Shown: positions 1 to 64,000 of the stretch, piece after piece
How the letters are laid out: each line of letters begins with the position of its first letter
Position numbering within the stretch: position 1 is the stretch's first letter
Source of the DNA: Isoptericola sp. BMS4
GTDB taxonomy: Bacteria; Actinomycetota; Actinomycetes; Actinomycetales; Cellulomonadaceae
Direction of reading: 5' to 3'
DNA length: 64,000 nt
Assembly (NCBI RefSeq): GCF_011634835.1
Contig: NZ_SIRP01000001.1
Location: 1,641,643 to 1,705,642 of the forward strand
Program-made: the position numbers and the translations under genes
Notes under the pieces: model-generated
The model's input: only the letters and a program-made list of their open reading frames with translations
Told to the model about the DNA's origin: nothing
Databases searched by the model: none

Positions 1-2946
1 GTGTGGTCGGGTGCCGCGGAGAGCGACACCCTGAACGCCCTCGTGCTGCGGGCCGGGCTGCCGTGGCGGTCCATCGTCATCCTGCGCGCGGTCGGCCGGT
101 ACCTGCGCCAGACCGGGTCGGCGTTCTCCGTGGAGTACATCGACGAGGCACTGATCGCCCACCCCCGGCTCGCGACCGACCTCGTGCGCCTCTTCGCGCT
201 GCGCTTCGACCCGGACGACGGCGCGGACGACGGCGCGGGCGCCGACGGCTCCGGCAGGGACGAGCGGGCCCGCCGGGCGACGGAGGCGTTCCTGGCCGAC
301 CTGGACGACGTCGCCAGCCTCGACCACGACCGGATCCTGCGGTCCTTCGTCGGGGTGATCGGCGCGGTCTGGCGCACGAACTTCTACACCCGCGACGCCG
401 ACGGCTCGCCCCGCCCGTGGGTGTCGATGAAGCTCGACTGCGCCGCCGTGCCCGACCTGCCGCAGCCGCGCCCCATGGCGGAGATCTGGGTGTACTCGCC
501 GCGGGTCGAGGGCGTGCACCTGAGGTTCGGCAAGGTGGCGCGCGGCGGGCTGCGCTGGAGCGACCGCCGCGAGGACTTCCGCACCGAGGTGCTCGGCCTG
601 GTGAAGGCGCAGATGGTCAAGAACGCGGTGATCGTGCCGACCGGCTCCAAGGGCGGGTTCGTCGCCAAGCAGCTGCCCGACGCCGGGGACCGGGCCGCGT
701 GGCTGGCGGAGGGCAAGGAGGCGTACCGCACGTTCGTCCGGGGCCTGCTGGACGTCACCGACAACCGGGACGGCAGCACGGTCGTGCCGCCGGAGCGGGT
801 GGTGCGTCACGACGGCGACGACCCCTACCTGGTGGTCGCGGCGGACAAGGGCACCGCGTCGTTCTCCGACATCGCCAACGCCATCTCGGCCGAGTACGGG
901 TTCTGGCTGGACGACGCCTTCGCGTCCGGCGGGTCGGCGGGCTACGACCACAAGGCGATGGGGATCACGGCCCGCGGCGCCTGGGAGTCGGTCAAGCGGC
1001 ACTTCCGCGAGCTGGGGCACGACACGCAGACGCAGGACTTCACGGTGGTGGGCGTCGGCGACATGTCGGGCGACGTCTTCGGCAACGGGATGCTGCTGTC
1101 CGAGCACATCCGGCTGGTGGCGGCGTTCGACCACCGTCACGTGTTCGTCGACCCGGACCCCGACGCGGCGTCCTCCTACGCCGAGCGGCGGCGGCTGTTC
1201 GAGCTGTCCGGCTCGACGTGGGCCGACTACGACCGCGACCTGATCTCGGCCGGCGGGGGCGTCTTCCCGCTGTCGGCGAAGAAGATCCCGGTGAGTCCGC
1301 AGATGGCCGAGGCGCTCGGGCTCGGCCCCGCCGTGGGCTCCCTCACCCCGGCCGAGCTGAAGCGTGCCGTGCTGCTCGCCCCCGTCGACCTGCTGTGGAA
1401 CGGCGGCATCGGGACGTACGTCAAGGCGTCCACCGAGACGCACGCCGAGATCGGCGACCGCGCCAACGACGCGATCCGCGTGGACGGCGCCGCGCTGCGG
1501 GTCCGGGTGGTCGGCGAGGGCGGGAACCTGGGCGTCAGCCAGCGGGGGCGGATCGAGGCCGCGCAGGCCGGCGTGCAGGTCAACACGGACGCCGTCGACA
1601 ACTCGGCGGGCGTGGGCACCTCCGACAAGGAGGTGAACATCAAGATCCTGCTCGGCGAGCTGATGCGGTCGGGGCGGATGGACCTGGCCGAGCGCGACGC
1701 GCTGCTGCAGGCCATGACCGACGAGGTCGCCCACCAGGTGCTGCGGGACAACTACGAGCAGAACGTGCTGCTCGGCAACTCCCGGGCGAACGCGGCCGTG
1801 ATGCTGCCGGTGCACGAGCGGCTCGTCGAGTGGCTGGAGCGGCGCGGCGAGCTGGACCGCGAGCTGGAGTTCCTGCCGGACGCCACCGAGATCGCCGAGC
1901 GCGCCGCGCGGCAGCGGGGCCTGACCCGGCCGGAGTTCGCGGTGCTGGTCGCCTACGCGAAGCTGGCGCTCAAGGCGGACCTCACCGAGACGGACCTGGC
2001 GGACGACCCGTGGTTCGCGGGCACGCTCGCCGAGTACTTCCCCACGAAGATCCGCGAGGCGTACGCGGACGACCTCGCGGCGCACCCGCTGCGCCGCGAG
2101 ATCATCGTCAACGCGGTGGTGAACTCGATGGTCAACCGGGGCGGCATCACGTTCGCGTTCCGCGCGGAGGACGAGACCGGGGCGTCCAGCGAGCAGATCG
2201 CGCGGGCGTTCGTGGCGGCGCGGGAGATCTTCGACCTGCGGGGCTTCGTCGTCGCGGTCGAGGCCACCGACACCCGAGTGGCCACGCAGGTGCAGACCGA
2301 CCTGTACCTGCAGTTCCGGAGGCTGCTCGACCGGGCGGCCCGGTGGTTCGTGCAGCACCGCCCCGACCGCGTGTCCGTCGGCGAGGAGATCGACGCCTTC
2401 TCCGACCCGGTGCGCACCTACGTCCCGCGGATCGGCGAGCTGCTGCAGGGCGACGAGCTGGCGCAGTTCACGCAGCGGGTGGCCGCGCTGACCGAGGCGG
2501 GGTGCGACGCCGCCCTCGCCCGCCGCGGCGCCGGGCTCCTCGCGTCGCTGCCGCTGCTGGACGTGGCCGAGCTCGCCCGCGTCCGCGGCTGGGACCTCGA
2601 CACGGTGGCGCGGACGTACTTCTCGCTGTCGGGCAGGGTCCGCTTCGACGAGCTGCTCACCAGCGTGTCCGCGCTGCCCCAGGACGACCGCTGGGACTCG
2701 ATGGCGCGCGCCGCGCTGCGCGACGACCTGTACGCGGTGATGGTGGCGCTGACCGCGTCCGTGCTCGAGACGGAGGAGGGCGCGGCGCCGGGCGACGAGG
2801 CGGCCCTGATCGACGCCTGGGTCGCGGGCGGCGGCGCGACGGCGCGGCGCGCGCTGGACGCGCTGGCCACCGCGCACGCGGTGGACCGGCCGGGCATCGC
2901 CACGCTCTCCGTCGCGCTGCGCCAGCTGCGCTCGCTGGTGCGCTGA
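1..2946 (+). CDS. gdh: NAD-specific glutamate dehydrogenase, large type (3' part)
   Basis: C-terminal 981 residues of the large (about 180 kDa) NAD-dependent glutamate dehydrogenase, which converts glutamate to 2-oxoglutarate and ammonia in the cytoplasm. The catalytic core is visible: GGLRWSDRRED near residue 182, PTGSKGGF near residue 213 (substrate-lysine region), GVGDMSGDVFGNGML near 350 and a nucleotide-binding stretch VVGEGGNLG near 505. Family members run about 1600 residues, so roughly 600 N-terminal residues (ACT-like regulatory region) lie upstream of the window; the GTG at base 1 is not the true start. It is followed by dedA after about 95 bases. Confidence 0.95.
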   Translation: MWSGAAESDTLNALVLRAGLPWRSIVILRAVGRYLRQTGSAFSVEYIDEALIAHPRLATDLVRLFALRFDPDDGADDGAGADGSGRDERARRATEAFLADLDDVASLDHDRILRSFVGVIGAVWRTNFYTRDADGSPRPWVSMKLDCAAVPDLPQPRPMAEIWVYSPRVEGVHLRFGKVARGGLRWSDRREDFRTEVLGLVKAQMVKNAVIVPTGSKGGFVAKQLPDAGDRAAWLAEGKEAYRTFVRGLLDVTDNRDGSTVVPPERVVRHDGDDPYLVVAADKGTASFSDIANAISAEYGFWLDDAFASGGSAGYDHKAMGITARGAWESVKRHFRELGHDTQTQDFTVVGVGDMSGDVFGNGMLLSEHIRLVAAFDHRHVFVDPDPDAASSYAERRRLFELSGSTWADYDRDLISAGGGVFPLSAKKIPVSPQMAEALGLGPAVGSLTPAELKRAVLLAPVDLLWNGGIGTYVKASTETHAEIGDRANDAIRVDGAALRVRVVGEGGNLGVSQRGRIEAAQAGVQVNTDAVDNSAGVGTSDKEVNIKILLGELMRSGRMDLAERDALLQAMTDEVAHQVLRDNYEQNVLLGNSRANAAVMLPVHERLVEWLERRGELDRELEFLPDATEIAERAARQRGLTRPEFAVLVAYAKLALKADLTETDLADDPWFAGTLAEYFPTKIREAYADDLAAHPLRREIIVNAVVNSMVNRGGITFAFRAEDETGASSEQIARAFVAAREIFDLRGFVVAVEATDTRVATQVQTDLYLQFRRLLDRAARWFVQHRPDRVSVGEEIDAFSDPVRTYVPRIGELLQGDELAQFTQRVAALTEAGCDAALARRGAGLLASLPLLDVAELARVRGWDLDTVARTYFSLSGRVRFDELLTSVSALPQDDRWDSMARAALRDDLYAVMVALTASVLETEEGAAPGDEAALIDAWVAGGGATARRALDALATAHAVDRPGIATLSVALRQLRSLVR

Positions 2947-3042
2947 CGGCAGGCCCGACGGGCACGTTCAGGGTCCCCCCAGGGTCGAACCGGTGGGTCA
3001 CCGGATGGTGGCGGGCGGGGCGCGTCGTGGAGCGTGGAGCCC

Positions 3043-3825
3043 ATGTTCGACGCGATCGCGGGGTGGGCCCAGCAGGGGGGTCAGTGGTGGGGGGAGCTGG
3101 AGGAGTGGCTGCTCGCGCTCGCCTCGTCCGTCTGGTCGCTGCCGGCCCTGTTCGTCTCGACGGCGGCCGACGGGTTCTTCCCGCCGGTGCCCGGCGAGAC
3201 GCTGCTCATCATGCTCGCCGTGGCGGCGCAGACCGGCGACGGCGTGCCGCTGGCCGTCGTGCTGGCCGTCGCCGCGCTCGGGGCGTGGACGGGGGACCAG
3301 GTCGCCTTCTGGCTCGGCCGGGCGGTCGGCACGGGGCGCGTGCCGTTCCTGCGCGGCCCGCGCGGGCGGCGGGCGGTCGACTGGGCCTCCCGGGCCCTGC
3401 AGCGGCGGGGCGCGGCCGTCGTGCTCTCCGCCCGGTTCGTGCCGGTCGGGCGCATGGCGGTCAACGTCACGGCCGGCGCCGTCGGGTTCTCGCGGCGCCG
3501 GTTCGCGGCGTTGTCGGCGGTGGCCTCCGTGCTGTGGGCGGCCTACTACGGGCTCATCGCGGTGCTGGCGGGCCGGTGGCTCGGGGACCGGCCGCTGCTC
3601 GCCGTCGTCGTCGGCATCGTGACCGGCACCTTGCTGGGGCTCGTCGTGGACCGCGTGGTCCGTGCGCGGGAGGGGCGTGCGGACGCGCGGCTCCGCGAGC
3701 GGGCCGAGGGCGCGCGCGGTACGGACCTCGCACCCGGGGACGCGAGGAGGGCCGGCACGAGTCGCGTCGTGCCGGCCCTCGTCGAGCGTCCGCGGCCTCC
3801 GGCGCCGTGCCCGGAGCGCGGCTGA
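3043..3825 (+). CDS. DedA family membrane protein
   Basis: DedA/VTT-superfamily integral membrane protein, 260 residues. The DedA signature is present: FFPPVPGE near residue 46, a paired re-entrant/TM region, then SARFVPVGRMAVNVTAGA near 140. DedA proteins support envelope homeostasis; some act as undecaprenyl-phosphate or phospholipid flippases, but the substrate cannot be read here. ATG 3043 is chosen over GTG 3034 because GGAG at 3029-3032 is better spaced for it. The C-terminal 60 residues are Arg/Ala/Pro-rich and their codons contain a perfect 14-bp hairpin (3747-3780) that looks like the transcription terminator. It faces nhaA head to tail with 7 bases between stops. Confidence 0.9.
   Translation: MFDAIAGWAQQGGQWWGELEEWLLALASSVWSLPALFVSTAADGFFPPVPGETLLIMLAVAAQTGDGVPLAVVLAVAALGAWTGDQVAFWLGRAVGTGRVPFLRGPRGRRAVDWASRALQRRGAAVVLSARFVPVGRMAVNVTAGAVGFSRRRFAALSAVASVLWAAYYGLIAVLAGRWLGDRPLLAVVVGIVTGTLLGLVVDRVVRAREGRADARLRERAEGARGTDLAPGDARRAGTSRVVPALVERPRPPAPCPERG
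3747..3780. terminator. Perfect 14-bp hairpin inside the end of dedA
   Basis: Arms 3747-3760 and 3767-3780 are exact reverse complements around a 6-base loop. It lies between the ends of two convergent genes, so it probably terminates transcription from both sides, although it sits inside the dedA reading frame. There is no U-tract. Confidence 0.6.
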
Positions 3826-3832
3826 CGTCGCG

Positions 3833-5200
3833 TCAGTGCTCCAGCCGGTCCTTCTCGTCGCCGATGTAGTCGGTGATCTGGTCGACCCGGCCGTCGAGGT
3901 TCATGTCGGTGGTGCGCGCCTGGCGGGCGTCCCAGCGCAGGGTGATGGCGCCCAGGACGGCCGCGATCACGCTCGCGATGAGGATCGCGGCCTTGGCGCC
4001 CTCCGTGTGCTCGGAGGCGTGCCCGAACGACAGCTCGGAGACCAGCAGCGCCACGGTGAAACCGATCCCGGCGAGGAACGCGACGGGAAGCAGGTCGCGC
4101 ACGCCGATGCCCTGGGCGAGCCTCAGCGGTGTGATCCGGGTGACCAGCCACGTGGTGCCCATGACGCCGAGCACCTTGCCGAGCACCAGGCCGGCGGTGA
4201 TGGCGGCCACGACGGGCTGGCCGATGATCTCGGTGACGCCGCCGCCGTCGACCAGGTCCACGCCCGCCGCGAAGAACGCGAAGACGGGCAGGGCCAGCCC
4301 CTGCGACCACGGCTTGACGGCGTGCTCCAGCTGGTGGGTGCGGGACTCGGCCTCCCCGTGGGTCGGCCGGGCGGCGACGGTGAAGCCCATGAGGACGCCG
4401 GCGACCGTCGCGTGCACGCCGGAGGCGTGCATCAGTGCCCAGGTGACCGCGAACACGGGGACCAGCACCCACCAGCGGGGGCGACGGGACCGCACGTGCC
4501 AGCCGAAGAGGGCCACGCCGACGAGGGCGAGGGCGAGGAACAGCAGGTTGATCGACTCGGTGTAGAACACCGCGATGACGATGATGGCCAGCAGGTCGTC
4601 GACGACGGCGAGCGTGAGCAGGAAGGTGCGTACCGCCGTGGGCAGCCCCTTGCCGAAGACGGCCAGCACGCCGAGGGCGAAGGCGATGTCGGTCGCTGTC
4701 GGGATGGCCCAGCCGTGCAGCGCGCTGGAGTCGCCGAGCGCGAGGACCATGACCACGTAGATGACCGCGGGGACGACCATGCCGCCGACGGCGGCCAGCA
4801 TGGGCACGCCCGCTTCCTTGGGGCTGCGCAGGCTGCCGGCGACGAACTCCTGCTTGAGCTCGACGCCGACGACGAAGAAGAAGATCGCGAGCAGGCCGTC
4901 GGCCGCCCACTCGGCGAGGGTGAGGTCGAGGTGGAGGGCGTGCGGGCCCACGACCGTCTCGGTCATGGTGGCGTACGCGTCCCGCCAGGGGGAGTTGGCG
5001 AAGACCAGCGCCAGCACGGCGGCGCCGATGAGCAGGGCGCCGCCGGTCGTCTCACGCGAGACGAACCGGCTCAGGCGGGCGGTGAACGAGGGGGGCGCGA
5101 CGTCGGTGCTCAGGGCGTTGCTCCTGTCGGTTCGGGGGTCGGTGGTGCCGGCGTCCCAGCCGACGTCGCCGACCAGACTTCCCGGCTCGCCGCGGCCCAT
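3833..5200 (-). CDS. nhaA: Na+/H+ antiporter NhaA
   Basis: Electrogenic NhaA sodium/proton antiporter, 455 residues, which exports Na+ in exchange for H+ across the cytoplasmic membrane. Family motifs are clear: FFFVVGVELKQE, PTATDIAFALGVLAVFG, and VVDDLLAIIVIAVFYTES, which carries the paired aspartates of the ion-binding site. A non-conserved N-terminal stretch of about 35 residues precedes the first conserved segment, and a charged C-terminal tail follows the last membrane helix. The ATG at 5200 has no clear Shine-Dalgarno but lies just after CGATAGG, so leaderless transcription is possible. Confidence 0.95.
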   Translation of the reverse strand: MGRGEPGSLVGDVGWDAGTTDPRTDRSNALSTDVAPPSFTARLSRFVSRETTGGALLIGAAVLALVFANSPWRDAYATMTETVVGPHALHLDLTLAEWAADGLLAIFFFVVGVELKQEFVAGSLRSPKEAGVPMLAAVGGMVVPAVIYVVMVLALGDSSALHGWAIPTATDIAFALGVLAVFGKGLPTAVRTFLLTLAVVDDLLAIIVIAVFYTESINLLFLALALVGVALFGWHVRSRRPRWWVLVPVFAVTWALMHASGVHATVAGVLMGFTVAARPTHGEAESRTHQLEHAVKPWSQGLALPVFAFFAAGVDLVDGGGVTEIIGQPVVAAITAGLVLGKVLGVMGTTWLVTRITPLRLAQGIGVRDLLPVAFLAGIGFTVALLVSELSFGHASEHTEGAKAAILIASVIAAVLGAITLRWDARQARTTDMNLDGRVDQITDYIGDEKDRLEH

Positions 5201-5254
5201 CCTATCGGTCGGCGCCGGTGGGGCACGGTGACCCGGGACACGTCGACGGTGCTC

Positions 5255-5821
5255 TCAGCCACGCTGCGCCCCGGCGGACTCGCGTGCCATCGACAGCAGC
5301 CGCAGGACGGTGCGCCAGTTGCGGGCGGTGGTCCAGGTGCCGGCCGCCCGGTCGACCGCGGCCGTCGTCACGCGGGAGCGGCCGATGCCGTCGACGTAGT
5401 CGACGAACAGCGCGCCGCGCGCGACCGCGAAGCGTTCCCGCCCCGGGTTTCGCTTCGCGAGCGCGGCCAGGCCGGCCTCGTCGACCGGTTCCGGGCCCAC
5501 GTGCAGCTGGAGCTGGGCCGGGCGGTCGCGGGCGGCGTCCGGGAACGGGGCGTCGTCGACGAGGGCGGCGAGGTCGTCCGCGGCGAGGGCGACGGCCGGC
5601 ACGGCCGTGCCCGTGAGGTGCTCGAGCGCGGCGGAGACCTCGCCGGCGACGTCGGCGTCCGGGCGGGCGGAGACAGCGACCAGGTTGCCGCTGTTCGCGT
5701 AGGTGCGCGCGTGAGTGAGTCCCGCGTCGGTGGCCGCGGCCCGCAGGTCGGCGCTCCCGACACGCCGGTGCGGGCCGAGGTTGACGCCACGCAGCAGGAC
5801 GACGTGGGCGGTGTCGGACAT
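5255..5821 (-). CDS. DUF1697 family protein
   Basis: 188-residue DUF1697 protein. The N-terminus VVLLRGVNLGPHRRV, the region ARTYANSGNL and the C-terminal TARNWRTVLRLLSMA are the usual landmarks of this cytoplasmic family, whose function is unknown. ATG 5821 matches the usual family start; ATG 5830 is three codons upstream and cannot be excluded. Same strand as nhaA with 54 bases between them. A second, divergent DUF1697 gene occurs at 11361. Confidence 0.88.
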   Translation of the reverse strand: MSDTAHVVLLRGVNLGPHRRVGSADLRAAATDAGLTHARTYANSGNLVAVSARPDADVAGEVSAALEHLTGTAVPAVALAADDLAALVDDAPFPDAARDRPAQLQLHVGPEPVDEAGLAALAKRNPGRERFAVARGALFVDYVDGIGRSRVTTAAVDRAAGTWTTARNWRTVLRLLSMARESAGAQRG

Positions 5822-5830
5822 GGGCACCAT

Positions 5831-6124
5831 GCTGCCCCACCGTGGCCCGACCGCACCCCGGCGGCGGCCGGGCGCGCCGCCCGTCGGTGCCCACGCACCG
5901 TCGACTCGCGCGTGAACGCTCGGTGACTTCTTCGCGACCCGCCGGTCCCTGCGATGGTGGTCCGAATCACAGGGTCGTAGTTTGGCGACGAGGGACGGTG
6001 CCCAACCGTCCTCCGGGAGGCCGTCCGATGGGGTTGTTGCTCCGTGCGGGAGGGCCGGCACCGGCCCGGCGCGCACGTGGCGCCCGGGACGGTCGCCCGC
6101 CCAACCACGAGCATGGAGTGCGCC
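5831..6124 (+). promoter_or_regulatory. Structured leader upstream of phoH2
   Basis: Gap of about 290 bases between the divergent DUF1697 and PhoH genes. It contains a 7-bp hairpin at 5993-6011 (GGACGGT / ACCGTCC) and a 7-bp near-palindrome at 6052-6067. A -10-like TAGTTT lies at about 5978. From ATG 6028 a 40-codon frame runs to a TGA at 6148-6150, overlapping the phoH2 start. In mycobacteria a small antitoxin gene precedes phoH2, but this peptide shows no recognisable similarity and may be chance. Confidence 0.35.
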
Positions 6125-7483
6125 GTGGCCCAGTACGCATCCACCCCTGACACCGCCGCCCCCGACACGGGGCGCCGTACGTTCGTCGTCGACACGTCGG
6201 TGCTGCTGTCCGACCCGCGAGCCATCTACCGGTTCGCCGAGCACGACGTCGTCCTCCCGGTCGTCGTCGTGACCGAGCTGGAGGCCAAGCGCCACCACGC
6301 CGAGCTCGGCTACTTCGCCCGCAGCGCGCTGCGGATGCTGGACGACCTGCGCGTCCGGCACGGTCGCCTCGACGCCGAGATCCCGGTGGGCGAGGAGGGC
6401 GGCACGCTGTGCGTGGAGCTCAACCACACCGACCCGCAGGTGCTGCCGGCCGGGTTCCGCCTGGGGGACAACGACACCCGGATCCTGTCCGTGGCGGCGA
6501 ACCTCGCGTCCGAGGGGCGGGACGTCACGGTCGTGTCCAAGGACCTGCCGATGCGCGTCAAGGCGTCCGCCGTCGGGCTGCGTGCCGAGGAGTTCCGCCA
6601 CGAGCTCGCGGTGGACTCGGGCTGGACGGGCATGCGCGAGGTCGACGTGGCGGACGAGCAGATGAGCGCGCTCTACGACACGGGGGAGCTGGACCTCACG
6701 GCCCTGGACCCGGGCGTCGTCGAGGCGGCCGCGCCGCTGCTGTGCCACACCGGGCTGGTGGTGCACTCGCCGGGCGGCTCCGCGCTGGGTCGCGTCACGG
6801 CCGACAAGTCGATCCGGCTGGTGCGCGGTGACCAGGACGTCTTCGGGGTGCACGGCCGCTCGGCGGAGCAGCGGATCGCGGTCGACCTCCTGCTCGACCC
6901 GGAGGTCGGGATCGTCTCGCTCGGGGGGCGTGCCGGCACCGGCAAGTCCGCGCTGGCGCTGTGCGCGGGCCTGGAGGCGGTGCTGGAGCGGCGGCAGCAC
7001 CGCAAGGTCCTCGTGTTCCGTCCGCTGTACGCGGTGGGCGGCCAGGAGCTCGGCTACCTGCCCGGGTCGGAGTCGGAGAAGATGAACCCGTGGGCCCAGG
7101 CGGTGTACGACACCCTGGGCGCGCTCGTCTCGCCCGAGGTCGTCGACGAGGTCATCGACCGGGAGATGCTCGAGGTGCTGCCGCTGACCCACATCCGCGG
7201 CCGGTCGCTGCACGACGCGTTCGTCATCGTGGACGAGGCCCAGTCCCTGGAGCGCAATGTGCTCCTGACGGTGCTGTCGCGGATCGGCCAGGGCTCGCGC
7301 GTCGTGCTCACCCACGACGTGGCGCAGCGCGACAACCTGCGCGTGGGGCGGCACGACGGCGTCGCGGCGGTGATCGAGGCGATGAAGGGCCACCCGTTGT
7401 TCGCGCACGTCACCCTGACCCGGTCCGAGCGCTCGCCCGTGGCGGCGCTGGTCACCGAGATGCTGGAGTCGCTGGACATCTGA
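6125..7483 (+). CDS. phoH2: PhoH2-type PIN domain-ATPase
   Basis: Two-domain protein of about 452 residues. The N-terminal PIN nuclease domain begins [14 protein letters not shown] and includes the acidic LGDNDTRIL. The C-terminal PhoH-type P-loop ATPase has Walker [13 protein letters not shown] near residue 269 and Walker [10 protein letters not shown] near 370. The architecture is that of PhoH2, described in mycobacteria as an ATP-dependent RNA helicase/RNase. GTG 6125 is preferred because GGAG at 6115-6118 is suitably spaced; ATG 6113 would add four residues. No clear upstream antitoxin partner was found. Confidence 0.92.
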
Positions 7484-7511
7484 GCCCGCGACCTCGGGGC
7501 CTGGTCGCCGG

Positions 7512-8846
7512 TCAGCCGGGGGCCGGGCCCCGCCGCGCGTGGACGACGACGACGGCGAGCACGCCCAGGGCGGCGCCGACGACCGTGTCCAGCGCGCGGG
7601 ACAGGGCCATCGTGCCGGGGTCGGCCGCGGCGCCGAGCGACGTCATGAGCAGCGCCATGGGCGTGATGGTGAGCATCGCGATCCCGTAGTGGCGGCCCAC
7701 CACGATCTCGGTGACCACCTGGAGCGCGACCACGACGGCGCAGATCGCGGCGAAGGGCAGGTGGGCCGCGAGCAGCGGCCAGGCCAGCAGGGCGCCCACG
7801 ACGGTCCCGGCCCCGCGCTGCAGGGCGCGCACGACGGCGTGCTGCGTCGTCGTGCCCTGCAGGGTCGCGGTGGCCCCCATCTGGGCCCAGGCGGGGTGGG
7901 TGAGGCCCGTGGCGAGGGTGATCGCGCCGGCCGCGACGCCCGAGGCCGCGACGCGGACGCCGGCGAGCCGCCAGCCCGTGTCGCGGGCACCCTCGCGCAC
8001 GGTGTCGCGCAGCCGCCGGCGGGCGGGGAGCGCGTCCGCCGGGGCGTCGCGACCCGGGCGGGGCTCGTCGGGTCCGCCGGGCCGCTCGTCGAGCGTCGCG
8101 GCGATCGCGGCGAGCTCCGCGGCGAGCACCCGCGCGGTGTCCCGCGTGCGGCGGTGCGAGAGGTCGTCGGCGAGCACGCCGCGAGCGTGGGCGACGGCGG
8201 AGCGGGCGGCCGCCCGCGCGTCCGGTGCCGCGCCGTCTCCGGTGGCCCGGCGCACGGCGTCGGCGGCGCGCCGGACGGCGAGGCGGGCCGGGGCGCTCGG
8301 GCGTACGAGGTAGCCGCTCATCCCGACGAGCCACGCGACGGCGACGCCCGCGACGAACACGGCCCCGCGCTGGCCGACGTCCGACCACGCGAGGGGTCCC
8401 GCGGCACCGCCCGCGGCGGCGAACACGACGATGGTCGCCCCGGGCGGGCCGGTGCGCGCCAGCAGGCAGCCGACGGTCGCCACGGCGGCGACCGCCGCCA
8501 CGGCGCCGAACGTCACCGCTCGTGGCGCGCCGAGGGCGGTGAGGGAGGCGGTGAGCAGGTACGCGGCGGTGAACAGGGCTCCGACCGCGGCCAGGAGAGC
8601 GGCGCGGCGGCGGTACGGCTCGAACCGCCCGTAGAGCACGGTGAGCGCGCCGAGCGCGGCCGTCCCCGCGAGGTCCGGCCGCCCGGCGGCGGCACCGGCG
8701 CCGAGGGCGATCGCGGCGGCGGCGCCGACGCGCAGCGCGGCCGCGACCGTCGCGTCCGCCGGATTGATCCGCAGCGCGGCGCGCAGGTGGCGGGGGTCGA
8801 GGACGTCACGGGCGGTCGTGCGGACGGGGGAGTCGGTGCGAGGCAT
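7512..8846 (-). CDS. FUSC family membrane protein (putative exporter)
   Basis: About 444 residues with two blocks of hydrophobic helices separated by a soluble Arg/Ala-rich region, the layout of FUSC/aromatic-acid-exporter-like proteins. The C-terminal block contains LQGTTTQHAVVRALQRGAGTVVGALLAWP, typical of FUSC_2. Probably an inner-membrane efflux component; the substrate is unknown. ATG 8846 is used; ATG 8864 is an alternative start. It is divergent from a MarR gene 68 bases away, a standard arrangement for a MarR-controlled exporter. Confidence 0.8.
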   Translation of the reverse strand: MPRTDSPVRTTARDVLDPRHLRAALRINPADATVAAALRVGAAAAIALGAGAAAGRPDLAGTAALGALTVLYGRFEPYRRRAALLAAVGALFTAAYLLTASLTALGAPRAVTFGAVAAVAAVATVGCLLARTGPPGATIVVFAAAGGAAGPLAWSDVGQRGAVFVAGVAVAWLVGMSGYLVRPSAPARLAVRRAADAVRRATGDGAAPDARAAARSAVAHARGVLADDLSHRRTRDTARVLAAELAAIAATLDERPGGPDEPRPGRDAPADALPARRRLRDTVREGARDTGWRLAGVRVAASGVAAGAITLATGLTHPAWAQMGATATLQGTTTQHAVVRALQRGAGTVVGALLAWPLLAAHLPFAAICAVVVALQVVTEIVVGRHYGIAMLTITPMALLMTSLGAAADPGTMALSRALDTVVGAALGVLAVVVVHARRGPAPG

Positions 8847-8914
8847 CCGGGCAGAGTAGTTCATAGGTAAAACATCGGGGAAGCATCTGTGACGCATGCC
8901 CCTATCCTGGGCGG
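8847..8914. promoter_or_regulatory. Shared FUSC/marR promoter region
   Basis: 68-base divergent promoter. On the + strand TATCCT (8903-8908) ends six bases before the marR ATG, fitting a leaderless transcript. The region is AT-richer than its surroundings (TAGGTAAAAC at about 8865-8874) and is the likely site of MarR autoregulation; no perfect palindrome was found. Confidence 0.5.
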
Positions 8915-9403
8915 ATGGACTACATCGACCGGGTGCGGGCGCAGTGGGGCGAGCGGCTGCCCGACGTCGACACCTCGCCCGCCGAGGTGGGGGCGCGGGT
9001 CCGGCGCATCGCCGGCCTGCTGGAGGCCGAGATCGCCGACGACCTGGCCGCGCACGACGTCTCGCGCTCCGAGCTCGACGTCCTCACGGCCCTGCGTCGC
9101 GAGGGGCGCCCGCTGCGCGCCGGCGAGGTGACGACGATGACCGGTTCGCCCGGGGCGTCGGTCACCAAGCGGCTGGCGCGCCTCGAGCGCGCCGGGCTCG
9201 TCGAGCGGACCGTGCTGGAGCGGGACCGCCGGGGCGTCGTCGTCGCCCTCACCGACCGCGGCCGGGCGCTCACCGACGAGCTGTTCCCGCGACAGGTCGA
9301 GCACGAGCGGGCCGCGCTGGTGGACCTGGACGACGGCGAGCGCGCCGAGCTCGCCCGGCTGCTGGCCGTCGTGCTCCGGCGGCTGGACCCGCGCGACTAC
9401 TGA
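8915..9403 (+). CDS. MarR family transcriptional regulator
   Basis: 162-residue winged-helix regulator. The core reads SRSELDVLTALRREG, then the recognition segment GASVTKRLARLERAGLVER and the wing DRRGVVVALTDRGRAL, all typical of MarR. The C-terminal helices form the dimer interface. It likely represses itself and the divergent FUSC exporter gene. The downstream region has no gene for about 430 bases. Confidence 0.92.
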   Translation: MDYIDRVRAQWGERLPDVDTSPAEVGARVRRIAGLLEAEIADDLAAHDVSRSELDVLTALRREGRPLRAGEVTTMTGSPGASVTKRLARLERAGLVERTVLERDRRGVVVALTDRGRALTDELFPRQVEHERAALVDLDDGERAELARLLAVVLRRLDPRDY

Positions 9404-9450
9404 CCGTGCGACTACCGGCCAGCGTGACCGCCGACCAGCGCTCACATGCT

Positions 9451-9509
9451 TCGAGCGTGTCGATCGGGACCCCATTCCTCATGGTTGAGGTCTCGATCGA
9501 CACGCTCGA
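9451..9509. repeat. 16-bp perfect inverted repeat (REP-like hairpin)
   Basis: Arms 9451-9466 and 9494-9509 are exact reverse complements (TCGAGCGTGTCGATCG). Pairing continues inward with G-U and G-C pairs through 9471/9489, making a stem above 20 bp with about a 17-base apex. It could terminate marR transcription or be a REP-type element; CGTGTCG recurs in the arms of the 62441-62541 repeat. Confidence 0.75.
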
Positions 9510-9605
9510 TGCTCGTGCTCCCGGGGGAGGCGCGCCGTCCCAGGTGGAACCCCCCAGCCCCGTGCACTCGGCGGCGCGCCTCCCGCGTGCCTGCACAGTA
9601 CCAGG

Positions 9606-9624
9606 TGAGGTAAGGCTTACCAAA
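9606..9624. promoter_or_regulatory. Orphan DtxR/IdeR-like iron box
   Basis: TGAGGTAAGGCTTACCAAA matches the 19-bp DtxR/IdeR consensus TTAGGTTAGGCTAACCTAA closely; the central AGGTAAGGCTTACC is a near-perfect palindrome. DtxR-family regulators bind such sites with Fe(II) to repress iron-uptake genes. No gene starts beside it: marR ends at 9403 and fumC ends at 9833. Confidence 0.6.
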
Positions 9625-9660
9625 GGTTCCGTCGAACGTCTCGACCACCGGACTGGCGGC

Positions 9661-9764
9661 GCGGGAGGGGGTCTTCGTCGTGATCGCGGCCGTATCCGTC
9701 CCGAAGTGGAGCGCCCCCAGGGCGCGTGAACGCGGCCGCGATCACGACGAAGACCCCCTCCCGC
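9661..9764. repeat. 32-bp perfect inverted repeat
   Basis: Arms 9661-9692 and 9733-9764 are exact reverse complements. The 40-base spacer has its own 6-bp stem (GCGCCC 9711-9716 / GGGCGC 9720-9725). The structure could extrude as a cruciform. The arms differ from nearby terminator hairpins in length and may come from an inverted duplication. Confidence 0.85.
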
Positions 9765-9765
9765 A

Positions 9766-9829
9766 CCCACCGCAACCACCGCCGGTGGGCCGACGCGCCC
9801 ACCGCGACCACAGTCGGTGGGCCGACGCG
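9766..9829. repeat. Two tandem 32-bp hairpin units beyond fumC
   Basis: Units 9766-9797 and 9798-9829 match at 29 of 32 positions. Each begins CCCACCG and carries CGGTGGG, so each can fold into a 7-bp hairpin. Lying just past the fumC stop, they may act as a duplicated terminator for fumC. Confidence 0.75.
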
Positions 9830-9832
9830 AGA

Positions 9833-11266
9833 TCAGGCCTGCGGCGGCCGCGTCATGGACAGCACGTCGAGCGCCTCGTCGAGCTGGGCCTCGGTGACCT
9901 CGCCGCGCTCGACGAAGCCGAGCGCCACGACGGCCTCGCGCACGGTGATGCCCTCGGCGACGGCCTTCTTGGCGACCTTGGCGGCGGCCTCGTAGCCGAT
10001 GACGCGGTTCAGTGGCGTGACGATCGACGGCGACGACTCGGCGTAGGCGCGCGCCTTGTCGACGTTCGCGGTCAGGCCCGTGACGGTCTTGTCCGCCAGG
10101 ACGCGCGAGGCGTTGGCGAGCAGACGGATCGACTCCAGCACGCCCTGCGCGATGACGGGGATCTGCACGTTGAGCTCGAAGGTGCCGGTGGCGCCGGCCC
10201 ACGCGACGGTGGCGTCGTTGCCGACGACGCGCGCGGCGACCATGAGCACGGCCTCCGGGATCACCGGGTTGACCTTGCCCGGCATGATCGAGCTGCCCGG
10301 CTGCAGGTCCGGGATCGCGATCTCGCCCAGACCGGTGTTCGGGCCGGAGCCCATCCAGCGCAGGTCGTTGCAGATCTTGGTGACGGACACCGCGATGGTC
10401 CGCAGCGCGCCGGAGAGCTCCACGAGGCCGTCGCGCGACGACTGGGCCTCGAAGTGGTCGCGGGCCTCGGTCACGGGCAGGCCGGTGTCCTCGCGCAGCA
10501 GCTCGATGACGCGCTGCGGGAAGCCAGCCGGGGTGTTGATGCCCGTGCCGACGGCGGTGCCGCCCAGCGGGACCTCGGCGGCGCGGGGGAGCGCCGCCTC
10601 CAGCCGCTCGATCCCGTAGCGCACGGCGGCGGCGTAGCCGGCGAACTCCTGGCCCAGGGTCACGGGGGTGGCGTCCATGAGGTGGGTGCGCCCGGACTTG
10701 ACCACGGTGGCGAACTCCTCGGACTTCGCCTCGAGCGCCGCGGCGAGGTGCTGCAGCGCGGGCACCAGGTCGCGCACGACGCCGGCGGTCGCGGCCACGT
10801 GCACCGACGTCGGGAAGACGTCGTTGGACGACTGGGAGGCGTTGACGTGGTCGTTCGGGTGCACGTTGCGGCCCAGCGACCGCGTGGCCAGGGTGGCGAG
10901 CACCTCGTTGGTGTTCATGTTCGACGACGTGCCCGACCCGGTCTGGAAGACGTCGACCGGGAAGTGCGCGTCGAGGGTGCCCGAGGCGACCTCGTCGGCC
11001 GCGGCGACGATCGCGTCCGCGACGTCCGCCTCGAGGACGCCGAGCTCGGCGTTGGCGCGGGCTGCCGCCTTCTTCACGCGGGCGAGGGCCTCGATGTGGC
11101 CGCGCTCGAGCCCGGTGCCGGAGATGGGGAAGTTCTCCACGGCGCGCTGCGTCTGCGCGCGGTACAGCGCGTGGGCGGGCACGCGCACCTCGCCCATCGT
11201 GTCGTGCTCGATGCGGTACTCGGTCTCGGCCGCGGCGGCGCCGCCGGCGACGGTGTCGGAAGTCAT
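9833..11266 (-). CDS. fumC: Class II fumarate hydratase
   Basis: Fumarase, 477 residues, cytoplasmic TCA-cycle enzyme interconverting fumarate and malate without an iron-sulfur cluster. Family signatures are intact: [14 protein letters not shown] near residue 110, [12 protein letters not shown] near 140, and the catalytic loop [11 protein letters not shown] near 328. ATG 11266 starts [15 protein letters not shown] lies six bases upstream (leaderless-like). It is the C-terminal-complete housekeeping copy; tandem hairpins follow its stop. Confidence 0.97.
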
Positions 11267-11360
11267 GCCTCTATCGTGCCGCACCCTCGCGGCGGGTCCG
11301 CCGTGAGGCGGGTCACGGTCGGGCGACCGGGTGTCGGTGGCGCCCGCCAGGATGGGGGTC

Positions 11361-11918
11361 GTGACGTTCACCCACGTGATCCTGTATCGCGCGATGAACC
11401 TGGGGCACCGCGGCAGCCCCGTGCGCGAGGCCCTCGAGCGTGCGCTGCTCGACGGCGGTGCCCGGGCCGTGCGCTCGTTCCAGACCAACGGCACGGTGCT
11501 GCTGGACGTCGACGGCGCGGGCGACGAGGCGGCCGGCGCCGTGGCGCGTGCCGCCTCCCCGCTCCTCGCCGCGGGCTGCGGCTACGCCGGGGAGGCGCTG
11601 GTGCGCGCGCTCGACGGCGTCGCGGCCGCGATCGACGGCGACCCGTTCGCGCAGACGCGCGACGAGCGGACGTACCGCGAGACGCTGACGTTCGTCGACG
11701 GCGGCGAGCCGCTGTCCGTGGCGCTGCCGTGGACCGACTCGCGCGACCTGCTCGACCTCGTGGTCGCGCGAGCGGGCGTGGTCCTGGGGGTGACCCGCGG
11801 CGGGCCAGGCAGGGGTGGCGACCCGAACTCCGCCGTCGAGCGGTTCACGGGCGGGGTCGCCACCACGCGCACGCTCGGCACGGTGCGGCGCCTCCTCGCC
11901 GCGGCGGCGAAGGACTGA
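11361..11918 (+). CDS. DUF1697-like protein
   Basis: 185 residues. The N-terminus [18 protein letters not shown] and the segment [11 protein letters not shown] correspond to the DUF1697 landmarks LLRGVNVG and SGNVV, but the match is looser than for the gene at 5255. The function of the family is unknown. GTG 11361 is chosen for the GGGGG run just upstream; ATG 11352 is also possible. Divergent from fumC with about 95 bases between. Confidence 0.7.
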
Positions 11919-11953
11919 GCCGTGCCGAGCGGCCCGCCCCGCCCCCACCGTGC

Positions 11954-12589
11954 TCAGGCGGCCACGGGCTCCTCGCCCACGTCGCCGTCGACCGCCACGA
12001 GCCGCGCGCTGCCGTCGTCGAGGTCGTAGACGACCCCCACCACCGCGAGGCGGCCGGCGTCCACCGCGGCGGCGAGCGCGGCGGAATAGCCGCGCAGGAG
12101 CGCCACGGTGTGCTTGACGTGCTCGGTGCGCAGCACGTCGGGGTCGATGGGGCCGGTGACACCCTGGCGGCTCGTCAGCTCCGCCACCGACGGGATGACC
12201 TTGTCCACGACCGACCGGACGAAGCCCGGCGGCTGCTCGCCCGTGGCGAGCGTGTGGGCCGTGGCCGCGACGGCACCGCACGAGTCGTGCCCGAGCACGA
12301 CGACGAGCGGCGTGCCCAGCACCTCGGTGCCGTACTCGATCGAGCCGAGGACCGTCGTGTCCACGACGTGACCGGCGGTACGGACCACGAACAGGTCGCC
12401 GAGCCCTTGGTCGAAGACGATCTCGGCCGCGACCCGCGAGTCGGAGCAGCCGAAGAGGATCGTGTGCGGGTGCTGGGCGGTGCGCAGCTCGCGCCGGCGG
12501 GCGGCGTCCTGCGAGGGGTGCGCGGGCTCGTCGCGCACGAAACGGCCGTTACCGTCGCGCAGGCGCGCCCATGCCTCGGCGGGGGTCAT
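11954..12589 (-). CDS. Beta-class carbonic anhydrase
   Basis: 211-residue beta-carbonic anhydrase, which hydrates CO2 to bicarbonate in the cytoplasm. The zinc ligands and catalytic dyad are visible: Cys48-x-Asp50-Ser-Arg52, His101 and Cys104 (GHDSCGA). Length and motifs match the bacterial clade. AGGAGG lies about seven bases before the ATG, an unusually strong ribosome site for this window. It is preceded on the same strand by a sugar kinase gene, 61 bases away. Confidence 0.95.
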   Translation of the reverse strand: MTPAEAWARLRDGNGRFVRDEPAHPSQDAARRRELRTAQHPHTILFGCSDSRVAAEIVFDQGLGDLFVVRTAGHVVDTTVLGSIEYGTEVLGTPLVVVLGHDSCGAVAATAHTLATGEQPPGFVRSVVDKVIPSVAELTSRQGVTGPIDPDVLRTEHVKHTVALLRGYSAALAAAVDAGRLAVVGVVYDLDDGSARLVAVDGDVGEEPVAA

Positions 12590-12650
12590 CCGTGTTCCTC
12601 CTGGTGGTGCTCGTCGTGCTCGTTGTCGTGGTATCGGTCGGTGCGTGCGG

Positions 12651-13574
12651 TCACGGCGTGGGCGCGAGCTCGGCGGACCGCGGCGGGTTGGCGCCGGCGC
12701 GCGAGACCGTGACGGCGGCGACGGCGGCGCAGCGCTCCAGGACGCGTCGCACGGTGGCCGTGTCGATCGCGCGCAGCTCCTCGCGGCGCGCGCCACCGAG
12801 CAGCCCCTCGGTCCAGAGCCCGTCGAGCAGGGCGCCCATGAAGGAGTCCCCGGCCCCGACCGTGTCCACGACGTCGACGGGGCGGGACGCGACGGCGACC
12901 TCACCCGCCGCGGTCACGGCGGTGGCACCGTCGCCGCCGAACGTCACCACGACCACCGCTGGGCCGGAGCGCTGCCACGCGCGGGCCACCTCGAGCGGGT
13001 CGGTCCCGGGCACCAGCCAGGCGAGGTCCTCGTCGCTGACCTTGACGACGTCGGACAGCGCGACCAGGTCCTCGACGCGCGGGCGCACGTCGTCGGCCTC
13101 GCCCATGAGCGCGGGCCGGGCGTTCGGGTCGTAGCTGATCGTCGAGGTCGCGCGGGCCGCGTCCAGCAGCCGGCGCACGTCCTCGGACCCGGGGGCGAGC
13201 ACCGCGGCGATCGAGCCGGTGTGCACCGCGAGGGTGTCCGCGTCGGTGGCGGCGCCGTCCGGCACCCGCCACTCGAGGTCAAAGTCGTACGTCGCGGCGC
13301 CCGTGGCGTCGAGCGTCGCCTGCGCCACGCTCGTGCGGTCCGCCCCGTCGCTGCCGGGCACGACGGCGACGTCGGACTCGTCGAGCCAGCCGCGCACCGC
13401 GTCGCCTCGGGCGTCCCGACCGAGCCAGGTCGCCAGGCGCACGTCGCGCCCGAGCCGGCCGAGGGTCAGGGCGACGTTCGCCAGGCTGCCGCCGGGGTGC
13501 TCGGCGCTGGAGCCGTCGGGGCGGCGGACCACGTCGACGAGAGCCTCGCCGACCGCCAGGACATGGGTGCTCAC
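12651..13574 (-). CDS. PfkB family carbohydrate kinase (fructokinase-like)
   Basis: 307-residue ribokinase/PfkB-fold sugar kinase. The N-terminus [12 protein letters not shown], the substrate motif [15 protein letters not shown] and the C-terminal catalytic motif [17 protein letters not shown] (anion hole and Asp base) are all present. Fructose or a related sugar is the likely substrate but is not fixed by sequence. The GTG start overlaps the xseB stop by four bases (GTGA), so it is probably translationally coupled to xseB, an unexpected functional pairing. Confidence 0.9.
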
Positions 13575-13864
13575 TCGTCGTCTCCGTCCGTGTCGCCGGT
13601 GTCGGTGGTGTCGTCGCCCGCGTCCTGGCGGGCGGCGGCGAGCCGCTCGCGCGCGCTGTCGAGCCACTGCTGGCAGCGGGTGGCGAGCGCCTCCCCGCGT
13701 TCCCAGAGGGCCAACGACGTCTCTAGCGGCTCGCCGCCGGCCTCGAGCCTGCCGACGACGGCCACGAGCTCGTCGCGCGCCTGCTCGTACGACAGGGTGG
13801 CGACGTCCGCGGGGGTCTCGGCGGGGGTGTCGGTGGTGCTCGCGTCGGTCACGGGGACAGTCAA
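13571..13864 (-). CDS. xseB: Exodeoxyribonuclease VII small subunit
   Basis: Small subunit of exonuclease VII, which binds XseA and degrades single-stranded DNA. The core [43 protein letters not shown] is the classical XseB helical hairpin, followed by an acidic tail ([14 protein letters not shown]). TTG 13864 gives ideal spacing from GGAGGG at about 13871-13876; ATG 13870 and GTG 13852 are alternatives. It lies 3.75 kb from xseA on the same strand; these genes are usually adjacent, so the intervening block looks inserted. Confidence 0.93.
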
Positions 13865-13953
13865 CCGCATCCCTCCGACGGCCGAGGAACCGTCTCGGTC
13901 CGCAGGCGCGAAAATCCCTTGGCCGGCGCACCGCGGTCGGGGAGCCTCCTGGC

Positions 13954-15573
13954 ATGGGACATCTCGAGGTGGCGCACGTGGAGCACGTGCTGCCGGACGG
14001 ACGCACGCTGCTCGACGACGTCTCCTTCCGCGTCCCCGAGGGCAGCGCGACCGCGCTGGTCGGGCCCAACGGCGCCGGCAAGACGACGCTGCTGCGCCTG
14101 CTGTCGGGCGACCTCGCGCCGCAGGCCGGGACGGTCACCGTCTCCGGCGGGCTCGGCGTCATGCCGCAGTTCGTCGGGTCGGTGCGCGACGCCAGCACGG
14201 TGCGCGACCTGCTCGTCGCCGTCGCGCCCCCGCGGATCCGTGACGCCGCGCGCGCCGTCGACGCCGCGGAGCTCGCGATCATGGAGACCGACGACGAGCC
14301 GGCCCAGATGGCGTACGCGCAGGCGCTGTCCGACTGGGCCGAGGCGCGCGGATACGAGGCCGAGACGCTGTGGGACGTGTGCACCGTCGCCGCGCTCGGC
14401 GTGCCCTACTCCAAGGCGCGGTGGCGCGAGGTGCGCACGCTGTCCGGCGGCGAGCAGAAGCGGCTCGTGCTGGAGTCGCTGCTGCGCGGGCCGGACGAGG
14501 TGCTGCTGCTCGACGAGCCGGACAACTACCTCGACGTGCCCGGCAAGCGGTGGCTCGAGGACCGGCTGCGCGAGACCCGCAAGACGGTCCTCTTCGTCTC
14601 GCACGACCGCGAGCTGCTGGCCCGGGTGGCCGACCGGATCGTGGCCCTGGAGGTCGGGCCGGCCGGCACCGACGCGTGGGTGCACGGCGGGTCGTTCGCG
14701 ACCTTCCACGACGCACGGCGCGCGCGGTTCGCGCGCTTCGAGGAGCTGCGCCGCCGGTGGGACGAGAAGCATGCGCAGCTGAGGAAGCTGGTGCTGACCC
14801 TCCGGCAGGCCGCGGCGAACAGCCCCGACATGGCGTCGCGCTACCGGGCGGCGCAGACGCGCCTGCGGAAGTTCGAGGAGGCCGGCCCGCCGCCGGAGCC
14901 GCCGCGCGAGCAGGACCTGCGGATGCGCCTGCGTGGTGGCCGCACCGGTGTGCGCGCGGTGACGTGCGAGGGGCTGGAGCTCACCGGGCTCATGAAGCCG
15001 TTCGACCTCGAGGTGTTCTACGGCGAGCGCGTCGCCGTCCTCGGCTCCAACGGGTCGGGCAAGTCGCACTTCCTGCGGCTGCTCGGCGGGGACGACGTCG
15101 CGCACACGGGCTTCTGGCGGCTCGGCGCGCGCGTCGTGCCCGGCGTCTTCGCCCAGACCCACGCCCATCCCGAGCTGTTCGGGCGCACGCTCACCGAGAT
15201 CCTGTGGGCGGACCACGCGCGCGATCGCGGCGCGGCGATGGCGACCCTGCGCCGCTACGAGCTCACCGAGGCCGCCGACCGGCCCTTCGACCGGCTCTCT
15301 GGCGGGCAGCAGGCGCGGTTCCAGATCCTGCTCCTGGAGCTGTCCGGGTGTACCGCGCTGCTGCTCGACGAACCGACCGACAACCTGGACCTGGCCAGCG
15401 CCGAGGCGCTGCAGGAGGGCCTGGAGGCCTTCGACGGCACCGTGCTCGCGGTGACGCACGACCGCTGGTTCGCGCGCTCCTTCGACCGCTTCCTCGTCTT
15501 CGGCGCGGACGGCGAGGTGCGCGAGAGCCCGGAGCCCGTGTGGGACGAGGGGCGGGTCGTGCGGGCGAGGTAG
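13954..15573 (+). CDS. ABC-F family ATPase
   Basis: 539 residues with two ABC ATPase domains and no membrane segments, the ABC-F layout; members act on ribosomes, some protecting against antibiotics. Domain 1: Walker [10 protein letters not shown] (about residue 37), signature LSGGEQKR, Walker [13 protein letters not shown] linker rich in charged residues follows (about 245-310). Domain 2: Walker [10 protein letters not shown], signature LSGGQQAR, Walker [12 protein letters not shown]. His instead of Thr/Ser follows the second Walker A lysine-serine. ATG 13954 has GGGGAG nine bases upstream. It faces a TetR gene. Confidence 0.9.
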
Positions 15574-15578
15574 CGCGC

Positions 15579-16199
15579 TCAGCCACCACCTGCCGCGCGG
15601 AGCCGCCGGCCGGCGGCGACGTCGAGCACGCTGTCGACGAGTCGTGCGGCGACGTCGTGGTCGGGCTCGATCAGGCCGAGGGTCGCGCCGAGGTGGGCGG
15701 GCCCGAGGATCAGCAGCACGAGGTCGAGCGGGGAGAGCTCGGTGGTGCCGCTCGCGTCGAGCATCTCCTGGAAGCGGTCCAGCCGCGGCTGCACGAGCTC
15801 GCGCACGCGGTCGGTGCCGATCCGCGCGTCGCGCGACGCCGTCGTGAGGGCGTTGACGAAGCCGAGCCCCCCGGGGCGGGCGAAGGTCTCGACCAGCCGG
15901 CGCGTGTACGCGAGCAGGTCGGTGCGCAGGTCGCCGGTGGCGGGGACGGGCGAGGCGGCGTTGACGTCGGCGACCGCGACGTCCAGCACGAGCGCGTCGC
16001 GGGTGCGCCAGCGGCGGTAGATCGTCGCGGCGTTGATCCCGGAGCGCGCGGCGACCTCGGGGATCTCGGGCGGCTCGCCGTTGTGCATGGCCATCAGCTC
16101 GCGCACGGCATGGTGCACGGCCTCCCTGGTTCGGGAGGTGCGACCGCCGGGGCGGACGGTCCCGGTCACCTGGAACCCGGCGTCGTGGGCATCGGACAT
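15579..16199 (-). CDS. TetR family transcriptional regulator
   Basis: 206 residues. The N-terminal HTH includes IPEVAARSGINAATIYRRWRTRDAL, a textbook TetR recognition helix; the C-terminal part resembles TetR_C_11-type ligand domains. Divergent from an FAD monooxygenase with 106 bases between, containing two matching 22-base operator-like sites. Likely represses itself and the monooxygenase in the absence of a ligand. Confidence 0.92.
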   Translation of the reverse strand: MSDAHDAGFQVTGTVRPGGRTSRTREAVHHAVRELMAMHNGEPPEIPEVAARSGINAATIYRRWRTRDALVLDVAVADVNAASPVPATGDLRTDLLAYTRRLVETFARPGGLGFVNALTTASRDARIGTDRVRELVQPRLDRFQEMLDASGTTELSPLDLVLLILGPAHLGATLGLIEPDHDVAARLVDSVLDVAAGRRLRAAGGG

Positions 16200-16209
16200 G
16201 CCTCGATCT

Positions 16210-16275
16210 TAACGCAACCCTATTTGCATGAGCGCGAGCGTTGGCTATTGTCCTAACGCGAACGGAGTTGCATCA
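16210..16275. promoter_or_regulatory. Twin TetR operator candidates
   Basis: Two copies of an imperfect palindrome of the form TAACGC(A/G)A-N6-TTGCAT(G/C)A occur at 16210-16231 and 16254-16275, 44 bases apart (about four helical turns). One lies next to the tetR start and the other next to the monooxygenase promoter, as expected for sites of the adjacent TetR protein. Confidence 0.65.
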
Positions 16276-16305
16276 GGATGGGTCGGACGGAGATGGGGTA
16301 GCGAG

Positions 16306-17511
16306 ATGTCCAGGGTGCTGATCGTGGGAGCGGGCATCGCCGGCGACGCGCTGGCCGTGCTGCTCGACCGAGCGGGGTGGGACGTCACGGTCGTGGAGAT
16401 CGCGCCCGGCCCGCGGTCCGGCGGTCAGACCGTGGACTTGCGCGGGGACAGCCGGGAGGTGCTCGACCGGCTCGGCCTGCTCGACGCGGCGCTCGCAGCC
16501 ACGGTCGAGCAGCGCGGGCTCGCGTGGATCGACGAGCGGGGGCGGCGCCGGGCCGAGATGCCGGTCGAGGCCTTCGGCGGGGCGGGCTTCGTCTCCAGGG
16601 AGGAGCTGCTGCGCGCCGACCTTGCCCGGCTGCTGCACGACGCGGCCGGCCCGCGCACCCGGTACCGGTTCGGGGACACGGTGACCGGCCTGACCGAGAC
16701 CGTCCGGGGCGTCCGGGTCGAGTTCCGCCGGCACGCGCCGGAGGACTACGACCTCGTCGTCGGGGCGGACGGTGCGCACTCGCTCGTCCGGCGACTCGTC
16801 CTCGGGCCAGAGGAGTGCTTCCGGCGTCCGCTGGGGCTGGCGCACGCGTGGTTCACGCTGCGCGAGACTCCGGCGACCCCGTCCCTCGACGGGTGGTTCC
16901 TCATGCTGAACCTGCCCGGCTCGCGGGTCGTCGAGGCGCGGCCCGGGCGCGCGGGTGAGCAGGAGGTCGGGTTCACCTTCCCGGCCACCTCCCTGCCGCC
17001 GCGCGGCGACGCCGAGGCGCGGTTCGCCGTGCTCGAGCGGACCTTCGTGGGGGAGGGGTGGCGCACGGCGGAGCTCCTGGCGGCCGCCCGCGTGGCCGAC
17101 GACTTCGCGCTCGACACGTACGACCAGATCCACGCCGACAGGTGGTCCCGCGGCCGCGTCGTCCTGCTGGGGGACAGCGCCTGGTGCGCGAGCCCCCTGA
17201 GCGGCCTCGGCACCGCGCTCGCGCTCCGGGGTGCCGCGACGCTCGCGGACGCACTCGGGCGTGAGGTGCCGGCGGACGTGGCCGGGGCGCTCGCCGGCTA
17301 CGAGTCCGCGATGCGGCCTGTCGTCGAGCGAGCGCAGGCCATGTACCCCGGCCGGGTCCGGTCGTACGCCCCGCGCACACGGTGGGGCATCACGGCCATG
17401 ACCGGTGTCATGCGCCTGGTCCAGCGCGGGCCGTTCGCGGCGTTCCTCACCCGGCGCGCCGGGGACTACGGGCGGGCGCCCGAGGCGACGCCCGCCCCGC
17501 CCGGCCGCTGA
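16306..17511 (+). CDS. FAD-dependent monooxygenase
   Basis: 401-residue PHBH-fold flavoprotein. The N-terminal Rossmann motif is VLIVGAGIAGDALAVLL (GxGxxG); DLVVGADGAHSLVR is the NAD(P)H/FAD DG motif; GRVVLLGDSAWC is the GD motif that contacts FAD. The closest type is the tetracycline/aromatic hydroxylase group (TetX-like), but the substrate cannot be deduced. ATG 16306 is chosen because the conserved start MSRVLIVGAG begins there; upstream codons run through the operator. Its stop is immediately followed by a WYL-like gene remnant. Confidence 0.88.
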   Translation: MSRVLIVGAGIAGDALAVLLDRAGWDVTVVEIAPGPRSGGQTVDLRGDSREVLDRLGLLDAALAATVEQRGLAWIDERGRRRAEMPVEAFGGAGFVSREELLRADLARLLHDAAGPRTRYRFGDTVTGLTETVRGVRVEFRRHAPEDYDLVVGADGAHSLVRRLVLGPEECFRRPLGLAHAWFTLRETPATPSLDGWFLMLNLPGSRVVEARPGRAGEQEVGFTFPATSLPPRGDAEARFAVLERTFVGEGWRTAELLAAARVADDFALDTYDQIHADRWSRGRVVLLGDSAWCASPLSGLGTALALRGAATLADALGREVPADVAGALAGYESAMRPVVERAQAMYPGRVRSYAPRTRWGITAMTGVMRLVQRGPFAAFLTRRAGDYGRAPEATPAPPGR

Positions 17512-17646
17512 AGAAGGCGCGCAGGTCGGTGGGAAGTCGCGCAGCTCGGCGCCGACGTCGAGGTGCTCGAGGGCGCCGAGCTCGCGGCGGCGTTCGACCG
17601 GCTCGCGGCGAGGTTCAGGCGTGCGGCGCGGGGGACGTCGTCGTGA
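17512..17646 (+). pseudogene. Remnant of a WYL-type regulator C-terminus
   Basis: Open frame with no start codon. From about 17536 it reads VAQLGADVEVLEGAELAAAF and then a basic helix, ending at TGA 17644-17646. This resembles the last 35-40 residues of WYL-domain regulators (GADVEVLEPxEL followed by a terminal helix). Everything upstream is missing and replaced by the monooxygenase gene. It overlaps the 3' end of the convergent xseA by about 30 bases. Judged by eye only. Confidence 0.45.
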
Positions 17647-18877
17647 CCGCGGCGTCGAGGGTGCCGCTGCCGAGGTGGGCGTGCACCGTGTCGCCGGCGG
17701 CGACGTCCTCGGCGGCGCGCACCACCCGGCCGTCCTCGCGCTGCAGGACGGCGTAGCCGCGGGCGAGCGTCGAGTCGGGGGAGAGGGCGCGCACCTGCGC
17801 CTCGAGCCGCCCGATCTCGCCCCCGGCGCGCAGCAGCGCCGCGTCGAGGCAGTGGCGGGCGTGCCGCAGGTGCTGTGCGATCTCGCGCTCCCGCGCGTCG
17901 ACCAGCGTCTGCGGCCTGGCCAGCGCCGGCCGGGACCGGACGGCGTCGAGCCCGTGCTGCTCCCGCTCGAGCCGGGCCGTGGCCGCGGCACGGAGCCGCC
18001 GGCGCGCCTGAGTGATTCGCGACCGCTCCTCGGCGACGTCGGGCACGACCCGCTTCGCGGCGTCCGTCGGGGTGGAGGCGCGGTAGTCGGCCACCAGGTC
18101 GAGCAGCGGCGCGTCCGTCTCGTGGCCGATGGCGCTGACCAGCGGCGTCGTGCAGGCCGCGGCGACGCGCACCAGGGCCTCGTTGCTGAACGGCAGCAGG
18201 TCCTCCACCGAGCCGCCGCCGCGGGCGACGACGACCACGTCGACGTCGGGGCGGGCGTCGAGCTCGGTGATCGCGGCGCTGACCTCGCGCACGGCGTCCA
18301 CGCCCTGGACCGCGACCTCGCGGATCTCGAAGCGCACCTGCGGCCACCGTGCCCGGGCGTTGACGACCACGTCGTGCTCCGCCTTGGACTCCCGGCCGCA
18401 CACGAGCCCCACGACGCCGGGCAGGAACGGCAGCGGCCGCTTGCGCTCGGCGTCGAACAGCCCCTCGGCGGCGAGCACCCGCCGCAGCTGGTCGATGCGG
18501 GCGAGGAGCTCGCCGACGCCGATCTGCCGCATGGCGGTGGCCCGCATCGACATGCGCCCGCTCTTGACCCAGAACTCGGGCTTGGCCTGCACCACGACGT
18601 GGTCGCCGACCTCGGGCTTGTGGTGCAGGCCCGCGTAGACGCGGGTGAGCATGTGCACGGGCAGCGACGCCTCGGCGTCCGTGTCGCGCAGCGTGACGAA
18701 CTGCATCCCGGCCCTGCCGCGGTAGGTGTGCTCCACGACCTGGCCCTCGACCCACACCATCGACATCCGGGCGACGTAGTCGCGGATCTTCTCCGACAGC
18801 AGGCGCACCGGCCACGGCCGCTCGGCGGTGGTCTCGCGGGCGAGCGCGGGCAGGGGCTCGGGCTGGGTGTCGCTCAC
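17615..18877 (-). CDS. xseA: Exodeoxyribonuclease VII large subunit
   Basis: About 420 residues. N-terminal OB-fold region (WPVRLLSEKIRDYVARMSMVWVEGQV), then the catalytic domain with PLVSAIGHETDAPLLDLVADYRASTPTDAA, then a long Arg-rich coiled coil. With XseB it forms the ssDNA-specific exonuclease VII. GTG 18877 is preferred; the first codon at 18901 lacks a ribosome site. Divergent from ispH. Its usual partner xseB is displaced 3.75 kb downstream. Confidence 0.95.
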   Translation of the reverse strand: MSDTQPEPLPALARETTAERPWPVRLLSEKIRDYVARMSMVWVEGQVVEHTYRGRAGMQFVTLRDTDAEASLPVHMLTRVYAGLHHKPEVGDHVVVQAKPEFWVKSGRMSMRATAMRQIGVGELLARIDQLRRVLAAEGLFDAERKRPLPFLPGVVGLVCGRESKAEHDVVVNARARWPQVRFEIREVAVQGVDAVREVSAAITELDARPDVDVVVVARGGGSVEDLLPFSNEALVRVAAACTTPLVSAIGHETDAPLLDLVADYRASTPTDAAKRVVPDVAEERSRITQARRRLRAAATARLEREQHGLDAVRSRPALARPQTLVDAREREIAQHLRHARHCLDAALLRAGGEIGRLEAQVRALSPDSTLARGYAVLQREDGRVVRAAEDVAAGDTVHAHLGSGTLDAAVTTTSPAPHA

Positions 18878-19018
18878 CCGACCCAGGATGCCGCACGCCA
18901 CCGACCCTCCAGGTCACCCGCCGAGCACGACCTGACGGTCGCCATCGGGACGCGTCACGGCCCTCAGGTGGTGCTCGGCGCCACGTCCGCCGTCACGAAC
19001 CGTCCACATCGGGCTGCC

Positions 19019-19030
19019 TAGACTGGCCCG
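19019..19030 (+). promoter_or_regulatory. Leaderless -10 element of ispH
   Basis: TAGACT (19019-19024) is followed by six bases and the ispH GTG. No Shine-Dalgarno is present, so translation probably starts at the 5' end of the mRNA. Confidence 0.55.
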
Positions 19031-20035
19031 GTGACTGTCTCCGCCCCGGCTCCCGCCCGACCGACCTCGACGAAGCGTGTGCTCCTCGCGGCCCCGCGCG
19101 GCTACTGCGCGGGCGTCGACCGTGCCGTCGTCGCGGTCGAGAAGGCGCTCGAGACGTACGGGGCTCCCGTGTACGTGCGCAAGGAGATCGTGCACAACAA
19201 GCACGTCGTGGAGACGCTGCGCGAGCGCGGTGCGATCTTCGTCAACGAGACCGACGAGGTCCCCGAGGGCTCACGGCTCGTGTTCTCGGCCCACGGCGTG
19301 TCGCCCGCGGTGCGCGAGTCCGCGGCGGCGCGCAGCCTGGACACGATCGACGCGACCTGCCCGCTGGTGACCAAGGTGCACAAGGAGGCGGTGCGCTTCG
19401 CGAAGGCGGACCGCACGATCCTGCTCATCGGCCACGACGGGCATGAGGAGGTGGAGGGCACCGCGGGCGAGGCCCCGGAGCACACGATCGTCGTGAACTC
19501 GCCCGCCGAGGCCGACGTCGTCGAGGTGCCCGACCCGGACAACGTGGTCTGGCTGTCGCAGACCACCCTGTCGGTCGACGAGACGATGGAGACGGTGAGC
19601 CGCCTGCGCGAGCGGTTCCCGAACCTGGCCGACCCGCCGAGCGACGACATCTGCTACGCCACGCAGAACCGGCAGGTGGCCGTCAAGAAGCTGGCCCCGG
19701 AGTGCGACCTCGTCATCGTGGTCGGCTCGGCCAACTCGTCGAACTCCGTCCGGCTGGTCGAGGTGGCGCTGGACGCGGGCGCCCGGAGCGCCTACCGGGT
19801 GGACCGGGCGGTCGAGGTCGAGGACTCGTGGTTCGACGGCGTCACCACGGTCGGGGTCACGTCGGGCGCGTCCGTGCCCGAGATCCTCGTCGAGGACCTG
19901 CTCCGCCAGCTCGCGGAGCGCGGCTACGGCGAGGCCGAGGAGGTCCGCACGGCGACGGAGGACCTCGTGTTTTCGCTGCCGCGCGAGCTGCGCCCCCCGC
20001 GCAACGTCCGCCAGCTCCCGATCGAGCCCGCCTGA
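19031..20035 (+). CDS. ispH: 4-hydroxy-3-methylbut-2-enyl diphosphate reductase
   Basis: Final enzyme of the MEP isoprenoid pathway (LytB/IspH), 334 residues, converting HMBPP to IPP and DMAPP with a [4Fe-4S] cluster. The three cluster cysteines are at about 26 (PRGYCAG), 110 (DATCPL) and 208 (DICYATQ); the HMBPP-binding histidines ([20 protein letters not shown]) are present. Divergent from xseA, convergent with rmuC. Confidence 0.97.
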
Positions 20036-20042
20036 GCCCTCC

Positions 20043-20058
20043 GCCCCGAGCCCCGGGG
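20043..20058. terminator. Putative bidirectional terminator between ispH and rmuC
   Basis: A short GC hairpin (GCCCCG 20043-20048 pairing with CGGGGC just downstream) lies in the 43-base gap between the two convergent stops. There is no U-tract. Confidence 0.4.
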
Positions 20059-20078
20059 CGGCCCTGAGGCTCGGCGGG

Positions 20079-21674
20079 TCAGCCGGCGGCGGGCTCGCCG
20101 TCCTGCGCCGAGTCGTCTCGCGCGCGCTCCAGCGCCCGGCGGTCGGAGTCGACGAGGGACTCCACGGAGGACCGCTCGTCGTCGATGCGCACCTCGCCGA
20201 TGCCGACGACGCCGCCCTCGTCGGCCGCCAGCAGCTCCGGCTTGGTGATCGGCCGGGTGGTCTCCTCGAGGCCCTTGACCTCGCCGATCTCGTCCCGGGC
20301 GTCGACGACGTCGAGCTCGACCATGCGCCGGGCCGAGGTGAGCACGTTGCGCTCCAGGGAGCCGATCATCCGGTTGTAGTTCTTCGTCGCCCCGTCCAGC
20401 GACTTGCCCATGCGCGTGACGTGCTCGGTCATGGTCACCAGGCGCGAGTGCAGCTCCTTGCCGACCTTGAGCACTCGCTGGGCGTTGTCCGCCATCGCCT
20501 GCTGGCGCCACGAGTACGCGACGGTGCGCAGCAGGGCCAGCAGGGTCACGGGGCTGGCCAGGATGACGTTCTTGCGGGCCGCCTCCTCCATGAGCGCCGG
20601 GTCGCGCTCGAGCGCCGCCGACAGGAACGACTCGGCGGGCACGAACATCACGACGAACTCGGGCGCGTGGTCGAAGAGGTCCCAGTACCGCTTGGACGCG
20701 AGGTCGTCGACGTGCTTGCGCATGTGCCGCACGTGCGCGGCCATCCGCTGGTCGCGGACCTCCGGGTCCTCGGCCTGCTGGGCCTCCAGGTAGCCGAGGA
20801 ACGCGACCTTCGAGTCGACGACGATGTGCTTGCCGCCGGCCAGGTTCACCACCAGGTCCGGGCGCAGGGTCTCGCCGTCGTCGTTGGTGGCCTGCACCTG
20901 GACGTCGAAGTCGACCTGCTCGATCATCCCGGCGGCCTCGACGACGCGCTGCAGCTGCAGCTCGCCCCACGCGCCTCGCTCCTGCGAGGACCGCAGCGCG
21001 GTGACCAGGTCGCTGGTGCCCTTGCGCAGCTCGCCGGAGACGTCGGCGAGGCTGCGCATGTTCTCCGTCAGGCGCGAGTCGAACTCGATGCGGCGCTTCT
21101 CCTGCTCGGCGACCTCGGCGCGCACCTTCTCCAGGCTCTTGCCGATCGGGTCGACGAGCGCCTTGAAGGCCTCCTCCCGCTGGGAGAGCGCCTCGTCGTG
21201 GCGGACCGTGGACTGCTTGAGCCGCTGCTCGGCGAGCTCGAGGAACTGCTTGTTGCTCGACGACAGGACCTCGCCGGCCAGCGTGCGGAACCGCTGCGCG
21301 ACGGCGTCCTGGTCGCCCTTGGCCTCGGCGACCTGCCGCTCCAGGTCCTCCCTGACCTGGGCCAGGAGCCGGTCCGCCTGCTCGCGCGTCTCCGCCACGC
21401 GGCGGTCGGCCTCCTCCCGGGCCCGGGCGAGGTCGGCGCGGGCCCGCTCCCGCTCGGCGGCGACCTGTCGCTCCGCCTCCGCGGCGGCCCCGTCGACACG
21501 GCCCCGCAGGTCGGCCGCGTCCTGCCGCGCACGCTCCAGCTCGCCGTGCACGCGGAGGTGCTCCATCTCCTCCGAGCGGCGGCTGCGGGCCGCGCGGTTC
21601 GCGTGCCACAGCCAGCCCACGAGACCGCCCACGACGAGGGCGGCGAGCGAGAGCAGCAGTGCGGTCGGCGTCAT
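20079..21674 (-). CDS. rmuC: DNA recombination protein RmuC
   Basis: 531 residues. One N-terminal membrane helix (ALLLSLAALVVGGLVGWLWHA), then a long Glu/Arg/Ala coiled coil (about 30-150), then the RmuC nuclease-fold domain: ERGAWGELQLQRVVEAAGM, DLVVNLAGGKHIVVDSKVAF and PEFVVMFVPAESFL. RmuC limits inversions at short inverted repeats in E. coli. ATG 21674. The acidic C-terminal extension of about 40 residues is not conserved. Relevant context: the window contains several large inverted repeats. Confidence 0.95.
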   Translation of the reverse strand: MTPTALLLSLAALVVGGLVGWLWHANRAARSRRSEEMEHLRVHGELERARQDAADLRGRVDGAAAEAERQVAAERERARADLARAREEADRRVAETREQADRLLAQVREDLERQVAEAKGDQDAVAQRFRTLAGEVLSSSNKQFLELAEQRLKQSTVRHDEALSQREEAFKALVDPIGKSLEKVRAEVAEQEKRRIEFDSRLTENMRSLADVSGELRKGTSDLVTALRSSQERGAWGELQLQRVVEAAGMIEQVDFDVQVQATNDDGETLRPDLVVNLAGGKHIVVDSKVAFLGYLEAQQAEDPEVRDQRMAAHVRHMRKHVDDLASKRYWDLFDHAPEFVVMFVPAESFLSAALERDPALMEEAARKNVILASPVTLLALLRTVAYSWRQQAMADNAQRVLKVGKELHSRLVTMTEHVTRMGKSLDGATKNYNRMIGSLERNVLTSARRMVELDVVDARDEIGEVKGLEETTRPITKPELLAADEGGVVGIGEVRIDDERSSVESLVDSDRRALERARDDSAQDGEPAAG

Positions 21675-21771
21675 GGCCCCAGGCTCGCACGCGCCACCGA
21701 CGCCGCCGCGGAAGGCACGCCCGGCGACCGGATCGCGTCCGTGCAGGCAGCGCGGTCGATAGGCTGGCGTG

Positions 21772-22611
21772 GTGACCGAGCCCGCAGCGTCGCCCGCGAC
21801 CCCACCGCCGTCCCCGGTCCCGCAGGACCCGGCCCCGCCCGACCCGTCCGCCGCGCTGAGCCTGCGCGGGCTGTGGAAGAGGTTCGGGCAGAAGATCGCC
21901 GTCGCGGGCGCGGACCTCGACGTCCCGAGCGGCTCCTTCTTCGGCCTCGTCGGCCCCAACGGCGCCGGCAAGACGACGTCGCTGTCCATGGCCACGGGCC
22001 TGCTGCGGCCCGACTTCGGCACCGTGCACGTGCACGGCACCGACCTGTGGGCGCACCCGGACACCGCGAAGGCGACCCTCGGCGTGCTGCCCGACGGTGT
22101 GCGCCTCTTCGACCGGCTCACCGGCGCCCAGCTGCTCACCTACGCCGGGCTGCTGCGCGGCATGGACCGCGCCACCGTGGCCGAGCGGACCGAGGACCTG
22201 CTGACCGCGATGGACCTGACGGGCGACCGGGACACGTTCGTCGTCGACTACTCGGCCGGCATGACGAAGAAGATCGCCCTGGCGTCCGCGATGATCCACG
22301 CCCCGCGCGTGCTCGTCCTGGACGAGCCGTTCGAGGCCGTGGACCCGGTCAGCGCGGCGAACATCCGCGACATCCTGCACGCGTACGTCGACGGCGGCGG
22401 CACGGTCGTCGTCTCCAGCCACGTGATGGACCTCGTGCAGCGCATGTGCTCGCACGTGGCGATCATCGGGGGCGGGCACGTGCTCGCCGCGGGGACGGTC
22501 GACCAGGTGCGCGGGGAGCAGAGCCTCGAGGACCGGTTCGTCGACCTCGTCGGCGGACGTCGCGAGACGGAGGGACTGGCGTGGCTGCGCAGCTCGTCCG
22601 CCTCAAGCTGA
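21772..22611 (+). CDS. ABC transporter ATP-binding protein
   Basis: 279-residue ABC ATPase with a Pro-rich N-terminus. Walker [10 protein letters not shown], signature-region YSAGMTKKIALASAMI (degenerate LSGGQ) and Walker B VLVLDEPFEAVD; D-loop VDPVSA. The family resembles the CcmA-type ATPases paired with large hydrophobic permeases. TAGGCT at 21760-21765 lies six bases before GTG 21772, indicating a leaderless start. The stop overlaps the next gene by 31 bases, so the two are coupled. Confidence 0.93.
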   Translation: MTEPAASPATPPPSPVPQDPAPPDPSAALSLRGLWKRFGQKIAVAGADLDVPSGSFFGLVGPNGAGKTTSLSMATGLLRPDFGTVHVHGTDLWAHPDTAKATLGVLPDGVRLFDRLTGAQLLTYAGLLRGMDRATVAERTEDLLTAMDLTGDRDTFVVDYSAGMTKKIALASAMIHAPRVLVLDEPFEAVDPVSAANIRDILHAYVDGGGTVVVSSHVMDLVQRMCSHVAIIGGGHVLAAGTVDQVRGEQSLEDRFVDLVGGRRETEGLAWLRSSSASS

Positions 22612-24197
22612 CCCTCCTCGCCAACGCGTTCCGGCGGAGCGTGTGGCAGACGGTGGGGCTGGTGCTCGCCTCCGTGTACGGCGCGTTCGTCCTGGTGCTC
22701 GTCGTGCTCGGCGCCGTGGCGGGCAGCGTCGCGGCCCCGGCGCTCACCGCGCAGCTGCTCACCCTGGGCGGGGCGCTGGTCGTCCTCGCCTGGTGGGTGG
22801 TGCCGCTGTTCGCCTTCGGCGTCGACGCGACGCTCGACCCCCAGCGCTTCGTGACCTTCGCGATCCCGCGGCGGCACCTGCTCGCCGGGCTGGCGCTGGC
22901 CGGGCTGGTCTCCGTGCCGGCCGCGGTCACCGCGCTCGCGGCGCTGGGCGTGTCGTTCACGTGGTGGCGGGACCCGGTCGCCCTCGTCGCGGCGCTCGTC
23001 GGCGCCGTGCTCGGCGTCGCCCTGTGCGTCGTGGGGTCCCGCGCCACGACGACGGCGCTCGCCCCGCTGCTGGACTCGCGCCGCTACCGCGAGGTGCTGG
23101 CGGTCGTCGCCGTCGTGCCCCTCGTCCTCGTCGGGCCGGCGTTCGGGTGGTTGTCGGGCACCCTCGCGGACTCGGTCGACGGCGGGGTCCAGGTGCAGGT
23201 CGGTGGTGGCTCGGTGCTCGGGTCGGCCCTCGCGCCGCTCGTCGACGTCGTCGCCTGGACGCCGTTCGGCGCGCCCTGGTCGTTCGGCCCCGCCGTCCAC
23301 GACGGCGCCTGGGGGCTGCTCGCCGCCCGGCTCGCCGTCACGCTGGCGACGCTGGCGGTGGCGTGGACGGTCTGGGACCGGTCGCTGGCGCGCGCCCTGG
23401 TCACCCCGCGCGGCGGGGGTGCGGCGGGCGCCGGTCGCGGGCTGGGCTGGTTCTCCCGGCTGCCCGCGACGCCGACCGGGGCCGTCGCGGCCCGGTGCGC
23501 CACGTACTGGGTGCGCGACCCGCGGTACGCGGCGTCGATCGCGATCGTGCCGCTGCTGCCCGTGGTGCTGGGCGTGGTCGGGGTGACCGGCGAGGTCGGC
23601 GGCGGCCTGCTGCTCCTGGCCGCGCCGCTGGTCGCATGGGTGCTGGGCTTCGGGATCTCCAACGACGTCGGGTACGACAACACGGCGTTCGCCCTCCACG
23701 TCGCCACCGGGGTGCCCGGGCGCGCGGACCGCTGGGGCCGGGCGCTGCCCGTGCTGGTCGCGGGGCTGCCGCTGGTGGCGGCGTTCGCCCTGGTCGGCTG
23801 CGGCGTGGCGGACCGCTGGGACGCGCTGCCCGCGATGCTGGGCGTCTCGCTGGGCACCCTCGCGACCTCGGTCGGCATCTCGAGCGCCGTGTCCGCGCGG
23901 CTCGTGTACCCGGTGCCGAAGCCGGGGGAGAGCCCGTTCAAGACGCCGCAGGGCGCCACCGTGGCGACGATGGCCGCGCAGTTCGCGGCGATGGGGATCG
24001 ACCTGGCGCTGAGCGTCCCCGTCCTGGCGCTCGCGCTGCCGGCGATCCTGCTGCCGGCCCCCGCGCTGGGCTGGGCCGCCCTCGCGGTGGGCTGCGCGGT
24101 CGGGGGCGTGGTGCTCGTGCTCGGCGTGCGCTGGGGAGCACGCGTGCTCGACCGGCGTCGGCCCGAGCTGCTGCAGCAGGTCATGGCGTTCCGCTGA
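22581..24197 (+). CDS. ABC transporter permease (large hydrophobic)
   Basis: 538-residue polytopic membrane protein with about 12 hydrophobic segments and no catalytic motif. It starts inside the preceding ATPase gene (GTG 22581, with GGAGG seven bases upstream) and is its obvious partner. Similar actinobacterial pairs are of unknown substrate. The conserved patch RCATYWVRDPRY (about residue 305) and the loop VPKPGESPFKTPQG (about 445) are hydrophilic. Import or export direction cannot be told. Confidence 0.85.
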   Translation: MAAQLVRLKLTLLANAFRRSVWQTVGLVLASVYGAFVLVLVVLGAVAGSVAAPALTAQLLTLGGALVVLAWWVVPLFAFGVDATLDPQRFVTFAIPRRHLLAGLALAGLVSVPAAVTALAALGVSFTWWRDPVALVAALVGAVLGVALCVVGSRATTTALAPLLDSRRYREVLAVVAVVPLVLVGPAFGWLSGTLADSVDGGVQVQVGGGSVLGSALAPLVDVVAWTPFGAPWSFGPAVHDGAWGLLAARLAVTLATLAVAWTVWDRSLARALVTPRGGGAAGAGRGLGWFSRLPATPTGAVAARCATYWVRDPRYAASIAIVPLLPVVLGVVGVTGEVGGGLLLLAAPLVAWVLGFGISNDVGYDNTAFALHVATGVPGRADRWGRALPVLVAGLPLVAAFALVGCGVADRWDALPAMLGVSLGTLATSVGISSAVSARLVYPVPKPGESPFKTPQGATVATMAAQFAAMGIDLALSVPVLALALPAILLPAPALGWAALAVGCAVGGVVLVLGVRWGARVLDRRRPELLQQVMAFR

Positions 24198-24276
24198 CGG
24201 TCCTGCTGCCGCCGCCGAGCGTGACTGTGCTCCAGGTCATGGAGCCGTCAACCGGTGGTTTGCCACAATAGGGCGA

Positions 24277-25317
24277 GTGAACTCCGTGAACCACGAGCAC
24301 CTGGACCTGCCCGACGGCTGGCGGGCCACGACGCCCGACCTGGGCGACCTCACCCGGCTGTGCGAGCTGCGCGGTGCCGCGGCCGAGCCCTGGACCGGGT
24401 CGGCCGCCGTCGACGCCGACGCGGTCGCCGCCGAGGTCGCCGGGCCGATGTCGTGGACGCGGCGCCAGGTCGTCGCGCGGGACGCCGACGGCGTCGTCCG
24501 AGCCTGGTTCACCGTCAACGACCGTGCCGCGGGGCGTGTGGTGGTCTCCCTGGACGTCGACCGGGAGCTGCCCGACGCCGACGTGCTGGCCGCCGCGGGA
24601 CTGGCCTGGGCGGAGCGCCAGGGCCGCGAGCTCGCGGCGCAGCGCGGGCTCGCCGCCACCCAGCTCGACGCGGGCGCGTACGCGGGCGACGGGGTCCAGC
24701 GGCGCTGGCTGGCGGCGGCCGGCTACGTCCACGCGCGGTCGTGGCTGCAGATGAGCCGCCCCGTCCGGCCGGAGGAGGCCGACGCCGGCGTCCTGCCCGA
24801 CCCGCGACCCGGGGTCGTGGTGCGCCAGGTCGCCACCCACGACGACGGGTCTCCGGTGGCCGACGACCTGCAGACCGTGCACCGCGTGCTGGAATCGGCC
24901 TTCGAGGACCACTTCAACTCTTACCGGGAGAGCTTCTCCGAGTTTGTCGTGCGCCTGCGGGCGGACCCCGGGCACCGCTGGGACCACTGGTGGCTGGCGT
25001 TCGTCGCGGACGAGCAGGACCCGCAGGCCGCCCCGGTGCCCATGGGCGCGCTCGTGGGCTCCGCGCTCCCGTCCGGCGCTTCGGGCAAGGAGGGCAGCTA
25101 CGTCGAGTACCTCGGTGCCGACCGCCGCGCCCGCGGCCGGGGCGTGGCCACCGCCCTGCTCTTCGCCGTCGTCGCCGACGCCGCCGCGCGCGGGCGGGAC
25201 CGGGTGGGCCTCGAGGTCGACGCCGACAGCCCCACGGGGGCCGCCGCCCTGTACGAGCGGTGGGGCTGGCGCACGAAGTACACGACGGAGTCCTGGCACC
25301 GCGACACCTCCGTGTGA
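24277..25317 (+). CDS. GNAT family N-acetyltransferase (two-domain)
   Basis: 346 residues. The C-terminal half has the acetyl-CoA loop DRRARGRGVATALLFAV and the alpha4 region DADSPTGAAALYERWGW of GNAT enzymes. The N-terminal half has the same length and a degenerate fold (WFTVNDRAAGRVVVSLDVDREL, AAGLAWAERQG), so this looks like a tandem-GNAT protein in which only the C-terminal domain keeps the cofactor motif. The MshD-like layout is noted, but MshD-specific residues were not confirmed. CACAAT lies seven bases before GTG 24277. Confidence 0.85.
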   Translation: MNSVNHEHLDLPDGWRATTPDLGDLTRLCELRGAAAEPWTGSAAVDADAVAAEVAGPMSWTRRQVVARDADGVVRAWFTVNDRAAGRVVVSLDVDRELPDADVLAAAGLAWAERQGRELAAQRGLAATQLDAGAYAGDGVQRRWLAAAGYVHARSWLQMSRPVRPEEADAGVLPDPRPGVVVRQVATHDDGSPVADDLQTVHRVLESAFEDHFNSYRESFSEFVVRLRADPGHRWDHWWLAFVADEQDPQAAPVPMGALVGSALPSGASGKEGSYVEYLGADRRARGRGVATALLFAVVADAAARGRDRVGLEVDADSPTGAAALYERWGWRTKYTTESWHRDTSV

Positions 25318-25354
25318 CGGCGCGCTGTCGGTGGCCTGGCCTACCGTCGGCGCC

Positions 25355-26158
25355 ATGGCACGGTTCGGGCCGGACGACGACCTGCGGGGCGCCGAGTTCG
25401 TCGAGGCCGACATGACGGGCGCCCGGTTCCGCTTCGCCGACCTCTCCGGGGCGCGCGTCGACCAGAGCTACCTGCCGGGCGCCGTCATGCGCGGCGTCGA
25501 CCTCACGGGGGCGGACATCGACGGGGAGATCGACGGCCTGCGGGTCAACGGCGTCGAGGTGGCGCCGCTGGTCGCGGCCGAGCTGCATCGCCGCTACCCG
25601 GGCTGGGCCGACGCCCACTCGGACGTCCTGGCCGACCAGCGCGCCTCGTTCGAGGCGGCCCTGCGTACCTGGTCCGCCACCGTGGACAGGGTCGCGTCGA
25701 TGCCGCCGGGCACGGAAGGGGTGTCCGTCGACGGCGAGTGGTCGGTCGTCCGGACGCTGCGCCACCTGGTGTTCGCCGTCGACGGGTGGGTGCGGTTCGG
25801 CCTCCGAGGCATCGACGACGCCTTCAGCCCGATCGGGGTGCCGTTCTCCGAGTGGGACACGCACGCGCCGCGGGTAGGAGTCGACCTCCATGCGGACCCG
25901 TCGTGGGACGAGGTGCGCGCCGTCCATGCGGACCGGGTCGACCAGGTCCGCGCGCTGTACGACGTGCTGACCGAGGGGGAGTTCGCCGGGCCCGCGCGGC
26001 GCCTGCCGCCGTGGGAGCCGGCCGACCGGACGCTGCCCGTGTTCCGGTGCCTCGGCGTGATCGTGAACGAGCACTGGGCCCACCACCAGTTCGTCGAGCG
26101 CGACCTGGACCGGCTGGACGACGAGGCGGGCCGGAGCACCGGGCACCGGGACACGTAG
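25355..26158 (+). CDS. Pentapeptide-repeat / DinB-like protein
   Basis: 267 residues. N-terminus is a short right-handed beta-helix of pentapeptide repeats (LRGAEFVEADMTGARFRFADLSGARV). From about residue 90 it is a DinB-like four-helix bundle with metal-binding-type histidines (LRHLVFAVDGW, NEHWAHHQFVERDL). This fusion recurs in actinobacteria; activity is unknown. TACCGT lies seven bases before ATG 25355. Its TAG stop forms the first three bases of the ychF -10 element. Confidence 0.85.
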   Translation: MARFGPDDDLRGAEFVEADMTGARFRFADLSGARVDQSYLPGAVMRGVDLTGADIDGEIDGLRVNGVEVAPLVAAELHRRYPGWADAHSDVLADQRASFEAALRTWSATVDRVASMPPGTEGVSVDGEWSVVRTLRHLVFAVDGWVRFGLRGIDDAFSPIGVPFSEWDTHAPRVGVDLHADPSWDEVRAVHADRVDQVRALYDVLTEGEFAGPARRLPPWEPADRTLPVFRCLGVIVNEHWAHHQFVERDLDRLDDEAGRSTGHRDT

Positions 26159-26169
26159 ACTCTCCCGAC

Positions 26170-27255
26170 GTGGCACTCACCATCGGCATCGTCGGCCTGC
26201 CCAACGTCGGCAAGTCCACGCTCTTCAACGCACTGACCCGCAACCAGGTCCTGTCCGCGAACTACCCGTTCGCGACGATCGAGCCCAACGTCGGCGTCGT
26301 TCCCCTGCCGGACCCGCGCCTGGACACGCTCGCGGAGATCTTCTCCTCCGAGCGCACCCTGCCCGCCACGGTGTCGTTCGTCGACATCGCGGGCATCGTC
26401 AAGGGCGCCTCCGAGGGCGAGGGCCTCGGCAACAAGTTCCTCGCGAACATCCGCGAGGCCGACGCGATCTGCCAGGTGACCCGCGTGTTCGACGACGGCG
26501 ACGTCGTCCGCGTCGAGGGCTCGGTCGACGCCGAGGGCGACATCGAGACGATCTCCACCGAGCTCATCCTGGCCGACCTCCAGACGCTGGAGAAGGCGCT
26601 CCCGCGGATGGAGAAGGAGGTCAAGATTCGCAAGGGCGACGCGGCCCTGCTCGAGGCCGCGACGACCGCCCAGAAGATCCTCGAGTCCGGGACCACGCTC
26701 TTCCAGGGCGCAAAGGCCGAGGGGCTCGACCTCGCCGACGTGGCCTCGCTGCAGCTGCTCACGGCCAAGCCGTTCATCTACGTGTTCAACACCGACGACG
26801 CGGGCCTCGCCGACGCCGCGGCCCAGCAGCGCCTGCGCGACCTGGTCGCCCCCGCGGACGCCGTCTTCCTCGACGCCAAGTTCGAGTCCGAGCTGGTCGA
26901 GCTCGAGCCGGACGAGGCCAAGGAGATGCTCGCCGAGAGCGGGCAGACCGAGGCCGGGCTGGACCAGCTCGCCCGCGTCGGGTTCCACACCCTCGGCCTG
27001 CAGACCTACCTCACGGCCGGCCCGAAGGAGTCGCGCGCCTGGACGATCCGCAAGGGCTGGACCGCCCCGCAGGCCGCCGGCGTCATCCACACCGACTTCG
27101 AGCGCGGCTTCATCAAGGCCGAGGTCATCTCGTTCGACGACCTCGTCGAGGCCGGCTCCGTGCAGGCCGCACGCTCCGCCGGCAAGGCGCGTGTCGAGGG
27201 CAAGGACTACGTCATGCAGGACGGCGACGTGGTGGAGTTCCGGTTTAACGTCTAG
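26170..27255 (+). CDS. ychF: Redox-regulated ATPase/GTPase YchF
   Basis: 361-residue Obg-like P-loop protein of the YchF/OLA1 family, ribosome-associated and ATP-preferring. G1 LPNVGKSTLFNAL, switch II DIAGIVKGASEGEGLGNKFL, the NTDD region in place of a canonical NKxD motif, and the C-terminal TGS-like domain ending QDGDVVEFRFNV. GTG 26170, with TAGACT eight bases upstream. The last codons (CGG TTT AAC GTC TAG) use atypical bases; a second, GC-typical copy of the final 33 bases lies at 28750-28782. The end of the gene appears to have been replaced by an insertion. Confidence 0.96.
   Translation: MALTIGIVGLPNVGKSTLFNALTRNQVLSANYPFATIEPNVGVVPLPDPRLDTLAEIFSSERTLPATVSFVDIAGIVKGASEGEGLGNKFLANIREADAICQVTRVFDDGDVVRVEGSVDAEGDIETISTELILADLQTLEKALPRMEKEVKIRKGDAALLEAATTAQKILESGTTLFQGAKAEGLDLADVASLQLLTAKPFIYVFNTDDAGLADAAAQQRLRDLVAPADAVFLDAKFESELVELEPDEAKEMLAESGQTEAGLDQLARVGFHTLGLQTYLTAGPKESRAWTIRKGWTAPQAAGVIHTDFERGFIKAEVISFDDLVEAGSVQAARSAGKARVEGKDYVMQDGDVVEFRFNV
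27223..27255 (+). repeat. Left copy of ychF 3'-end duplication (attL-like)
   Basis: The last 33 bases of the functional ychF gene. They match 28750-28782 at 28 of 33 positions, including the uninterrupted core GTGGAGTTCCG. Both copies encode GDVVEFRFNV plus a stop (TAG here, TGA there). Confidence 0.8.
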
Positions 27256-27280
27256 CGTTATTGACGCTCCGCGTTATAGT
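27246..27280 (+). promoter_or_regulatory. higBA promoter and operator candidate
   Basis: TAACGTCTAGCGTTA (27246-27260) is an inverted repeat with 5-base arms that overlaps the ychF stop. AGCGT-TATTG-ACGCT (27254-27268) is a second, overlapping one. TATAGT (27275-27280) is a strong -10 ending eight bases before the higB GTG, and GCGTTAT is directly repeated at about 27255 and 27271. HigA-type autoregulation at these sites is inferred. Confidence 0.5.
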
Positions 27281-27288
27281 CTGGTCGC

Positions 27289-27570
27289 GTGATCAGATCG
27301 TTCGGAGACAAGGACACCGAACGGCTGTGGCGTCGTGAGCGGGTGCGCTCGCTGGATCCTCGGATCCAACGGGTCGCGCTGCGCAAGCTTCGTCAGGTGG
27401 GATCCGCGGAGTCGCTCGACGACCTCCGCGTCCCACCTGGGAACCGGCTCGAGGCGCTCAAGGGCGACCGGGCCGGCCAGCACAGCATCAGGATCAACGA
27501 CCAGTGGCGGATCTGCTTCGTGTGGACCGACGCAGGACCGGAGGAGGTGCAGATCGTTGACTACCACTGA
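27289..27570 (+). CDS. higB: HigB-like toxin (RelE/ParE superfamily)
   Basis: 93 residues. The sequence IRSFGDKDTERLWRRER, the middle DLRVPPGNRLEALKGDR and the end HSIRINDQWRICFVW match HigB-type mRNA interferases (plasmid maintenance killer family), which cut mRNA on the ribosome. GTG 27289 is leaderless-like after TATAGT. The antitoxin gene starts within its last codons (27557). Toxin-before-antitoxin order is typical for higBA. Base composition is less GC-rich than neighbours. Confidence 0.93.
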   Translation: MIRSFGDKDTERLWRRERVRSLDPRIQRVALRKLRQVGSAESLDDLRVPPGNRLEALKGDRAGQHSIRINDQWRICFVWTDAGPEEVQIVDYH

Positions 27571-27859
27571 CAAGATCGCGCCGATTCATCCCGGGGAGGT
27601 CCTCATGGAGGACTTCATCGAGGGTTTCGGCATCACGCAGAACAAGCTCGCCGTGTCGATCGGCGTCCCGCCGCGGCGGATCAACGAGATCGTGCACGGC
27701 AAGCGAGGTATCACCGCCGACACCGCGCTTCGGCTGGCGAAGTACTTCGGCACCTCGGCGGAGTTCTGGATCAACCTGCAGAGCCACTACGAGCTCGACC
27801 GTGCGGAGGACCTGGCCGGCCGGCAGATCGCCGCGATCACGCCGCTGAGGGTTGCGTGA
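27557..27859 (+). CDS. higA: HigA-like antitoxin (XRE family)
   Basis: 100 residues. Begins IAPIHPGEVLMEDFIEGFGIT, then an XRE helix-turn-helix (NKLAVSIGVPPRRINEIVHG) and the family signature ALRLAKYFGTSAEFWINLQ. It neutralises HigB and should bind the upstream promoter. TTG 27557 is chosen because GGAGG at 27543-27547 is nine bases upstream; this overlaps higB by 14 bases. Its TGA overlaps the GTG of the next gene (GTGA). Confidence 0.94.
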   Translation: MTTTDKIAPIHPGEVLMEDFIEGFGITQNKLAVSIGVPPRRINEIVHGKRGITADTALRLAKYFGTSAEFWINLQSHYELDRAEDLAGRQIAAITPLRVA

Positions 27860-28680
27860 CATCCACCATGGTCCTGCGCCCGGACGGCGTCTCGGTCGCT
27901 GTCAGCGATCTGGGCGGCGACGGGCCCCTGGTCGTGCTGCTTCACGGGTTGGCCGGGAGCTCGCGGGAGCTGCTGCCCACCGCGCGGGCACTCCAGGGGA
28001 ACCGGGTGCTCCTCGTGGATCAGCGGGGGCATGGTGAGAGTACTCGGTGTTCAGGTGATCTGAGTCGAGCGGCCTTCGTCGGCGACGTCATCGCCGTGCT
28101 GGAGGAATTTGCCCCGGGGCTAAGCGCGACCCTCATCGGTCAGTCGATGGGAGCACATACGGCGTTCCTCACGGCTTCAGCACGTCCGGATCTCGTCGAT
28201 GGTCTCGTCATGCTGGAAGGACACGTGGCGGGGAGCGACGATCCAGAGGACGCTGCGGGCCTCGGCAGGTACTTCGCATCCTGGCCGGTGCCTTTCGAGG
28301 ACGAGGCTGCCGCTCGCGACTTCCTCGGCGATGACGCGATCGTCGATGCCTGGCTGGCGGATCTCCAGATGGCGGATGGAGGGCTTGTTCCGCGCTTCGA
28401 CGCAGATGTCATGCGGCGCACGATCGAAGCTGTGCATGAACCGCGTTGGGTCGAGTGGGAGCGTCTGCGGGTTCCGACGCTCGCGGTATTCGCGAAGAAC
28501 GGGAGGTTCAGTGATGCCGACAAGGACGACTTGATCCGGCGCAGACCTCAGACGGACCGGATTGATCTCCACGGCGGTGGTCATGATGCCCACCTCGATG
28601 CTTTCGAGGAGTGGATCGACGTGCTCAGTCGCTGGCTGTCCCGTGAGCCGACCAGCGTTGCGCATGCTGATGGCGGCTGA
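27856..28680 (+). CDS. Alpha/beta hydrolase in the higBA operon
   Basis: 274-residue alpha/beta-hydrolase. The oxyanion region LLHGLAGSS, the nucleophile elbow GQSMGA (Ser at about 97) and the C-terminal GGGHDAH (His at about 243) are present; strand-6 VPTLAVFAKNGRFSDADK carries the acid region. The substrate is unknown. GTG 27856 overlaps the higA stop by four bases, so it is translated with the toxin-antitoxin pair; ATG 27868 is an alternative. Visibly lower GC than flanking genes (many third-position A/T), consistent with horizontal transfer of the 27256-28749 block. Confidence 0.87.
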   Translation: MTSTMVLRPDGVSVAVSDLGGDGPLVVLLHGLAGSSRELLPTARALQGNRVLLVDQRGHGESTRCSGDLSRAAFVGDVIAVLEEFAPGLSATLIGQSMGAHTAFLTASARPDLVDGLVMLEGHVAGSDDPEDAAGLGRYFASWPVPFEDEAAARDFLGDDAIVDAWLADLQMADGGLVPRFDADVMRRTIEAVHEPRWVEWERLRVPTLAVFAKNGRFSDADKDDLIRRRPQTDRIDLHGGGHDAHLDAFEEWIDVLSRWLSREPTSVAHADGG

Positions 28681-28749
28681 TGGCTTTCCGTATCGGAATT
28701 CACGCGAGTGGCGGCATGCCCGATGATCATGGAATGCGGTCCCAACCGT

Positions 28750-28782
28750 GGCGACGTCGTGGAGTTCCGCTTCAACGTCTGA
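28750..28782 (+). repeat. Right copy of ychF 3'-end duplication (displaced original end)
   Basis: Encodes GDVVEFRFNV and TGA with host-like codons (GTC, CGC, TTC) but has no upstream ychF sequence. Best explained as the original gene end pushed downstream by the higBA-hydrolase insertion. Confidence 0.8.
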
Positions 28783-28795
28783 CCGGCAGGATCCG

Positions 28796-28820
28796 GCGGG
28801 CGGTGACGCAGAACGCCCGC
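28796..28820. terminator. Putative original ychF terminator
   Basis: Hairpin with 7-bp arms GCGGGCG (28796-28802) and CGCCCGC (28814-28820), 14 bases after the displaced ychF stop. It is now about 1.5 kb from the working ychF gene. Confidence 0.45.
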
Positions 28821-28867
28821 ATGAATGTGCTCGCGGGACGGTGCTTCCTGGCCGCGACGGTCGCGTC

Positions 28868-29278
28868 CTATCCGCGGGCCTGGCCCGCGAACCGGCTTCG
28901 GGCCGCCTCGCCGGTCGGGGTGAAGAAGTTGACCAGGGTGCCGTCGGGGTCCCGGACGAGGAGCGACCGGTTGCCCCACGGCATGTCGGTGGGCTCGCTG
29001 ACGACGGTGTCCACGACGTCGCGCAGCCCCTCGCGCGTCGCGTCCATGTCCGCGACCAGGAAGTCGAGGGCGACGCTGCGGTTCGCGCGGGCCTCGGCGG
29101 CGCCTTCGCCGAGCAGCGGGACGGTCTCGGTGCTGGCGATGGCGAGGGTTCCGGCCGGCGTGCGCAGCTCGGCGAACAGGGGATGGAGGCGCGCGGCGCC
29201 GATTCCCGTGGCCTTCTCGTAGAACGCGACGAGCGCGTCGACGTCGTCGGTGAAGATCCGGGTGGCTGCCAGCTGCAT
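28868..29278 (-). CDS. VOC family protein (glyoxalase-like)
   Basis: 136 residues with the beta-alpha-beta-beta-beta VOC fold: TRIFTDDVDALVAFYEKATGI at the N-terminus and SLLVRDPDGTLVNFFTP at the C-terminus. Members include glyoxalases, dioxygenases and antibiotic-binding proteins; which applies is unknown. AGGAGG lies seven bases before ATG 29278. Divergent from the WYL regulator at 29394 with an inverted-repeat operator between. Confidence 0.9.
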   Translation of the reverse strand: MQLAATRIFTDDVDALVAFYEKATGIGAARLHPLFAELRTPAGTLAIASTETVPLLGEGAAEARANRSVALDFLVADMDATREGLRDVVDTVVSEPTDMPWGNRSLLVRDPDGTLVNFFTPTGEAARSRFAGQARG

Positions 29279-29351
29279 CGGGTACCTCCTGGTGGTGCGG
29301 TCGGGTGACGGCGTGGCCCGTGCGACGGCCACGGTCTCGACCGTAGGCGTC

Positions 29352-29376
29352 ATACCGGGCGAGAACTGTCCGGTAT
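29352..29376. promoter_or_regulatory. Palindromic operator between VOC and WYL genes
   Basis: ATACCGG (29352-29358) and CCGGTAT (29370-29376) are exact inverted repeats with an 11-base spacer, placed in the 115-base divergent promoter. The neighbouring WYL regulator is the likely binder. Confidence 0.65.
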
Positions 29377-29393
29377 CGGTGGAGGATGGGCCT

Positions 29394-30365
29394 GTGGCAG
29401 ACCCGACCGCGCGCACGCTGCAGCTCCTGGAGCTCCTGCAGTCCGCGCACCAGCGCACCGTGGCCGAGCTCGCCGAGCGCCTCGGCGTCGACGAGCGCAC
29501 GGTGCGCCGGGACGTCGCCCGGCTGGTCGCGCTCGGGGTCCGGGTCGTGACCGTCCGGGGTCGGTACGGCGGCTACCGGCTCGAGCCCGGGCGGCGCGCT
29601 CTTCCTCTCGTCTTCAGCGCCGAGGAGGCCCTCGCAGTCCTCCTCGGCCTCTCCCGCGCGCAGGTGGCGTCGGACGCGCCGGACGTGGCCGCGCAGACCG
29701 CCCTGGCCAAGGTCGTGCGAGCCGTGCGCCCCGAGGACGCGGGACGGTTCGACGCAGCCCTCGACGTGGTGGCACACAGGGCAGGACAGGAGCGCGCCGA
29801 GCCCGACCCCGGGGTGATGCTGACGCTGGCGGACGCGGTCGACCGGCGACGCAGCCTCGACCTGCGCTACCGGGACCGCGCGGGGGTCCCGTCGCGGCGG
29901 ACGGTCCACCCCTACGGGCTGGGGGCGCACGACGGCCGCTGGTATCTCGTCGCGCTCGACGCGGCGAGGGGCGAGGAACGCGCGTTCCGCATCGACCGGG
30001 TCAGGACCGCCCGCGCATTGCCGGGCACCTTCGACGCCCCACGACCCCTCGACGTCGAGGCCTGGCTCGTCGAGCACTTCGTCGGCGCGGACTACCGCTG
30101 GCGGGTGGTGCTCCGGGTCCGGGCGGCAGAGGACCACGTCCGCGCGCATCTCCCGGACACGGTCGCCCGGCTCGAGCGGCTCGAGGGTGTCACGGACCCG
30201 CCCTGGTACCGGGCCGAGATCCACGCGGACAGCCTCGACTGGCTCCCCGCCGTCATCGCCGCCCTCGGCTGCGAGGTGGTCATCGACCGTCCCGACGAGC
30301 TCCGCGACCAGGTCGCGGCCACCGCCGCGCGGATGCTCGACGCGGCGTCCCGCGTCCCCGGATGA
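29394..30365 (+). CDS. WYL domain-containing HTH regulator
   Basis: 323 residues. N-terminal HTH (RTVAELAERLGVDERTVRRDVARL), then a WYL domain (RRTVHPYGLGAHDGRWYLVALD, EERAFRIDRV) and a WCX C-terminal region (WYRAEIHADSLDWLPAVIAALG). WYL proteins sense ligands or nucleic acid and repress or activate nearby genes. GTG 29394 begins VADPTARTLQLLELL. It probably controls itself and the divergent VOC gene. Confidence 0.92.
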   Translation: MADPTARTLQLLELLQSAHQRTVAELAERLGVDERTVRRDVARLVALGVRVVTVRGRYGGYRLEPGRRALPLVFSAEEALAVLLGLSRAQVASDAPDVAAQTALAKVVRAVRPEDAGRFDAALDVVAHRAGQERAEPDPGVMLTLADAVDRRRSLDLRYRDRAGVPSRRTVHPYGLGAHDGRWYLVALDAARGEERAFRIDRVRTARALPGTFDAPRPLDVEAWLVEHFVGADYRWRVVLRVRAAEDHVRAHLPDTVARLERLEGVTDPPWYRAEIHADSLDWLPAVIAALGCEVVIDRPDELRDQVAATAARMLDAASRVPG

Positions 30366-30380
30366 GCCAGGCTCGTGCGG

Positions 30381-30725
30381 TCAGACGTGGGTGCCCACGT
30401 TGACCACCCGCCCGGACGAGTCGCGGTAGAAGAACCGCCGCACGCCCCAGTCCTCGGTGGACAGCGGGTGCACGATCTCGACGCCGGCGGTCACGGCCGC
30501 GTGGTGGGCGGCCTCGACGTCGTCGACGAAGACTGACAGGTCCGGGTTGACCGGTGCGCTCGCGTCCACCGTCATGAGTCCGATCTGGCGCCCGCCCTCG
30601 TCCGCGAGGAACGCGACCCAGCCGAGGTCCATCACGACCCGCATCCCGAGCACGGCCGTGTGCTCCCGCACTGCGGCGGCCACGTCGTCGACGGTCAGGA
30701 CGGGGGCGATCCTCTCGATCCGCAT
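30381..30725 (-). CDS. VOC family protein
   Basis: 114-residue single-domain VOC protein: RIERIAPVLTVDDVAAAVREH at the start and FFYRDSSGRVVNVGTHV at the end. It lacks a clear second metal-binding half. Convergent with the WYL gene, 15 bases between stops. Function unknown; possibly part of the same VOC/WYL locus. Confidence 0.88.
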   Translation of the reverse strand: MRIERIAPVLTVDDVAAAVREHTAVLGMRVVMDLGWVAFLADEGGRQIGLMTVDASAPVNPDLSVFVDDVEAAHHAAVTAGVEIVHPLSTEDWGVRRFFYRDSSGRVVNVGTHV

Positions 30726-30810
30726 GGGACGAGGGGATCACGCCACGAGGCCGCCGTCCACTGTGCCCCGGCCTGGCCGAGCTCCGTCGCCGCCTGGGCG
30801 GCGCCGGCAG

Positions 30811-31020
30811 GTGGCGGGCCCGTTCCGGCGGTGGTGGCACGAGCACCGGTTCGAGGCGGTCGAGGGAGGCACCCGCATGACGGACGTCGTGGAGCTCGTC
30901 TCGCCTGCCGGGGCTCTGGGCCGGATCGTCGACCGTCTGGTGCTGACGCGCTACATGGCGCGGCTGCTGGGGGCGCGCAACGAGTGGCTCGCCTCGGAAC
31001 TGACGCACCGCGCCGATTGA
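30811..31020 (+). pseudogene. SRPBCC (polyketide-cyclase-like) remnant
   Basis: Frame reading VAGPFRRWWHEHRFEAVEGG, then TRMTDVVELVSPAGALG and RYMARLLGARNEWLASEL to a TGA at 31018-31020. This is the C-terminal half of an SRPBCC ligand-binding protein (H-R-F, G-T-R-M-T-D, terminal long helix). The N-terminal half, which should precede it, is absent: upstream sequence up to the VOC gene start (30725) does not continue the fold. Probably a decayed gene. The rest of 30726-31094 shows no gene. Confidence 0.55.
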
Positions 31021-31107
31021 CCGTCATGTCCCACCTACACGGGACGCGACCGACACCGCAAGAACATGTCCGGGTGAAGTTCAGGTCGGGGACGTACCGT
31101 CGAGGTG

Positions 31108-31938
31108 ATGCTGCCCCAGCCTTCCGCGCCGTCGGCGCGTGCCGACGTCCGGTCGGCGGCGGTCCCTCAGGTGGTCCCCGGGCTCCCCGGCCGGTCCCTG
31201 TGCTCGCGCCTGACGTCGGCACCCGTGCTCGTGCTCGCGCTCGTCGGCGTGACGCTCCTCGCGGCGGGGCCGGTCCAGGCCGTGGACGACGCGGCGCACC
31301 GCCCGTGGGCGCGGCTGCTGACCCCGGGTGCCGTCCCGTTCATCCAGAACGTCCTCGACCCGATCGCCGGCCAGGCCGTCTGCCTGCCGGTGCTCGTGGC
31401 GGTGGCCGTGCCGCTCGCCTGGCGCCACCGCACCTGGCAGCCGATCTGGTGCGTGGCCGCCGCCGAGGCCGCCTTCTACGGCGGGGTGGGCCTGCTCAAG
31501 GTGGTGCTCGCCCGACCGGCGCCCGTCAGGGGCGACCCGGACCTCTTCGACGGCGGGCTGCAGACGCTCGGCTGGAGCGGCATCAGCTTCCCCTCGGGTC
31601 ACGCGGCCGAGGCCGTGCTGGTCTACGGCACCGCCGTCCACCTGGTGGCCCGCTGGACGTCGGCGTCGGACCGCGCGTTGCGGGTGCTGCGCTGGGGCGT
31701 CGGGGCCGTCACGGTCAACGCGGTCGCGGTCTCGTACTACCTGGGCTGGCACTGGATCACCGACCTCGTGGGCGGGGTTCTCGTCGGGGGTCTGCTGCTG
31801 CGGCTGCTGGTCGCGGCCGACCGTACCGACTGGGCCGCCGCGCACCGGCTGCGCCGGCGCGCGACGTCCGTCACCATGGCGGCATGGCGGCGACGCGCGA
31901 CGGTACGGGGAGGACCACGGGCCCGGCAGCGAGGCTGA
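31108..31938 (+). CDS. PAP2 family phosphatase (membrane)
   Basis: 276-residue membrane protein with the PAP2 three-part signature: KVVLARPAP (motif 1), SFPSGHAAE (motif 2, catalytic His) and YYLGWHWITDL (motif 3, second His and Asp). It probably removes phosphate from a lipid such as phosphatidic acid or undecaprenyl diphosphate. About six hydrophobic segments. ATG 31108 follows TACCGT by seven bases; GTG 31105 is one codon upstream. Arg-rich C-tail. Confidence 0.92.
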   Translation: MLPQPSAPSARADVRSAAVPQVVPGLPGRSLCSRLTSAPVLVLALVGVTLLAAGPVQAVDDAAHRPWARLLTPGAVPFIQNVLDPIAGQAVCLPVLVAVAVPLAWRHRTWQPIWCVAAAEAAFYGGVGLLKVVLARPAPVRGDPDLFDGGLQTLGWSGISFPSGHAAEAVLVYGTAVHLVARWTSASDRALRVLRWGVGAVTVNAVAVSYYLGWHWITDLVGGVLVGGLLLRLLVAADRTDWAAAHRLRRRATSVTMAAWRRRATVRGGPRARQRG

Positions 31939-31978
31939 GGCGCGGCACGGCGTCGCCCCCGGGCGGTACGGTCACCGG

Positions 31979-32323
31979 ATGACGTCGAGACGGCACACGC
32001 AGGCGTTCGTCGGCGGGCTGCTGGTGGGCAACTGCGCGCCCCACCTGGCCTCAGCGGTCGCCGGGCGGATCCACCTGACACCTCTGGCGGGCCGGGAGTC
32101 GGGCCCGCTCGTCAACCTGGTGTGGGGCGCGGTGAACCTCGCCGGCGGCCTCGCCCTCGTCCGGGCCGCGGCCGGCCCCGGCCGGCGGTGGGACGGCACG
32201 CTCGTGGCGTTCGAGGCGGGCGTGGCGACGTTCGCCGCGTGGATGTTCGCGTCGGAGGGGCTGACCCGGATCAACTCGGCCGTCCCGGAGGGCACACCGC
32301 CGGGCGGGGGAGCGGGCGCATGA
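31979..32323 (+). CDS. Small conserved membrane protein
   Basis: 114 residues, unrecognised function. Starts TSRRHTQAFVGGLLVGNCAPHLASAVAG and has three or four weak hydrophobic segments (LVNLVWGAVNLAGGLALVRAA, TLVAFEAGVATFAAWMF). The start resembles actinobacterial small membrane proteins of unknown role. ATG 31979 lies six bases after TACGGT. Its last 50 bases overlap the 3' end of the convergent hydrolase gene. Confidence 0.7.
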   Translation: MTSRRHTQAFVGGLLVGNCAPHLASAVAGRIHLTPLAGRESGPLVNLVWGAVNLAGGLALVRAAAGPGRRWDGTLVAFEAGVATFAAWMFASEGLTRINSAVPEGTPPGGGAGA

Positions 32324-33200
32324 CGACGCCCGCTCTGCCGAGCACGGGCCGGGAGTCCAGCCACGGCACGAGCAGCGGCAGCACGGCCTCGGCCCGCATC
32401 GCCGACAGGTGATCCCTGCCGGGCATGGTCTCGACGCGCCATCCGTGCGTCTCGAGCTCGCCGCGGTGGGAGCGCACCGCGCCGGCGATCACGACCTCGA
32501 CGTCGCCCCAGCCGGGGCCGTAGGTGATGTCGTCGTCCTCGCCGACGAACGCGAGCCGCGGCACGTCCAGGCCGAGGGAGGCGCGGTCGTCGAACCCCCG
32601 CAGCGACTCGTAGAGCGTGACGTACTGCCGGGTCTGCTCGGGGCTCGCCGTCATCTCCACGGAGTCCCAGTCGCCCGGCTCCGGGGCCGCGCCGGTGGCC
32701 GGCGGCGGGGCGTCGCGGTGCGCGACGGCGAGGTCGTGCGCCGCCCGGGTGACGGTGAGCATGGCCTCGTACGGGCCGCCGAGCGGCGGGTACCCGCCCA
32801 TCGCGAGCCCGGTGAGCCGGTCGGTGCGCAGCGCGAGCTGCAGGCCGGCGAGGGCCAGCCAGGAGTAGCCGTAGTACGCGAACCGCTCGGTCCCGGCCGC
32901 GTCGGCGACGGCGACCAGGTCGGCCGCGACGGCGTCGGCGGTCAGGGTCGTGGGCTTGGGGTGCTCCGCGAGGTGTCCCTCGTAGTCGGCGGCGAGCACC
33001 CGGTAGCCGGCCTCGACGAGCCCGGAGGCCAGGGCATGCCCGAGGTTCGGGTCGGCGCCCCAGGCTCGTGCGGCCTCGGCCTGCGGGCCGTCGACCAGGC
33101 GGGTGCTGACGGGTAGCAGGACGGTGGGCGCGTCGGCGTGCGGACCGTCGAGCACGGTCACGTCGAGGGCGGCACCGTCGTGGAGTCGGGCGGCGGGCAT
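32271..33200 (-). CDS. Alpha/beta fold hydrolase
   Basis: 309 residues. N-terminus LDGPHADAPTVLLPVSTR, a GYSWLALAG nucleophile-elbow region (GxSxxA rather than GxSxG) and a late GRDHLSA catalytic-His region. The fold is clear but the elbow is atypical. ATG 33200 is preceded by GGAGGT. Divergent from a TetR gene with a perfect operator between them, which suggests ligand-induced expression. Convergent overlap with 31979-32323. Confidence 0.82.
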   Translation of the reverse strand: MPAARLHDGAALDVTVLDGPHADAPTVLLPVSTRLVDGPQAEAARAWGADPNLGHALASGLVEAGYRVLAADYEGHLAEHPKPTTLTADAVAADLVAVADAAGTERFAYYGYSWLALAGLQLALRTDRLTGLAMGGYPPLGGPYEAMLTVTRAAHDLAVAHRDAPPPATGAAPEPGDWDSVEMTASPEQTRQYVTLYESLRGFDDRASLGLDVPRLAFVGEDDDITYGPGWGDVEVVIAGAVRSHRGELETHGWRVETMPGRDHLSAMRAEAVLPLLVPWLDSRPVLGRAGVVMRPLPRPAVCPPGRPS

Positions 33201-33231
33201 CGGTACCTCCGGAGGTAGGGCCGGATCAACT

Positions 33232-33246
33232 CTATACACTGTATAG
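33232..33246. promoter_or_regulatory. Perfect palindromic TetR operator
   Basis: CTATACA-C-TGTATAG is a perfect 15-bp palindrome in the 85-base gap between the divergent hydrolase and tetR genes. AT-rich and promoter-proximal to both, so binding would shut off both genes. Confidence 0.75.
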
Positions 33247-33285
33247 CAATACGATGTGACGGGCGGTGATGGAAGGATGCCGGGA

Positions 33286-34059
33286 ATGGACGAGGCGACG
33301 GGGTCGGCGGACGAGCGGGCCGTCGAGGCGCACGTGCGGCGCCTCTGGCGGCACCGCGGGGTCGCCGTCCCCCAGCCGCGCCGCGGCCCACGCCGCCGCC
33401 TCGATGTCGACGCCGTGCTCGACGCAGCCGTCGGGGTCGCGGACGCCGACGGGCTCGCCGCCGTGTCCACCCGCGCCGTCGCCGCCCGGCTCGGGCTCAG
33501 CGCCATGGCGCTGTACTCCTACGTGGGCACCAAGGACCAGCTGCTCGACCTCGTGGTGGACCACGCCTCCGCGCTCCCGGCCTGGGAGGACCCCGGTACG
33601 TCGGCCGCCGCGGACCTGACGGCATGGGCCGAGCGGCTCCTCGCCCTGCACGGCCGCCACCCCTGGCTGGCCGAACGCCCCTGGGCGGAGGCGCCGGGCG
33701 GCCCGCACCAGCAGGACTGGCTCGAACGCCTGCTCGAGATCCTGGAGCGGTGGGAGGTGCCGGGAGGATCGCGGGCCGCCGTCGTCACGACGCTGTACGC
33801 GGTCGTCGAGGCGGCGGCGCGGACCGCGGCCGCCCACGCCCGCACCTCGGGTGCGGACGCCGCCGCGTGGCTCGCCCGGGCCACCACCACGCGGCGCCTG
33901 GTGACCGACTACGCCGACCGCTACCCCCGCACCCTCGCGCTGCCGCAGCACGCCGACGACTGGCGCGCTGCCCCCGCCGCCGCGGTGCGGCACACCGTCG
34001 AGGTGCTCTGCCGCGGGCTGGGCCTGCCCGGCTGCGCCGCGCCGTCCGGCGCCGGTTAA
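33286..34059 (+). CDS. TetR/AcrR family regulator
   Basis: About 257 residues. HTH region STRAVAARLGLSAMALYSYVGTKDQLLDLVVDHA lies about residue 60, after a basic Arg-rich N-terminal arm (PRRGPRRRLD); the C-terminal part matches TetR_C-type ligand domains. ATG 33286 is preferred (GGAAGG nine bases upstream); ATG 33277 and GTG 33256 are alternatives. Regulates itself and probably the divergent hydrolase through the 33232-33246 palindrome. Confidence 0.9.
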   Translation: MDEATGSADERAVEAHVRRLWRHRGVAVPQPRRGPRRRLDVDAVLDAAVGVADADGLAAVSTRAVAARLGLSAMALYSYVGTKDQLLDLVVDHASALPAWEDPGTSAAADLTAWAERLLALHGRHPWLAERPWAEAPGGPHQQDWLERLLEILERWEVPGGSRAAVVTTLYAVVEAAARTAAAHARTSGADAAAWLARATTTRRLVTDYADRYPRTLALPQHADDWRAAPAAAVRHTVEVLCRGLGLPGCAAPSGAG

Positions 34060-34099
34060 TCGCTTGCCGCGACCTCGGCGCCGTGGAACGGTCGCGACC

Positions 34100-34909
34100 G
34101 TGACCCTGACCACCGATGCCGCCATGCTGCTGGCCGCGTACGACGACCAGCTGCGCACCGACGCCGAGACCCCGAGCGCGACGTCGGTCGTCCGGCGTGG
34201 GCCGTTGCGCCTGGTCACCTTCGCCGGCGGCCGCGGCTTCGTCACCTACGCCGGGCTCGACGGCGCCGACGCGGCGGCCGTGCGCGACCTCGTCGCCGAG
34301 GCGGTGGGGTACTACCGGTCCGACCCCGCGATCACCCGCGTGGAGTGGAAGACGCGCGGCCACGACCACGCCCCGGGCCTGCACGACGTCCTGGTCGAGC
34401 ACGGCTTCATCCCGGACGAGACCGAGTCGATCATGATCGGGGCGGCCGCGGCGCTGGCCGTCGACGTCCCGCTGCCCGACGGCGTCACGCTGCGCCGCGT
34501 CACGGCCGAGCGTGACGTGCGGGCGATGGCCGCCACGGCCGACGAGGTCTTCGGGGACGACCCCGCGACCTCGGGAACCGCGGAGGCGCTGCTGCGGCGC
34601 CAGGCGATCGACCCGCACCTGGAGCTGTGGGTCGCCGAGGCGGACGGCGTCGTCCTGAGCACGGGACGGCTCGAGCCGGTGCCCGGGACGCAGTTCGCCG
34701 GGCTGTGGGGCGGTGCCACGCGGCCCGAGTGTCGCGGGCGCGGCCTCTACCGCGCGCTCACCGCGGCCCGCGCCCGCGCGGCGCTCGCTGCCGGGGCGAC
34801 CTACCTGCACAGCGACTCCACCGAGTTCTCGCGCCCCATCCTGGAACGGTCGGGCCTGCTCAGGGTCTCGACCACGACCCCGTACCGCTGGGTGCGGCCG
34901 GAGAGCTGA
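34100..34909 (+). CDS. GNAT family N-acetyltransferase
   Basis: 269 residues with a full GNAT core in the C-terminal half: LSTGRLEPVPGTQFAGLWGGATRPECRGRGLYRALTAARARAAL contains the acetyl-CoA R/Q-x-x-G-x-G/A loop, and the terminal SDSTEFSRPILERSGL matches alpha4/beta7. Substrate unknown. GTG 34100. It is followed after two bases by the next gene, so the two form an operon. Confidence 0.9.
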   Translation: MTLTTDAAMLLAAYDDQLRTDAETPSATSVVRRGPLRLVTFAGGRGFVTYAGLDGADAAAVRDLVAEAVGYYRSDPAITRVEWKTRGHDHAPGLHDVLVEHGFIPDETESIMIGAAAALAVDVPLPDGVTLRRVTAERDVRAMAATADEVFGDDPATSGTAEALLRRQAIDPHLELWVAEADGVVLSTGRLEPVPGTQFAGLWGGATRPECRGRGLYRALTAARARAALAAGATYLHSDSTEFSRPILERSGLLRVSTTTPYRWVRPES

Positions 34910-34911
34910 CG

Positions 34912-35118
34912 ATGAGCCTCGAGGAGCACCCCTTCGACTACCGGGTCACGAAGGACGGCAAGGTCCTGGTGAGCCGCGGCGGCCGGCTCGTGGTCACGGT
35001 CGCCGGCGCCCGCGCGGCCCGGCTGATCCCCCTGCTCGGCCACGACGACGAGACGGACCAGCAGCTGCTGGCGCGGGCCACGGGGAACTACCGGCACGGC
35101 AACGAGCGCAGGCGCTAG
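34912..35118 (+). CDS. Small conserved protein of unknown function
   Basis: 68 residues: EEHPFDYRVTKDGKVLVSRGGR, VVTVAGARAARLI and ATGNYRHGNERR. The last part resembles a conserved C-terminus in small uncharacterised actinobacterial proteins. No signal peptide or membrane helix. It begins two bases after the GNAT stop, so is probably co-transcribed. Confidence 0.75.
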   Translation: MSLEEHPFDYRVTKDGKVLVSRGGRLVVTVAGARAARLIPLLGHDDETDQQLLARATGNYRHGNERRR

Positions 35119-35197
35119 TCTTCGTGGTCGGTCCGGCGCTCAGACGCTGCGCGTCCCCGCGGCACGCGCCGGAGCCGCGCGGACGAGGAGGTGGCCG

Positions 35198-38162
35198 ATG
35201 AGTCGGACCCGGCTGCTCGCCCGGCGCGGGGCGGCCCACGGCGGCCTGCTCCTGCTGGTGCTCCTCCTGGTCGCGGCGATGACGGCGGCCCTGGGCACCA
35301 CCGTCGGATCGGTCCGCGCGGCCGAGCGCGAGATCGCCCGGGAGTCCCTCGCCGGGCACGGAACCCCCGCGAACCTCGTGGTGCGGACCCGGTTGCGCGC
35401 CGACGCGGCCGAGGTGCAGGACACGGCCCTGCGCGATGTCGTGCACCGCACCTTCGGTGCCGTGCCGGTCCGCGTCGACCGGGCCGTGGTGGCCGACGAG
35501 GGGTCGGACGACCCGTTCGTCCGCTGGACCCTGACCCCGGACGTCGCGTCCGCCGAGCCCGGGGACCTGGGGGCGCTCGCGTCGGCGGCGGGGCGCGTGC
35601 TGCCGGTGCTGCGCGACGACGAGGTGGCCACCGAGCGCGGCGTGGTGGTCACCGGCGACCTCGCCGAGCGCGCCGCGGCGGCCGCCGAGGCCGTGCGTGC
35701 GGCCTCGGCGGTGACGCTCGTCCCGCTGCTGCTCCTCGCGTTCGTGGGCGTCGTCGTCCTCACGCAGGTGGCCCGGCTGCTGGCGGCGACCCGTGAGACG
35801 GAGGTGCGCCTCCTCGCCGCGCGCGGGGCGTCCGCTGCCCAGGTGGCCGGGGCGGCCGCCGTGGAGGCCGTCCTGCTCGCCGGGGCGGGCGCGGGCCTGG
35901 GCTCCGGAGCCGCCGTCGCCTGGCTGGCCCTGCGCGGGGTCGGGCCCGGCGGCGCCGGGGGCGCCGTCGCCGTGACCGCCGCGACCGTGGCGGTCGCCTC
36001 CGCCGTCGTGCTGGGATCGGTCGCCGGGCTGCAGGGCCACAGGGTCGTGGCCGGGCGCGAGCGGTCCGACGCCGGGCGCGGCCGGCGCGCGGCCGCGGCC
36101 GGCACGGTGGTGGTCGCCGTCGCGGCGGCGACCGTCACCCTGTGGATGCTGCGCAGGCACGGCTCGCCGCTGGTGCCGACGCCCGACGGCGGGCAGCCCG
36201 ACCTGGTCGCGGGGGCGGCTCCCGCGCTCGCCCTCGTGGCGGTGGCCGCGCTCGCGCTGGCGATGCTCGGCCCGCTCACCCGCGGGTGGGCGGCGCTGTC
36301 GGCGCGCGGACGCGGTGCGGTGGGCGTGCTGGTGGCCCGGCAGGTGGCGCGGCGACTGGCCGGCGTGGCCGTGCCGGTGGTGCTCCTCGTGCTCGCGGGC
36401 GGCGCGGCCGTGCTCGCCGGGGCATACGCCGGGACGGCGCAGCGGATGCAGGCGGACGCCGCCCAGCTCGCCCACGGCACCGACGTGCGGGTCGTGGCGT
36501 CGGACGGGACGGACGTCACGGCCGACGCCGCGAGCCGCGGCGCGGCGGCCGCTCCCGCGCTCGTGGCCGAGGGGTCGGCGGGCGACGCGCCGGCCACGCT
36601 CGTGGCCCTGCCGCCCGGGGCGGTCACCGACGTCGTCCGCGCCCCGGCGAGCACGGTGGACCCCGTCGTCCTCGCCCACGCGCTCGACGGCGAGGACCCG
36701 TTCGGCGGCGCTCCCGTGCTGCCCGGCGCGACGGACTCCCTGGTGGTCACCGTGTCGGCGCGGGTGGCGGTCGCCGGCCTCGCCGACACGGGGGGCCGGC
36801 CAGGGGTCCGATCCAGGCGCCGAGGCCGGCACGGGGGCGTGGGCAGGGCCGGCGTCGTGGCCCGAGCTGCTGGCCCGGGCCGGGGCGTCGGACCGGACGC
36901 GCAGCACCCTGGAACGGCTCGAGAGCTCGGGCGTCAGCCTGTGGCTGTGGCTCGCGGACGCCGACGGGCGGCTCGCGCGGGTCGAGGTGGGGCGCCTCGA
37001 CTACGACCTGGACGGCGACGGCGACGGCACCCACCCGATCGGGCCGTCAGGGCGCCGCCACGAGCTCGTGGTCGACGTGCCCGACCGGCTGCGGGGCGAC
37101 CTGCGGCTGGTCGGCCTCGACGTGCTCGCCGGCGGCGGCGTCCCGTGGGACACCCGCGTGGGCGTGACCGTCGACGCGGTCAGGGCGTCCGGGGACCCCG
37201 CGGGCCGGGTCACGGACCCGGCCGAGACCGCCTGGGCTCCCGTCGGCCCGGACACCCGGACGGCCACCGTGCCCGGCGAGGGACCCGGCGACGAGCCGGC
37301 CGGCCTGGGGGCCGTCCTGGCCCCCGCCGACCGGGAGACGACCCCGTACCGGGTCCTCGCGCGAGGCGTGGGGGAGGCGCCGGCGCGCGCCGTCGTCACG
37401 ACCTCGCTGGCCGACCGGCTCGATCTGGGGCCAGGGGACCGCGTCGAGCTGCCGGTCGGCCGGACGAGCGTGCCCGTCGAGGTGACGGGGGTCGTGGCGG
37501 AGGTGCCGGGTGCGGGTCGCCCGGACGCGGCGCTCGCCGACCTCGCGGGGGTGGAGGCCGGCCTGGTCGCCCGGGTCTCGGGCCCGCCGCAGCCGGCCGA
37601 GACGTGGGTCGGCATCGACGGCGCGGGCAGCACCGCCGCCGTCGCGCGGGCGCTGCGCGCCGAGGTTCCGTCGGACGGCACGGTGACGGTCACGACGAGG
37701 CCCGACGTGGCACCCGCCGTCGACGCCGCGGCGCCGGTCCGTGCCGCCTTCGGCGTCGCGGCGGCCGGCGCCGCGCTGCTCGCGGTCGTCGGGCTGCTGG
37801 CCGTCGCGTCCGCCGCGCTGCGGGCACGGCGCCCGGAGGTCGCGGTGCTGCGCGCGGTGGGGGTGCCGCCCCGCGTCCAGGGCCGGCTGCGGGCCGCGGA
37901 GCAGGCGTGGGTCGCGGTCGTCTCGGTCCTGCTCGGCGCGGCCGCGGGCGCCGCGGCCGCGGCCCTGACCGTGCCGGGCCTCGCCGGCGCGGCGCTGGTC
38001 GGCACCGGCGTCGAGCCGGTCCCGGTGCTCACCCTCGCCGCGCGGGACACCGCCGTTCCCCTGGCGACACTGCTGCTGGGGGTGGTAGCCGTGCTGGCGG
38101 TGACGTACGCCCGCGTCGTCGCGCAGGCGCGCGACGGCTCCTACCGCGAGGAGGTGCGGTGA
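35198..38162 (+). pseudogene. FtsX-like ABC permease with a one-base frameshift
   Basis: About 988 codons of a MacB/FtsX-type permease: N-terminal TM (GLLLLVLLLVAAMTAAL), periplasmic domain, FtsX TM blocks near residues 180 and 360-410, a second extracellular part, and a final FtsX TM block. The frame is broken at a 6-G run (36790-36795). Removing one G joins the upstream frame to the downstream one (ADTGAGQGSDPGAEAGTGAW) with no loss of sense. It could be a sequencing error or a phase-variable or dead gene. GAGGAGG precedes ATG 35198. The stop overlaps the next start (TGATG). Confidence 0.75.
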
Positions 38163-40882
38163 TGCTCCGCCTGCTCCTGCGGCGGCACCTGGCGACCGTG
38201 CGTGGCGCCGGCCTCGTCCTCGCGCTCGTCGCGCTGCTGACCGCGGCCGTCGCGACGACCGCCGTGCGCGAGGTCGCGGACCTGCGGGCGCGGCAGGTCG
38301 AGCATGCCGTGCAGGACCTCACGCCCCTCGTGCGCGACGTCGTCTCCACCTCCGGCCGGACCCCCGGGACGACGACGGGCACGAGCCCGCCCCTGGGCGG
38401 GCTCGTCGAGGGCGACCCCGTCCCGCAGGTCCCCCCGGACCCGGGCTGGGACCGTTTCCTCGCCGGGATGCGCGAGCTCGCAGCCACCCGGCCCGCCCCG
38501 CTGCGCGACGTCCTCGGCGCGCCCGACCTCACGGTCCAGACCAGGCCCGTCGCCATGCGGGACGTGCCCGGCTCCGGTCTGGAGGAGAACGCGGTGGTGC
38601 TGCGCGCCACCGCCCGGCTCGACGAGAGCTTCCGCCTCGTCGACGGCGCCTGGCCGGCGGCCACGCCGATCGCCGTCACGCCCGCCGGGCCGGCGGGCGA
38701 CGCGCCGGTCGAGGTGGTCGCCACGGAGCGGACCGCCGAGACGCTGGGCTGGGAGATCGGCGAGGACTACCGGGCGGACGTGTGGCAGCACCCGCCGCTG
38801 CGCCTGGTCGGGGTCGTGGCGCCCGTCGACCCGGACGCCGGCACCTGGTACCACCAGCCCTTCGGTCTCGAGCCCCAGGTCACCAAGGACTTCGAGCGCG
38901 GCGACCTCGCCACCGCCGCGGCCTACACGGCGCCGGCCATGATCGACGCGCTGGCCGCCCGGGGCGCGCAGACGCGGCTCTGGTACCCGGTGACCACGCA
39001 GGGCCTGGACGCCGCCGACGTGCCCGCGCTCGCCGCGCAGGTCCGTGGCCTGACGAACGACACGCCGGAGGTGGTCCCCGGCGACCCGGTCCGCCTGCAG
39101 GCGGCCACCGGCCTGGCGGGGGTCCTCGACGAGGTCGTCGCCGAGCGCGTCGGGACCGACGCGGTGCTCGCCGTCCTGCTCGTCGGCCCGCTCGGGGCTC
39201 TCGTCGCCGCCGTGGCCCTCGCCGCCCGCCTCCTCGTCGAGCGCGGGCGCGCCACCCTGGCGGTCCTGCGCGCCCGCGGAGCGACGTCGGGGCAGCTGCA
39301 TGCCCTCGTCGCGGCCGAGGGGCTCGTCGTGTGCGTGCCGGCGGCGGCCGCCGGACTCGTGCTCGGCCTCGTGGTGCGGCCCGGGGGGCTCACCGGCACC
39401 CAGGTGCTGCTCACGGTCGTCGCGGCCGTCGCCCCCGCGGCCGCCGGGGCGGCGAGCGTGCCGCGCGACCTGCGCCCGCAGCGTGCCGACCTGACCGGGC
39501 GACGGCGCTCGCGCGCCCGGCTGACGGCCGAGCTCCTGCTCGTGGGCCTCGCCGTCGTCGCGACGGCGCTGCTGCTGCGCCGCGGGGTCGTCTCGGGCGG
39601 CGTCGACCCCCTCCTGGCCGCCACGCCGCTGCTGGTCAGCGCGGCCGCGACCGTGCTCGCCGTCCGCGCGGCCCCGCACGTCGCTCGGGTGCTCGAGCGT
39701 GCCCTGGCCCGCCGCGACGACCTCGTGGCGTTCCTCGGCGCCGCCCGGGCGACGCGCGCGCCGGCAGGCGGTGTCGTGCCGGCGCTCGCGCTCGTCCTGT
39801 GCGTCACCGTCACGGCCTCCTCGGCCGTGGTGCTGTCGACGCTGCGCGCGGGGACGGAGCGGCAGGCGCACCTCGAGGTCGGGGCGGACCTGCGGGTCAC
39901 GGGGCCCGTCGTGACGCCCGAGGCGCTCGCGGGGCTGCGCGACCACGACGGCGTGGCCGAGGTCGCGACCGTCGCGCGGCTCGACGACGTCGGCACGATC
40001 GTCCACGACGCCCCGGGCACGGACGGCCGGACGCCCGTGGCGGTGCTCGTCGCGGACGCCGACGCGCTCGCGCGGGTCCAGGCCGCGGTCCCCGGCGCGC
40101 CGACCGGTGTCCAGGAGCTCGACGAGCCGCCGGACGACGGCACGCTGCGGGTCGTGGCGCACGGCGTGCCGGGAGGCGAGGACGCCGTCCTCGAGCTCGG
40201 CGAGGCGAGCGTCGACGTCGAGGTGGCGGCCCGCGTGGGCACGGTCCCCGGCGTGCCGGTGCACACCCCCTTCGTGCTCGTCGACGCCGGCCGCGCGGCC
40301 GGCGCGCTCGGCGTCGCCCCGGAGCCCCGGACCGCCCTGGTCGCGCTCGACGACCACGGCGCGGCCGGCGCCGTGCGCGACCTGGTGCGCGACGTGGTGG
40401 GGGAGCGGGCCACCGTGGACGACCCGCGCAGCGCGGCCGCCGCCCGGATGTCGTCGCCGTCGGTGGCCGGGATCGCGGTCGCGGCGGCGACCGCGGTGGC
40501 GGTGGCGGGCGTGCTCGGCGTGCTCGTGGTCGCGATGATGCTCGTCCTGGCGGCGCCGGACCGGGAGCGGCTCCTCGGCGTCCTGCGGTCCCTGGGGCTG
40601 CGCCGGGGCGAGGCCCGCGGGATCGTCGCGTGGGAGGTGGGGCCGTGGGCGGTCGTCGCGCTCGTCGTCGGGGGCGCGCTCGGTCTCGTCGTCCCTGCCC
40701 TGCTGCGCGCCGGTGTCGACCTCACCCCGCTGACGGGAGGTGGGCGACAGCCGTCGCTGGCCCTCGACCCGGTGCTGGCGCTGGCCGGGGCGGCCGGGTT
40801 CGTCGCCGTCGTGGTGGTGGGGACGCTGCTGGCGTCGGTCGGGGGCCGCTCGGCCGCCGTGGACGGGACGAGGGAGGAGTGA
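38162..40882 (+). CDS. FtsX-like ABC permease
   Basis: 906 residues, partner of the upstream permease. N-terminal TM (GAGLVLALVALLTAAVAT), a large extracellular segment, an FtsX block (VGPLGALVAAVALAARLLVERGRATLAVLRARGAT), further TM segments and a C-terminal FtsX block (RLLGVLRSLGLRRGEARGIVAWEVGPW). Strong GGAGG upstream; the start overlaps the previous stop. Together with the two ATPases downstream it forms a probable export or cell-envelope ABC complex; substrate unknown. Confidence 0.9.
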   Translation: MLRLLLRRHLATVRGAGLVLALVALLTAAVATTAVREVADLRARQVEHAVQDLTPLVRDVVSTSGRTPGTTTGTSPPLGGLVEGDPVPQVPPDPGWDRFLAGMRELAATRPAPLRDVLGAPDLTVQTRPVAMRDVPGSGLEENAVVLRATARLDESFRLVDGAWPAATPIAVTPAGPAGDAPVEVVATERTAETLGWEIGEDYRADVWQHPPLRLVGVVAPVDPDAGTWYHQPFGLEPQVTKDFERGDLATAAAYTAPAMIDALAARGAQTRLWYPVTTQGLDAADVPALAAQVRGLTNDTPEVVPGDPVRLQAATGLAGVLDEVVAERVGTDAVLAVLLVGPLGALVAAVALAARLLVERGRATLAVLRARGATSGQLHALVAAEGLVVCVPAAAAGLVLGLVVRPGGLTGTQVLLTVVAAVAPAAAGAASVPRDLRPQRADLTGRRRSRARLTAELLLVGLAVVATALLLRRGVVSGGVDPLLAATPLLVSAAATVLAVRAAPHVARVLERALARRDDLVAFLGAARATRAPAGGVVPALALVLCVTVTASSAVVLSTLRAGTERQAHLEVGADLRVTGPVVTPEALAGLRDHDGVAEVATVARLDDVGTIVHDAPGTDGRTPVAVLVADADALARVQAAVPGAPTGVQELDEPPDDGTLRVVAHGVPGGEDAVLELGEASVDVEVAARVGTVPGVPVHTPFVLVDAGRAAGALGVAPEPRTALVALDDHGAAGAVRDLVRDVVGERATVDDPRSAAAARMSSPSVAGIAVAAATAVAVAGVLGVLVVAMMLVLAAPDRERLLGVLRSLGLRRGEARGIVAWEVGPWAVVALVVGGALGLVVPALLRAGVDLTPLTGGGRQPSLALDPVLALAGAAGFVAVVVVGTLLASVGGRSAAVDGTREE

Positions 40883-40902
40883 CGGGGCGTGGGAGGAGCC
40901 GG

Positions 40903-41850
40903 ATGACGGGCACGGGAACGGGCACAGCGGTGGCGGACGCGCGCGCCGCGGCCGGCGGAGGGGAGATCCTCTGCCGCGGCCTGGTGCGGGTCTTCGCGAC
41001 CGACGGGATCGAGGTGCAGGCGCTGCAGGGCCTCGACCTCGGCGTGGGGCCCTCGGAGCTCGTGGCGGTGGTCGGCGCGAGCGGGTCCGGCAAGTCGACC
41101 CTGCTCAACGTGCTGTCCGGGATGGACACGCCGACCGCGGGTTCGGCCGTCGTGGCGGGCACCGACCTGCTCGCGATGGGCGCCCACCAGCGCGTGCGCT
41201 TCCGGCGCACGACGGTCGGCTTCGTGTGGCAGCAGACGGCGCGCAACCTGCTGCCCTACCTCACGGCCGCCGAGAACGTGCTCCTGCCGCTCGAGGTCGC
41301 CGGCGCGGTCCCGCGGTCGCGTCGCGCCGCCCGCGTCCGCGAGCTGCTGGAGCTGCTCGGCGTGGCGGACGTCGCGGACCGTCGCCCCGGACGGATGTCG
41401 GGCGGGCAGCAGCAGCGCGTCGCCATCGCGGTGGCGGTGGCGAACGGTCCGCGGGTGCTGCTCGCGGACGAGCCCACCGGCGAGCTCGACGAGGCGGCCA
41501 GCGTGGACGTGCTCGAGGCGCTGCGGGGCGTCAACGCCGAGACGGGCGTCACGACGCTCCTGGTCACCCACGACCCCGCCGTCGCGGAGCACGTGGCACG
41601 CACGGTGCAGATCCGCGACGGGCGCACCTCGACGGAGGTGCTGCGTCGCGAGGAGGTCGACGAGCACGGCGCGACGCGCCACGTCGCGGAGGAGTTCGCG
41701 GTGCTGGACCGGGTGGGGCGCCTGCAGCTCTCGGCGGACTTCGTGGCCGCGCTGGACCTGCGCGACCGTGTCCGGCTCGCGCTGGAGCCGGACCGGGTCG
41801 AGGTGCGCCCGGACCGTGCCGGTCCCGGTGGGACGGAGGGAGGACGATGA
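40903..41850 (+). CDS. ABC transporter ATPase (MacB/LolD type)
   Basis: 315 residues. Walker A GASGSGKST, Q-loop FVWQQTARNLLPYL, signature MSGGQQQR, Walker B LLADEPTGELD and the LolD/MacB-like H-loop VTHD. A C-terminal extension of about 75 residues (EVLRREEVDEHGAT...) is beyond the normal ATPase length. ATG 40903 with GGGAGGAG upstream; GTG 40879 would overlap the previous stop. It energises the FtsX-like permeases. Confidence 0.93.
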   Translation: MTGTGTGTAVADARAAAGGGEILCRGLVRVFATDGIEVQALQGLDLGVGPSELVAVVGASGSGKSTLLNVLSGMDTPTAGSAVVAGTDLLAMGAHQRVRFRRTTVGFVWQQTARNLLPYLTAAENVLLPLEVAGAVPRSRRAARVRELLELLGVADVADRRPGRMSGGQQQRVAIAVAVANGPRVLLADEPTGELDEAASVDVLEALRGVNAETGVTTLLVTHDPAVAEHVARTVQIRDGRTSTEVLRREEVDEHGATRHVAEEFAVLDRVGRLQLSADFVAALDLRDRVRLALEPDRVEVRPDRAGPGGTEGGR

Positions 41851-42545
41851 CGGTGCTGCGAGCGGAGCGGCTCGCCCGGGTGTACGGGCGGGGCGACGGC
41901 GAGGTGCACGCCCTGGCGGGCGCGGGGCTCGAGGTGGCCGCGGGCGAGCTCGTCGTGGTCGTGGGGCCGTCAGGGTCCGGCAAGACGACGCTGCTGCACC
42001 TCCTGGGCGGCCTGGACCGGCCGACGTCGGGCCGGGTGTGGCTCGGCGGAGGCGCCGCGGTCGGGGACGGGGAGCGCGATCTGTCGGCGATGAGCGAGGA
42101 CGAGCTGCACGCCGCCCGCCGCGGGGAGATCGGTTTCGTCTTCCAGTCGTTCGGGCTGGTCCCGGTGCTGTCCGCGGCGGAGAACGTCGAGGTGCCGCTG
42201 CGTCTGGCTCGCGTGCCCGCCGCCGAGCGCGCGCGCCGCGTCGCCGCGGCGCTGGACGCGGTGGGCCTGGCGGGGCACGCCGACCAGCGGCCGGACGAGC
42301 TGTCGGGCGGGCAGCAGCAGCGGGTCGGTATCGCGCGCGCCGTCGTGCACGAGCCGCGTGTCCTGCTCGCCGACGAGCCGACCGGCCAGCTCGACTCCGC
42401 GACGGCGGTCCTCGTCATGGACCTGGTCCGCGACCTCGTGCACACGCGCGGCGTGGCGGCCGTCGTCACGACCCACGACGCCGAGCTGGTGGCCCGCGCG
42501 GACCGGGTGCTGGTGCTGCGGGACGGTATGCTGCGCGAACCTTGA
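41847..42545 (+). CDS. ABC transporter ATPase (MacB/LolD type), second copy
   Basis: 232 residues, standard ABC ATPase length. Walker A GPSGSGKTT, Q-loop FVFQSFGLVPVL, signature LSGGQQQR, Walker B LLADEPTGQLD, H-loop TTHD. The four-base ATGA overlap with the previous gene indicates coupling. Two ATPases beside two permeases may give one transporter with mixed subunits or two related ones. Confidence 0.94.
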   Translation: MTVLRAERLARVYGRGDGEVHALAGAGLEVAAGELVVVVGPSGSGKTTLLHLLGGLDRPTSGRVWLGGGAAVGDGERDLSAMSEDELHAARRGEIGFVFQSFGLVPVLSAAENVEVPLRLARVPAAERARRVAAALDAVGLAGHADQRPDELSGGQQQRVGIARAVVHEPRVLLADEPTGQLDSATAVLVMDLVRDLVHTRGVAAVVTTHDAELVARADRVLVLRDGMLREP

Positions 42546-42599
42546 CCCGCCGGGCCCCATACCCGGGTTCGGACGTGACCGCAAGATTGCGCTCAGATA

Positions 42600-42670
42600 C
42601 CGGAATGGTCACGGTTGGAGGTATACAAGGGGATCGGGGTATGACTAGCACGACGACGTGACTAGGCTCA
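42600..42670 (+). promoter_or_regulatory. Promoter region of the oligopeptide importer
   Basis: The 217-base gap before the solute-binding gene has an AT-rich stretch with GGTTGGAGGTATACAAGG (about 42613) and TATGACTAG (about 42639), followed by TAGGCT (42662-42667). Two overlapping promoters are plausible; no palindrome with a clear regulator was seen. Confidence 0.35.
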
Positions 42671-42761
42671 CCCGCGCACAGCGCAGAGCGTGCACTCGCG
42701 CGCGCTGCGCCTCACCGGCGACCTCACCCCCGTCGGTGGGAGACACTACTCAGGAGGACCA

Positions 42762-44384
42762 GTGACACCTCGACGACGACTTGCAGGCGTGGGCTCGTTC
42801 GCCCTCGCCTCAGCACTGCTGCTGTCCGCGTGCGGAGGCGGTTCCGGTGACGACACCGGCGAGACCAGCGCCGAGGGCGACAGCTCCGGGATCGTCACCG
42901 TCAGCAGCGGCGAGCCCCAGAACCCGCTGACCCCCGGCATGACCAACGAGGTCTACGGCGGGCTCGTGGTCAAGAACATCTACGAAGGACTGGTGTCCTA
43001 CGACGCCGAGGGCGCCGTCCACAACGAGGTCGCCGAGTCGATCGAGTCGGACGACAACAAGACCTGGACGATCACCATCAAGGACGGGTGGGAGTTCTCC
43101 GACGGCACGCCGGTGACGGCGAGCAGCTTCGTCGACTCGTGGAAGTACATCGCGAACATCGAGAACGCGCAGAACCAGCAGTACTTCTTCAACGGCTTCA
43201 AGGGCTACGACCCGGAGAAGCCGTCCGACATCGCGGTCGAGGTGGTCGACGACCACACGTTCACCGCGGAGCTGTCCGTGCCGTCCTCCGACTTCGAGCT
43301 GTGGCTCGGGTACTCGGCGTTCTACCCGATGCCCGAGGCGTTCTTCGAGGACCCGGAGGCCTTCGCGGACGAGCCGATCGGCAACGGGCCGTACGAGATC
43401 GAGAGCTGGGAGCACGACCAGCAGATCAGCCTGCGCCCGTCGGACTCGTACGCCGGTGAGCGCACGCCGGCGAACGGTGGCATCGACATGATCGCCTACA
43501 CCGAGGAGGACGCGGCGTACAACGACCTGCTCTCGGACAACCTCGACATCATCACCAACGTGCCGGCCTCGGCGTTCGGCACGTTCGAGGACGACCTCGG
43601 CGACCGTGCGGTCAACCAGCCCGCGGCCGTGATCCAGGTCGTCAACGTGCCCGAGTGGGTCGAGGAGTTCCAGGGCGAGGCCGGCGTCAAGCGCCGCAAG
43701 GCCATCTCGATGGCCATCGACCGCCCGACGATCACCGAGACGATCTACCAGGGTGCGCGCACCCCGGCGCACGACTTCACCTCGCCGGTGATCGACGGGT
43801 ACTCGGAGGACATCCCCGGCTCGGAGATCCTCGAGTACAACGCCGACGAGGCCAAGAAGCTCTGGGACGAGGCGCAGTCCGAGTCGCCGATCGCCGACGA
43901 CTACACCCTGCTCATCGCCTCGAACGCGGACTCCGACCACCAGACCTGGGTCGACGCGGTGTGCAACAACATCCGCCAGGTGCTGGAGATCGGGTGCGAG
44001 TTCGACCCGTACACCACGTTCGACGAGTTCCTCGACGCGCGTGACAACCAGGAGATCAAGGGCATCTTCCGTGGCGGCTGGCAGGCCGACTGGCCCTCGA
44101 TGAGCAACTTCCTGGGCCCGATCTACGGCACGGGCGCCGGCTCGAACGACATGAAGTACTCGAGCAAGGCGTTCGACGCGAAGCTCGACGAGGCCGCGGC
44201 CGCGGAGTCGCCCGAGGACGCCACCGCGCTCTACAAGGAGGCGCAGGAGATCCTCTTCCAGGACGTCCCGGGCATCCCGCTCTGGTACCAGAACGCGACC
44301 GCCGGCTACTCGCAGGCGGTCGAGAACGTGCAGTTCGGGTGGGACAGCGACCCGATCCTGTACCAGGTCACCAAGTCCGAGTGA
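42762..44384 (+). CDS. oppA: ABC transporter substrate-binding lipoprotein (peptide/nickel type)
   Basis: 540-residue SBP_bac_5 family protein. Lipobox LLLSAC with Cys24 as the lipidation site, then the typical family order: TNEVYGGLVVKNIYEGLV, WTITIKDGWEFSDGTPVTA, and C-terminal FQDVPGIPLWYQNATAGY. It captures peptides outside the membrane for the transporter encoded downstream. GTG 42762 follows AGGAGG. Next to typA/mshB, as lpqW-type genes are in mycobacteria, but the family resembles OppA/DppA more than LpqW. Confidence 0.93.
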   Translation: MTPRRRLAGVGSFALASALLLSACGGGSGDDTGETSAEGDSSGIVTVSSGEPQNPLTPGMTNEVYGGLVVKNIYEGLVSYDAEGAVHNEVAESIESDDNKTWTITIKDGWEFSDGTPVTASSFVDSWKYIANIENAQNQQYFFNGFKGYDPEKPSDIAVEVVDDHTFTAELSVPSSDFELWLGYSAFYPMPEAFFEDPEAFADEPIGNGPYEIESWEHDQQISLRPSDSYAGERTPANGGIDMIAYTEEDAAYNDLLSDNLDIITNVPASAFGTFEDDLGDRAVNQPAAVIQVVNVPEWVEEFQGEAGVKRRKAISMAIDRPTITETIYQGARTPAHDFTSPVIDGYSEDIPGSEILEYNADEAKKLWDEAQSESPIADDYTLLIASNADSDHQTWVDAVCNNIRQVLEIGCEFDPYTTFDEFLDARDNQEIKGIFRGGWQADWPSMSNFLGPIYGTGAGSNDMKYSSKAFDAKLDEAAAAESPEDATALYKEAQEILFQDVPGIPLWYQNATAGYSQAVENVQFGWDSDPILYQVTKSE

Positions 44385-44389
44385 CGCGC

Positions 44390-44442
44390 GACCGGGCCGC
44401 GCGCCCGCCCCTCCACCCACGGGGCGGCGCGCGGCCCCGGTC
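44390..44442 (+). terminator. Strong hairpin after oppA
   Basis: Stem of about 22 bp with a single bulge (arms around 44390-44411 and 44421-44442) and a 9-base loop. It begins six bases after the oppA stop and has no U-run. It could reduce read-through into the permease genes. Confidence 0.6.
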
Positions 44443-44508
44443 ACGTCGCGCGATACGCCGGCGGTCATCTTCGTCAGGTACGGTCTGACGTCGACCGCTC
44501 GTCGCGAG

Positions 44509-44540
44509 GGGGCGGGGGCACCCACCGGTGCTCCCGCCCC
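44509..44540 (+). promoter_or_regulatory. Second hairpin between oppA and oppB
   Basis: Arms 44509-44522 and 44527-44540 pair at 13 of 14 positions around CACC. TACGGT (about 44479) upstream could be a separate promoter. The hairpin lies 87 bases before the oppB ATG and could act as an attenuator or stabilise processed mRNA. Confidence 0.4.
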
Positions 44541-44626
44541 GCCGCTGCCCGTCGGCCGAGCACGGCCACGGAGACCGAGAAACCCGTAGCCCGGGAGATC
44601 CCCGGGCACACGAGGAGAACCCACGC

Positions 44627-45553
44627 ATGCTCTCGTATCTCGGACGCAGGATCCTTCAGCTGATCCCTGTGTTCCTGGGGGCGACCCTCCTGCTCTACGC
44701 CATGGTGTTCCTGCGCCCCGGCGACCCGATCGCGGCGCTCGGCGGCGAGCGCGGCCTCCCCGAGGCGACGCAGGAGGCGATCCGGGCGGAGTACAACCTG
44801 GACAAGCCCTTCATCGTGCAGTACCTGCTCTTCCTCCGCGGCGTCGTGACGCTCGACTTCGGTGTCGACTTCCGCGGCCGCGAGATCACCGAGGTGATCG
44901 CCAACGCCTTCCCCGTGACGATGCAGCTCGCGCTCATGGCGCTCGTGATCGAGGCGGTGTTCGGCATCGGGTTCGGCCTGATCGCCGGCCTGCGCAAGGG
45001 CAAGTTCTTCGACGGCACCGTCATGGTGCTGAGCCTGACGCTGATCGCGGTGCCGACCTTCGTGCTCGGCTTCATCATGCAGATCGTCGTCGGCGTGAAC
45101 CTGGGATGGCTGCCCGTGACGGTGGGCAACAACCCGGACTTCGTCAGTCTCCTGATGCCGGCGATCGTGCTGGCCGGGACGTCGTTCGCCTACGTGCTAC
45201 GACTGACGCGTACCTCGGTGGCGGAGAACTCGACGGCCGACTACGTGCGGACCGCCCGGGCTCGCGGTCTGGGGCGCTACCAGGTGACGACGCGGCACGT
45301 GCTGCGCAACTCGCTGATCCCCGTGGTGACCTTCATCGGCGCCGACCTCGGCGCCCTGATGAGCGGCTCGATCATCACGGAGGGCATCTTCAACATCCAC
45401 GGCGTGGGCGGCACGCTCTACGACGCGATCACCCGCGGCGAGAGCGTCACCGTCGTCGCCATGACCACCGTGCTGGTCGTGGTCTACATCGCGGCGAACC
45501 TGCTCGTAGACCTGCTGTACGCCGCCCTCGACCCGAGGATCCGTTATGCCTGA
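44627..45553 (+). CDS. oppB: Oligopeptide ABC permease, OppB/DppB type
   Basis: 308 residues. N-terminal MLSYLGRRILQLIPVFLGATLLLYAMVFLRPGDP is the classic OppB/DppB start; DYVRTARARGLGRYQVTTRHVLRNSLIPV is the EAA loop that docks the ATPase. Six TM segments. GAGGAG precedes ATG 44627. It pairs with OppC, eight bases overlapping. Confidence 0.96.
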   Translation: MLSYLGRRILQLIPVFLGATLLLYAMVFLRPGDPIAALGGERGLPEATQEAIRAEYNLDKPFIVQYLLFLRGVVTLDFGVDFRGREITEVIANAFPVTMQLALMALVIEAVFGIGFGLIAGLRKGKFFDGTVMVLSLTLIAVPTFVLGFIMQIVVGVNLGWLPVTVGNNPDFVSLLMPAIVLAGTSFAYVLRLTRTSVAENSTADYVRTARARGLGRYQVTTRHVLRNSLIPVVTFIGADLGALMSGSIITEGIFNIHGVGGTLYDAITRGESVTVVAMTTVLVVVYIAANLLVDLLYAALDPRIRYA

Positions 45554-46519
45554 CAACTACGACGACCCGCGGGGCGGGCTGGCGACGCCGCGCCCCGGCC
45601 AGGAACACTTCGTCGCGGAGGTGGACGAGGGCGGCCTCGGTGCCGTCGACGCCGTCAAGTCCGACTCCGCACCCTCCAGCTTCTGGCGCGACGCCTGGCG
45701 CGAGATGCGCGGTCGCTGGCTCTTCTGGGTCTCGGCCGCGATCATCCTGCTCGTGGTGCTCGTGGCGGCCTTCCCGGGGTGGTTCACGTCGCTCGACCCG
45801 CGCCTGGACTGCGAGCTGACCGAGTCGCTGGGCGGCCCCGAGCCGGGCCACCCGTTCGGGTTCGACAAGCAGGGCTGCGACATCTACACCCGCACGATCT
45901 ACGGGGCGCGGGCGTCCGTGCTCGTCGGCATCATGTCGACGACGATGGTCGTGCTCGTCGGGGCGGTCATGGGCTCCATCGCCGGCTACTACGGCAAGTG
46001 GTTCGACACCATCCTGTCGCGCGTCACCGACATCTTCTTCGCCATCCCGCTGGTGCTCGCGGCGATCGTCATCATGTCGGTCACGCCGAACCGGACCGCC
46101 TTCATCGTCGCGCTCGTCCTGGCGCTGTTCGGCTGGCCGCAGATCGCCCGCATCACGCGAGGCACCGTCATGTCGGTGAAGAACAACGAGTTCGTCACCG
46201 CCGCGCGGTCCCTGGGCATGAGCCGTGGGCGCATCCTGCGCAGGCACGTGCTGCCGAACGCCTCGGCGCCGATCATCGTCTACGCGACGGTCGCGCTGGG
46301 CCAGTTCATCGTGGCCGAGGCCTCGCTGAGCTTCCTCGGCATCGGCCTGCCGCCCTCCGTGGTCTCCTGGGGCGGCGACATCAACCAGTACCAGCAGGCG
46401 ATCCGCACCGCCCCGGAGATCATCCTCTACCCGGCCGGAGGCCTGGCGCTGACCGTGCTCGGCTTCATGATGATGGGCGACGTCGTGCGCGACGCCCTCG
46501 ACCCGAAGGCGCGTAAGCG

Positions 46520-46523
<4 letters not shown>
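45546..46523 (+). CDS. oppC: Oligopeptide ABC permease, OppC/DppC type
   Basis: 325 residues with a cytoplasmic N-terminus (about 55 residues), then six TMs. EAA loop FVTAARSLGMSRGRILRRHVLPN and C-terminal AEASLSFLGIGLPPSVVSWG are family hallmarks. The start overlaps oppB by eight bases and the stop overlaps the ATPase start by four (ATGA). Confidence 0.96.
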
Positions 46524-48259
<1,736 letters not shown>

Positions 48260-48300
48260 GCCGGACGACGCCGCATGCCCGTCGGCACGTGCCGGCACGG

Positions 48301-48342
48301 ACGCCGGTGGCTCTCCCGCGAGGAGGGCCACCGGCGTTTGAT
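48301..48342 (+). terminator. Rho-independent terminator after opp operon
   Basis: ACGCCGGTGGC (48301-48311) pairs perfectly with GCCACCGGCGT (48327-48337) and is followed by TTGATTT. This is the clearest intrinsic terminator in the window. Confidence 0.8.
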
Positions 48343-48378
48343 TTGCAGAACCTTCACATTCGCGACACCGTGGAGGGC

Positions 48379-50094
48379 ATGAATCGTCGTCGGTCCACCC
48401 TGTCGCCACCGGTGTTCTACCCGGCGGCGGGACTCATCGTCCTGTTCGTCCTGCTCGCGGCCTTCGCGACCGACGCGACGGCCGAGGTGATGGACACGCT
48501 GCAGGCCAAGGTCATCAGCGGGTTCGGCTGGTACTACGTCCTCATCGTCGCGGCGTTCACCGTCTTCGCGATCTGGATGGGCGTGAGCCGGTTCGGCGAC
48601 ATCACGCTCGGCCCCGACGACGAGGAGCCGAGCTTCCGCCTGCCCGTGTGGTTCGCGATGCTGTTCGCCACCGGCATGGGCATCGGCCTGGTGTACTACG
48701 GGGTCGCCGAGCCGCTGTCGCACTTCCAGCACCCCAAGCCCGGCGTGACCGGCGGGGCGTCCGCGCTCGGCGAGGCCGCGATCGGTCAGACCTACCTGCA
48801 CTGGGGCTTCCACGCCTGGGGCATCTACGTGATCATCGGCCTCGCGCTGGCGTACGCGATCCACCGCAAGGGGCGCCCGGTGTCGATCCGCTGGGCGCTG
48901 GAGCCGATCCTCGGCGACCGCGTCAAGGGCTGGATCGGCAACGTCATCGACGTGCTGGCGATCTTCGGCACGGTGTTCGGCGTCGCCACGTCGCTGGGGC
49001 TCGGCGTGACGCAGATCGCGGCCGGGCTCGACTACCTCGACGTCGCGAACCCGACGCTCGCGCTGCAGATGGGGCTCATCGCCGCCATCACGGCCGTCGC
49101 CGCGACGTCCGTCGCCTCCGGTCTTGAACGCGGCATCAAGTGGCTCTCCAACGGCAACATGATCCTGGCCGGCCTGCTGGTCGTCGCGGTCCTGCTCATG
49201 GGCTCGTCGCTGTTCCTGGCCCGCGAGTGGGTGCAGTCCATCGGCTACTACCTGCAGAACGTCATGTTCATGACGTTCGACACCCTGGCGTTCCAGGGGG
49301 ACGACGGGCTGGCCTGGGAGTCCGGCTGGACCATCTTCTACTGGGGCTGGTGGATCTCGTGGGCGCCCTTCGTCGGCGTGTTCATCGCCCGCATCTCGCG
49401 TGGGCGCACCGTGCGCGAGTTCGTGCTCGGCACGCTGCTGGTCCCCATGCTCGTGACGACGGTGTGGTTCAGCGTCTTCGGCGGCTCGGCCATCCGCCAG
49501 GAGCTGGCCGAGCCGGGCTCGCTGCTCTCGCCGGACCCCGAGACCGGGGACATGGTCGTCAACACCGACACCGCGATGTTCCAGCTGTTCGACACGATCC
49601 CCGGCGGCGGAGCGTGGATGGCCGTCGTGGGCATCGTCCTGGTCGTCGTCTTCTTCGTGACGTCGTCGGACTCCGGCTCGTTCGTGGTCGACATGCTCGC
49701 GAACGGCGGCGAGGCCAACCCGCCGCTGTGGAGCCGGCTCTTCTGGGCCATCCTCGAGGGCGGGGTCGCCGCCGCGCTGCTGTACACCGGCGGGCTCCAG
49801 GCGCTGCAGACGGCCGCGATCCTCACCGCGCTGCCGTTCTCCGTGGTGCTGATCGCGATGATGTACGCGGTGTGGAAGGCCTTGAGCGTCGAGCACAACC
49901 AGATCCTGCGGGCCGAGCGGCGCGTGGCCCGTCGTGAGCTGACCGAGCACGTCACCGTGCAGGTGACCGAGCACGTCACCGAGCACTGGGACGAGCTCGC
50001 CGACCAGGCGGCGGCCGGCGGCGACGAGCCGGCGTCCAACGGGGTCGGACGGCGTGACGGGTGGCTCGGCCGGCTGCTCGGCCGCCGGGTGTGA
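48379..50094 (+). CDS. BCCT family betaine/carnitine/choline transporter
   Basis: 571-residue, 12-TM transporter. Family motifs: GMGIGLVYYGVAEPLSHF, the GLGVTQIAAGL unwound helix, and the Trp-rich signature IFYWGWWISWAPFVGVFIARISRGRTVREF, with the aromatic betaine box in between. Imports compatible solutes with Na+ or H+. ATG 48379 with GGAGGGC upstream. The C-terminus has an EHVTVQVTEHVTEH repeat and is charged, as in osmosensing relatives. Substrate is not fixed. Confidence 0.94.
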   Translation: MNRRRSTLSPPVFYPAAGLIVLFVLLAAFATDATAEVMDTLQAKVISGFGWYYVLIVAAFTVFAIWMGVSRFGDITLGPDDEEPSFRLPVWFAMLFATGMGIGLVYYGVAEPLSHFQHPKPGVTGGASALGEAAIGQTYLHWGFHAWGIYVIIGLALAYAIHRKGRPVSIRWALEPILGDRVKGWIGNVIDVLAIFGTVFGVATSLGLGVTQIAAGLDYLDVANPTLALQMGLIAAITAVAATSVASGLERGIKWLSNGNMILAGLLVVAVLLMGSSLFLAREWVQSIGYYLQNVMFMTFDTLAFQGDDGLAWESGWTIFYWGWWISWAPFVGVFIARISRGRTVREFVLGTLLVPMLVTTVWFSVFGGSAIRQELAEPGSLLSPDPETGDMVVNTDTAMFQLFDTIPGGGAWMAVVGIVLVVVFFVTSSDSGSFVVDMLANGGEANPPLWSRLFWAILEGGVAAALLYTGGLQALQTAAILTALPFSVVLIAMMYAVWKALSVEHNQILRAERRVARRELTEHVTVQVTEHVTEHWDELADQAAAGGDEPASNGVGRRDGWLGRLLGRRV

Positions 50095-50164
50095 CGGCCG
50101 GGTAGGATGGATCGGCTCCGGGTTCCCGGACGCCGTTCTTCTCCGACAGGAATGAGATCCGTAG

Positions 50165-52075
<1,911 letters not shown>

Positions 52076-52088
52076 GGGAGCGGGCGAG

Positions 52089-53063
52089 GTGAGCGCTCCC
52101 GGTATGCCTGCGGGCGGGTTGCTGGCGGTGCACGCGCACCCCGACGACGAGACGCTGGCGACCGGCGCGCTGCTCGCGACCTGGGCGGACGCCAGGCGGC
52201 GGGTGACGGTCGTGACGTGCACGCGCGGCGAGCGCGGCGAGGTCGTCGACACGGCGTCGCACCCGACCGGCCTCGAGCACCTCGAGGGCGACGGGCCGGC
52301 CCTGGCCGCGCACCGCGAGTCGGAGCTCGCCGCCGCGCTGGCGGCCCTCGGGGTGACGGACCATGCCTTCCTGGACACGCTGCCCGTGCCGTCGGGGGAG
52401 CGGTACGAGGACTCCGGGATGGCGTGGGTCGCGCCGGGCATCGCCGGTCCGGCGCCGGACTCCGGCCCGGCGGCGTTCTCCCGCGTCCCGCTCGACGAGG
52501 CCGCCGCACGGCTGGCCGCCGTCGTGCGCGACCGCCGGCCCGCCGTCGTCGCGACGTACGAGCCCGGCGGGGGGTACGGGCACCCCGACCACGTCCGCAC
52601 GCACGAGGTCACCGTGCGCGCGCTGGACCTCGCGGGCGACCCCGCCGCCCCGCTGCCCGGCGAGCCGTGGTCGGCCGACCTGTGGCAGGCGGTCGCCCCG
52701 GCGCACGAGCTGCGCGCCGCCCGGGAGTCGCTCGCCGAGAGCCCGACGGTGCGCGCCCTCGCGGACCGCGCCGGGCTGGCGTTCCCGGCGCCCGACGGCG
52801 CGCTGCCGCCCGTGGCACGCGGCGTGGACGAGCTCGACGGGCGGACGGCTGCGGTGGCGGCCCGGCCCGTCCTCGACCGGCTGCTCGGGGCGATGCGCGC
52901 GCACGCCACCCAGGTGCAGCACGCGCTGGCGCTCCCGCCCACGGAGGCCGGCGGCCCGGTGCCCGGCGTCGTCGGCTGCTACGCCCTGAGCAACGGCGTG
53001 CTCGCCCCGGTCCTGGCGCACGAGTCGTACCTCACGAGCGCGCCGGTAGGCTCGCGCCGATGA
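52089..53063 (+). CDS. mshB: Mycothiol deacetylase MshB
   Basis: 324-residue PIG-L/LmbE deacetylase which removes the acetyl group from GlcNAc-Ins in mycothiol biosynthesis. Zinc site HAHPDDE (His/Asp) near the N-terminus and GYGHPDHVRTHEV (His) near residue 160; C-terminal ALRAHATQVQ-like helix (AMRAHATQVQHAL) is typical of MshB. GTG 52089. Overlaps the next gene by four bases. Confidence 0.94.
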   Translation: MSAPGMPAGGLLAVHAHPDDETLATGALLATWADARRRVTVVTCTRGERGEVVDTASHPTGLEHLEGDGPALAAHRESELAAALAALGVTDHAFLDTLPVPSGERYEDSGMAWVAPGIAGPAPDSGPAAFSRVPLDEAAARLAAVVRDRRPAVVATYEPGGGYGHPDHVRTHEVTVRALDLAGDPAAPLPGEPWSADLWQAVAPAHELRAARESLAESPTVRALADRAGLAFPAPDGALPPVARGVDELDGRTAAVAARPVLDRLLGAMRAHATQVQHALALPPTEAGGPVPGVVGCYALSNGVLAPVLAHESYLTSAPVGSRR

Positions 53064-53500
53064 GCATCCCCGAGCCGACGCCCACGCCGGCCCCCGAGCC
53101 CGCGCCCCCCGACCGGGCCGCCGCCGCGCCGCGCGCCGGGCGGTACCGGTGGGTGGCGGTGCTCGCCCGGACCCTCCTCGCCGTCCTGCTGGGCGCCACC
53201 GTGGGCGTCCTCGGCACGGTGGCCCACCGCGCCGACTGGCAGGGCCTGCCCGCCGGCGTCGTCCTGGCGCTCGCCATCACGCTGTCGGCCGCGGTGCTGA
53301 GCCGGGCCTGGGCCGGGATCGGCACGCTGCTCGCGTGCGGTGCCGGATGGGTCGTCGCCGTGCAGGCCCTGGCGGTGGAGGGCCCGGGCGGGGACGTCCT
53401 CGTGCCCGCGCAGGCGGTGGGCCTGGTGTGGACCTACGGCGGCATGGCGCTGTTCCTCGTGGCCGCCTTCCTGCCGCGCTCCTGGTTCACGGAGCGCTGA
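53060..53500 (+). CDS. Small membrane protein next to mshB
   Basis: 146 residues: a Pro-rich N-terminus (about 25), then four hydrophobic segments ending LFLVAAFLPRSWFTER. Genes of this kind commonly follow mshB in actinobacteria (the Rv1171 position in mycobacteria). Function unknown. ATG 53060 overlaps the mshB stop (ATGA) and TAGGCT lies seven bases upstream, so it may also have its own promoter. Confidence 0.8.
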   Translation: MSIPEPTPTPAPEPAPPDRAAAAPRAGRYRWVAVLARTLLAVLLGATVGVLGTVAHRADWQGLPAGVVLALAITLSAAVLSRAWAGIGTLLACGAGWVVAVQALAVEGPGGDVLVPAQAVGLVWTYGGMALFLVAAFLPRSWFTER

Positions 53501-53599
53501 CCCGCGGCGCCGCGCGGCCGTCGTGGACCGCCGGTCGTGAGGGCCGTGTGGACCGGGGTGCCCACCCTGTGACGGGTCGGTACGGGTCGCCGCCCGCTT

Positions 53600-53733
53600 C
53601 GCCAGATTTGACCCGGACTGGTGCAGATATCGGGGCGTGCGCCGAGTAGGATCGACCGCCGTGGGTCCCCGCCCACCCCTGTCCTGTTCCAGGGCCGCCC
53701 GGCCCTGCCCCGAGCTCTCCGCGGAGTCGTTCC
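53600..53733 (+). promoter_or_regulatory. Promoter region of the vanW-pheA-tyrA operon
   Basis: The 233-base gap after 53500 has a -35-like TTGACC (about 53607) and TAGGAT (about 53647-53652). The -10-like TAGGAT would give a leader of about 75 bases before ATG 53734, which has CGGAG eight bases upstream. No other gene seen. Confidence 0.4.
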
Positions 53734-56043
53734 ATGGGTCATCCGTCCGAGCGCGATCCCGCGCCCGAGCCGCACACCGAGGCCACCGGTGGCCGGCAGG
53801 TTCCCGCGCCCCGGGGTGACGCCGCGGGCGCGGGGCCGGGCGACGCCCCCTACGAACCGCGGGTGCGCCTGTACGAAGAGGCCGAGTCCGACGGGTCGGT
53901 CGGCGGCGACGCGCCGGGCGAGCCCGAGGGCCCGCCCGCCGGTGGTGACGCGCCGGACGGGTCCGGGGAGCCCGCCGAGCCGGACGACGTGCCCTACCAG
54001 CCCCGGGTCCGCCAGTACGAGCAGCAGAGCATCGCCACGGTCGCGGCGCCGGCCACGGGCGCCCCGACCCAGGCGCTGCCCACCGTCCCCGCCGCCGGTG
54101 CCGCCCCACCGGGCAGCGGAGCGCCCGCCGCGCCGTCCGCCACCGGACCTTCGGCCTCCGGACCTTCCGCCGCCGGGCCGTCCGCGGCGGCGACGTCCGC
54201 CGCCGCGGCCGCCGCGGCCGCCGAGGCCGCGGCGGCGGCCCGCACGAGCTCGCCCCTGGACCCGCTCGTGGGGGACGGGGCGCCCAGCCGCGCCCCCAAG
54301 GTCGCGCTGTGGGCCGGGATCGGCGTCGTCGTCCTGGCCGGGGCGTACGCCGGCGCGCAGTGGGCGTTCGCGGACACCGTGCCGCAGGGCACCACCGTCG
54401 CGGACGTGGAGATCGGCGGCCTCGGTGTCGCCGAGGCGACCAGCACGCTCGACCAGGCGCTCGCTCCGCGCGCGGCCGAGCCCGTCGCCGTCGCCGCGGG
54501 GGACGCCTCGAGCACCTTCGACCCCGCCGACGCGGGCCTCGCGCTCGACAGCGGCGCCACCGTGGACGAGCTCACCGGGTTCTCCCTCAGCCCGGTCCGG
54601 CTGTGGGAGCACCTCGTCGGGGGCGGGGAGCTGGACCCCGTCGTCGACGTGGACACAGACCGGCTCGCGGCGACGATCGACGGGCTCCAGGAGACCCTGC
54701 TCGTCGAGCCCGTCGACGGCACCGTCTCGTTCGACGACGGGGAGCCGGTCGCGACGAAGGCCGCGGACGGCTCGCAGGTGGTCGTCGACGAGGCGGTCGA
54801 CGTGGTCGCGTCCGGCTGGCTCGTCAGCCCCGGCCCGTACGAGCTGCCGACCGAGGCCGTCGAGCCGGCGATCACGCAGGACGAGACGGACGCGGCGCTC
54901 GCACAGGCCGAGCAGGTCGTCTCGGGCCCGGTGAAGGTGTCGGTCGGAGACCAGACGGCCGAGCTGCCGGCCCGGGCGCTGGCGCGCGCCACCTCGTTCA
55001 AGGTGGTCGACGGCGCTCTGGAGCCGCAGTTCGACGGCGACCGGCTCGTCACGGCCGTCGTGGACCGCACGTCGGACCTGCTGACCGAGCCCGACGACGC
55101 CCACTTCGAGTTCTCCGGCGGCAAGCCGGTCGTGGTCGGCGGCGACACCGGGACCACCCTGAAGCCGAAGGCCGTGGCGTCCGCCGTGGGCGACGCGGCC
55201 CTCGGCGAGGAGCGCGAGACCGACGTCGAGCTCGTCGACGTGGACCCGGACCGCAGCGCGGACGCGCTGAAGGACATGGGCGTCAAGGAGGTCGTGTCCT
55301 CGTTCTCCACCCCGATCACGAACGACGCGATCCGCACGAAGAACCTCGAGCGCGGCGCCCAGCTGGTCACGGGTACGCTCGTCGCCCCCGGCGAGACCTT
55401 CTCGTTGCTGGACACGCTCTCGCCGATCGACACCGCCAACGGCTTCTACGCGGCGGGCGTGGTCAGCAACGGCGTGCACAAGGACGCCGTCGGCGGCGGG
55501 CTGTCGCAGATGGCCACGACCACGTACAACGCCGGGTACTTCGCGGGCTTCGACGACGCCGGCCACCGCCCGCACAGCTACTGGTTCAGCCGGTACCCGG
55601 CCGGCCGGGAGGCCACGATCTACGTGGGCGTGATCGACATGAAGTTCACCAACGACACGCCCTACGGCGCGGTGATGCAGTCCTGGGTCTCCGGGGGCGA
55701 GCTGCACGTCGCGATCTGGTCCACGCCCTACTACGACGTGAAGACGTCGTCGAGCGGCAAGCAGAACGTGGTGCCGAAGTCGACGGTGCACAACACCGGG
55801 GCCGGCTGCGCCGGCTACCCGGGCGGGAACGACGGCTTCACCATCACGAACTACCGCCAGGTGTTCCACGACGGCGAGAAGGTCAAGGACGAGTCCTTCA
55901 CGTGGACCTACAAGCCGGACAACGCCGTCGTCTGCGACGATCCGGAGGCGGACCGCGGCACCGACCGCGGCAGGCCCGACGACAAGCCGGAGGACGGCAA
56001 GCCGGACGACGCCGGAAAGCCCGACGAGGACACGGAGGACTGA
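53734..56043 (+). CDS. VanW family peptidoglycan-associated membrane protein
   Basis: 769 residues. The cytoplasmic N-terminus (about 185) is Pro/Ala-rich and carries a repeated PYxPRVRxYE motif (about residues 38 and 87). One TM helix (LWAGIGVVVLAGAYAGAQWAF) then leads to extracellular PG-binding-4-like domains and a VanW domain (NLERGAQLVTGTLVAPGETFSLLD ... GGGLSQMATTTYNAGYFAGF). An acidic Asp/Lys-rich tail follows. Probably envelope-linked. It is the first gene of a coupled chain; its TGA overlaps the next ATG. Confidence 0.9.
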   Translation: MGHPSERDPAPEPHTEATGGRQVPAPRGDAAGAGPGDAPYEPRVRLYEEAESDGSVGGDAPGEPEGPPAGGDAPDGSGEPAEPDDVPYQPRVRQYEQQSIATVAAPATGAPTQALPTVPAAGAAPPGSGAPAAPSATGPSASGPSAAGPSAAATSAAAAAAAAEAAAAARTSSPLDPLVGDGAPSRAPKVALWAGIGVVVLAGAYAGAQWAFADTVPQGTTVADVEIGGLGVAEATSTLDQALAPRAAEPVAVAAGDASSTFDPADAGLALDSGATVDELTGFSLSPVRLWEHLVGGGELDPVVDVDTDRLAATIDGLQETLLVEPVDGTVSFDDGEPVATKAADGSQVVVDEAVDVVASGWLVSPGPYELPTEAVEPAITQDETDAALAQAEQVVSGPVKVSVGDQTAELPARALARATSFKVVDGALEPQFDGDRLVTAVVDRTSDLLTEPDDAHFEFSGGKPVVVGGDTGTTLKPKAVASAVGDAALGEERETDVELVDVDPDRSADALKDMGVKEVVSSFSTPITNDAIRTKNLERGAQLVTGTLVAPGETFSLLDTLSPIDTANGFYAAGVVSNGVHKDAVGGGLSQMATTTYNAGYFAGFDDAGHRPHSYWFSRYPAGREATIYVGVIDMKFTNDTPYGAVMQSWVSGGELHVAIWSTPYYDVKTSSSGKQNVVPKSTVHNTGAGCAGYPGGNDGFTITNYRQVFHDGEKVKDESFTWTYKPDNAVVCDDPEADRGTDRGRPDDKPEDGKPDDAGKPDEDTED

Positions 56044-56939
56044 TGCTCGGACGCACGGAGCACGAGTCGCCGGCGCACGCCGCCGCGGCCGCGGCGCAGG
56101 CCGGCTGGACGGGCGTGGACGGCGGGGCCGCCGGTGGGCCGGCGGACGCTCCGGACGAGCTCACGGAGCTGCTGGACCTGGGCGGCACCTCGGACACCCT
56201 GGCGACCGTGGCGAACATCGACGACCTCGCCGCGGTCGTCCATCTGGGTCACCCCGAGCAGCCCGCGCCCGCGCTGGAGCAGGCGCTGCTCGCCGGCGAC
56301 CCCTCCCTCATCGTCACCGGGGCCGTCGCGGTGCACCCGCAGTGGGTGTGGGTGGCGCCCGCCGGCGCGCCGTCCGGCGGCCAGGTGGTCATCGACGAGG
56401 CCGGCCTGCGCGACTGTCGTGCGCGGCTGCGCGGCATGGGCGTGAGCCCGCGGCTCGTCCCCACCCGCACCCCGGTCGAGGAGCGGGCCGACATCGCCGG
56501 CCCGTCCGGGTCCCTGGTCGTGGAGCGTGCCCGGGTGCCCGCCGGCTGGGTGGAGCTGCCGGGCAGCGAGCACCTCGTGGCGGACGGGTCCGTCTGGTAC
56601 GGGCTGCTCGAGTCGCGGTCCTCGTGGCCGGCGTTCGACGAGCCGGCCCAGGTCTGGCTCGCGGTCGGGCCCTCGGACGACCACCGCGGGTCGCTGCAGC
56701 ACACGCTGGCCGTCCTGTCCGACTCGGGCGTGGACCTGCAGCACCTGCGCAGCCACCCCTCGACCCTCGGCCCGCACGTCTTCTTCACCTCGTTCCGGTG
56801 CCCGGACGTGCGTGTGCTCGACGCCCTCGTCGCCGGCCTGGACGCGCGGGGCGTCGCGCACCGCACCCTGGCGGTCCTCCCGGGCGCGGACCTCGTCCCC
56901 GGCCCGGACCTGCTCGAACCCCGCTGGGCCGCCTCGTGA
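56043..56939 (+). CDS. ACT-like domain protein upstream of pheA
   Basis: 298 residues, no named function. The C-terminal stretch GSLQHTLAVLSDSGVDLQHLRSHPSTLGPHVFFTSF resembles an ACT domain of the prephenate dehydratase type (GxLxxxLxxLxxxGVNLxxIxSRP). The N-terminal half has a short alpha/beta pattern (SLIVTGAVAVHPQWVWVAP). The ATG overlaps the vanW stop, and its TGA overlaps the pheA GTG. A phenylalanine-sensing or subunit role is inferred from context and fold only. Confidence 0.7.
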   Translation: MLGRTEHESPAHAAAAAAQAGWTGVDGGAAGGPADAPDELTELLDLGGTSDTLATVANIDDLAAVVHLGHPEQPAPALEQALLAGDPSLIVTGAVAVHPQWVWVAPAGAPSGGQVVIDEAGLRDCRARLRGMGVSPRLVPTRTPVEERADIAGPSGSLVVERARVPAGWVELPGSEHLVADGSVWYGLLESRSSWPAFDEPAQVWLAVGPSDDHRGSLQHTLAVLSDSGVDLQHLRSHPSTLGPHVFFTSFRCPDVRVLDALVAGLDARGVAHRTLAVLPGADLVPGPDLLEPRWAAS

Positions 56940-57889
56940 GCGGCGGCTCCTCCGTCGCGTTCCTCGGCCCCGAGGGCACCTTCACCCACCAGGCGGTCCT
57001 GGCGTGGGCCGGGCGGACGGGGGAGCCCGAGGCGGCGACGCTGCCGCTCGGCACCGTCGCCGAGGTGCACGACGCCGTCGCCGCCGGCCGCGCCGACCGC
57101 GGCGTGGTCGCGATCGAGAGCTCCGTCGAGGGGTACGTCGTGCCCTCCCTCGACGCGCTCGTCGGCAGCGGCGAGGTCGTGGCCGTCGACGAGGTCGTGC
57201 TGGACGTGTCGTTCGACGCCTTCGCCCGTCCCGGGCACGACCCGGCGGCGCTGGTCGAGGCGACGGCGCACCCGCACGGGCTGGCGCAGTGCTCCCGCTT
57301 CGTCGTCGAGCGGGGTCTGCGCGCCGTGCCCGCGTCGTCGAACGCGGCGGCGTGCCGCGACCTGGCCGGTCACCAGGTGGCGCTCGGCCCCCGGCTGTGC
57401 GGCGAGCTGTACGGCCTGGAGACGGTCGCGACGCAGGTCGACGACGTCGCCGGGGCACGCACGCGCTTCCTCGTGCTGGCCCGCCGGTCCGAGGCGCCCG
57501 AGGCGCTGCGCGCCCTCGACGCCGCCGCCGGCTGGCGCACGATGCTCGCCGTCACCCCGGAGGTCACCGGCCCGGGGGTGCTCGCCCGGGTGACGGCGGC
57601 GTTCGGCCGGCGCGGCGTGAACATGTCGAGCCTGGTGGAGCGCCCGCTCAAGGTCCGCGAGGGCCAGTACGTGTTCGTCGTGACGCTCGAGGGCGCACCG
57701 TGGGACCCGGTGGTGCGCGAGCTGTGCGGGGAGCTGCTCGCGGCAGGCGACTCCCTCAAGGTGCTCGGCGTCCACCCGGCGGAGGCCGGCGGGCGGGGCC
57801 TGGACGGCGTGCTGCCGGACCACGCGCCCACCGGGAGCGTGCGCCGCGACGACCCGGACGCCGACCTGGCGCGGGGCCTGCTGTGGTGA
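56936..57889 (+). CDS. pheA: Prephenate dehydratase
   Basis: 317 residues. Catalytic domain with VAFLGPEGTFTHQAV, IESSVEGYV and the TRF catalytic triad (ARTRFLVL); the C-terminal ACT domain (GVLARVTAAFGRRGVNMSSLVERP) binds phenylalanine. Makes phenylpyruvate. GTG 56936 overlaps the upstream stop by four bases (GTGA), and its own stop overlaps tyrA. Confidence 0.97.
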   Translation: MSGGSSVAFLGPEGTFTHQAVLAWAGRTGEPEAATLPLGTVAEVHDAVAAGRADRGVVAIESSVEGYVVPSLDALVGSGEVVAVDEVVLDVSFDAFARPGHDPAALVEATAHPHGLAQCSRFVVERGLRAVPASSNAAACRDLAGHQVALGPRLCGELYGLETVATQVDDVAGARTRFLVLARRSEAPEALRALDAAAGWRTMLAVTPEVTGPGVLARVTAAFGRRGVNMSSLVERPLKVREGQYVFVVTLEGAPWDPVVRELCGELLAAGDSLKVLGVHPAEAGGRGLDGVLPDHAPTGSVRRDDPDADLARGLLW

Positions 57890-58920
57890 CCGCCGCCGCC
57901 CCGACGACCGTGGGGGTGGTGGGCCTCGGCCTGATCGGGGGGTCGCTCGCCCGGCTCCTCGCGTCCCGCGACGTCGAGGTCGTCACCACGGACGTCGACC
58001 CGGCGGCCCGCGCCGCGGCGCGCGCCGCGGGCCTGCCGGTCGCCGACGACGTGGCCGGCGTCTGCGGGGCCCGGCCGGAGGTGCTCGTGCTCGCCGTGCC
58101 CCTGCGGGCGGTGCCGGCCACCGCCGAGGCCGTGGCCAGCGCCGTCGACGCGGCCGACGGGCCCGGCCCGACGGTCACCGACGTCGGCAGCGTCAAGGGC
58201 CCCGTGCGCGCCGCCGTCGAGGCCGCCGGCCTGGGACCGCGCTACGTGGGTGCGCACCCGATGGCGGGCACCGAGCACAGCGGGTTCGACGCCTCGTCCC
58301 GGGACCTGCTGGACGGCGCCGCGTGGGCCGTGACCGTCGCGGAGGGCACCGGGACGGGCGGCGCGCCCGGGACCGACCCCGATCGCCTCGCGCAGGTGCT
58401 GGCCCTGGTGACGGGCCCGCTCGCGGGCACGGCCGCCGTCGTCACGGACGAGCAGCACGACGAGGCGACGGCGCTCGTGAGCCACGTGCCGCACGTCGTG
58501 GCCACGCAGCTGCTCAACGCCGTGGCCGGGGCGCCCGTGCGGGACCTGGCGCTCGGCCTGGCCGCGGGCAGCTTCCGGGACGGCACGCGCGTGGCGCGCA
58601 CCGACCCGGCGCGCACCGAGGCGATGGTCGTCCAGAACGCGGCGTGGGTGGCGCCCGCCCTGCGCAAGGTCGTGCGCGACCTGGAGGTCGTCGTCGCGGC
58701 CCTGGAGACCAACGCCCCCCTGCACGGCTTCTTCCACGCCGCGGACGACGTGCGTGCCGGCAGGCTGCGGGACGCCGACGCGGAGCGGGTCACGTCCGAG
58801 TCGCTCATCGACGGCTGGCCCCGGCGGCTCGTGGAGCGCTGCGGCGCCGGCGCCGTCGTCGTCGGGATGGACCCCGGGAGCGGCGACGGCGCGCCGGGCG
58901 CCGCCCGCCTCCGGGGCTAG
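57886..58920 (+). CDS. tyrA: Prephenate dehydrogenase
   Basis: 344 residues. NAD-binding VGVVGLGLIGGSLARLL, catalytic-region GAHPMAGTEHSGF with the key His, and the helical C-terminal domain. Makes 4-hydroxyphenylpyruvate for tyrosine. GTG 57886 overlaps pheA (GTGA). The stop codon TAG sits in the palindrome CTAG, which also provides the stop of the convergent gene. Confidence 0.96.
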   Translation: MTAAAPTTVGVVGLGLIGGSLARLLASRDVEVVTTDVDPAARAAARAAGLPVADDVAGVCGARPEVLVLAVPLRAVPATAEAVASAVDAADGPGPTVTDVGSVKGPVRAAVEAAGLGPRYVGAHPMAGTEHSGFDASSRDLLDGAAWAVTVAEGTGTGGAPGTDPDRLAQVLALVTGPLAGTAAVVTDEQHDEATALVSHVPHVVATQLLNAVAGAPVRDLALGLAAGSFRDGTRVARTDPARTEAMVVQNAAWVAPALRKVVRDLEVVVAALETNAPLHGFFHAADDVRAGRLRDADAERVTSESLIDGWPRRLVERCGAGAVVVGMDPGSGDGAPGAARLRG

Positions 58921-59279
58921 CCGGGCGTCCGTGCGCCGCCCTCGGTGCCGCCGGCGTCGTCGGTGCCGGCGGTGTCGTCCGCGCCGTCGCGGCCCCGGCG
59001 GGGCCGGCGCGCCGCCGGCCGCGGCGGCAGGCGCCGCACGGACTCCACCTGCGGGCCCGGCACGTCCTCCTCCACGCCCGCCGTCGGCCCGCCGCGGGCG
59101 GGGTCGCGCCGCAGCCGCAGCCCGTCGTCGTCGACGGCCACCACCACGCCGACGACGTCGGTCCACACGTGGCCGCTCGCGGCCGCCTCGTCGGTCGTGA
59201 GCCGCCGGCGCACGACCGCACGCGTACCGACGGGCAGGTCTCGCCAGGTGGACGATCTGGGGGTCGAGGGCGGGGGCAT
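58917..59279 (-). CDS. SH3-like small protein
   Basis: 120 residues. TWRDLPVGTRAVVRRRLTTDE and TDVVGVVVAVDDDGLRLRRD resemble the N-terminal beta-barrel domain of some actinobacterial GNAT proteins; here it stands alone with a basic/acidic tail. Function unknown. ATG 59279. Convergent with tyrA, sharing the CTAG stop site. Divergent from fdxA. Confidence 0.65.
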   Translation of the reverse strand: MPPPSTPRSSTWRDLPVGTRAVVRRRLTTDEAAASGHVWTDVVGVVVAVDDDGLRLRRDPARGGPTAGVEEDVPGPQVESVRRLPPRPAARRPRRGRDGADDTAGTDDAGGTEGGARTPG

Positions 59280-59401
59280 CACCTGAGCGATACTAGAGTT
59301 CGGTGATGAGGGCCGGTCCGCCGGTCCGCCGCACCACACCGCATGGGCCGCGGTGCGGACCCGCTCCGTGCCGTGCCCTCGTGACCTGGAAGGTACCCGC
59401 A

Positions 59402-59719
59402 GTGACCTACGTGATCGCTCAGCCGTGCGTCGACGTCAAGGACAGGGCGTGCATCGAGGAGTGTCCCGTGGACTGCATCTACGAGGGCTCGCGCTCGCTG
59501 TACATCCACCCCGACGAGTGCGTGGACTGCGGCGCCTGCGAGCCGGTGTGCCCGGTGGAGGCCATCTACTACGAGGACGACGTCCCGGAGCAGTGGAAGG
59601 ACTACTACCGCGCCAACGTCGAGTTCTTCGACGACCTGGGCTCGCCCGGCGGGGCGGCGAAGATGGGCGTCATCTCCAAGGACGACCCGATGATCGCCGA
59701 GCTCCCGCCGCAGGCCTGA
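59402..59719 (+). CDS. fdxA: Ferredoxin, 7Fe/8Fe type
   Basis: 105-residue FdxA-type ferredoxin. Cluster motifs CIEECPVDCIYEG and CVDCGACEPVCPVEAI supply the cysteines for one [3Fe-4S] and one [4Fe-4S] cluster. Electron carrier in the cytoplasm. GTG 59402 with GGAAGG upstream. It precedes dapC by 20 bases, as fdxC precedes dapC in mycobacteria. Confidence 0.97.
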   Translation: MTYVIAQPCVDVKDRACIEECPVDCIYEGSRSLYIHPDECVDCGACEPVCPVEAIYYEDDVPEQWKDYYRANVEFFDDLGSPGGAAKMGVISKDDPMIAELPPQA

Positions 59720-59739
59720 GCCGGCGCCGCGGACAGCCC

Positions 59740-60906
59740 GTGGGTTTCGCCGACCTCAGCTCCCTCGCCTACCCCTGGGACACCCTGGGGGACGTGCGCG
59801 CCACCGCCCGTGCCCACCCCGGCGGCGTCGTGGACCTGTCCATCGGCACGCCGGTGGACCCCACGCCGGGCGTGGTGCGCGAGGCCCTGGCGGCCGCGGT
59901 CGACGCGCACGGCTACCCCGCCACGCACGGCACCCCCGCGCTGAGGGAGGCCGTGGCGGGCTGGTTCGCGCGTCGCCGCGGCGTGCCCGGGCTCGACCCG
60001 GACGCGGTGCTGCCCACCGTCGGCTCCAAGGAGCTGGTGGGCCTGCTGCCGTCGCTGCTCCGCCTGGGGCCCGGGGACGTCGTCGTGCACCCCGAGACGG
60101 CCTACCCGACGTACGACGTGGGGGCGCGGCTCGCCGGGGCGACGCCGCTGGCGACGGACGACGTCGAGGCCTGGGCCGGGCGGCGTGACGTCCGCCTCGT
60201 GTGGGTGAACTCACCCGGGAACCCGACGGGCGAGGTGGCGGACACGGACCGGCTGCGCCGCGTCGTCGACGCGGCGCGGGAGATCGGGGCCGTCGTCGTG
60301 GGCGACGAGTGCTACGCGGAGCTGCCCTGGTCGCCGCGGTGGGTCTCCCCGGACGGCACGTCCCGGGTGCCGAGCCTGCTCGACCCGCGGGTGACCGGCG
60401 GCAGCCACGAGGGGCTGCTGGTGGCGTACTCGCTGTCCAAGCAGTCGTCGATGGCGGGCTACCGGGCGGCGTTCGTCGCCGGGGACCCGGGTCTCGTCGG
60501 CGCCCTGCTGGCCACGCGCAAGCATCTCGGCATGATCGTGCCGGCGCCGGTCCAGGCGGCGATGACCGCGGCGCTGGGCGACGACGCGCACGTCTCCGCC
60601 CAGCGGGAGGTCTACGGGGCGCGCCGCGCCGCCCTCTCCGAGGCGCTGCGCGGGGCCGGTTTCGCGATCGACGGCTCCGAGGCGGGGCTGTACCTGTGGG
60701 CCCGGCCCGCCGACGCGTCGCCGGGGCCGGCGGGCGCGCCGGCCGGCGCGACGTCCCGCGAGCTGGCCGCGTGGTTCGCCGGGCTGGGGATCCTCGTCGG
60801 GCCCGGCGAGTTCTACGGCCCGGCGGGCCGGCACCACGTGCGGGTCTCGCTCACCGCTCAGGACGACGCCGTGGCACGGGCTGTGGCGCGCCTCACATCC
60901 TCGTGA
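59740..60906 (+). CDS. dapC: Succinyldiaminopimelate aminotransferase
   Basis: 388-residue class I aminotransferase which makes N-succinyl-2,6-diaminopimelate in lysine and peptidoglycan biosynthesis. PLP site SLSKQSSMAGYRAAF (the lysine in SK forms the aldimine), NSPGNPTGEV and RVSLTAQ near the end (substrate Arg). Assignment to DapC rests on motifs and its place after fdxA. GTG 59740. Confidence 0.93.
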   Translation: MGFADLSSLAYPWDTLGDVRATARAHPGGVVDLSIGTPVDPTPGVVREALAAAVDAHGYPATHGTPALREAVAGWFARRRGVPGLDPDAVLPTVGSKELVGLLPSLLRLGPGDVVVHPETAYPTYDVGARLAGATPLATDDVEAWAGRRDVRLVWVNSPGNPTGEVADTDRLRRVVDAAREIGAVVVGDECYAELPWSPRWVSPDGTSRVPSLLDPRVTGGSHEGLLVAYSLSKQSSMAGYRAAFVAGDPGLVGALLATRKHLGMIVPAPVQAAMTAALGDDAHVSAQREVYGARRAALSEALRGAGFAIDGSEAGLYLWARPADASPGPAGAPAGATSRELAAWFAGLGILVGPGEFYGPAGRHHVRVSLTAQDDAVARAVARLTSS

Positions 60907-60936
60907 CCCCGCGATAGGCGGAGGATAGGCAGGGGA

Positions 60937-60966
60937 TTGGAACACCTTGGTGTTGAGGGGTAGGTT
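60937..60966 (+). promoter_or_regulatory. gltA promoter
   Basis: TTGGAA (60937-60942) and TAGGTT (60961-60966) with an 18-base spacer make a plausible sigma-70-type promoter 133 bases before gltA. The leader ends GGAAGGAAG before the ATG. Confidence 0.5.
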
Positions 60967-61098
60967 CGACCGCAGGCCGAGGTCGTCCTGGAGCGCGCCA
61001 CGGTCGGTGCGCCCCGGGCACTCCGTCCCAGAGTCACGAGTCACGCGCCCTCCGGGTCCCGTCGCCGGGAGCCGCCGGGCCCGTCACGGAAGGAAGAC

Positions 61099-62421
<1,323 letters not shown>

Positions 62422-62440
62422 CCGTCAGGCCGTAGGCCGA

Positions 62441-62541
62441 CGGGTCGGGATGGTCGTGTCGCGAGGCGTCCATCCGGTCGCTCGTTCCTCGCGACCTCCC
62501 GCCAGGCCCGTCCAGCCTCTCGACACGACCATCCCGACCCG
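62441..62541. repeat. 101-bp element with 21-bp perfect terminal inverted repeats
   Basis: Arms 62441-62461 and 62521-62541 are exact reverse complements. Pairing continues inward at GAGGC/GCCTC, and a second inverted pair (GTCGCGAGG near 62458 / CCTCGCGAC near 62487) lies inside. No coding content. It looks like a MITE/REP-type element or an oversized terminator after gltA; CGTGTCG is shared with the arms of 9451-9509. Confidence 0.75.
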
Positions 62542-62569
62542 ACGGCGGGGGCGGTCGTGGGGTGCGGCC

Positions 62570-62592
62570 GCGTCCGGCGCACGGCCGGACGC
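62570..62592. terminator. Hairpin downstream of the lysozyme-fold-like gene
   Basis: GCGTCCGG (62570-62577) and CCGGACGC (62585-62592) pair with a 7-base loop, between gltA and the convergent membrane gene. Could end transcription from either side. Confidence 0.45.
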
Positions 62593-62633
62593 GACGATCG
62601 TCCTCGTTCGTCGGATGCGCGCGGTGGCCGACC

Positions 62634-63527
62634 CTAGTCGCGGGGGAGGGTGACGGTGACCCGGCCGGCGGGCTGGTCGTCCCCGTCGTCGACGGCGGAC
62701 CAGGTGCCGGCGTCGCGCGTCCACGCCCGGTCGCCGGCGCGGACCTCCGTCGCGCCGGTCACGGAGGCCGTCGCGACCGCCCAGTGCGCCACGACCCAGG
62801 TGGCGGTGGTGGTGTCGCCGCCGAGCGCCGCGGCGTCGACACGGACCACGCCGTCGTCGCCGGCCGACGTCGCGTCGTGCAGGCCGAGGTCGCGCGCGAG
62901 CCGGTCGGACAGCACCTCCGCCCCGCCGGCGCCGTCGGTCGCCGCCTCGTCCTCGTCGGACGGCAGCGAGCAGGTCACGGCGGTGGGGGAGTGCCCCGTC
63001 ATCGCCGACGCCCAGGCACGGGCCCGGGTCTCGTGCTGCGCGTACGCGTCCGGGAACCCCGAGCGCTGCACCGCCTGCGCGGCGACCGTGACCTCCAGGT
63101 CCTGGTAGCCGTCGACCTCGACGAGGCCGTCGTAGAACGCGCCCGTCGAGTACACCGGGTCGAGGATCTGCTCCGGCGTGCCCCAGCCCTGCGACGGGCG
63201 CTGCTGGAACAGACCGAGGGAGTCCCGGTCCCCGTAGTCGATGTTCTCCAGCCGTGACTCCTGCAGCGCGGTCGCCAGCGCGATCGTCGCCGCACGGGCG
63301 GGCAGGTCACGCTGCAGGGACGTCCCGACGAGCAGGGCCGCGTTCTCGGCCTGCACGGGCGTCAGGTACCAGTCGGTGCCGTCCAGCGCCGCGGCGCAGC
63401 GCACCGGCCGCGAACGGTCGTCGAGGGCGCGCAGCGTCCACACGACGCCGACCGTCGCGGCGACCCCCACCACCAGCACGCCCGCGACGGCGGCGTACCC
63501 CCGCCGCGGGCGACGTCGTGCGGACAC
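62634..63527 (-). CDS. Membrane-anchored lysozyme-fold-like protein
   Basis: 297 residues. One N-terminal TM helix (AAVAGVLVVGVAATVGVVWTL), then an extracellular domain YLTPVQAENAALL ... RAATIALATALQESRLENIDYGDRDSLGLFQQRPSQGWG, a conserved actinobacterial family with a lysozyme-like ExxxQRPSQGWG core (often mislabelled heavy metal transporter). Enzymatic activity is unproven. GTG 63527. Same strand as dapD, 32 bases downstream of it. Confidence 0.85.
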   Translation of the reverse strand: MSARRRPRRGYAAVAGVLVVGVAATVGVVWTLRALDDRSRPVRCAAALDGTDWYLTPVQAENAALLVGTSLQRDLPARAATIALATALQESRLENIDYGDRDSLGLFQQRPSQGWGTPEQILDPVYSTGAFYDGLVEVDGYQDLEVTVAAQAVQRSGFPDAYAQHETRARAWASAMTGHSPTAVTCSLPSDEDEAATDGAGGAEVLSDRLARDLGLHDATSAGDDGVVRVDAAALGGDTTTATWVVAHWAVATASVTGATEVRAGDRAWTRDAGTWSAVDDGDDQPAGRVTVTLPRD

Positions 63528-63559
63528 CGTCCGGTCCCCGTCCCGCGGTCCGGCCGGCG

Positions 63560-64000
63560 TCAGTTGGCGTGCAGGGCGGCGTTGAGCTCCACGCCCACGC
63601 CGCCGCGCCGCAGGGCCTCGACCGCGCCGGTGCGCGAGTTCCGGCGGAAGAGCAGGTTGTCGCGGCCCGCCAGGTCGCGGGCGGCGACGACCAGCGGGTC
63701 GCCGTCGGCGCCCATCTCGCCGAGCACCGTCACCTTGGTCCCCGCGGTGAGGTAGAGGCCCGCCTCGACGATGCAGTCGTCGCCCAGGGGGATGCCCAGA
63801 CCGGCGTTCGCGCCGAGCAGGGAGCGCTCGCCGACGCTGATGACGATCTTGCCGCCGCCGGAGAGCGTGCCCATGATCGACGCGCCGCCGCCGACGTCGG
63901 AGCCGTCGCCCACCACGACGCCGGCCGAGACGCGGCCCTCGATCATCGACGAGCCGAGGGTGCCGGCGTTGTAGTTCACGAAGCCCTCGTGCATCACGGT
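63560..64000 (-). CDS. dapD: Tetrahydrodipicolinate N-succinyltransferase (3' part)
   Basis: C-terminal part of DapD, the enzyme before DapC in the succinylase branch of lysine biosynthesis. Left-handed beta-helix hexapeptides ([38 protein letters not shown]) and the actinobacterial C-terminus with [16 protein letters not shown]. The ATG-like codon near 63997 is internal; the true start is beyond the window. Confidence 0.93.

Follow-up and report, generated by a model that had tools for sequence, protein, structure and literature searches.

An SCC element restores the end of the rlmH gene, and chromosomal integrons and integrase-less attC clusters hold ordered arrays of small cassettes in the same orientation, with toxin–antitoxin genes as cargo. 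As far as the source describes them, SCC and ECC elements insert in the 3' region of rlmH, have sites forming direct repeats of approximately 50 bp, use large serine recombinases (LSRs), and show inverted repeats in the distal site and in the circle site; multiple distal sites are given there for 16 of 32 ECCs, and the ECC length is 21–78 kb (PMC6222049). Serine integrases, in the cases described, recombine attP with attB and not other pairings, and for one of them attP and attB are reported to differ by a 5-bp shift (PMC3783163). A pneumococcal prophage near ychF is placed by its source upstream of the gene, at the ychF promoter (PMC6375853), and hence differs from the site described here. 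The open-access literature searched yielded no account of ychF serving as a cassette site.

Here, the interval directly behind ychF in the window (the whole 64-kb stretch of DNA that was analyzed) is a single cassette belonging to a mobile system that occupies the 3' end of ychF, and the results suggest a little-noticed cassette system in actinobacteria.

The duplicated ychF tail and the interval it delimits

The ychF gene, encoding the redox-regulated ATPase YchF (26170–27255, forward strand; TIGR00092, 423 bits), ends in a tail (27223–27255) that recurs at 28750–28782 with 28 of 33 bases identical, both copies translating to GDVVEFRFNV and a stop; direct comparison thus agrees with the sequence-only reading of this locus. 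The codon pattern of the tail has exactly two matches in the 4.4-Mb genome, both at these places. A 50-base site profile derived from other genomes scores 53 at position 27227 and 42 at 28754, the runner-up over all window positions on both strands being −9. A chance repeat is discarded, since no more than two sites exceed −9 in the 64 kb and the reversed-pattern control yields none among the matches listed.

The proximal site (27207–27255, forward strand; position 0 at 27227) consists of the host left half (B) and the ychF-tail copy brought by the cassette (B'), and the distal site (28733–28782, forward strand; position 0 at 28754) of the left arm of the cassette (P, ...AACCGTGGCG) and the displaced native tail (B'). 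The symmetry of the P and P' motifs about 5.5 puts the probable crossover at the dinucleotide GT in site positions 5–6, i.e., at 27232–27233 in the proximal and 28759–28760 in the distal site (both forward strand). The cassette then spans 1,527 bp (27232–28758, forward strand), as given by the inter-site distance and the empty-site relative described below, and we infer that the last codons of the window ychF derive from it.

Three forward-strand genes lie between the copies, and profile matches bear out their earlier assignment: the higB toxin gene (27289–27570; PF05015, E 3.8e-17), the overlapping higA antitoxin gene with a TTG start (27560–27859; TIGR02607, 108 bits, cut-off 47.7), and an alpha/beta hydrolase gene (27868–28680; PF00561, E 3.9e-16). 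Counting from site position 0, higB starts at base 63 of its unit, and likewise in 22 of 24 other HigB-matching units. The lower GC content noted before is also seen, with 64–67% in 500-bp bins at 27000–28999 vs. 70–77% at 25000–26999 and 73–82% at 29000–35999, as is the lack of an integrase, no integrase-like gene being found between the tail copies in the list of open reading frames, judged by eye. A simple scan did not detect the native ychF terminator hairpin that had been proposed just past the distal copy. The first gene of the flank (28868–29278, reverse strand, start codon picked by eye), which we take to be VOC-like, has its homologous stretch directly behind ychF in a relative from the same family but another genus (G782).

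This relative, which came from a family-level search, has an empty site: the window flank resumes there 34 bp past the ychF stop, and homology in the window starts 124 bp past 28782, with 73% identity over 1,476 aligned columns. Hence, the ychF core joins the post-28782 flank in a relative free of the island, as site-specific integration into the gene 3' end had predicted. Within the genus, no empty site was found, the flank 28783–30806 standing behind ychF in 0 of 15 stretches with a full ychF end.

Sites and cassette arrays in other genomes

The second prediction, that relatives with other cargo bear a matching core at both ends, holds as well, often with several cores in a row; together with the empty site, these multi-site relatives support the integration reading. 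By hand count, 43 of the 396 genomes in the order have at least two strict sites, the longest array having ten sites within 8 kb and the median unit length being 1.6 kb. The window holds a single cassette, and its relatives same-orientation arrays with common sites. The site orientation is uniform, with no reverse-strand matches in 40 + 22 loci, although in 12 of these 62 loci ychF is absent and the orientation is set by the sites themselves. Cassettes common to several arrays occupy different array positions, their ends coinciding with sites; e.g., a cassette that is first in one array (L050) is second in another (L055), matching at 96.4% over 1,895 bp (offset 0 to 28).

Each site consists of a non-coding arm followed by the codons VEFRFNV and a stop. 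In 112 non-ychF sites, the left arm carries AGAnGTT at −20, with a mean of 4.40 of six informative bases vs. 2.50 at the next offset, the motif being taken from the same 112 sites on which it was scored; the right arm varies chiefly at third codon positions. At site position 4, 91% of the P sites have G vs. 62% of the ychF sites, as if this base traveled with the left arm. The window has G here in its proximal site and C in its distal one, and ychF of most close relatives has C; this pattern would also fit a crossover slightly further left. The left arm of the window is atypical: its arm-only score is equalled at 6,674 of 127,958 window positions, and nine of 112 P sites score lower.

The common site contains imperfect outer and inner inverted repeats. 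These repeats, the array form, the small cassettes, and the toxin–antitoxin and defence-like cargo would agree with a classical integron, with folded attC-like sites and an IntI-type integrase. Still, when folded as a single strand into an attC-like hairpin, the common site does not stand out (z −1.46 for one strand and −1.17 for the other), its outer boxes have the reverse polarity of the attC consensus, and no tyrosine recombinase is seen in or beside the arrays examined, which makes this explanation hardly credible.

Two genomes from other families (L230, L233) also have the HigBA and hydrolase genes as one unit lying between ychF and a site. Because of this recurrence, of the two origins suggested from the sequence alone, a small cassette mobilized in trans fits better than a stripped island. 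Partial forms also exist, in line with the finding that the sequence-only reading had named as its refutation, i.e., the cargo with no duplicated tail: one genome (G003) encodes a related hydrolase (73%) immediately after ychF and another (G013) contains a HigBA-like stretch, no second site being detected over about 8 kb in either, and a Cryobacterium locus (L062) has HigBA with no second site within 5 kb. We take these single-site loci as putative decayed ends.

Cargo with no second site would also be left if the surroundings of ychF had undergone partial duplication and homologous recombination and had then decayed, with no site-specific enzyme involved. In some arrays, the second copy of the ychF 3' region is longer, which points the same way: three loci (L146, L155, L156) match ychF over at least about 228 bp left of the distal site, and a longer copy is also seen in L229. 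At most sites, however, the left arm is a conserved non-coding sequence and not ychF, while shared units stand in different neighbourhoods and end at the approximately 50-bp site, which is short for homologous recombination; this origin is therefore quite improbable.

Among 394 genomes taken from the whole class, including 40 of the same order, none has the common P-arm subtype; hence, the search pattern is strict, and a spread beyond the order gains little support. One exception outside the order is a four-site array in Nocardia farcinica NCTC11134 (L237), with no ychF found in the 8 kb examined. The 50-bp consensus matches one and three records in plasmid and phage collections, respectively, none covering 80% of the query; the N. 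farcinica array is among these records.

Serine recombinases at ychF and a model of cassette insertion

The left arm of the cassettes matches the P half-site of LSRs whose islands likewise target ychF. Among LSRs with at least 54% identity to the query, eight of 12 have ychF or a ychF tail adjoining, vs. none of 18 below this level (Fisher p 8e-5); longer stretches were examined for the nearer group, and within 1.5 kb, available for nearly all, the ratio is 6/12 vs. 0/18. For four of the 12 nearer LSRs, ychF is absent within about 5 kb on either side. All seven ychF ends near such an LSR are of the B.P' form, with a swapped C-terminus (e.g., FRTGLTSKK). In six P.B' sites from LSR elements, the AGAnGTT motif of the cassettes is present in register (22/36), and nine P' halves carry AACnTCT at +25 (44/54), with 0 of 20,000 shuffles as good in either case. 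The B' motif stands at +20, so that P' sits 5 bp further out; this offset fits the serine-integrase rule.

A recurrent cassette contains a truncated LSR start beside the P arm. The nearest intact relative found for this relic (L263, 77%) shares a branch (93/78) with two of the ychF-associated LSRs. The ychF-associated LSRs as a whole do not form one clade, five changes being needed on the tree. Crude motif scans gave no intact LSR inside arrays and only the truncated relic, and PF00239 has no match in the host genome.

A tyrosine recombinase, whether an integrase of phage origin or XerC/XerD of the host, could also move the cassettes, the duplicated tail then being an ordinary tyrosine-integrase core. 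A tyrosine integrase adjoins ychF in four of 80 genome-contig loci (L036, L072, L075, L109); in two IMG/VR contigs (L206, L207), the ychF tail lies beside a 250-aa protein matching a tyrosine-integrase profile (E 2e-9); and two array genomes (G156, G254) have just two PF00589 matches each, probably XerC and XerD. On the other hand, the sites in the two phage contigs lack the AGAnGTT arm (by eye), PF00589 has no match inside arrays in the 16 genomes searched, and a purpose-built tyrosine-integrase profile (20 stretches, some frames looking wrong) finds none in array stretches, though it detects integrases elsewhere. Given that the spacing of P, P', and B' obeys the serine-integrase rule and the LSR relic abuts the cassette arm, we consider a tyrosine recombinase unlikely.

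Hence, we favor insertion of recombinase-less cassettes by an LSR acting in trans, with regeneration of the ychF site, as the probable explanation. It starts from the observed site anatomy, unit boundaries, arrays, reordered units, empty site, and LSR–site association. The cassette would open with a ychF 3' end of its own (B') and close with a recombinase half-site (P), so that its circular form would bear a P.B' site. The LSR would recombine this site with the native B.B' of ychF at the dinucleotide GT; the cassette would land directly behind ychF, the gene end would be rebuilt from cassette DNA, and the previous ychF end displaced to the far side of the cassette. The ychF site would be B.B' again and therefore admit further cassettes, building up arrays. 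The enzyme, the circle, the reaction, and the action in trans are thus supplied by the model, and the pairing of B.B' with P.B' is non-canonical for serine integrases, which counts against it. HigBA at the cassette head may plausibly stabilize the cassette by addiction.

The results give a defined recombination site beside a universal gene in many actinobacteria and a source of new LSRs with natural att sites, and raise the question of repeated use of one gene end by an LSR. The ychF end is also a hotspot for systematic hunting of toxin–antitoxin and anti-phage genes.

Comparison with known systems

The ychF cassettes resemble SCC/ECC with CcrAB, as far as the latter are described in the source cited, in the insertion at the 3' end of a conserved gene, direct repeats of about 50 bp, multiple distal sites, and LSRs. 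The window shares with SCC the direct-repeat att sites, the restored gene end, and the distal inverted repeats, though its arm fits the motif weakly. The differences are in the target, ychF rather than the rlmH 3' end; in the phylum; in units with a median of 1.6 kb, mostly with no recombinase, and up to ten sites; and in the recombinase genes, as the window cassette contains no ccrA/ccrB or ccrC (by eye), and the associated LSR is only distantly Ccr-like, with 73 bits to CcrB against a cut-off of 900.

Serine-integrase islands at ychF have, where seen, attL of the B.P' and attR of the P.B' form, with the 5-bp motif shift. The cassettes, in contrast, leave B.B' at ychF, as in the proximal site of the window (VEFRFNV), hence the site remains available; no intact integrase is encoded in the cassettes, and 27232–28758 likewise has no LSR gene of its own.

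Chromosomal integrons are similar in their ordered small cassettes of uniform orientation, with toxin–antitoxin genes among the cargo, the same-orientation arrays with common sites being found here in the relatives of the window. Unlike integrons, the ychF cassettes show no adjacent IntI and no attC polarity, and have housekeeping-gene codons as the anchor.

If the model is correct, gene-anchored cassette chromosomes would extend to a new gene and to another phylum, bridging serine-integrase islands and integron-like accretion. We tentatively regard the ychF system as a possible actinobacterial integron-like system, run by an LSR that accepts B.B' with P.B' and anchored in a housekeeping gene: as the cassettes would carry P.B' and the last ychF codons, each insertion would regenerate the chromosomal site, and arrays would keep growing.

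The duplicated ychF tail and the probable older gene order

The sequence-only reading of a repeated gene end holds: the ychF tail at 27223–27255 recurs at 28750–28782 with 28 of 33 bases identical, both copies encode GDVVEFRFNV followed by a stop, and the interval between them, lower in GC, carries higB, higA, and an alpha/beta hydrolase gene. Across the host genome, the codon pattern of the tail is found only at these two copies. They score 53 and 42 on a 50-base site profile derived from other genomes, the next best window position on both strands being −9.

The genus search covered 17 other genomes, with the full ychF end available for 15 and stretches reaching 1.5 to 8 kb behind ychF. The DNA there varies between genomes of the genus, and the window flank 28783–30806 follows none of these 15 ychF ends over the stretches covered. 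The flank used as a query against 221 family genomes returns eight loci, including the window's own region; the sole locus with ychF in its stretch is from G782, a genome of another genus. Here, the region corresponding to the window from 28907 onward (124 bp after 28782) lies 34 bp past the ychF stop, with 1,073 of 1,476 aligned columns identical, as expected from the predicted existence of an empty-site relative. Since this flank sits just behind ychF, ychF–VOC–WYL (VOC and WYL being our presumed labels for the flank genes) plausibly represents the older arrangement, with an insertion at the ychF end in the window.

Cassette arrays and their cargo

At least one strict site is present in 280 of 396 genomes of the order, and two or more in 43 by hand count, the host among them. 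Sixty genome stretches, most picked for two or more matches and some as genus relatives, were fetched along with two database records; with up to three mismatches allowed, 45 of the 62 contain at least two sites. Wherever ychF is present in these 45, the sites have its orientation; no opposite-strand site is seen in the 62 stretches, 12 of which lack ychF and were oriented by the sites themselves. Arrays are found, e.g., in Demequina mangrovi, D. gelatinilytica, Arthrobacter castelli, and Kocuria marina, the longest (L216) having ten sites in about 8 kb. In a scripted count of intervals of 150–8000 bp, shorter and longer ones being left out, the 108 units between neighbouring sites are 354–7,093 bp long (median 1,597 bp).

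BLASTN of array against array shows common units that start where a site starts, or a few bases from there, and stop at the next site, in a set of 207 rows limited to matches that have one or both ends near a site (not all matches ended at one). Such units occupy different array positions: one is first behind ychF in L050 and second in L055, at 96.4% identity over 1,895 bp. In arrays L146/L147, L155, L156, and L229, the ychF 3′ region recurs as a longer second copy, as if array pieces had been imported whole by homologous recombination. A Nocardia farcinica NCTC11134 record labelled plasmid 2 (L237) carries HigBA and, within 3.3 kb, four cassette sites; no ychF was found within the 8 kb fetched.

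A HigB or HigA homologue is encoded in 25 of 108 units; of the 24 units with a HigB match, 22 have the HigB start at unit base 63, as does the window. The window's combination of HigBA and hydrolase reappears in L230 and L233, which belong to other families, and is again bounded by ychF and a site. The cargo sample, 112 proteins hand-picked, not at random, among the matches listed of 265 non-redundant candidates, includes Pfam matches to GNAT, SDR, TetR, MFS, PIN, HigB, and HepT, and PADLOC matches to OLD, AbiD, GajA-like, and AriA-like proteins; many cargo candidates are probably not real genes. Three loci fit poorly: G003, with a hydrolase directly behind ychF 73% identical to that of the window, and G013, with a stretch resembling its HigBA, have no second site detected in 8 kb, and L062, with HigBA, has none in the 5 kb examined. 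One end of the cassette may have decayed or been deleted, which would account for these cases.

Site anatomy and large serine recombinases

Non-ychF sites (n = 112) have the left arm cAGAnGTTnnTcGGcTACGGA, which comes in several subtypes, and a right arm encoding VEFRFNV and a stop, with differences mainly at third codon positions. The window arm (...AACCGTGGCG) scores weakly on the common profile and by eye is like the subtype at L147, L148, L160, and L237.

No tyrosine recombinase or intact serine recombinase is found inside the arrays. In a Schaalia genome, a broken large serine recombinase (LSR) gene directly follows ychF, whose end there is FRTGLTSKK. Among the 396 genomes of the order, 63 match its N-terminal piece; identity is 54–94% for the best 12 matches. 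ychF or its tail adjoins 8 of the 12 nearest LSRs vs. 0 of the next 18, the neighbourhood covered being mostly 10–20 kb for the former and mostly about 1.5 kb to either side for the latter; limited to 1.5 kb, the link is 6/12 vs. 0/18. With B and B′ denoting the left and right halves of the ychF site, and P and P′ the recombinase-element half-sites, all seven examined ychF ends with such an LSR near have a swapped C-terminus, B.P′ in serine-integrase terms. At LSR islands in L238, L239, L273, L274, L281, L282, and L285, the conserved FRFNV end of this universal ATPase is replaced by FRTGLTSKK, FRHGGTSGTGKK, or like tails. Six sites are P.B′: four adjoin an LSR, and the other two lie at the far end of such an island.

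In these six sites, AGAnGTT is seen at −20 in the same register as in cassettes (22/36; none of 20,000 shuffles as good). The mirrored motif is at +20 in the B′ half and at +25 in P′ halves (44/54 in nine halves; for two of the nine, the stretch examined shows no LSR). This shift had been spotted visually in two of the halves, or in close relatives of theirs, before testing. For one serine integrase, the zinc-domain motif is described as lying 5 bp further inward in attB than in attP (PMC3783163). From the symmetry of the P and P′ motifs, we infer a crossover at GT, site positions 5–6. G at position 4 is found in 91% of P sites vs. 62% of ychF sites, as expected if this position travels with the left arm; the window deviates here, its proximal copy having G and its distal copy C.

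In G295 and G285, one cassette ends in the start of a decayed LSR gene beside the P arm. This start is matched at 77–100% identity in nine genomes, every open frame being below 380 aa; the nearest intact relative found (L263, from G313) shares a branch with two ychF-associated LSRs (support 93/78). In the LSR tree, the ychF-associated enzymes do not group as one clade.

Tyrosine integrases of phages or islands use the same ychF 3′ end (L206 and L207 from IMG/VR; L036, L072, L075, L109), so this gene end is shared by three kinds of element. A recurrent element starting with AAAAGnGCGTCTGACCAGG or similar directly follows the site in L094, L106, L099, L152, and L224, with AT-rich codons (TTTAATGTCTAA or similar) in the site ahead; the L106 copy encodes an insertion-sequence-like transposase. 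In L086 and L105, ychF ends in EWRFST/EWRFSL and an AACATCT-like motif lies still further out; this may be the P′ half of yet another type of recombinase. In L012 (G017), a short motif like TGCGCTACnTCG is repeated several times immediately past the ychF stop.

Proposed mechanism and known systems

In the simplest scheme, a circle with P.B′ would recombine with B.B′ of ychF, leaving B.B′ at ychF and placing P.B′ on the far side; as B.B′ would be regenerated, the target would survive. B.B′ with P.B′ is not a canonical serine-integrase pairing (PMC3783163), and a serine recombinase match is absent from the genome of the window's host, so that an enzyme from outside the host and a relaxed or Ccr-like pairing (Ccr being the cassette chromosome recombinase) must be assumed.

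No description of a ychF-based cassette array system in actinobacteria with matching LSR islands was found in the literature searched; recombinase insertion at gene ends, arrays of staphylococcal cassette chromosomes, and integrons are already known. Enterococcal cassette chromosome elements, as described in PMC6222049, have a topology resembling that of the proposed scheme, their sites being direct repeats, with inverted repeats in the distal and circle sites.
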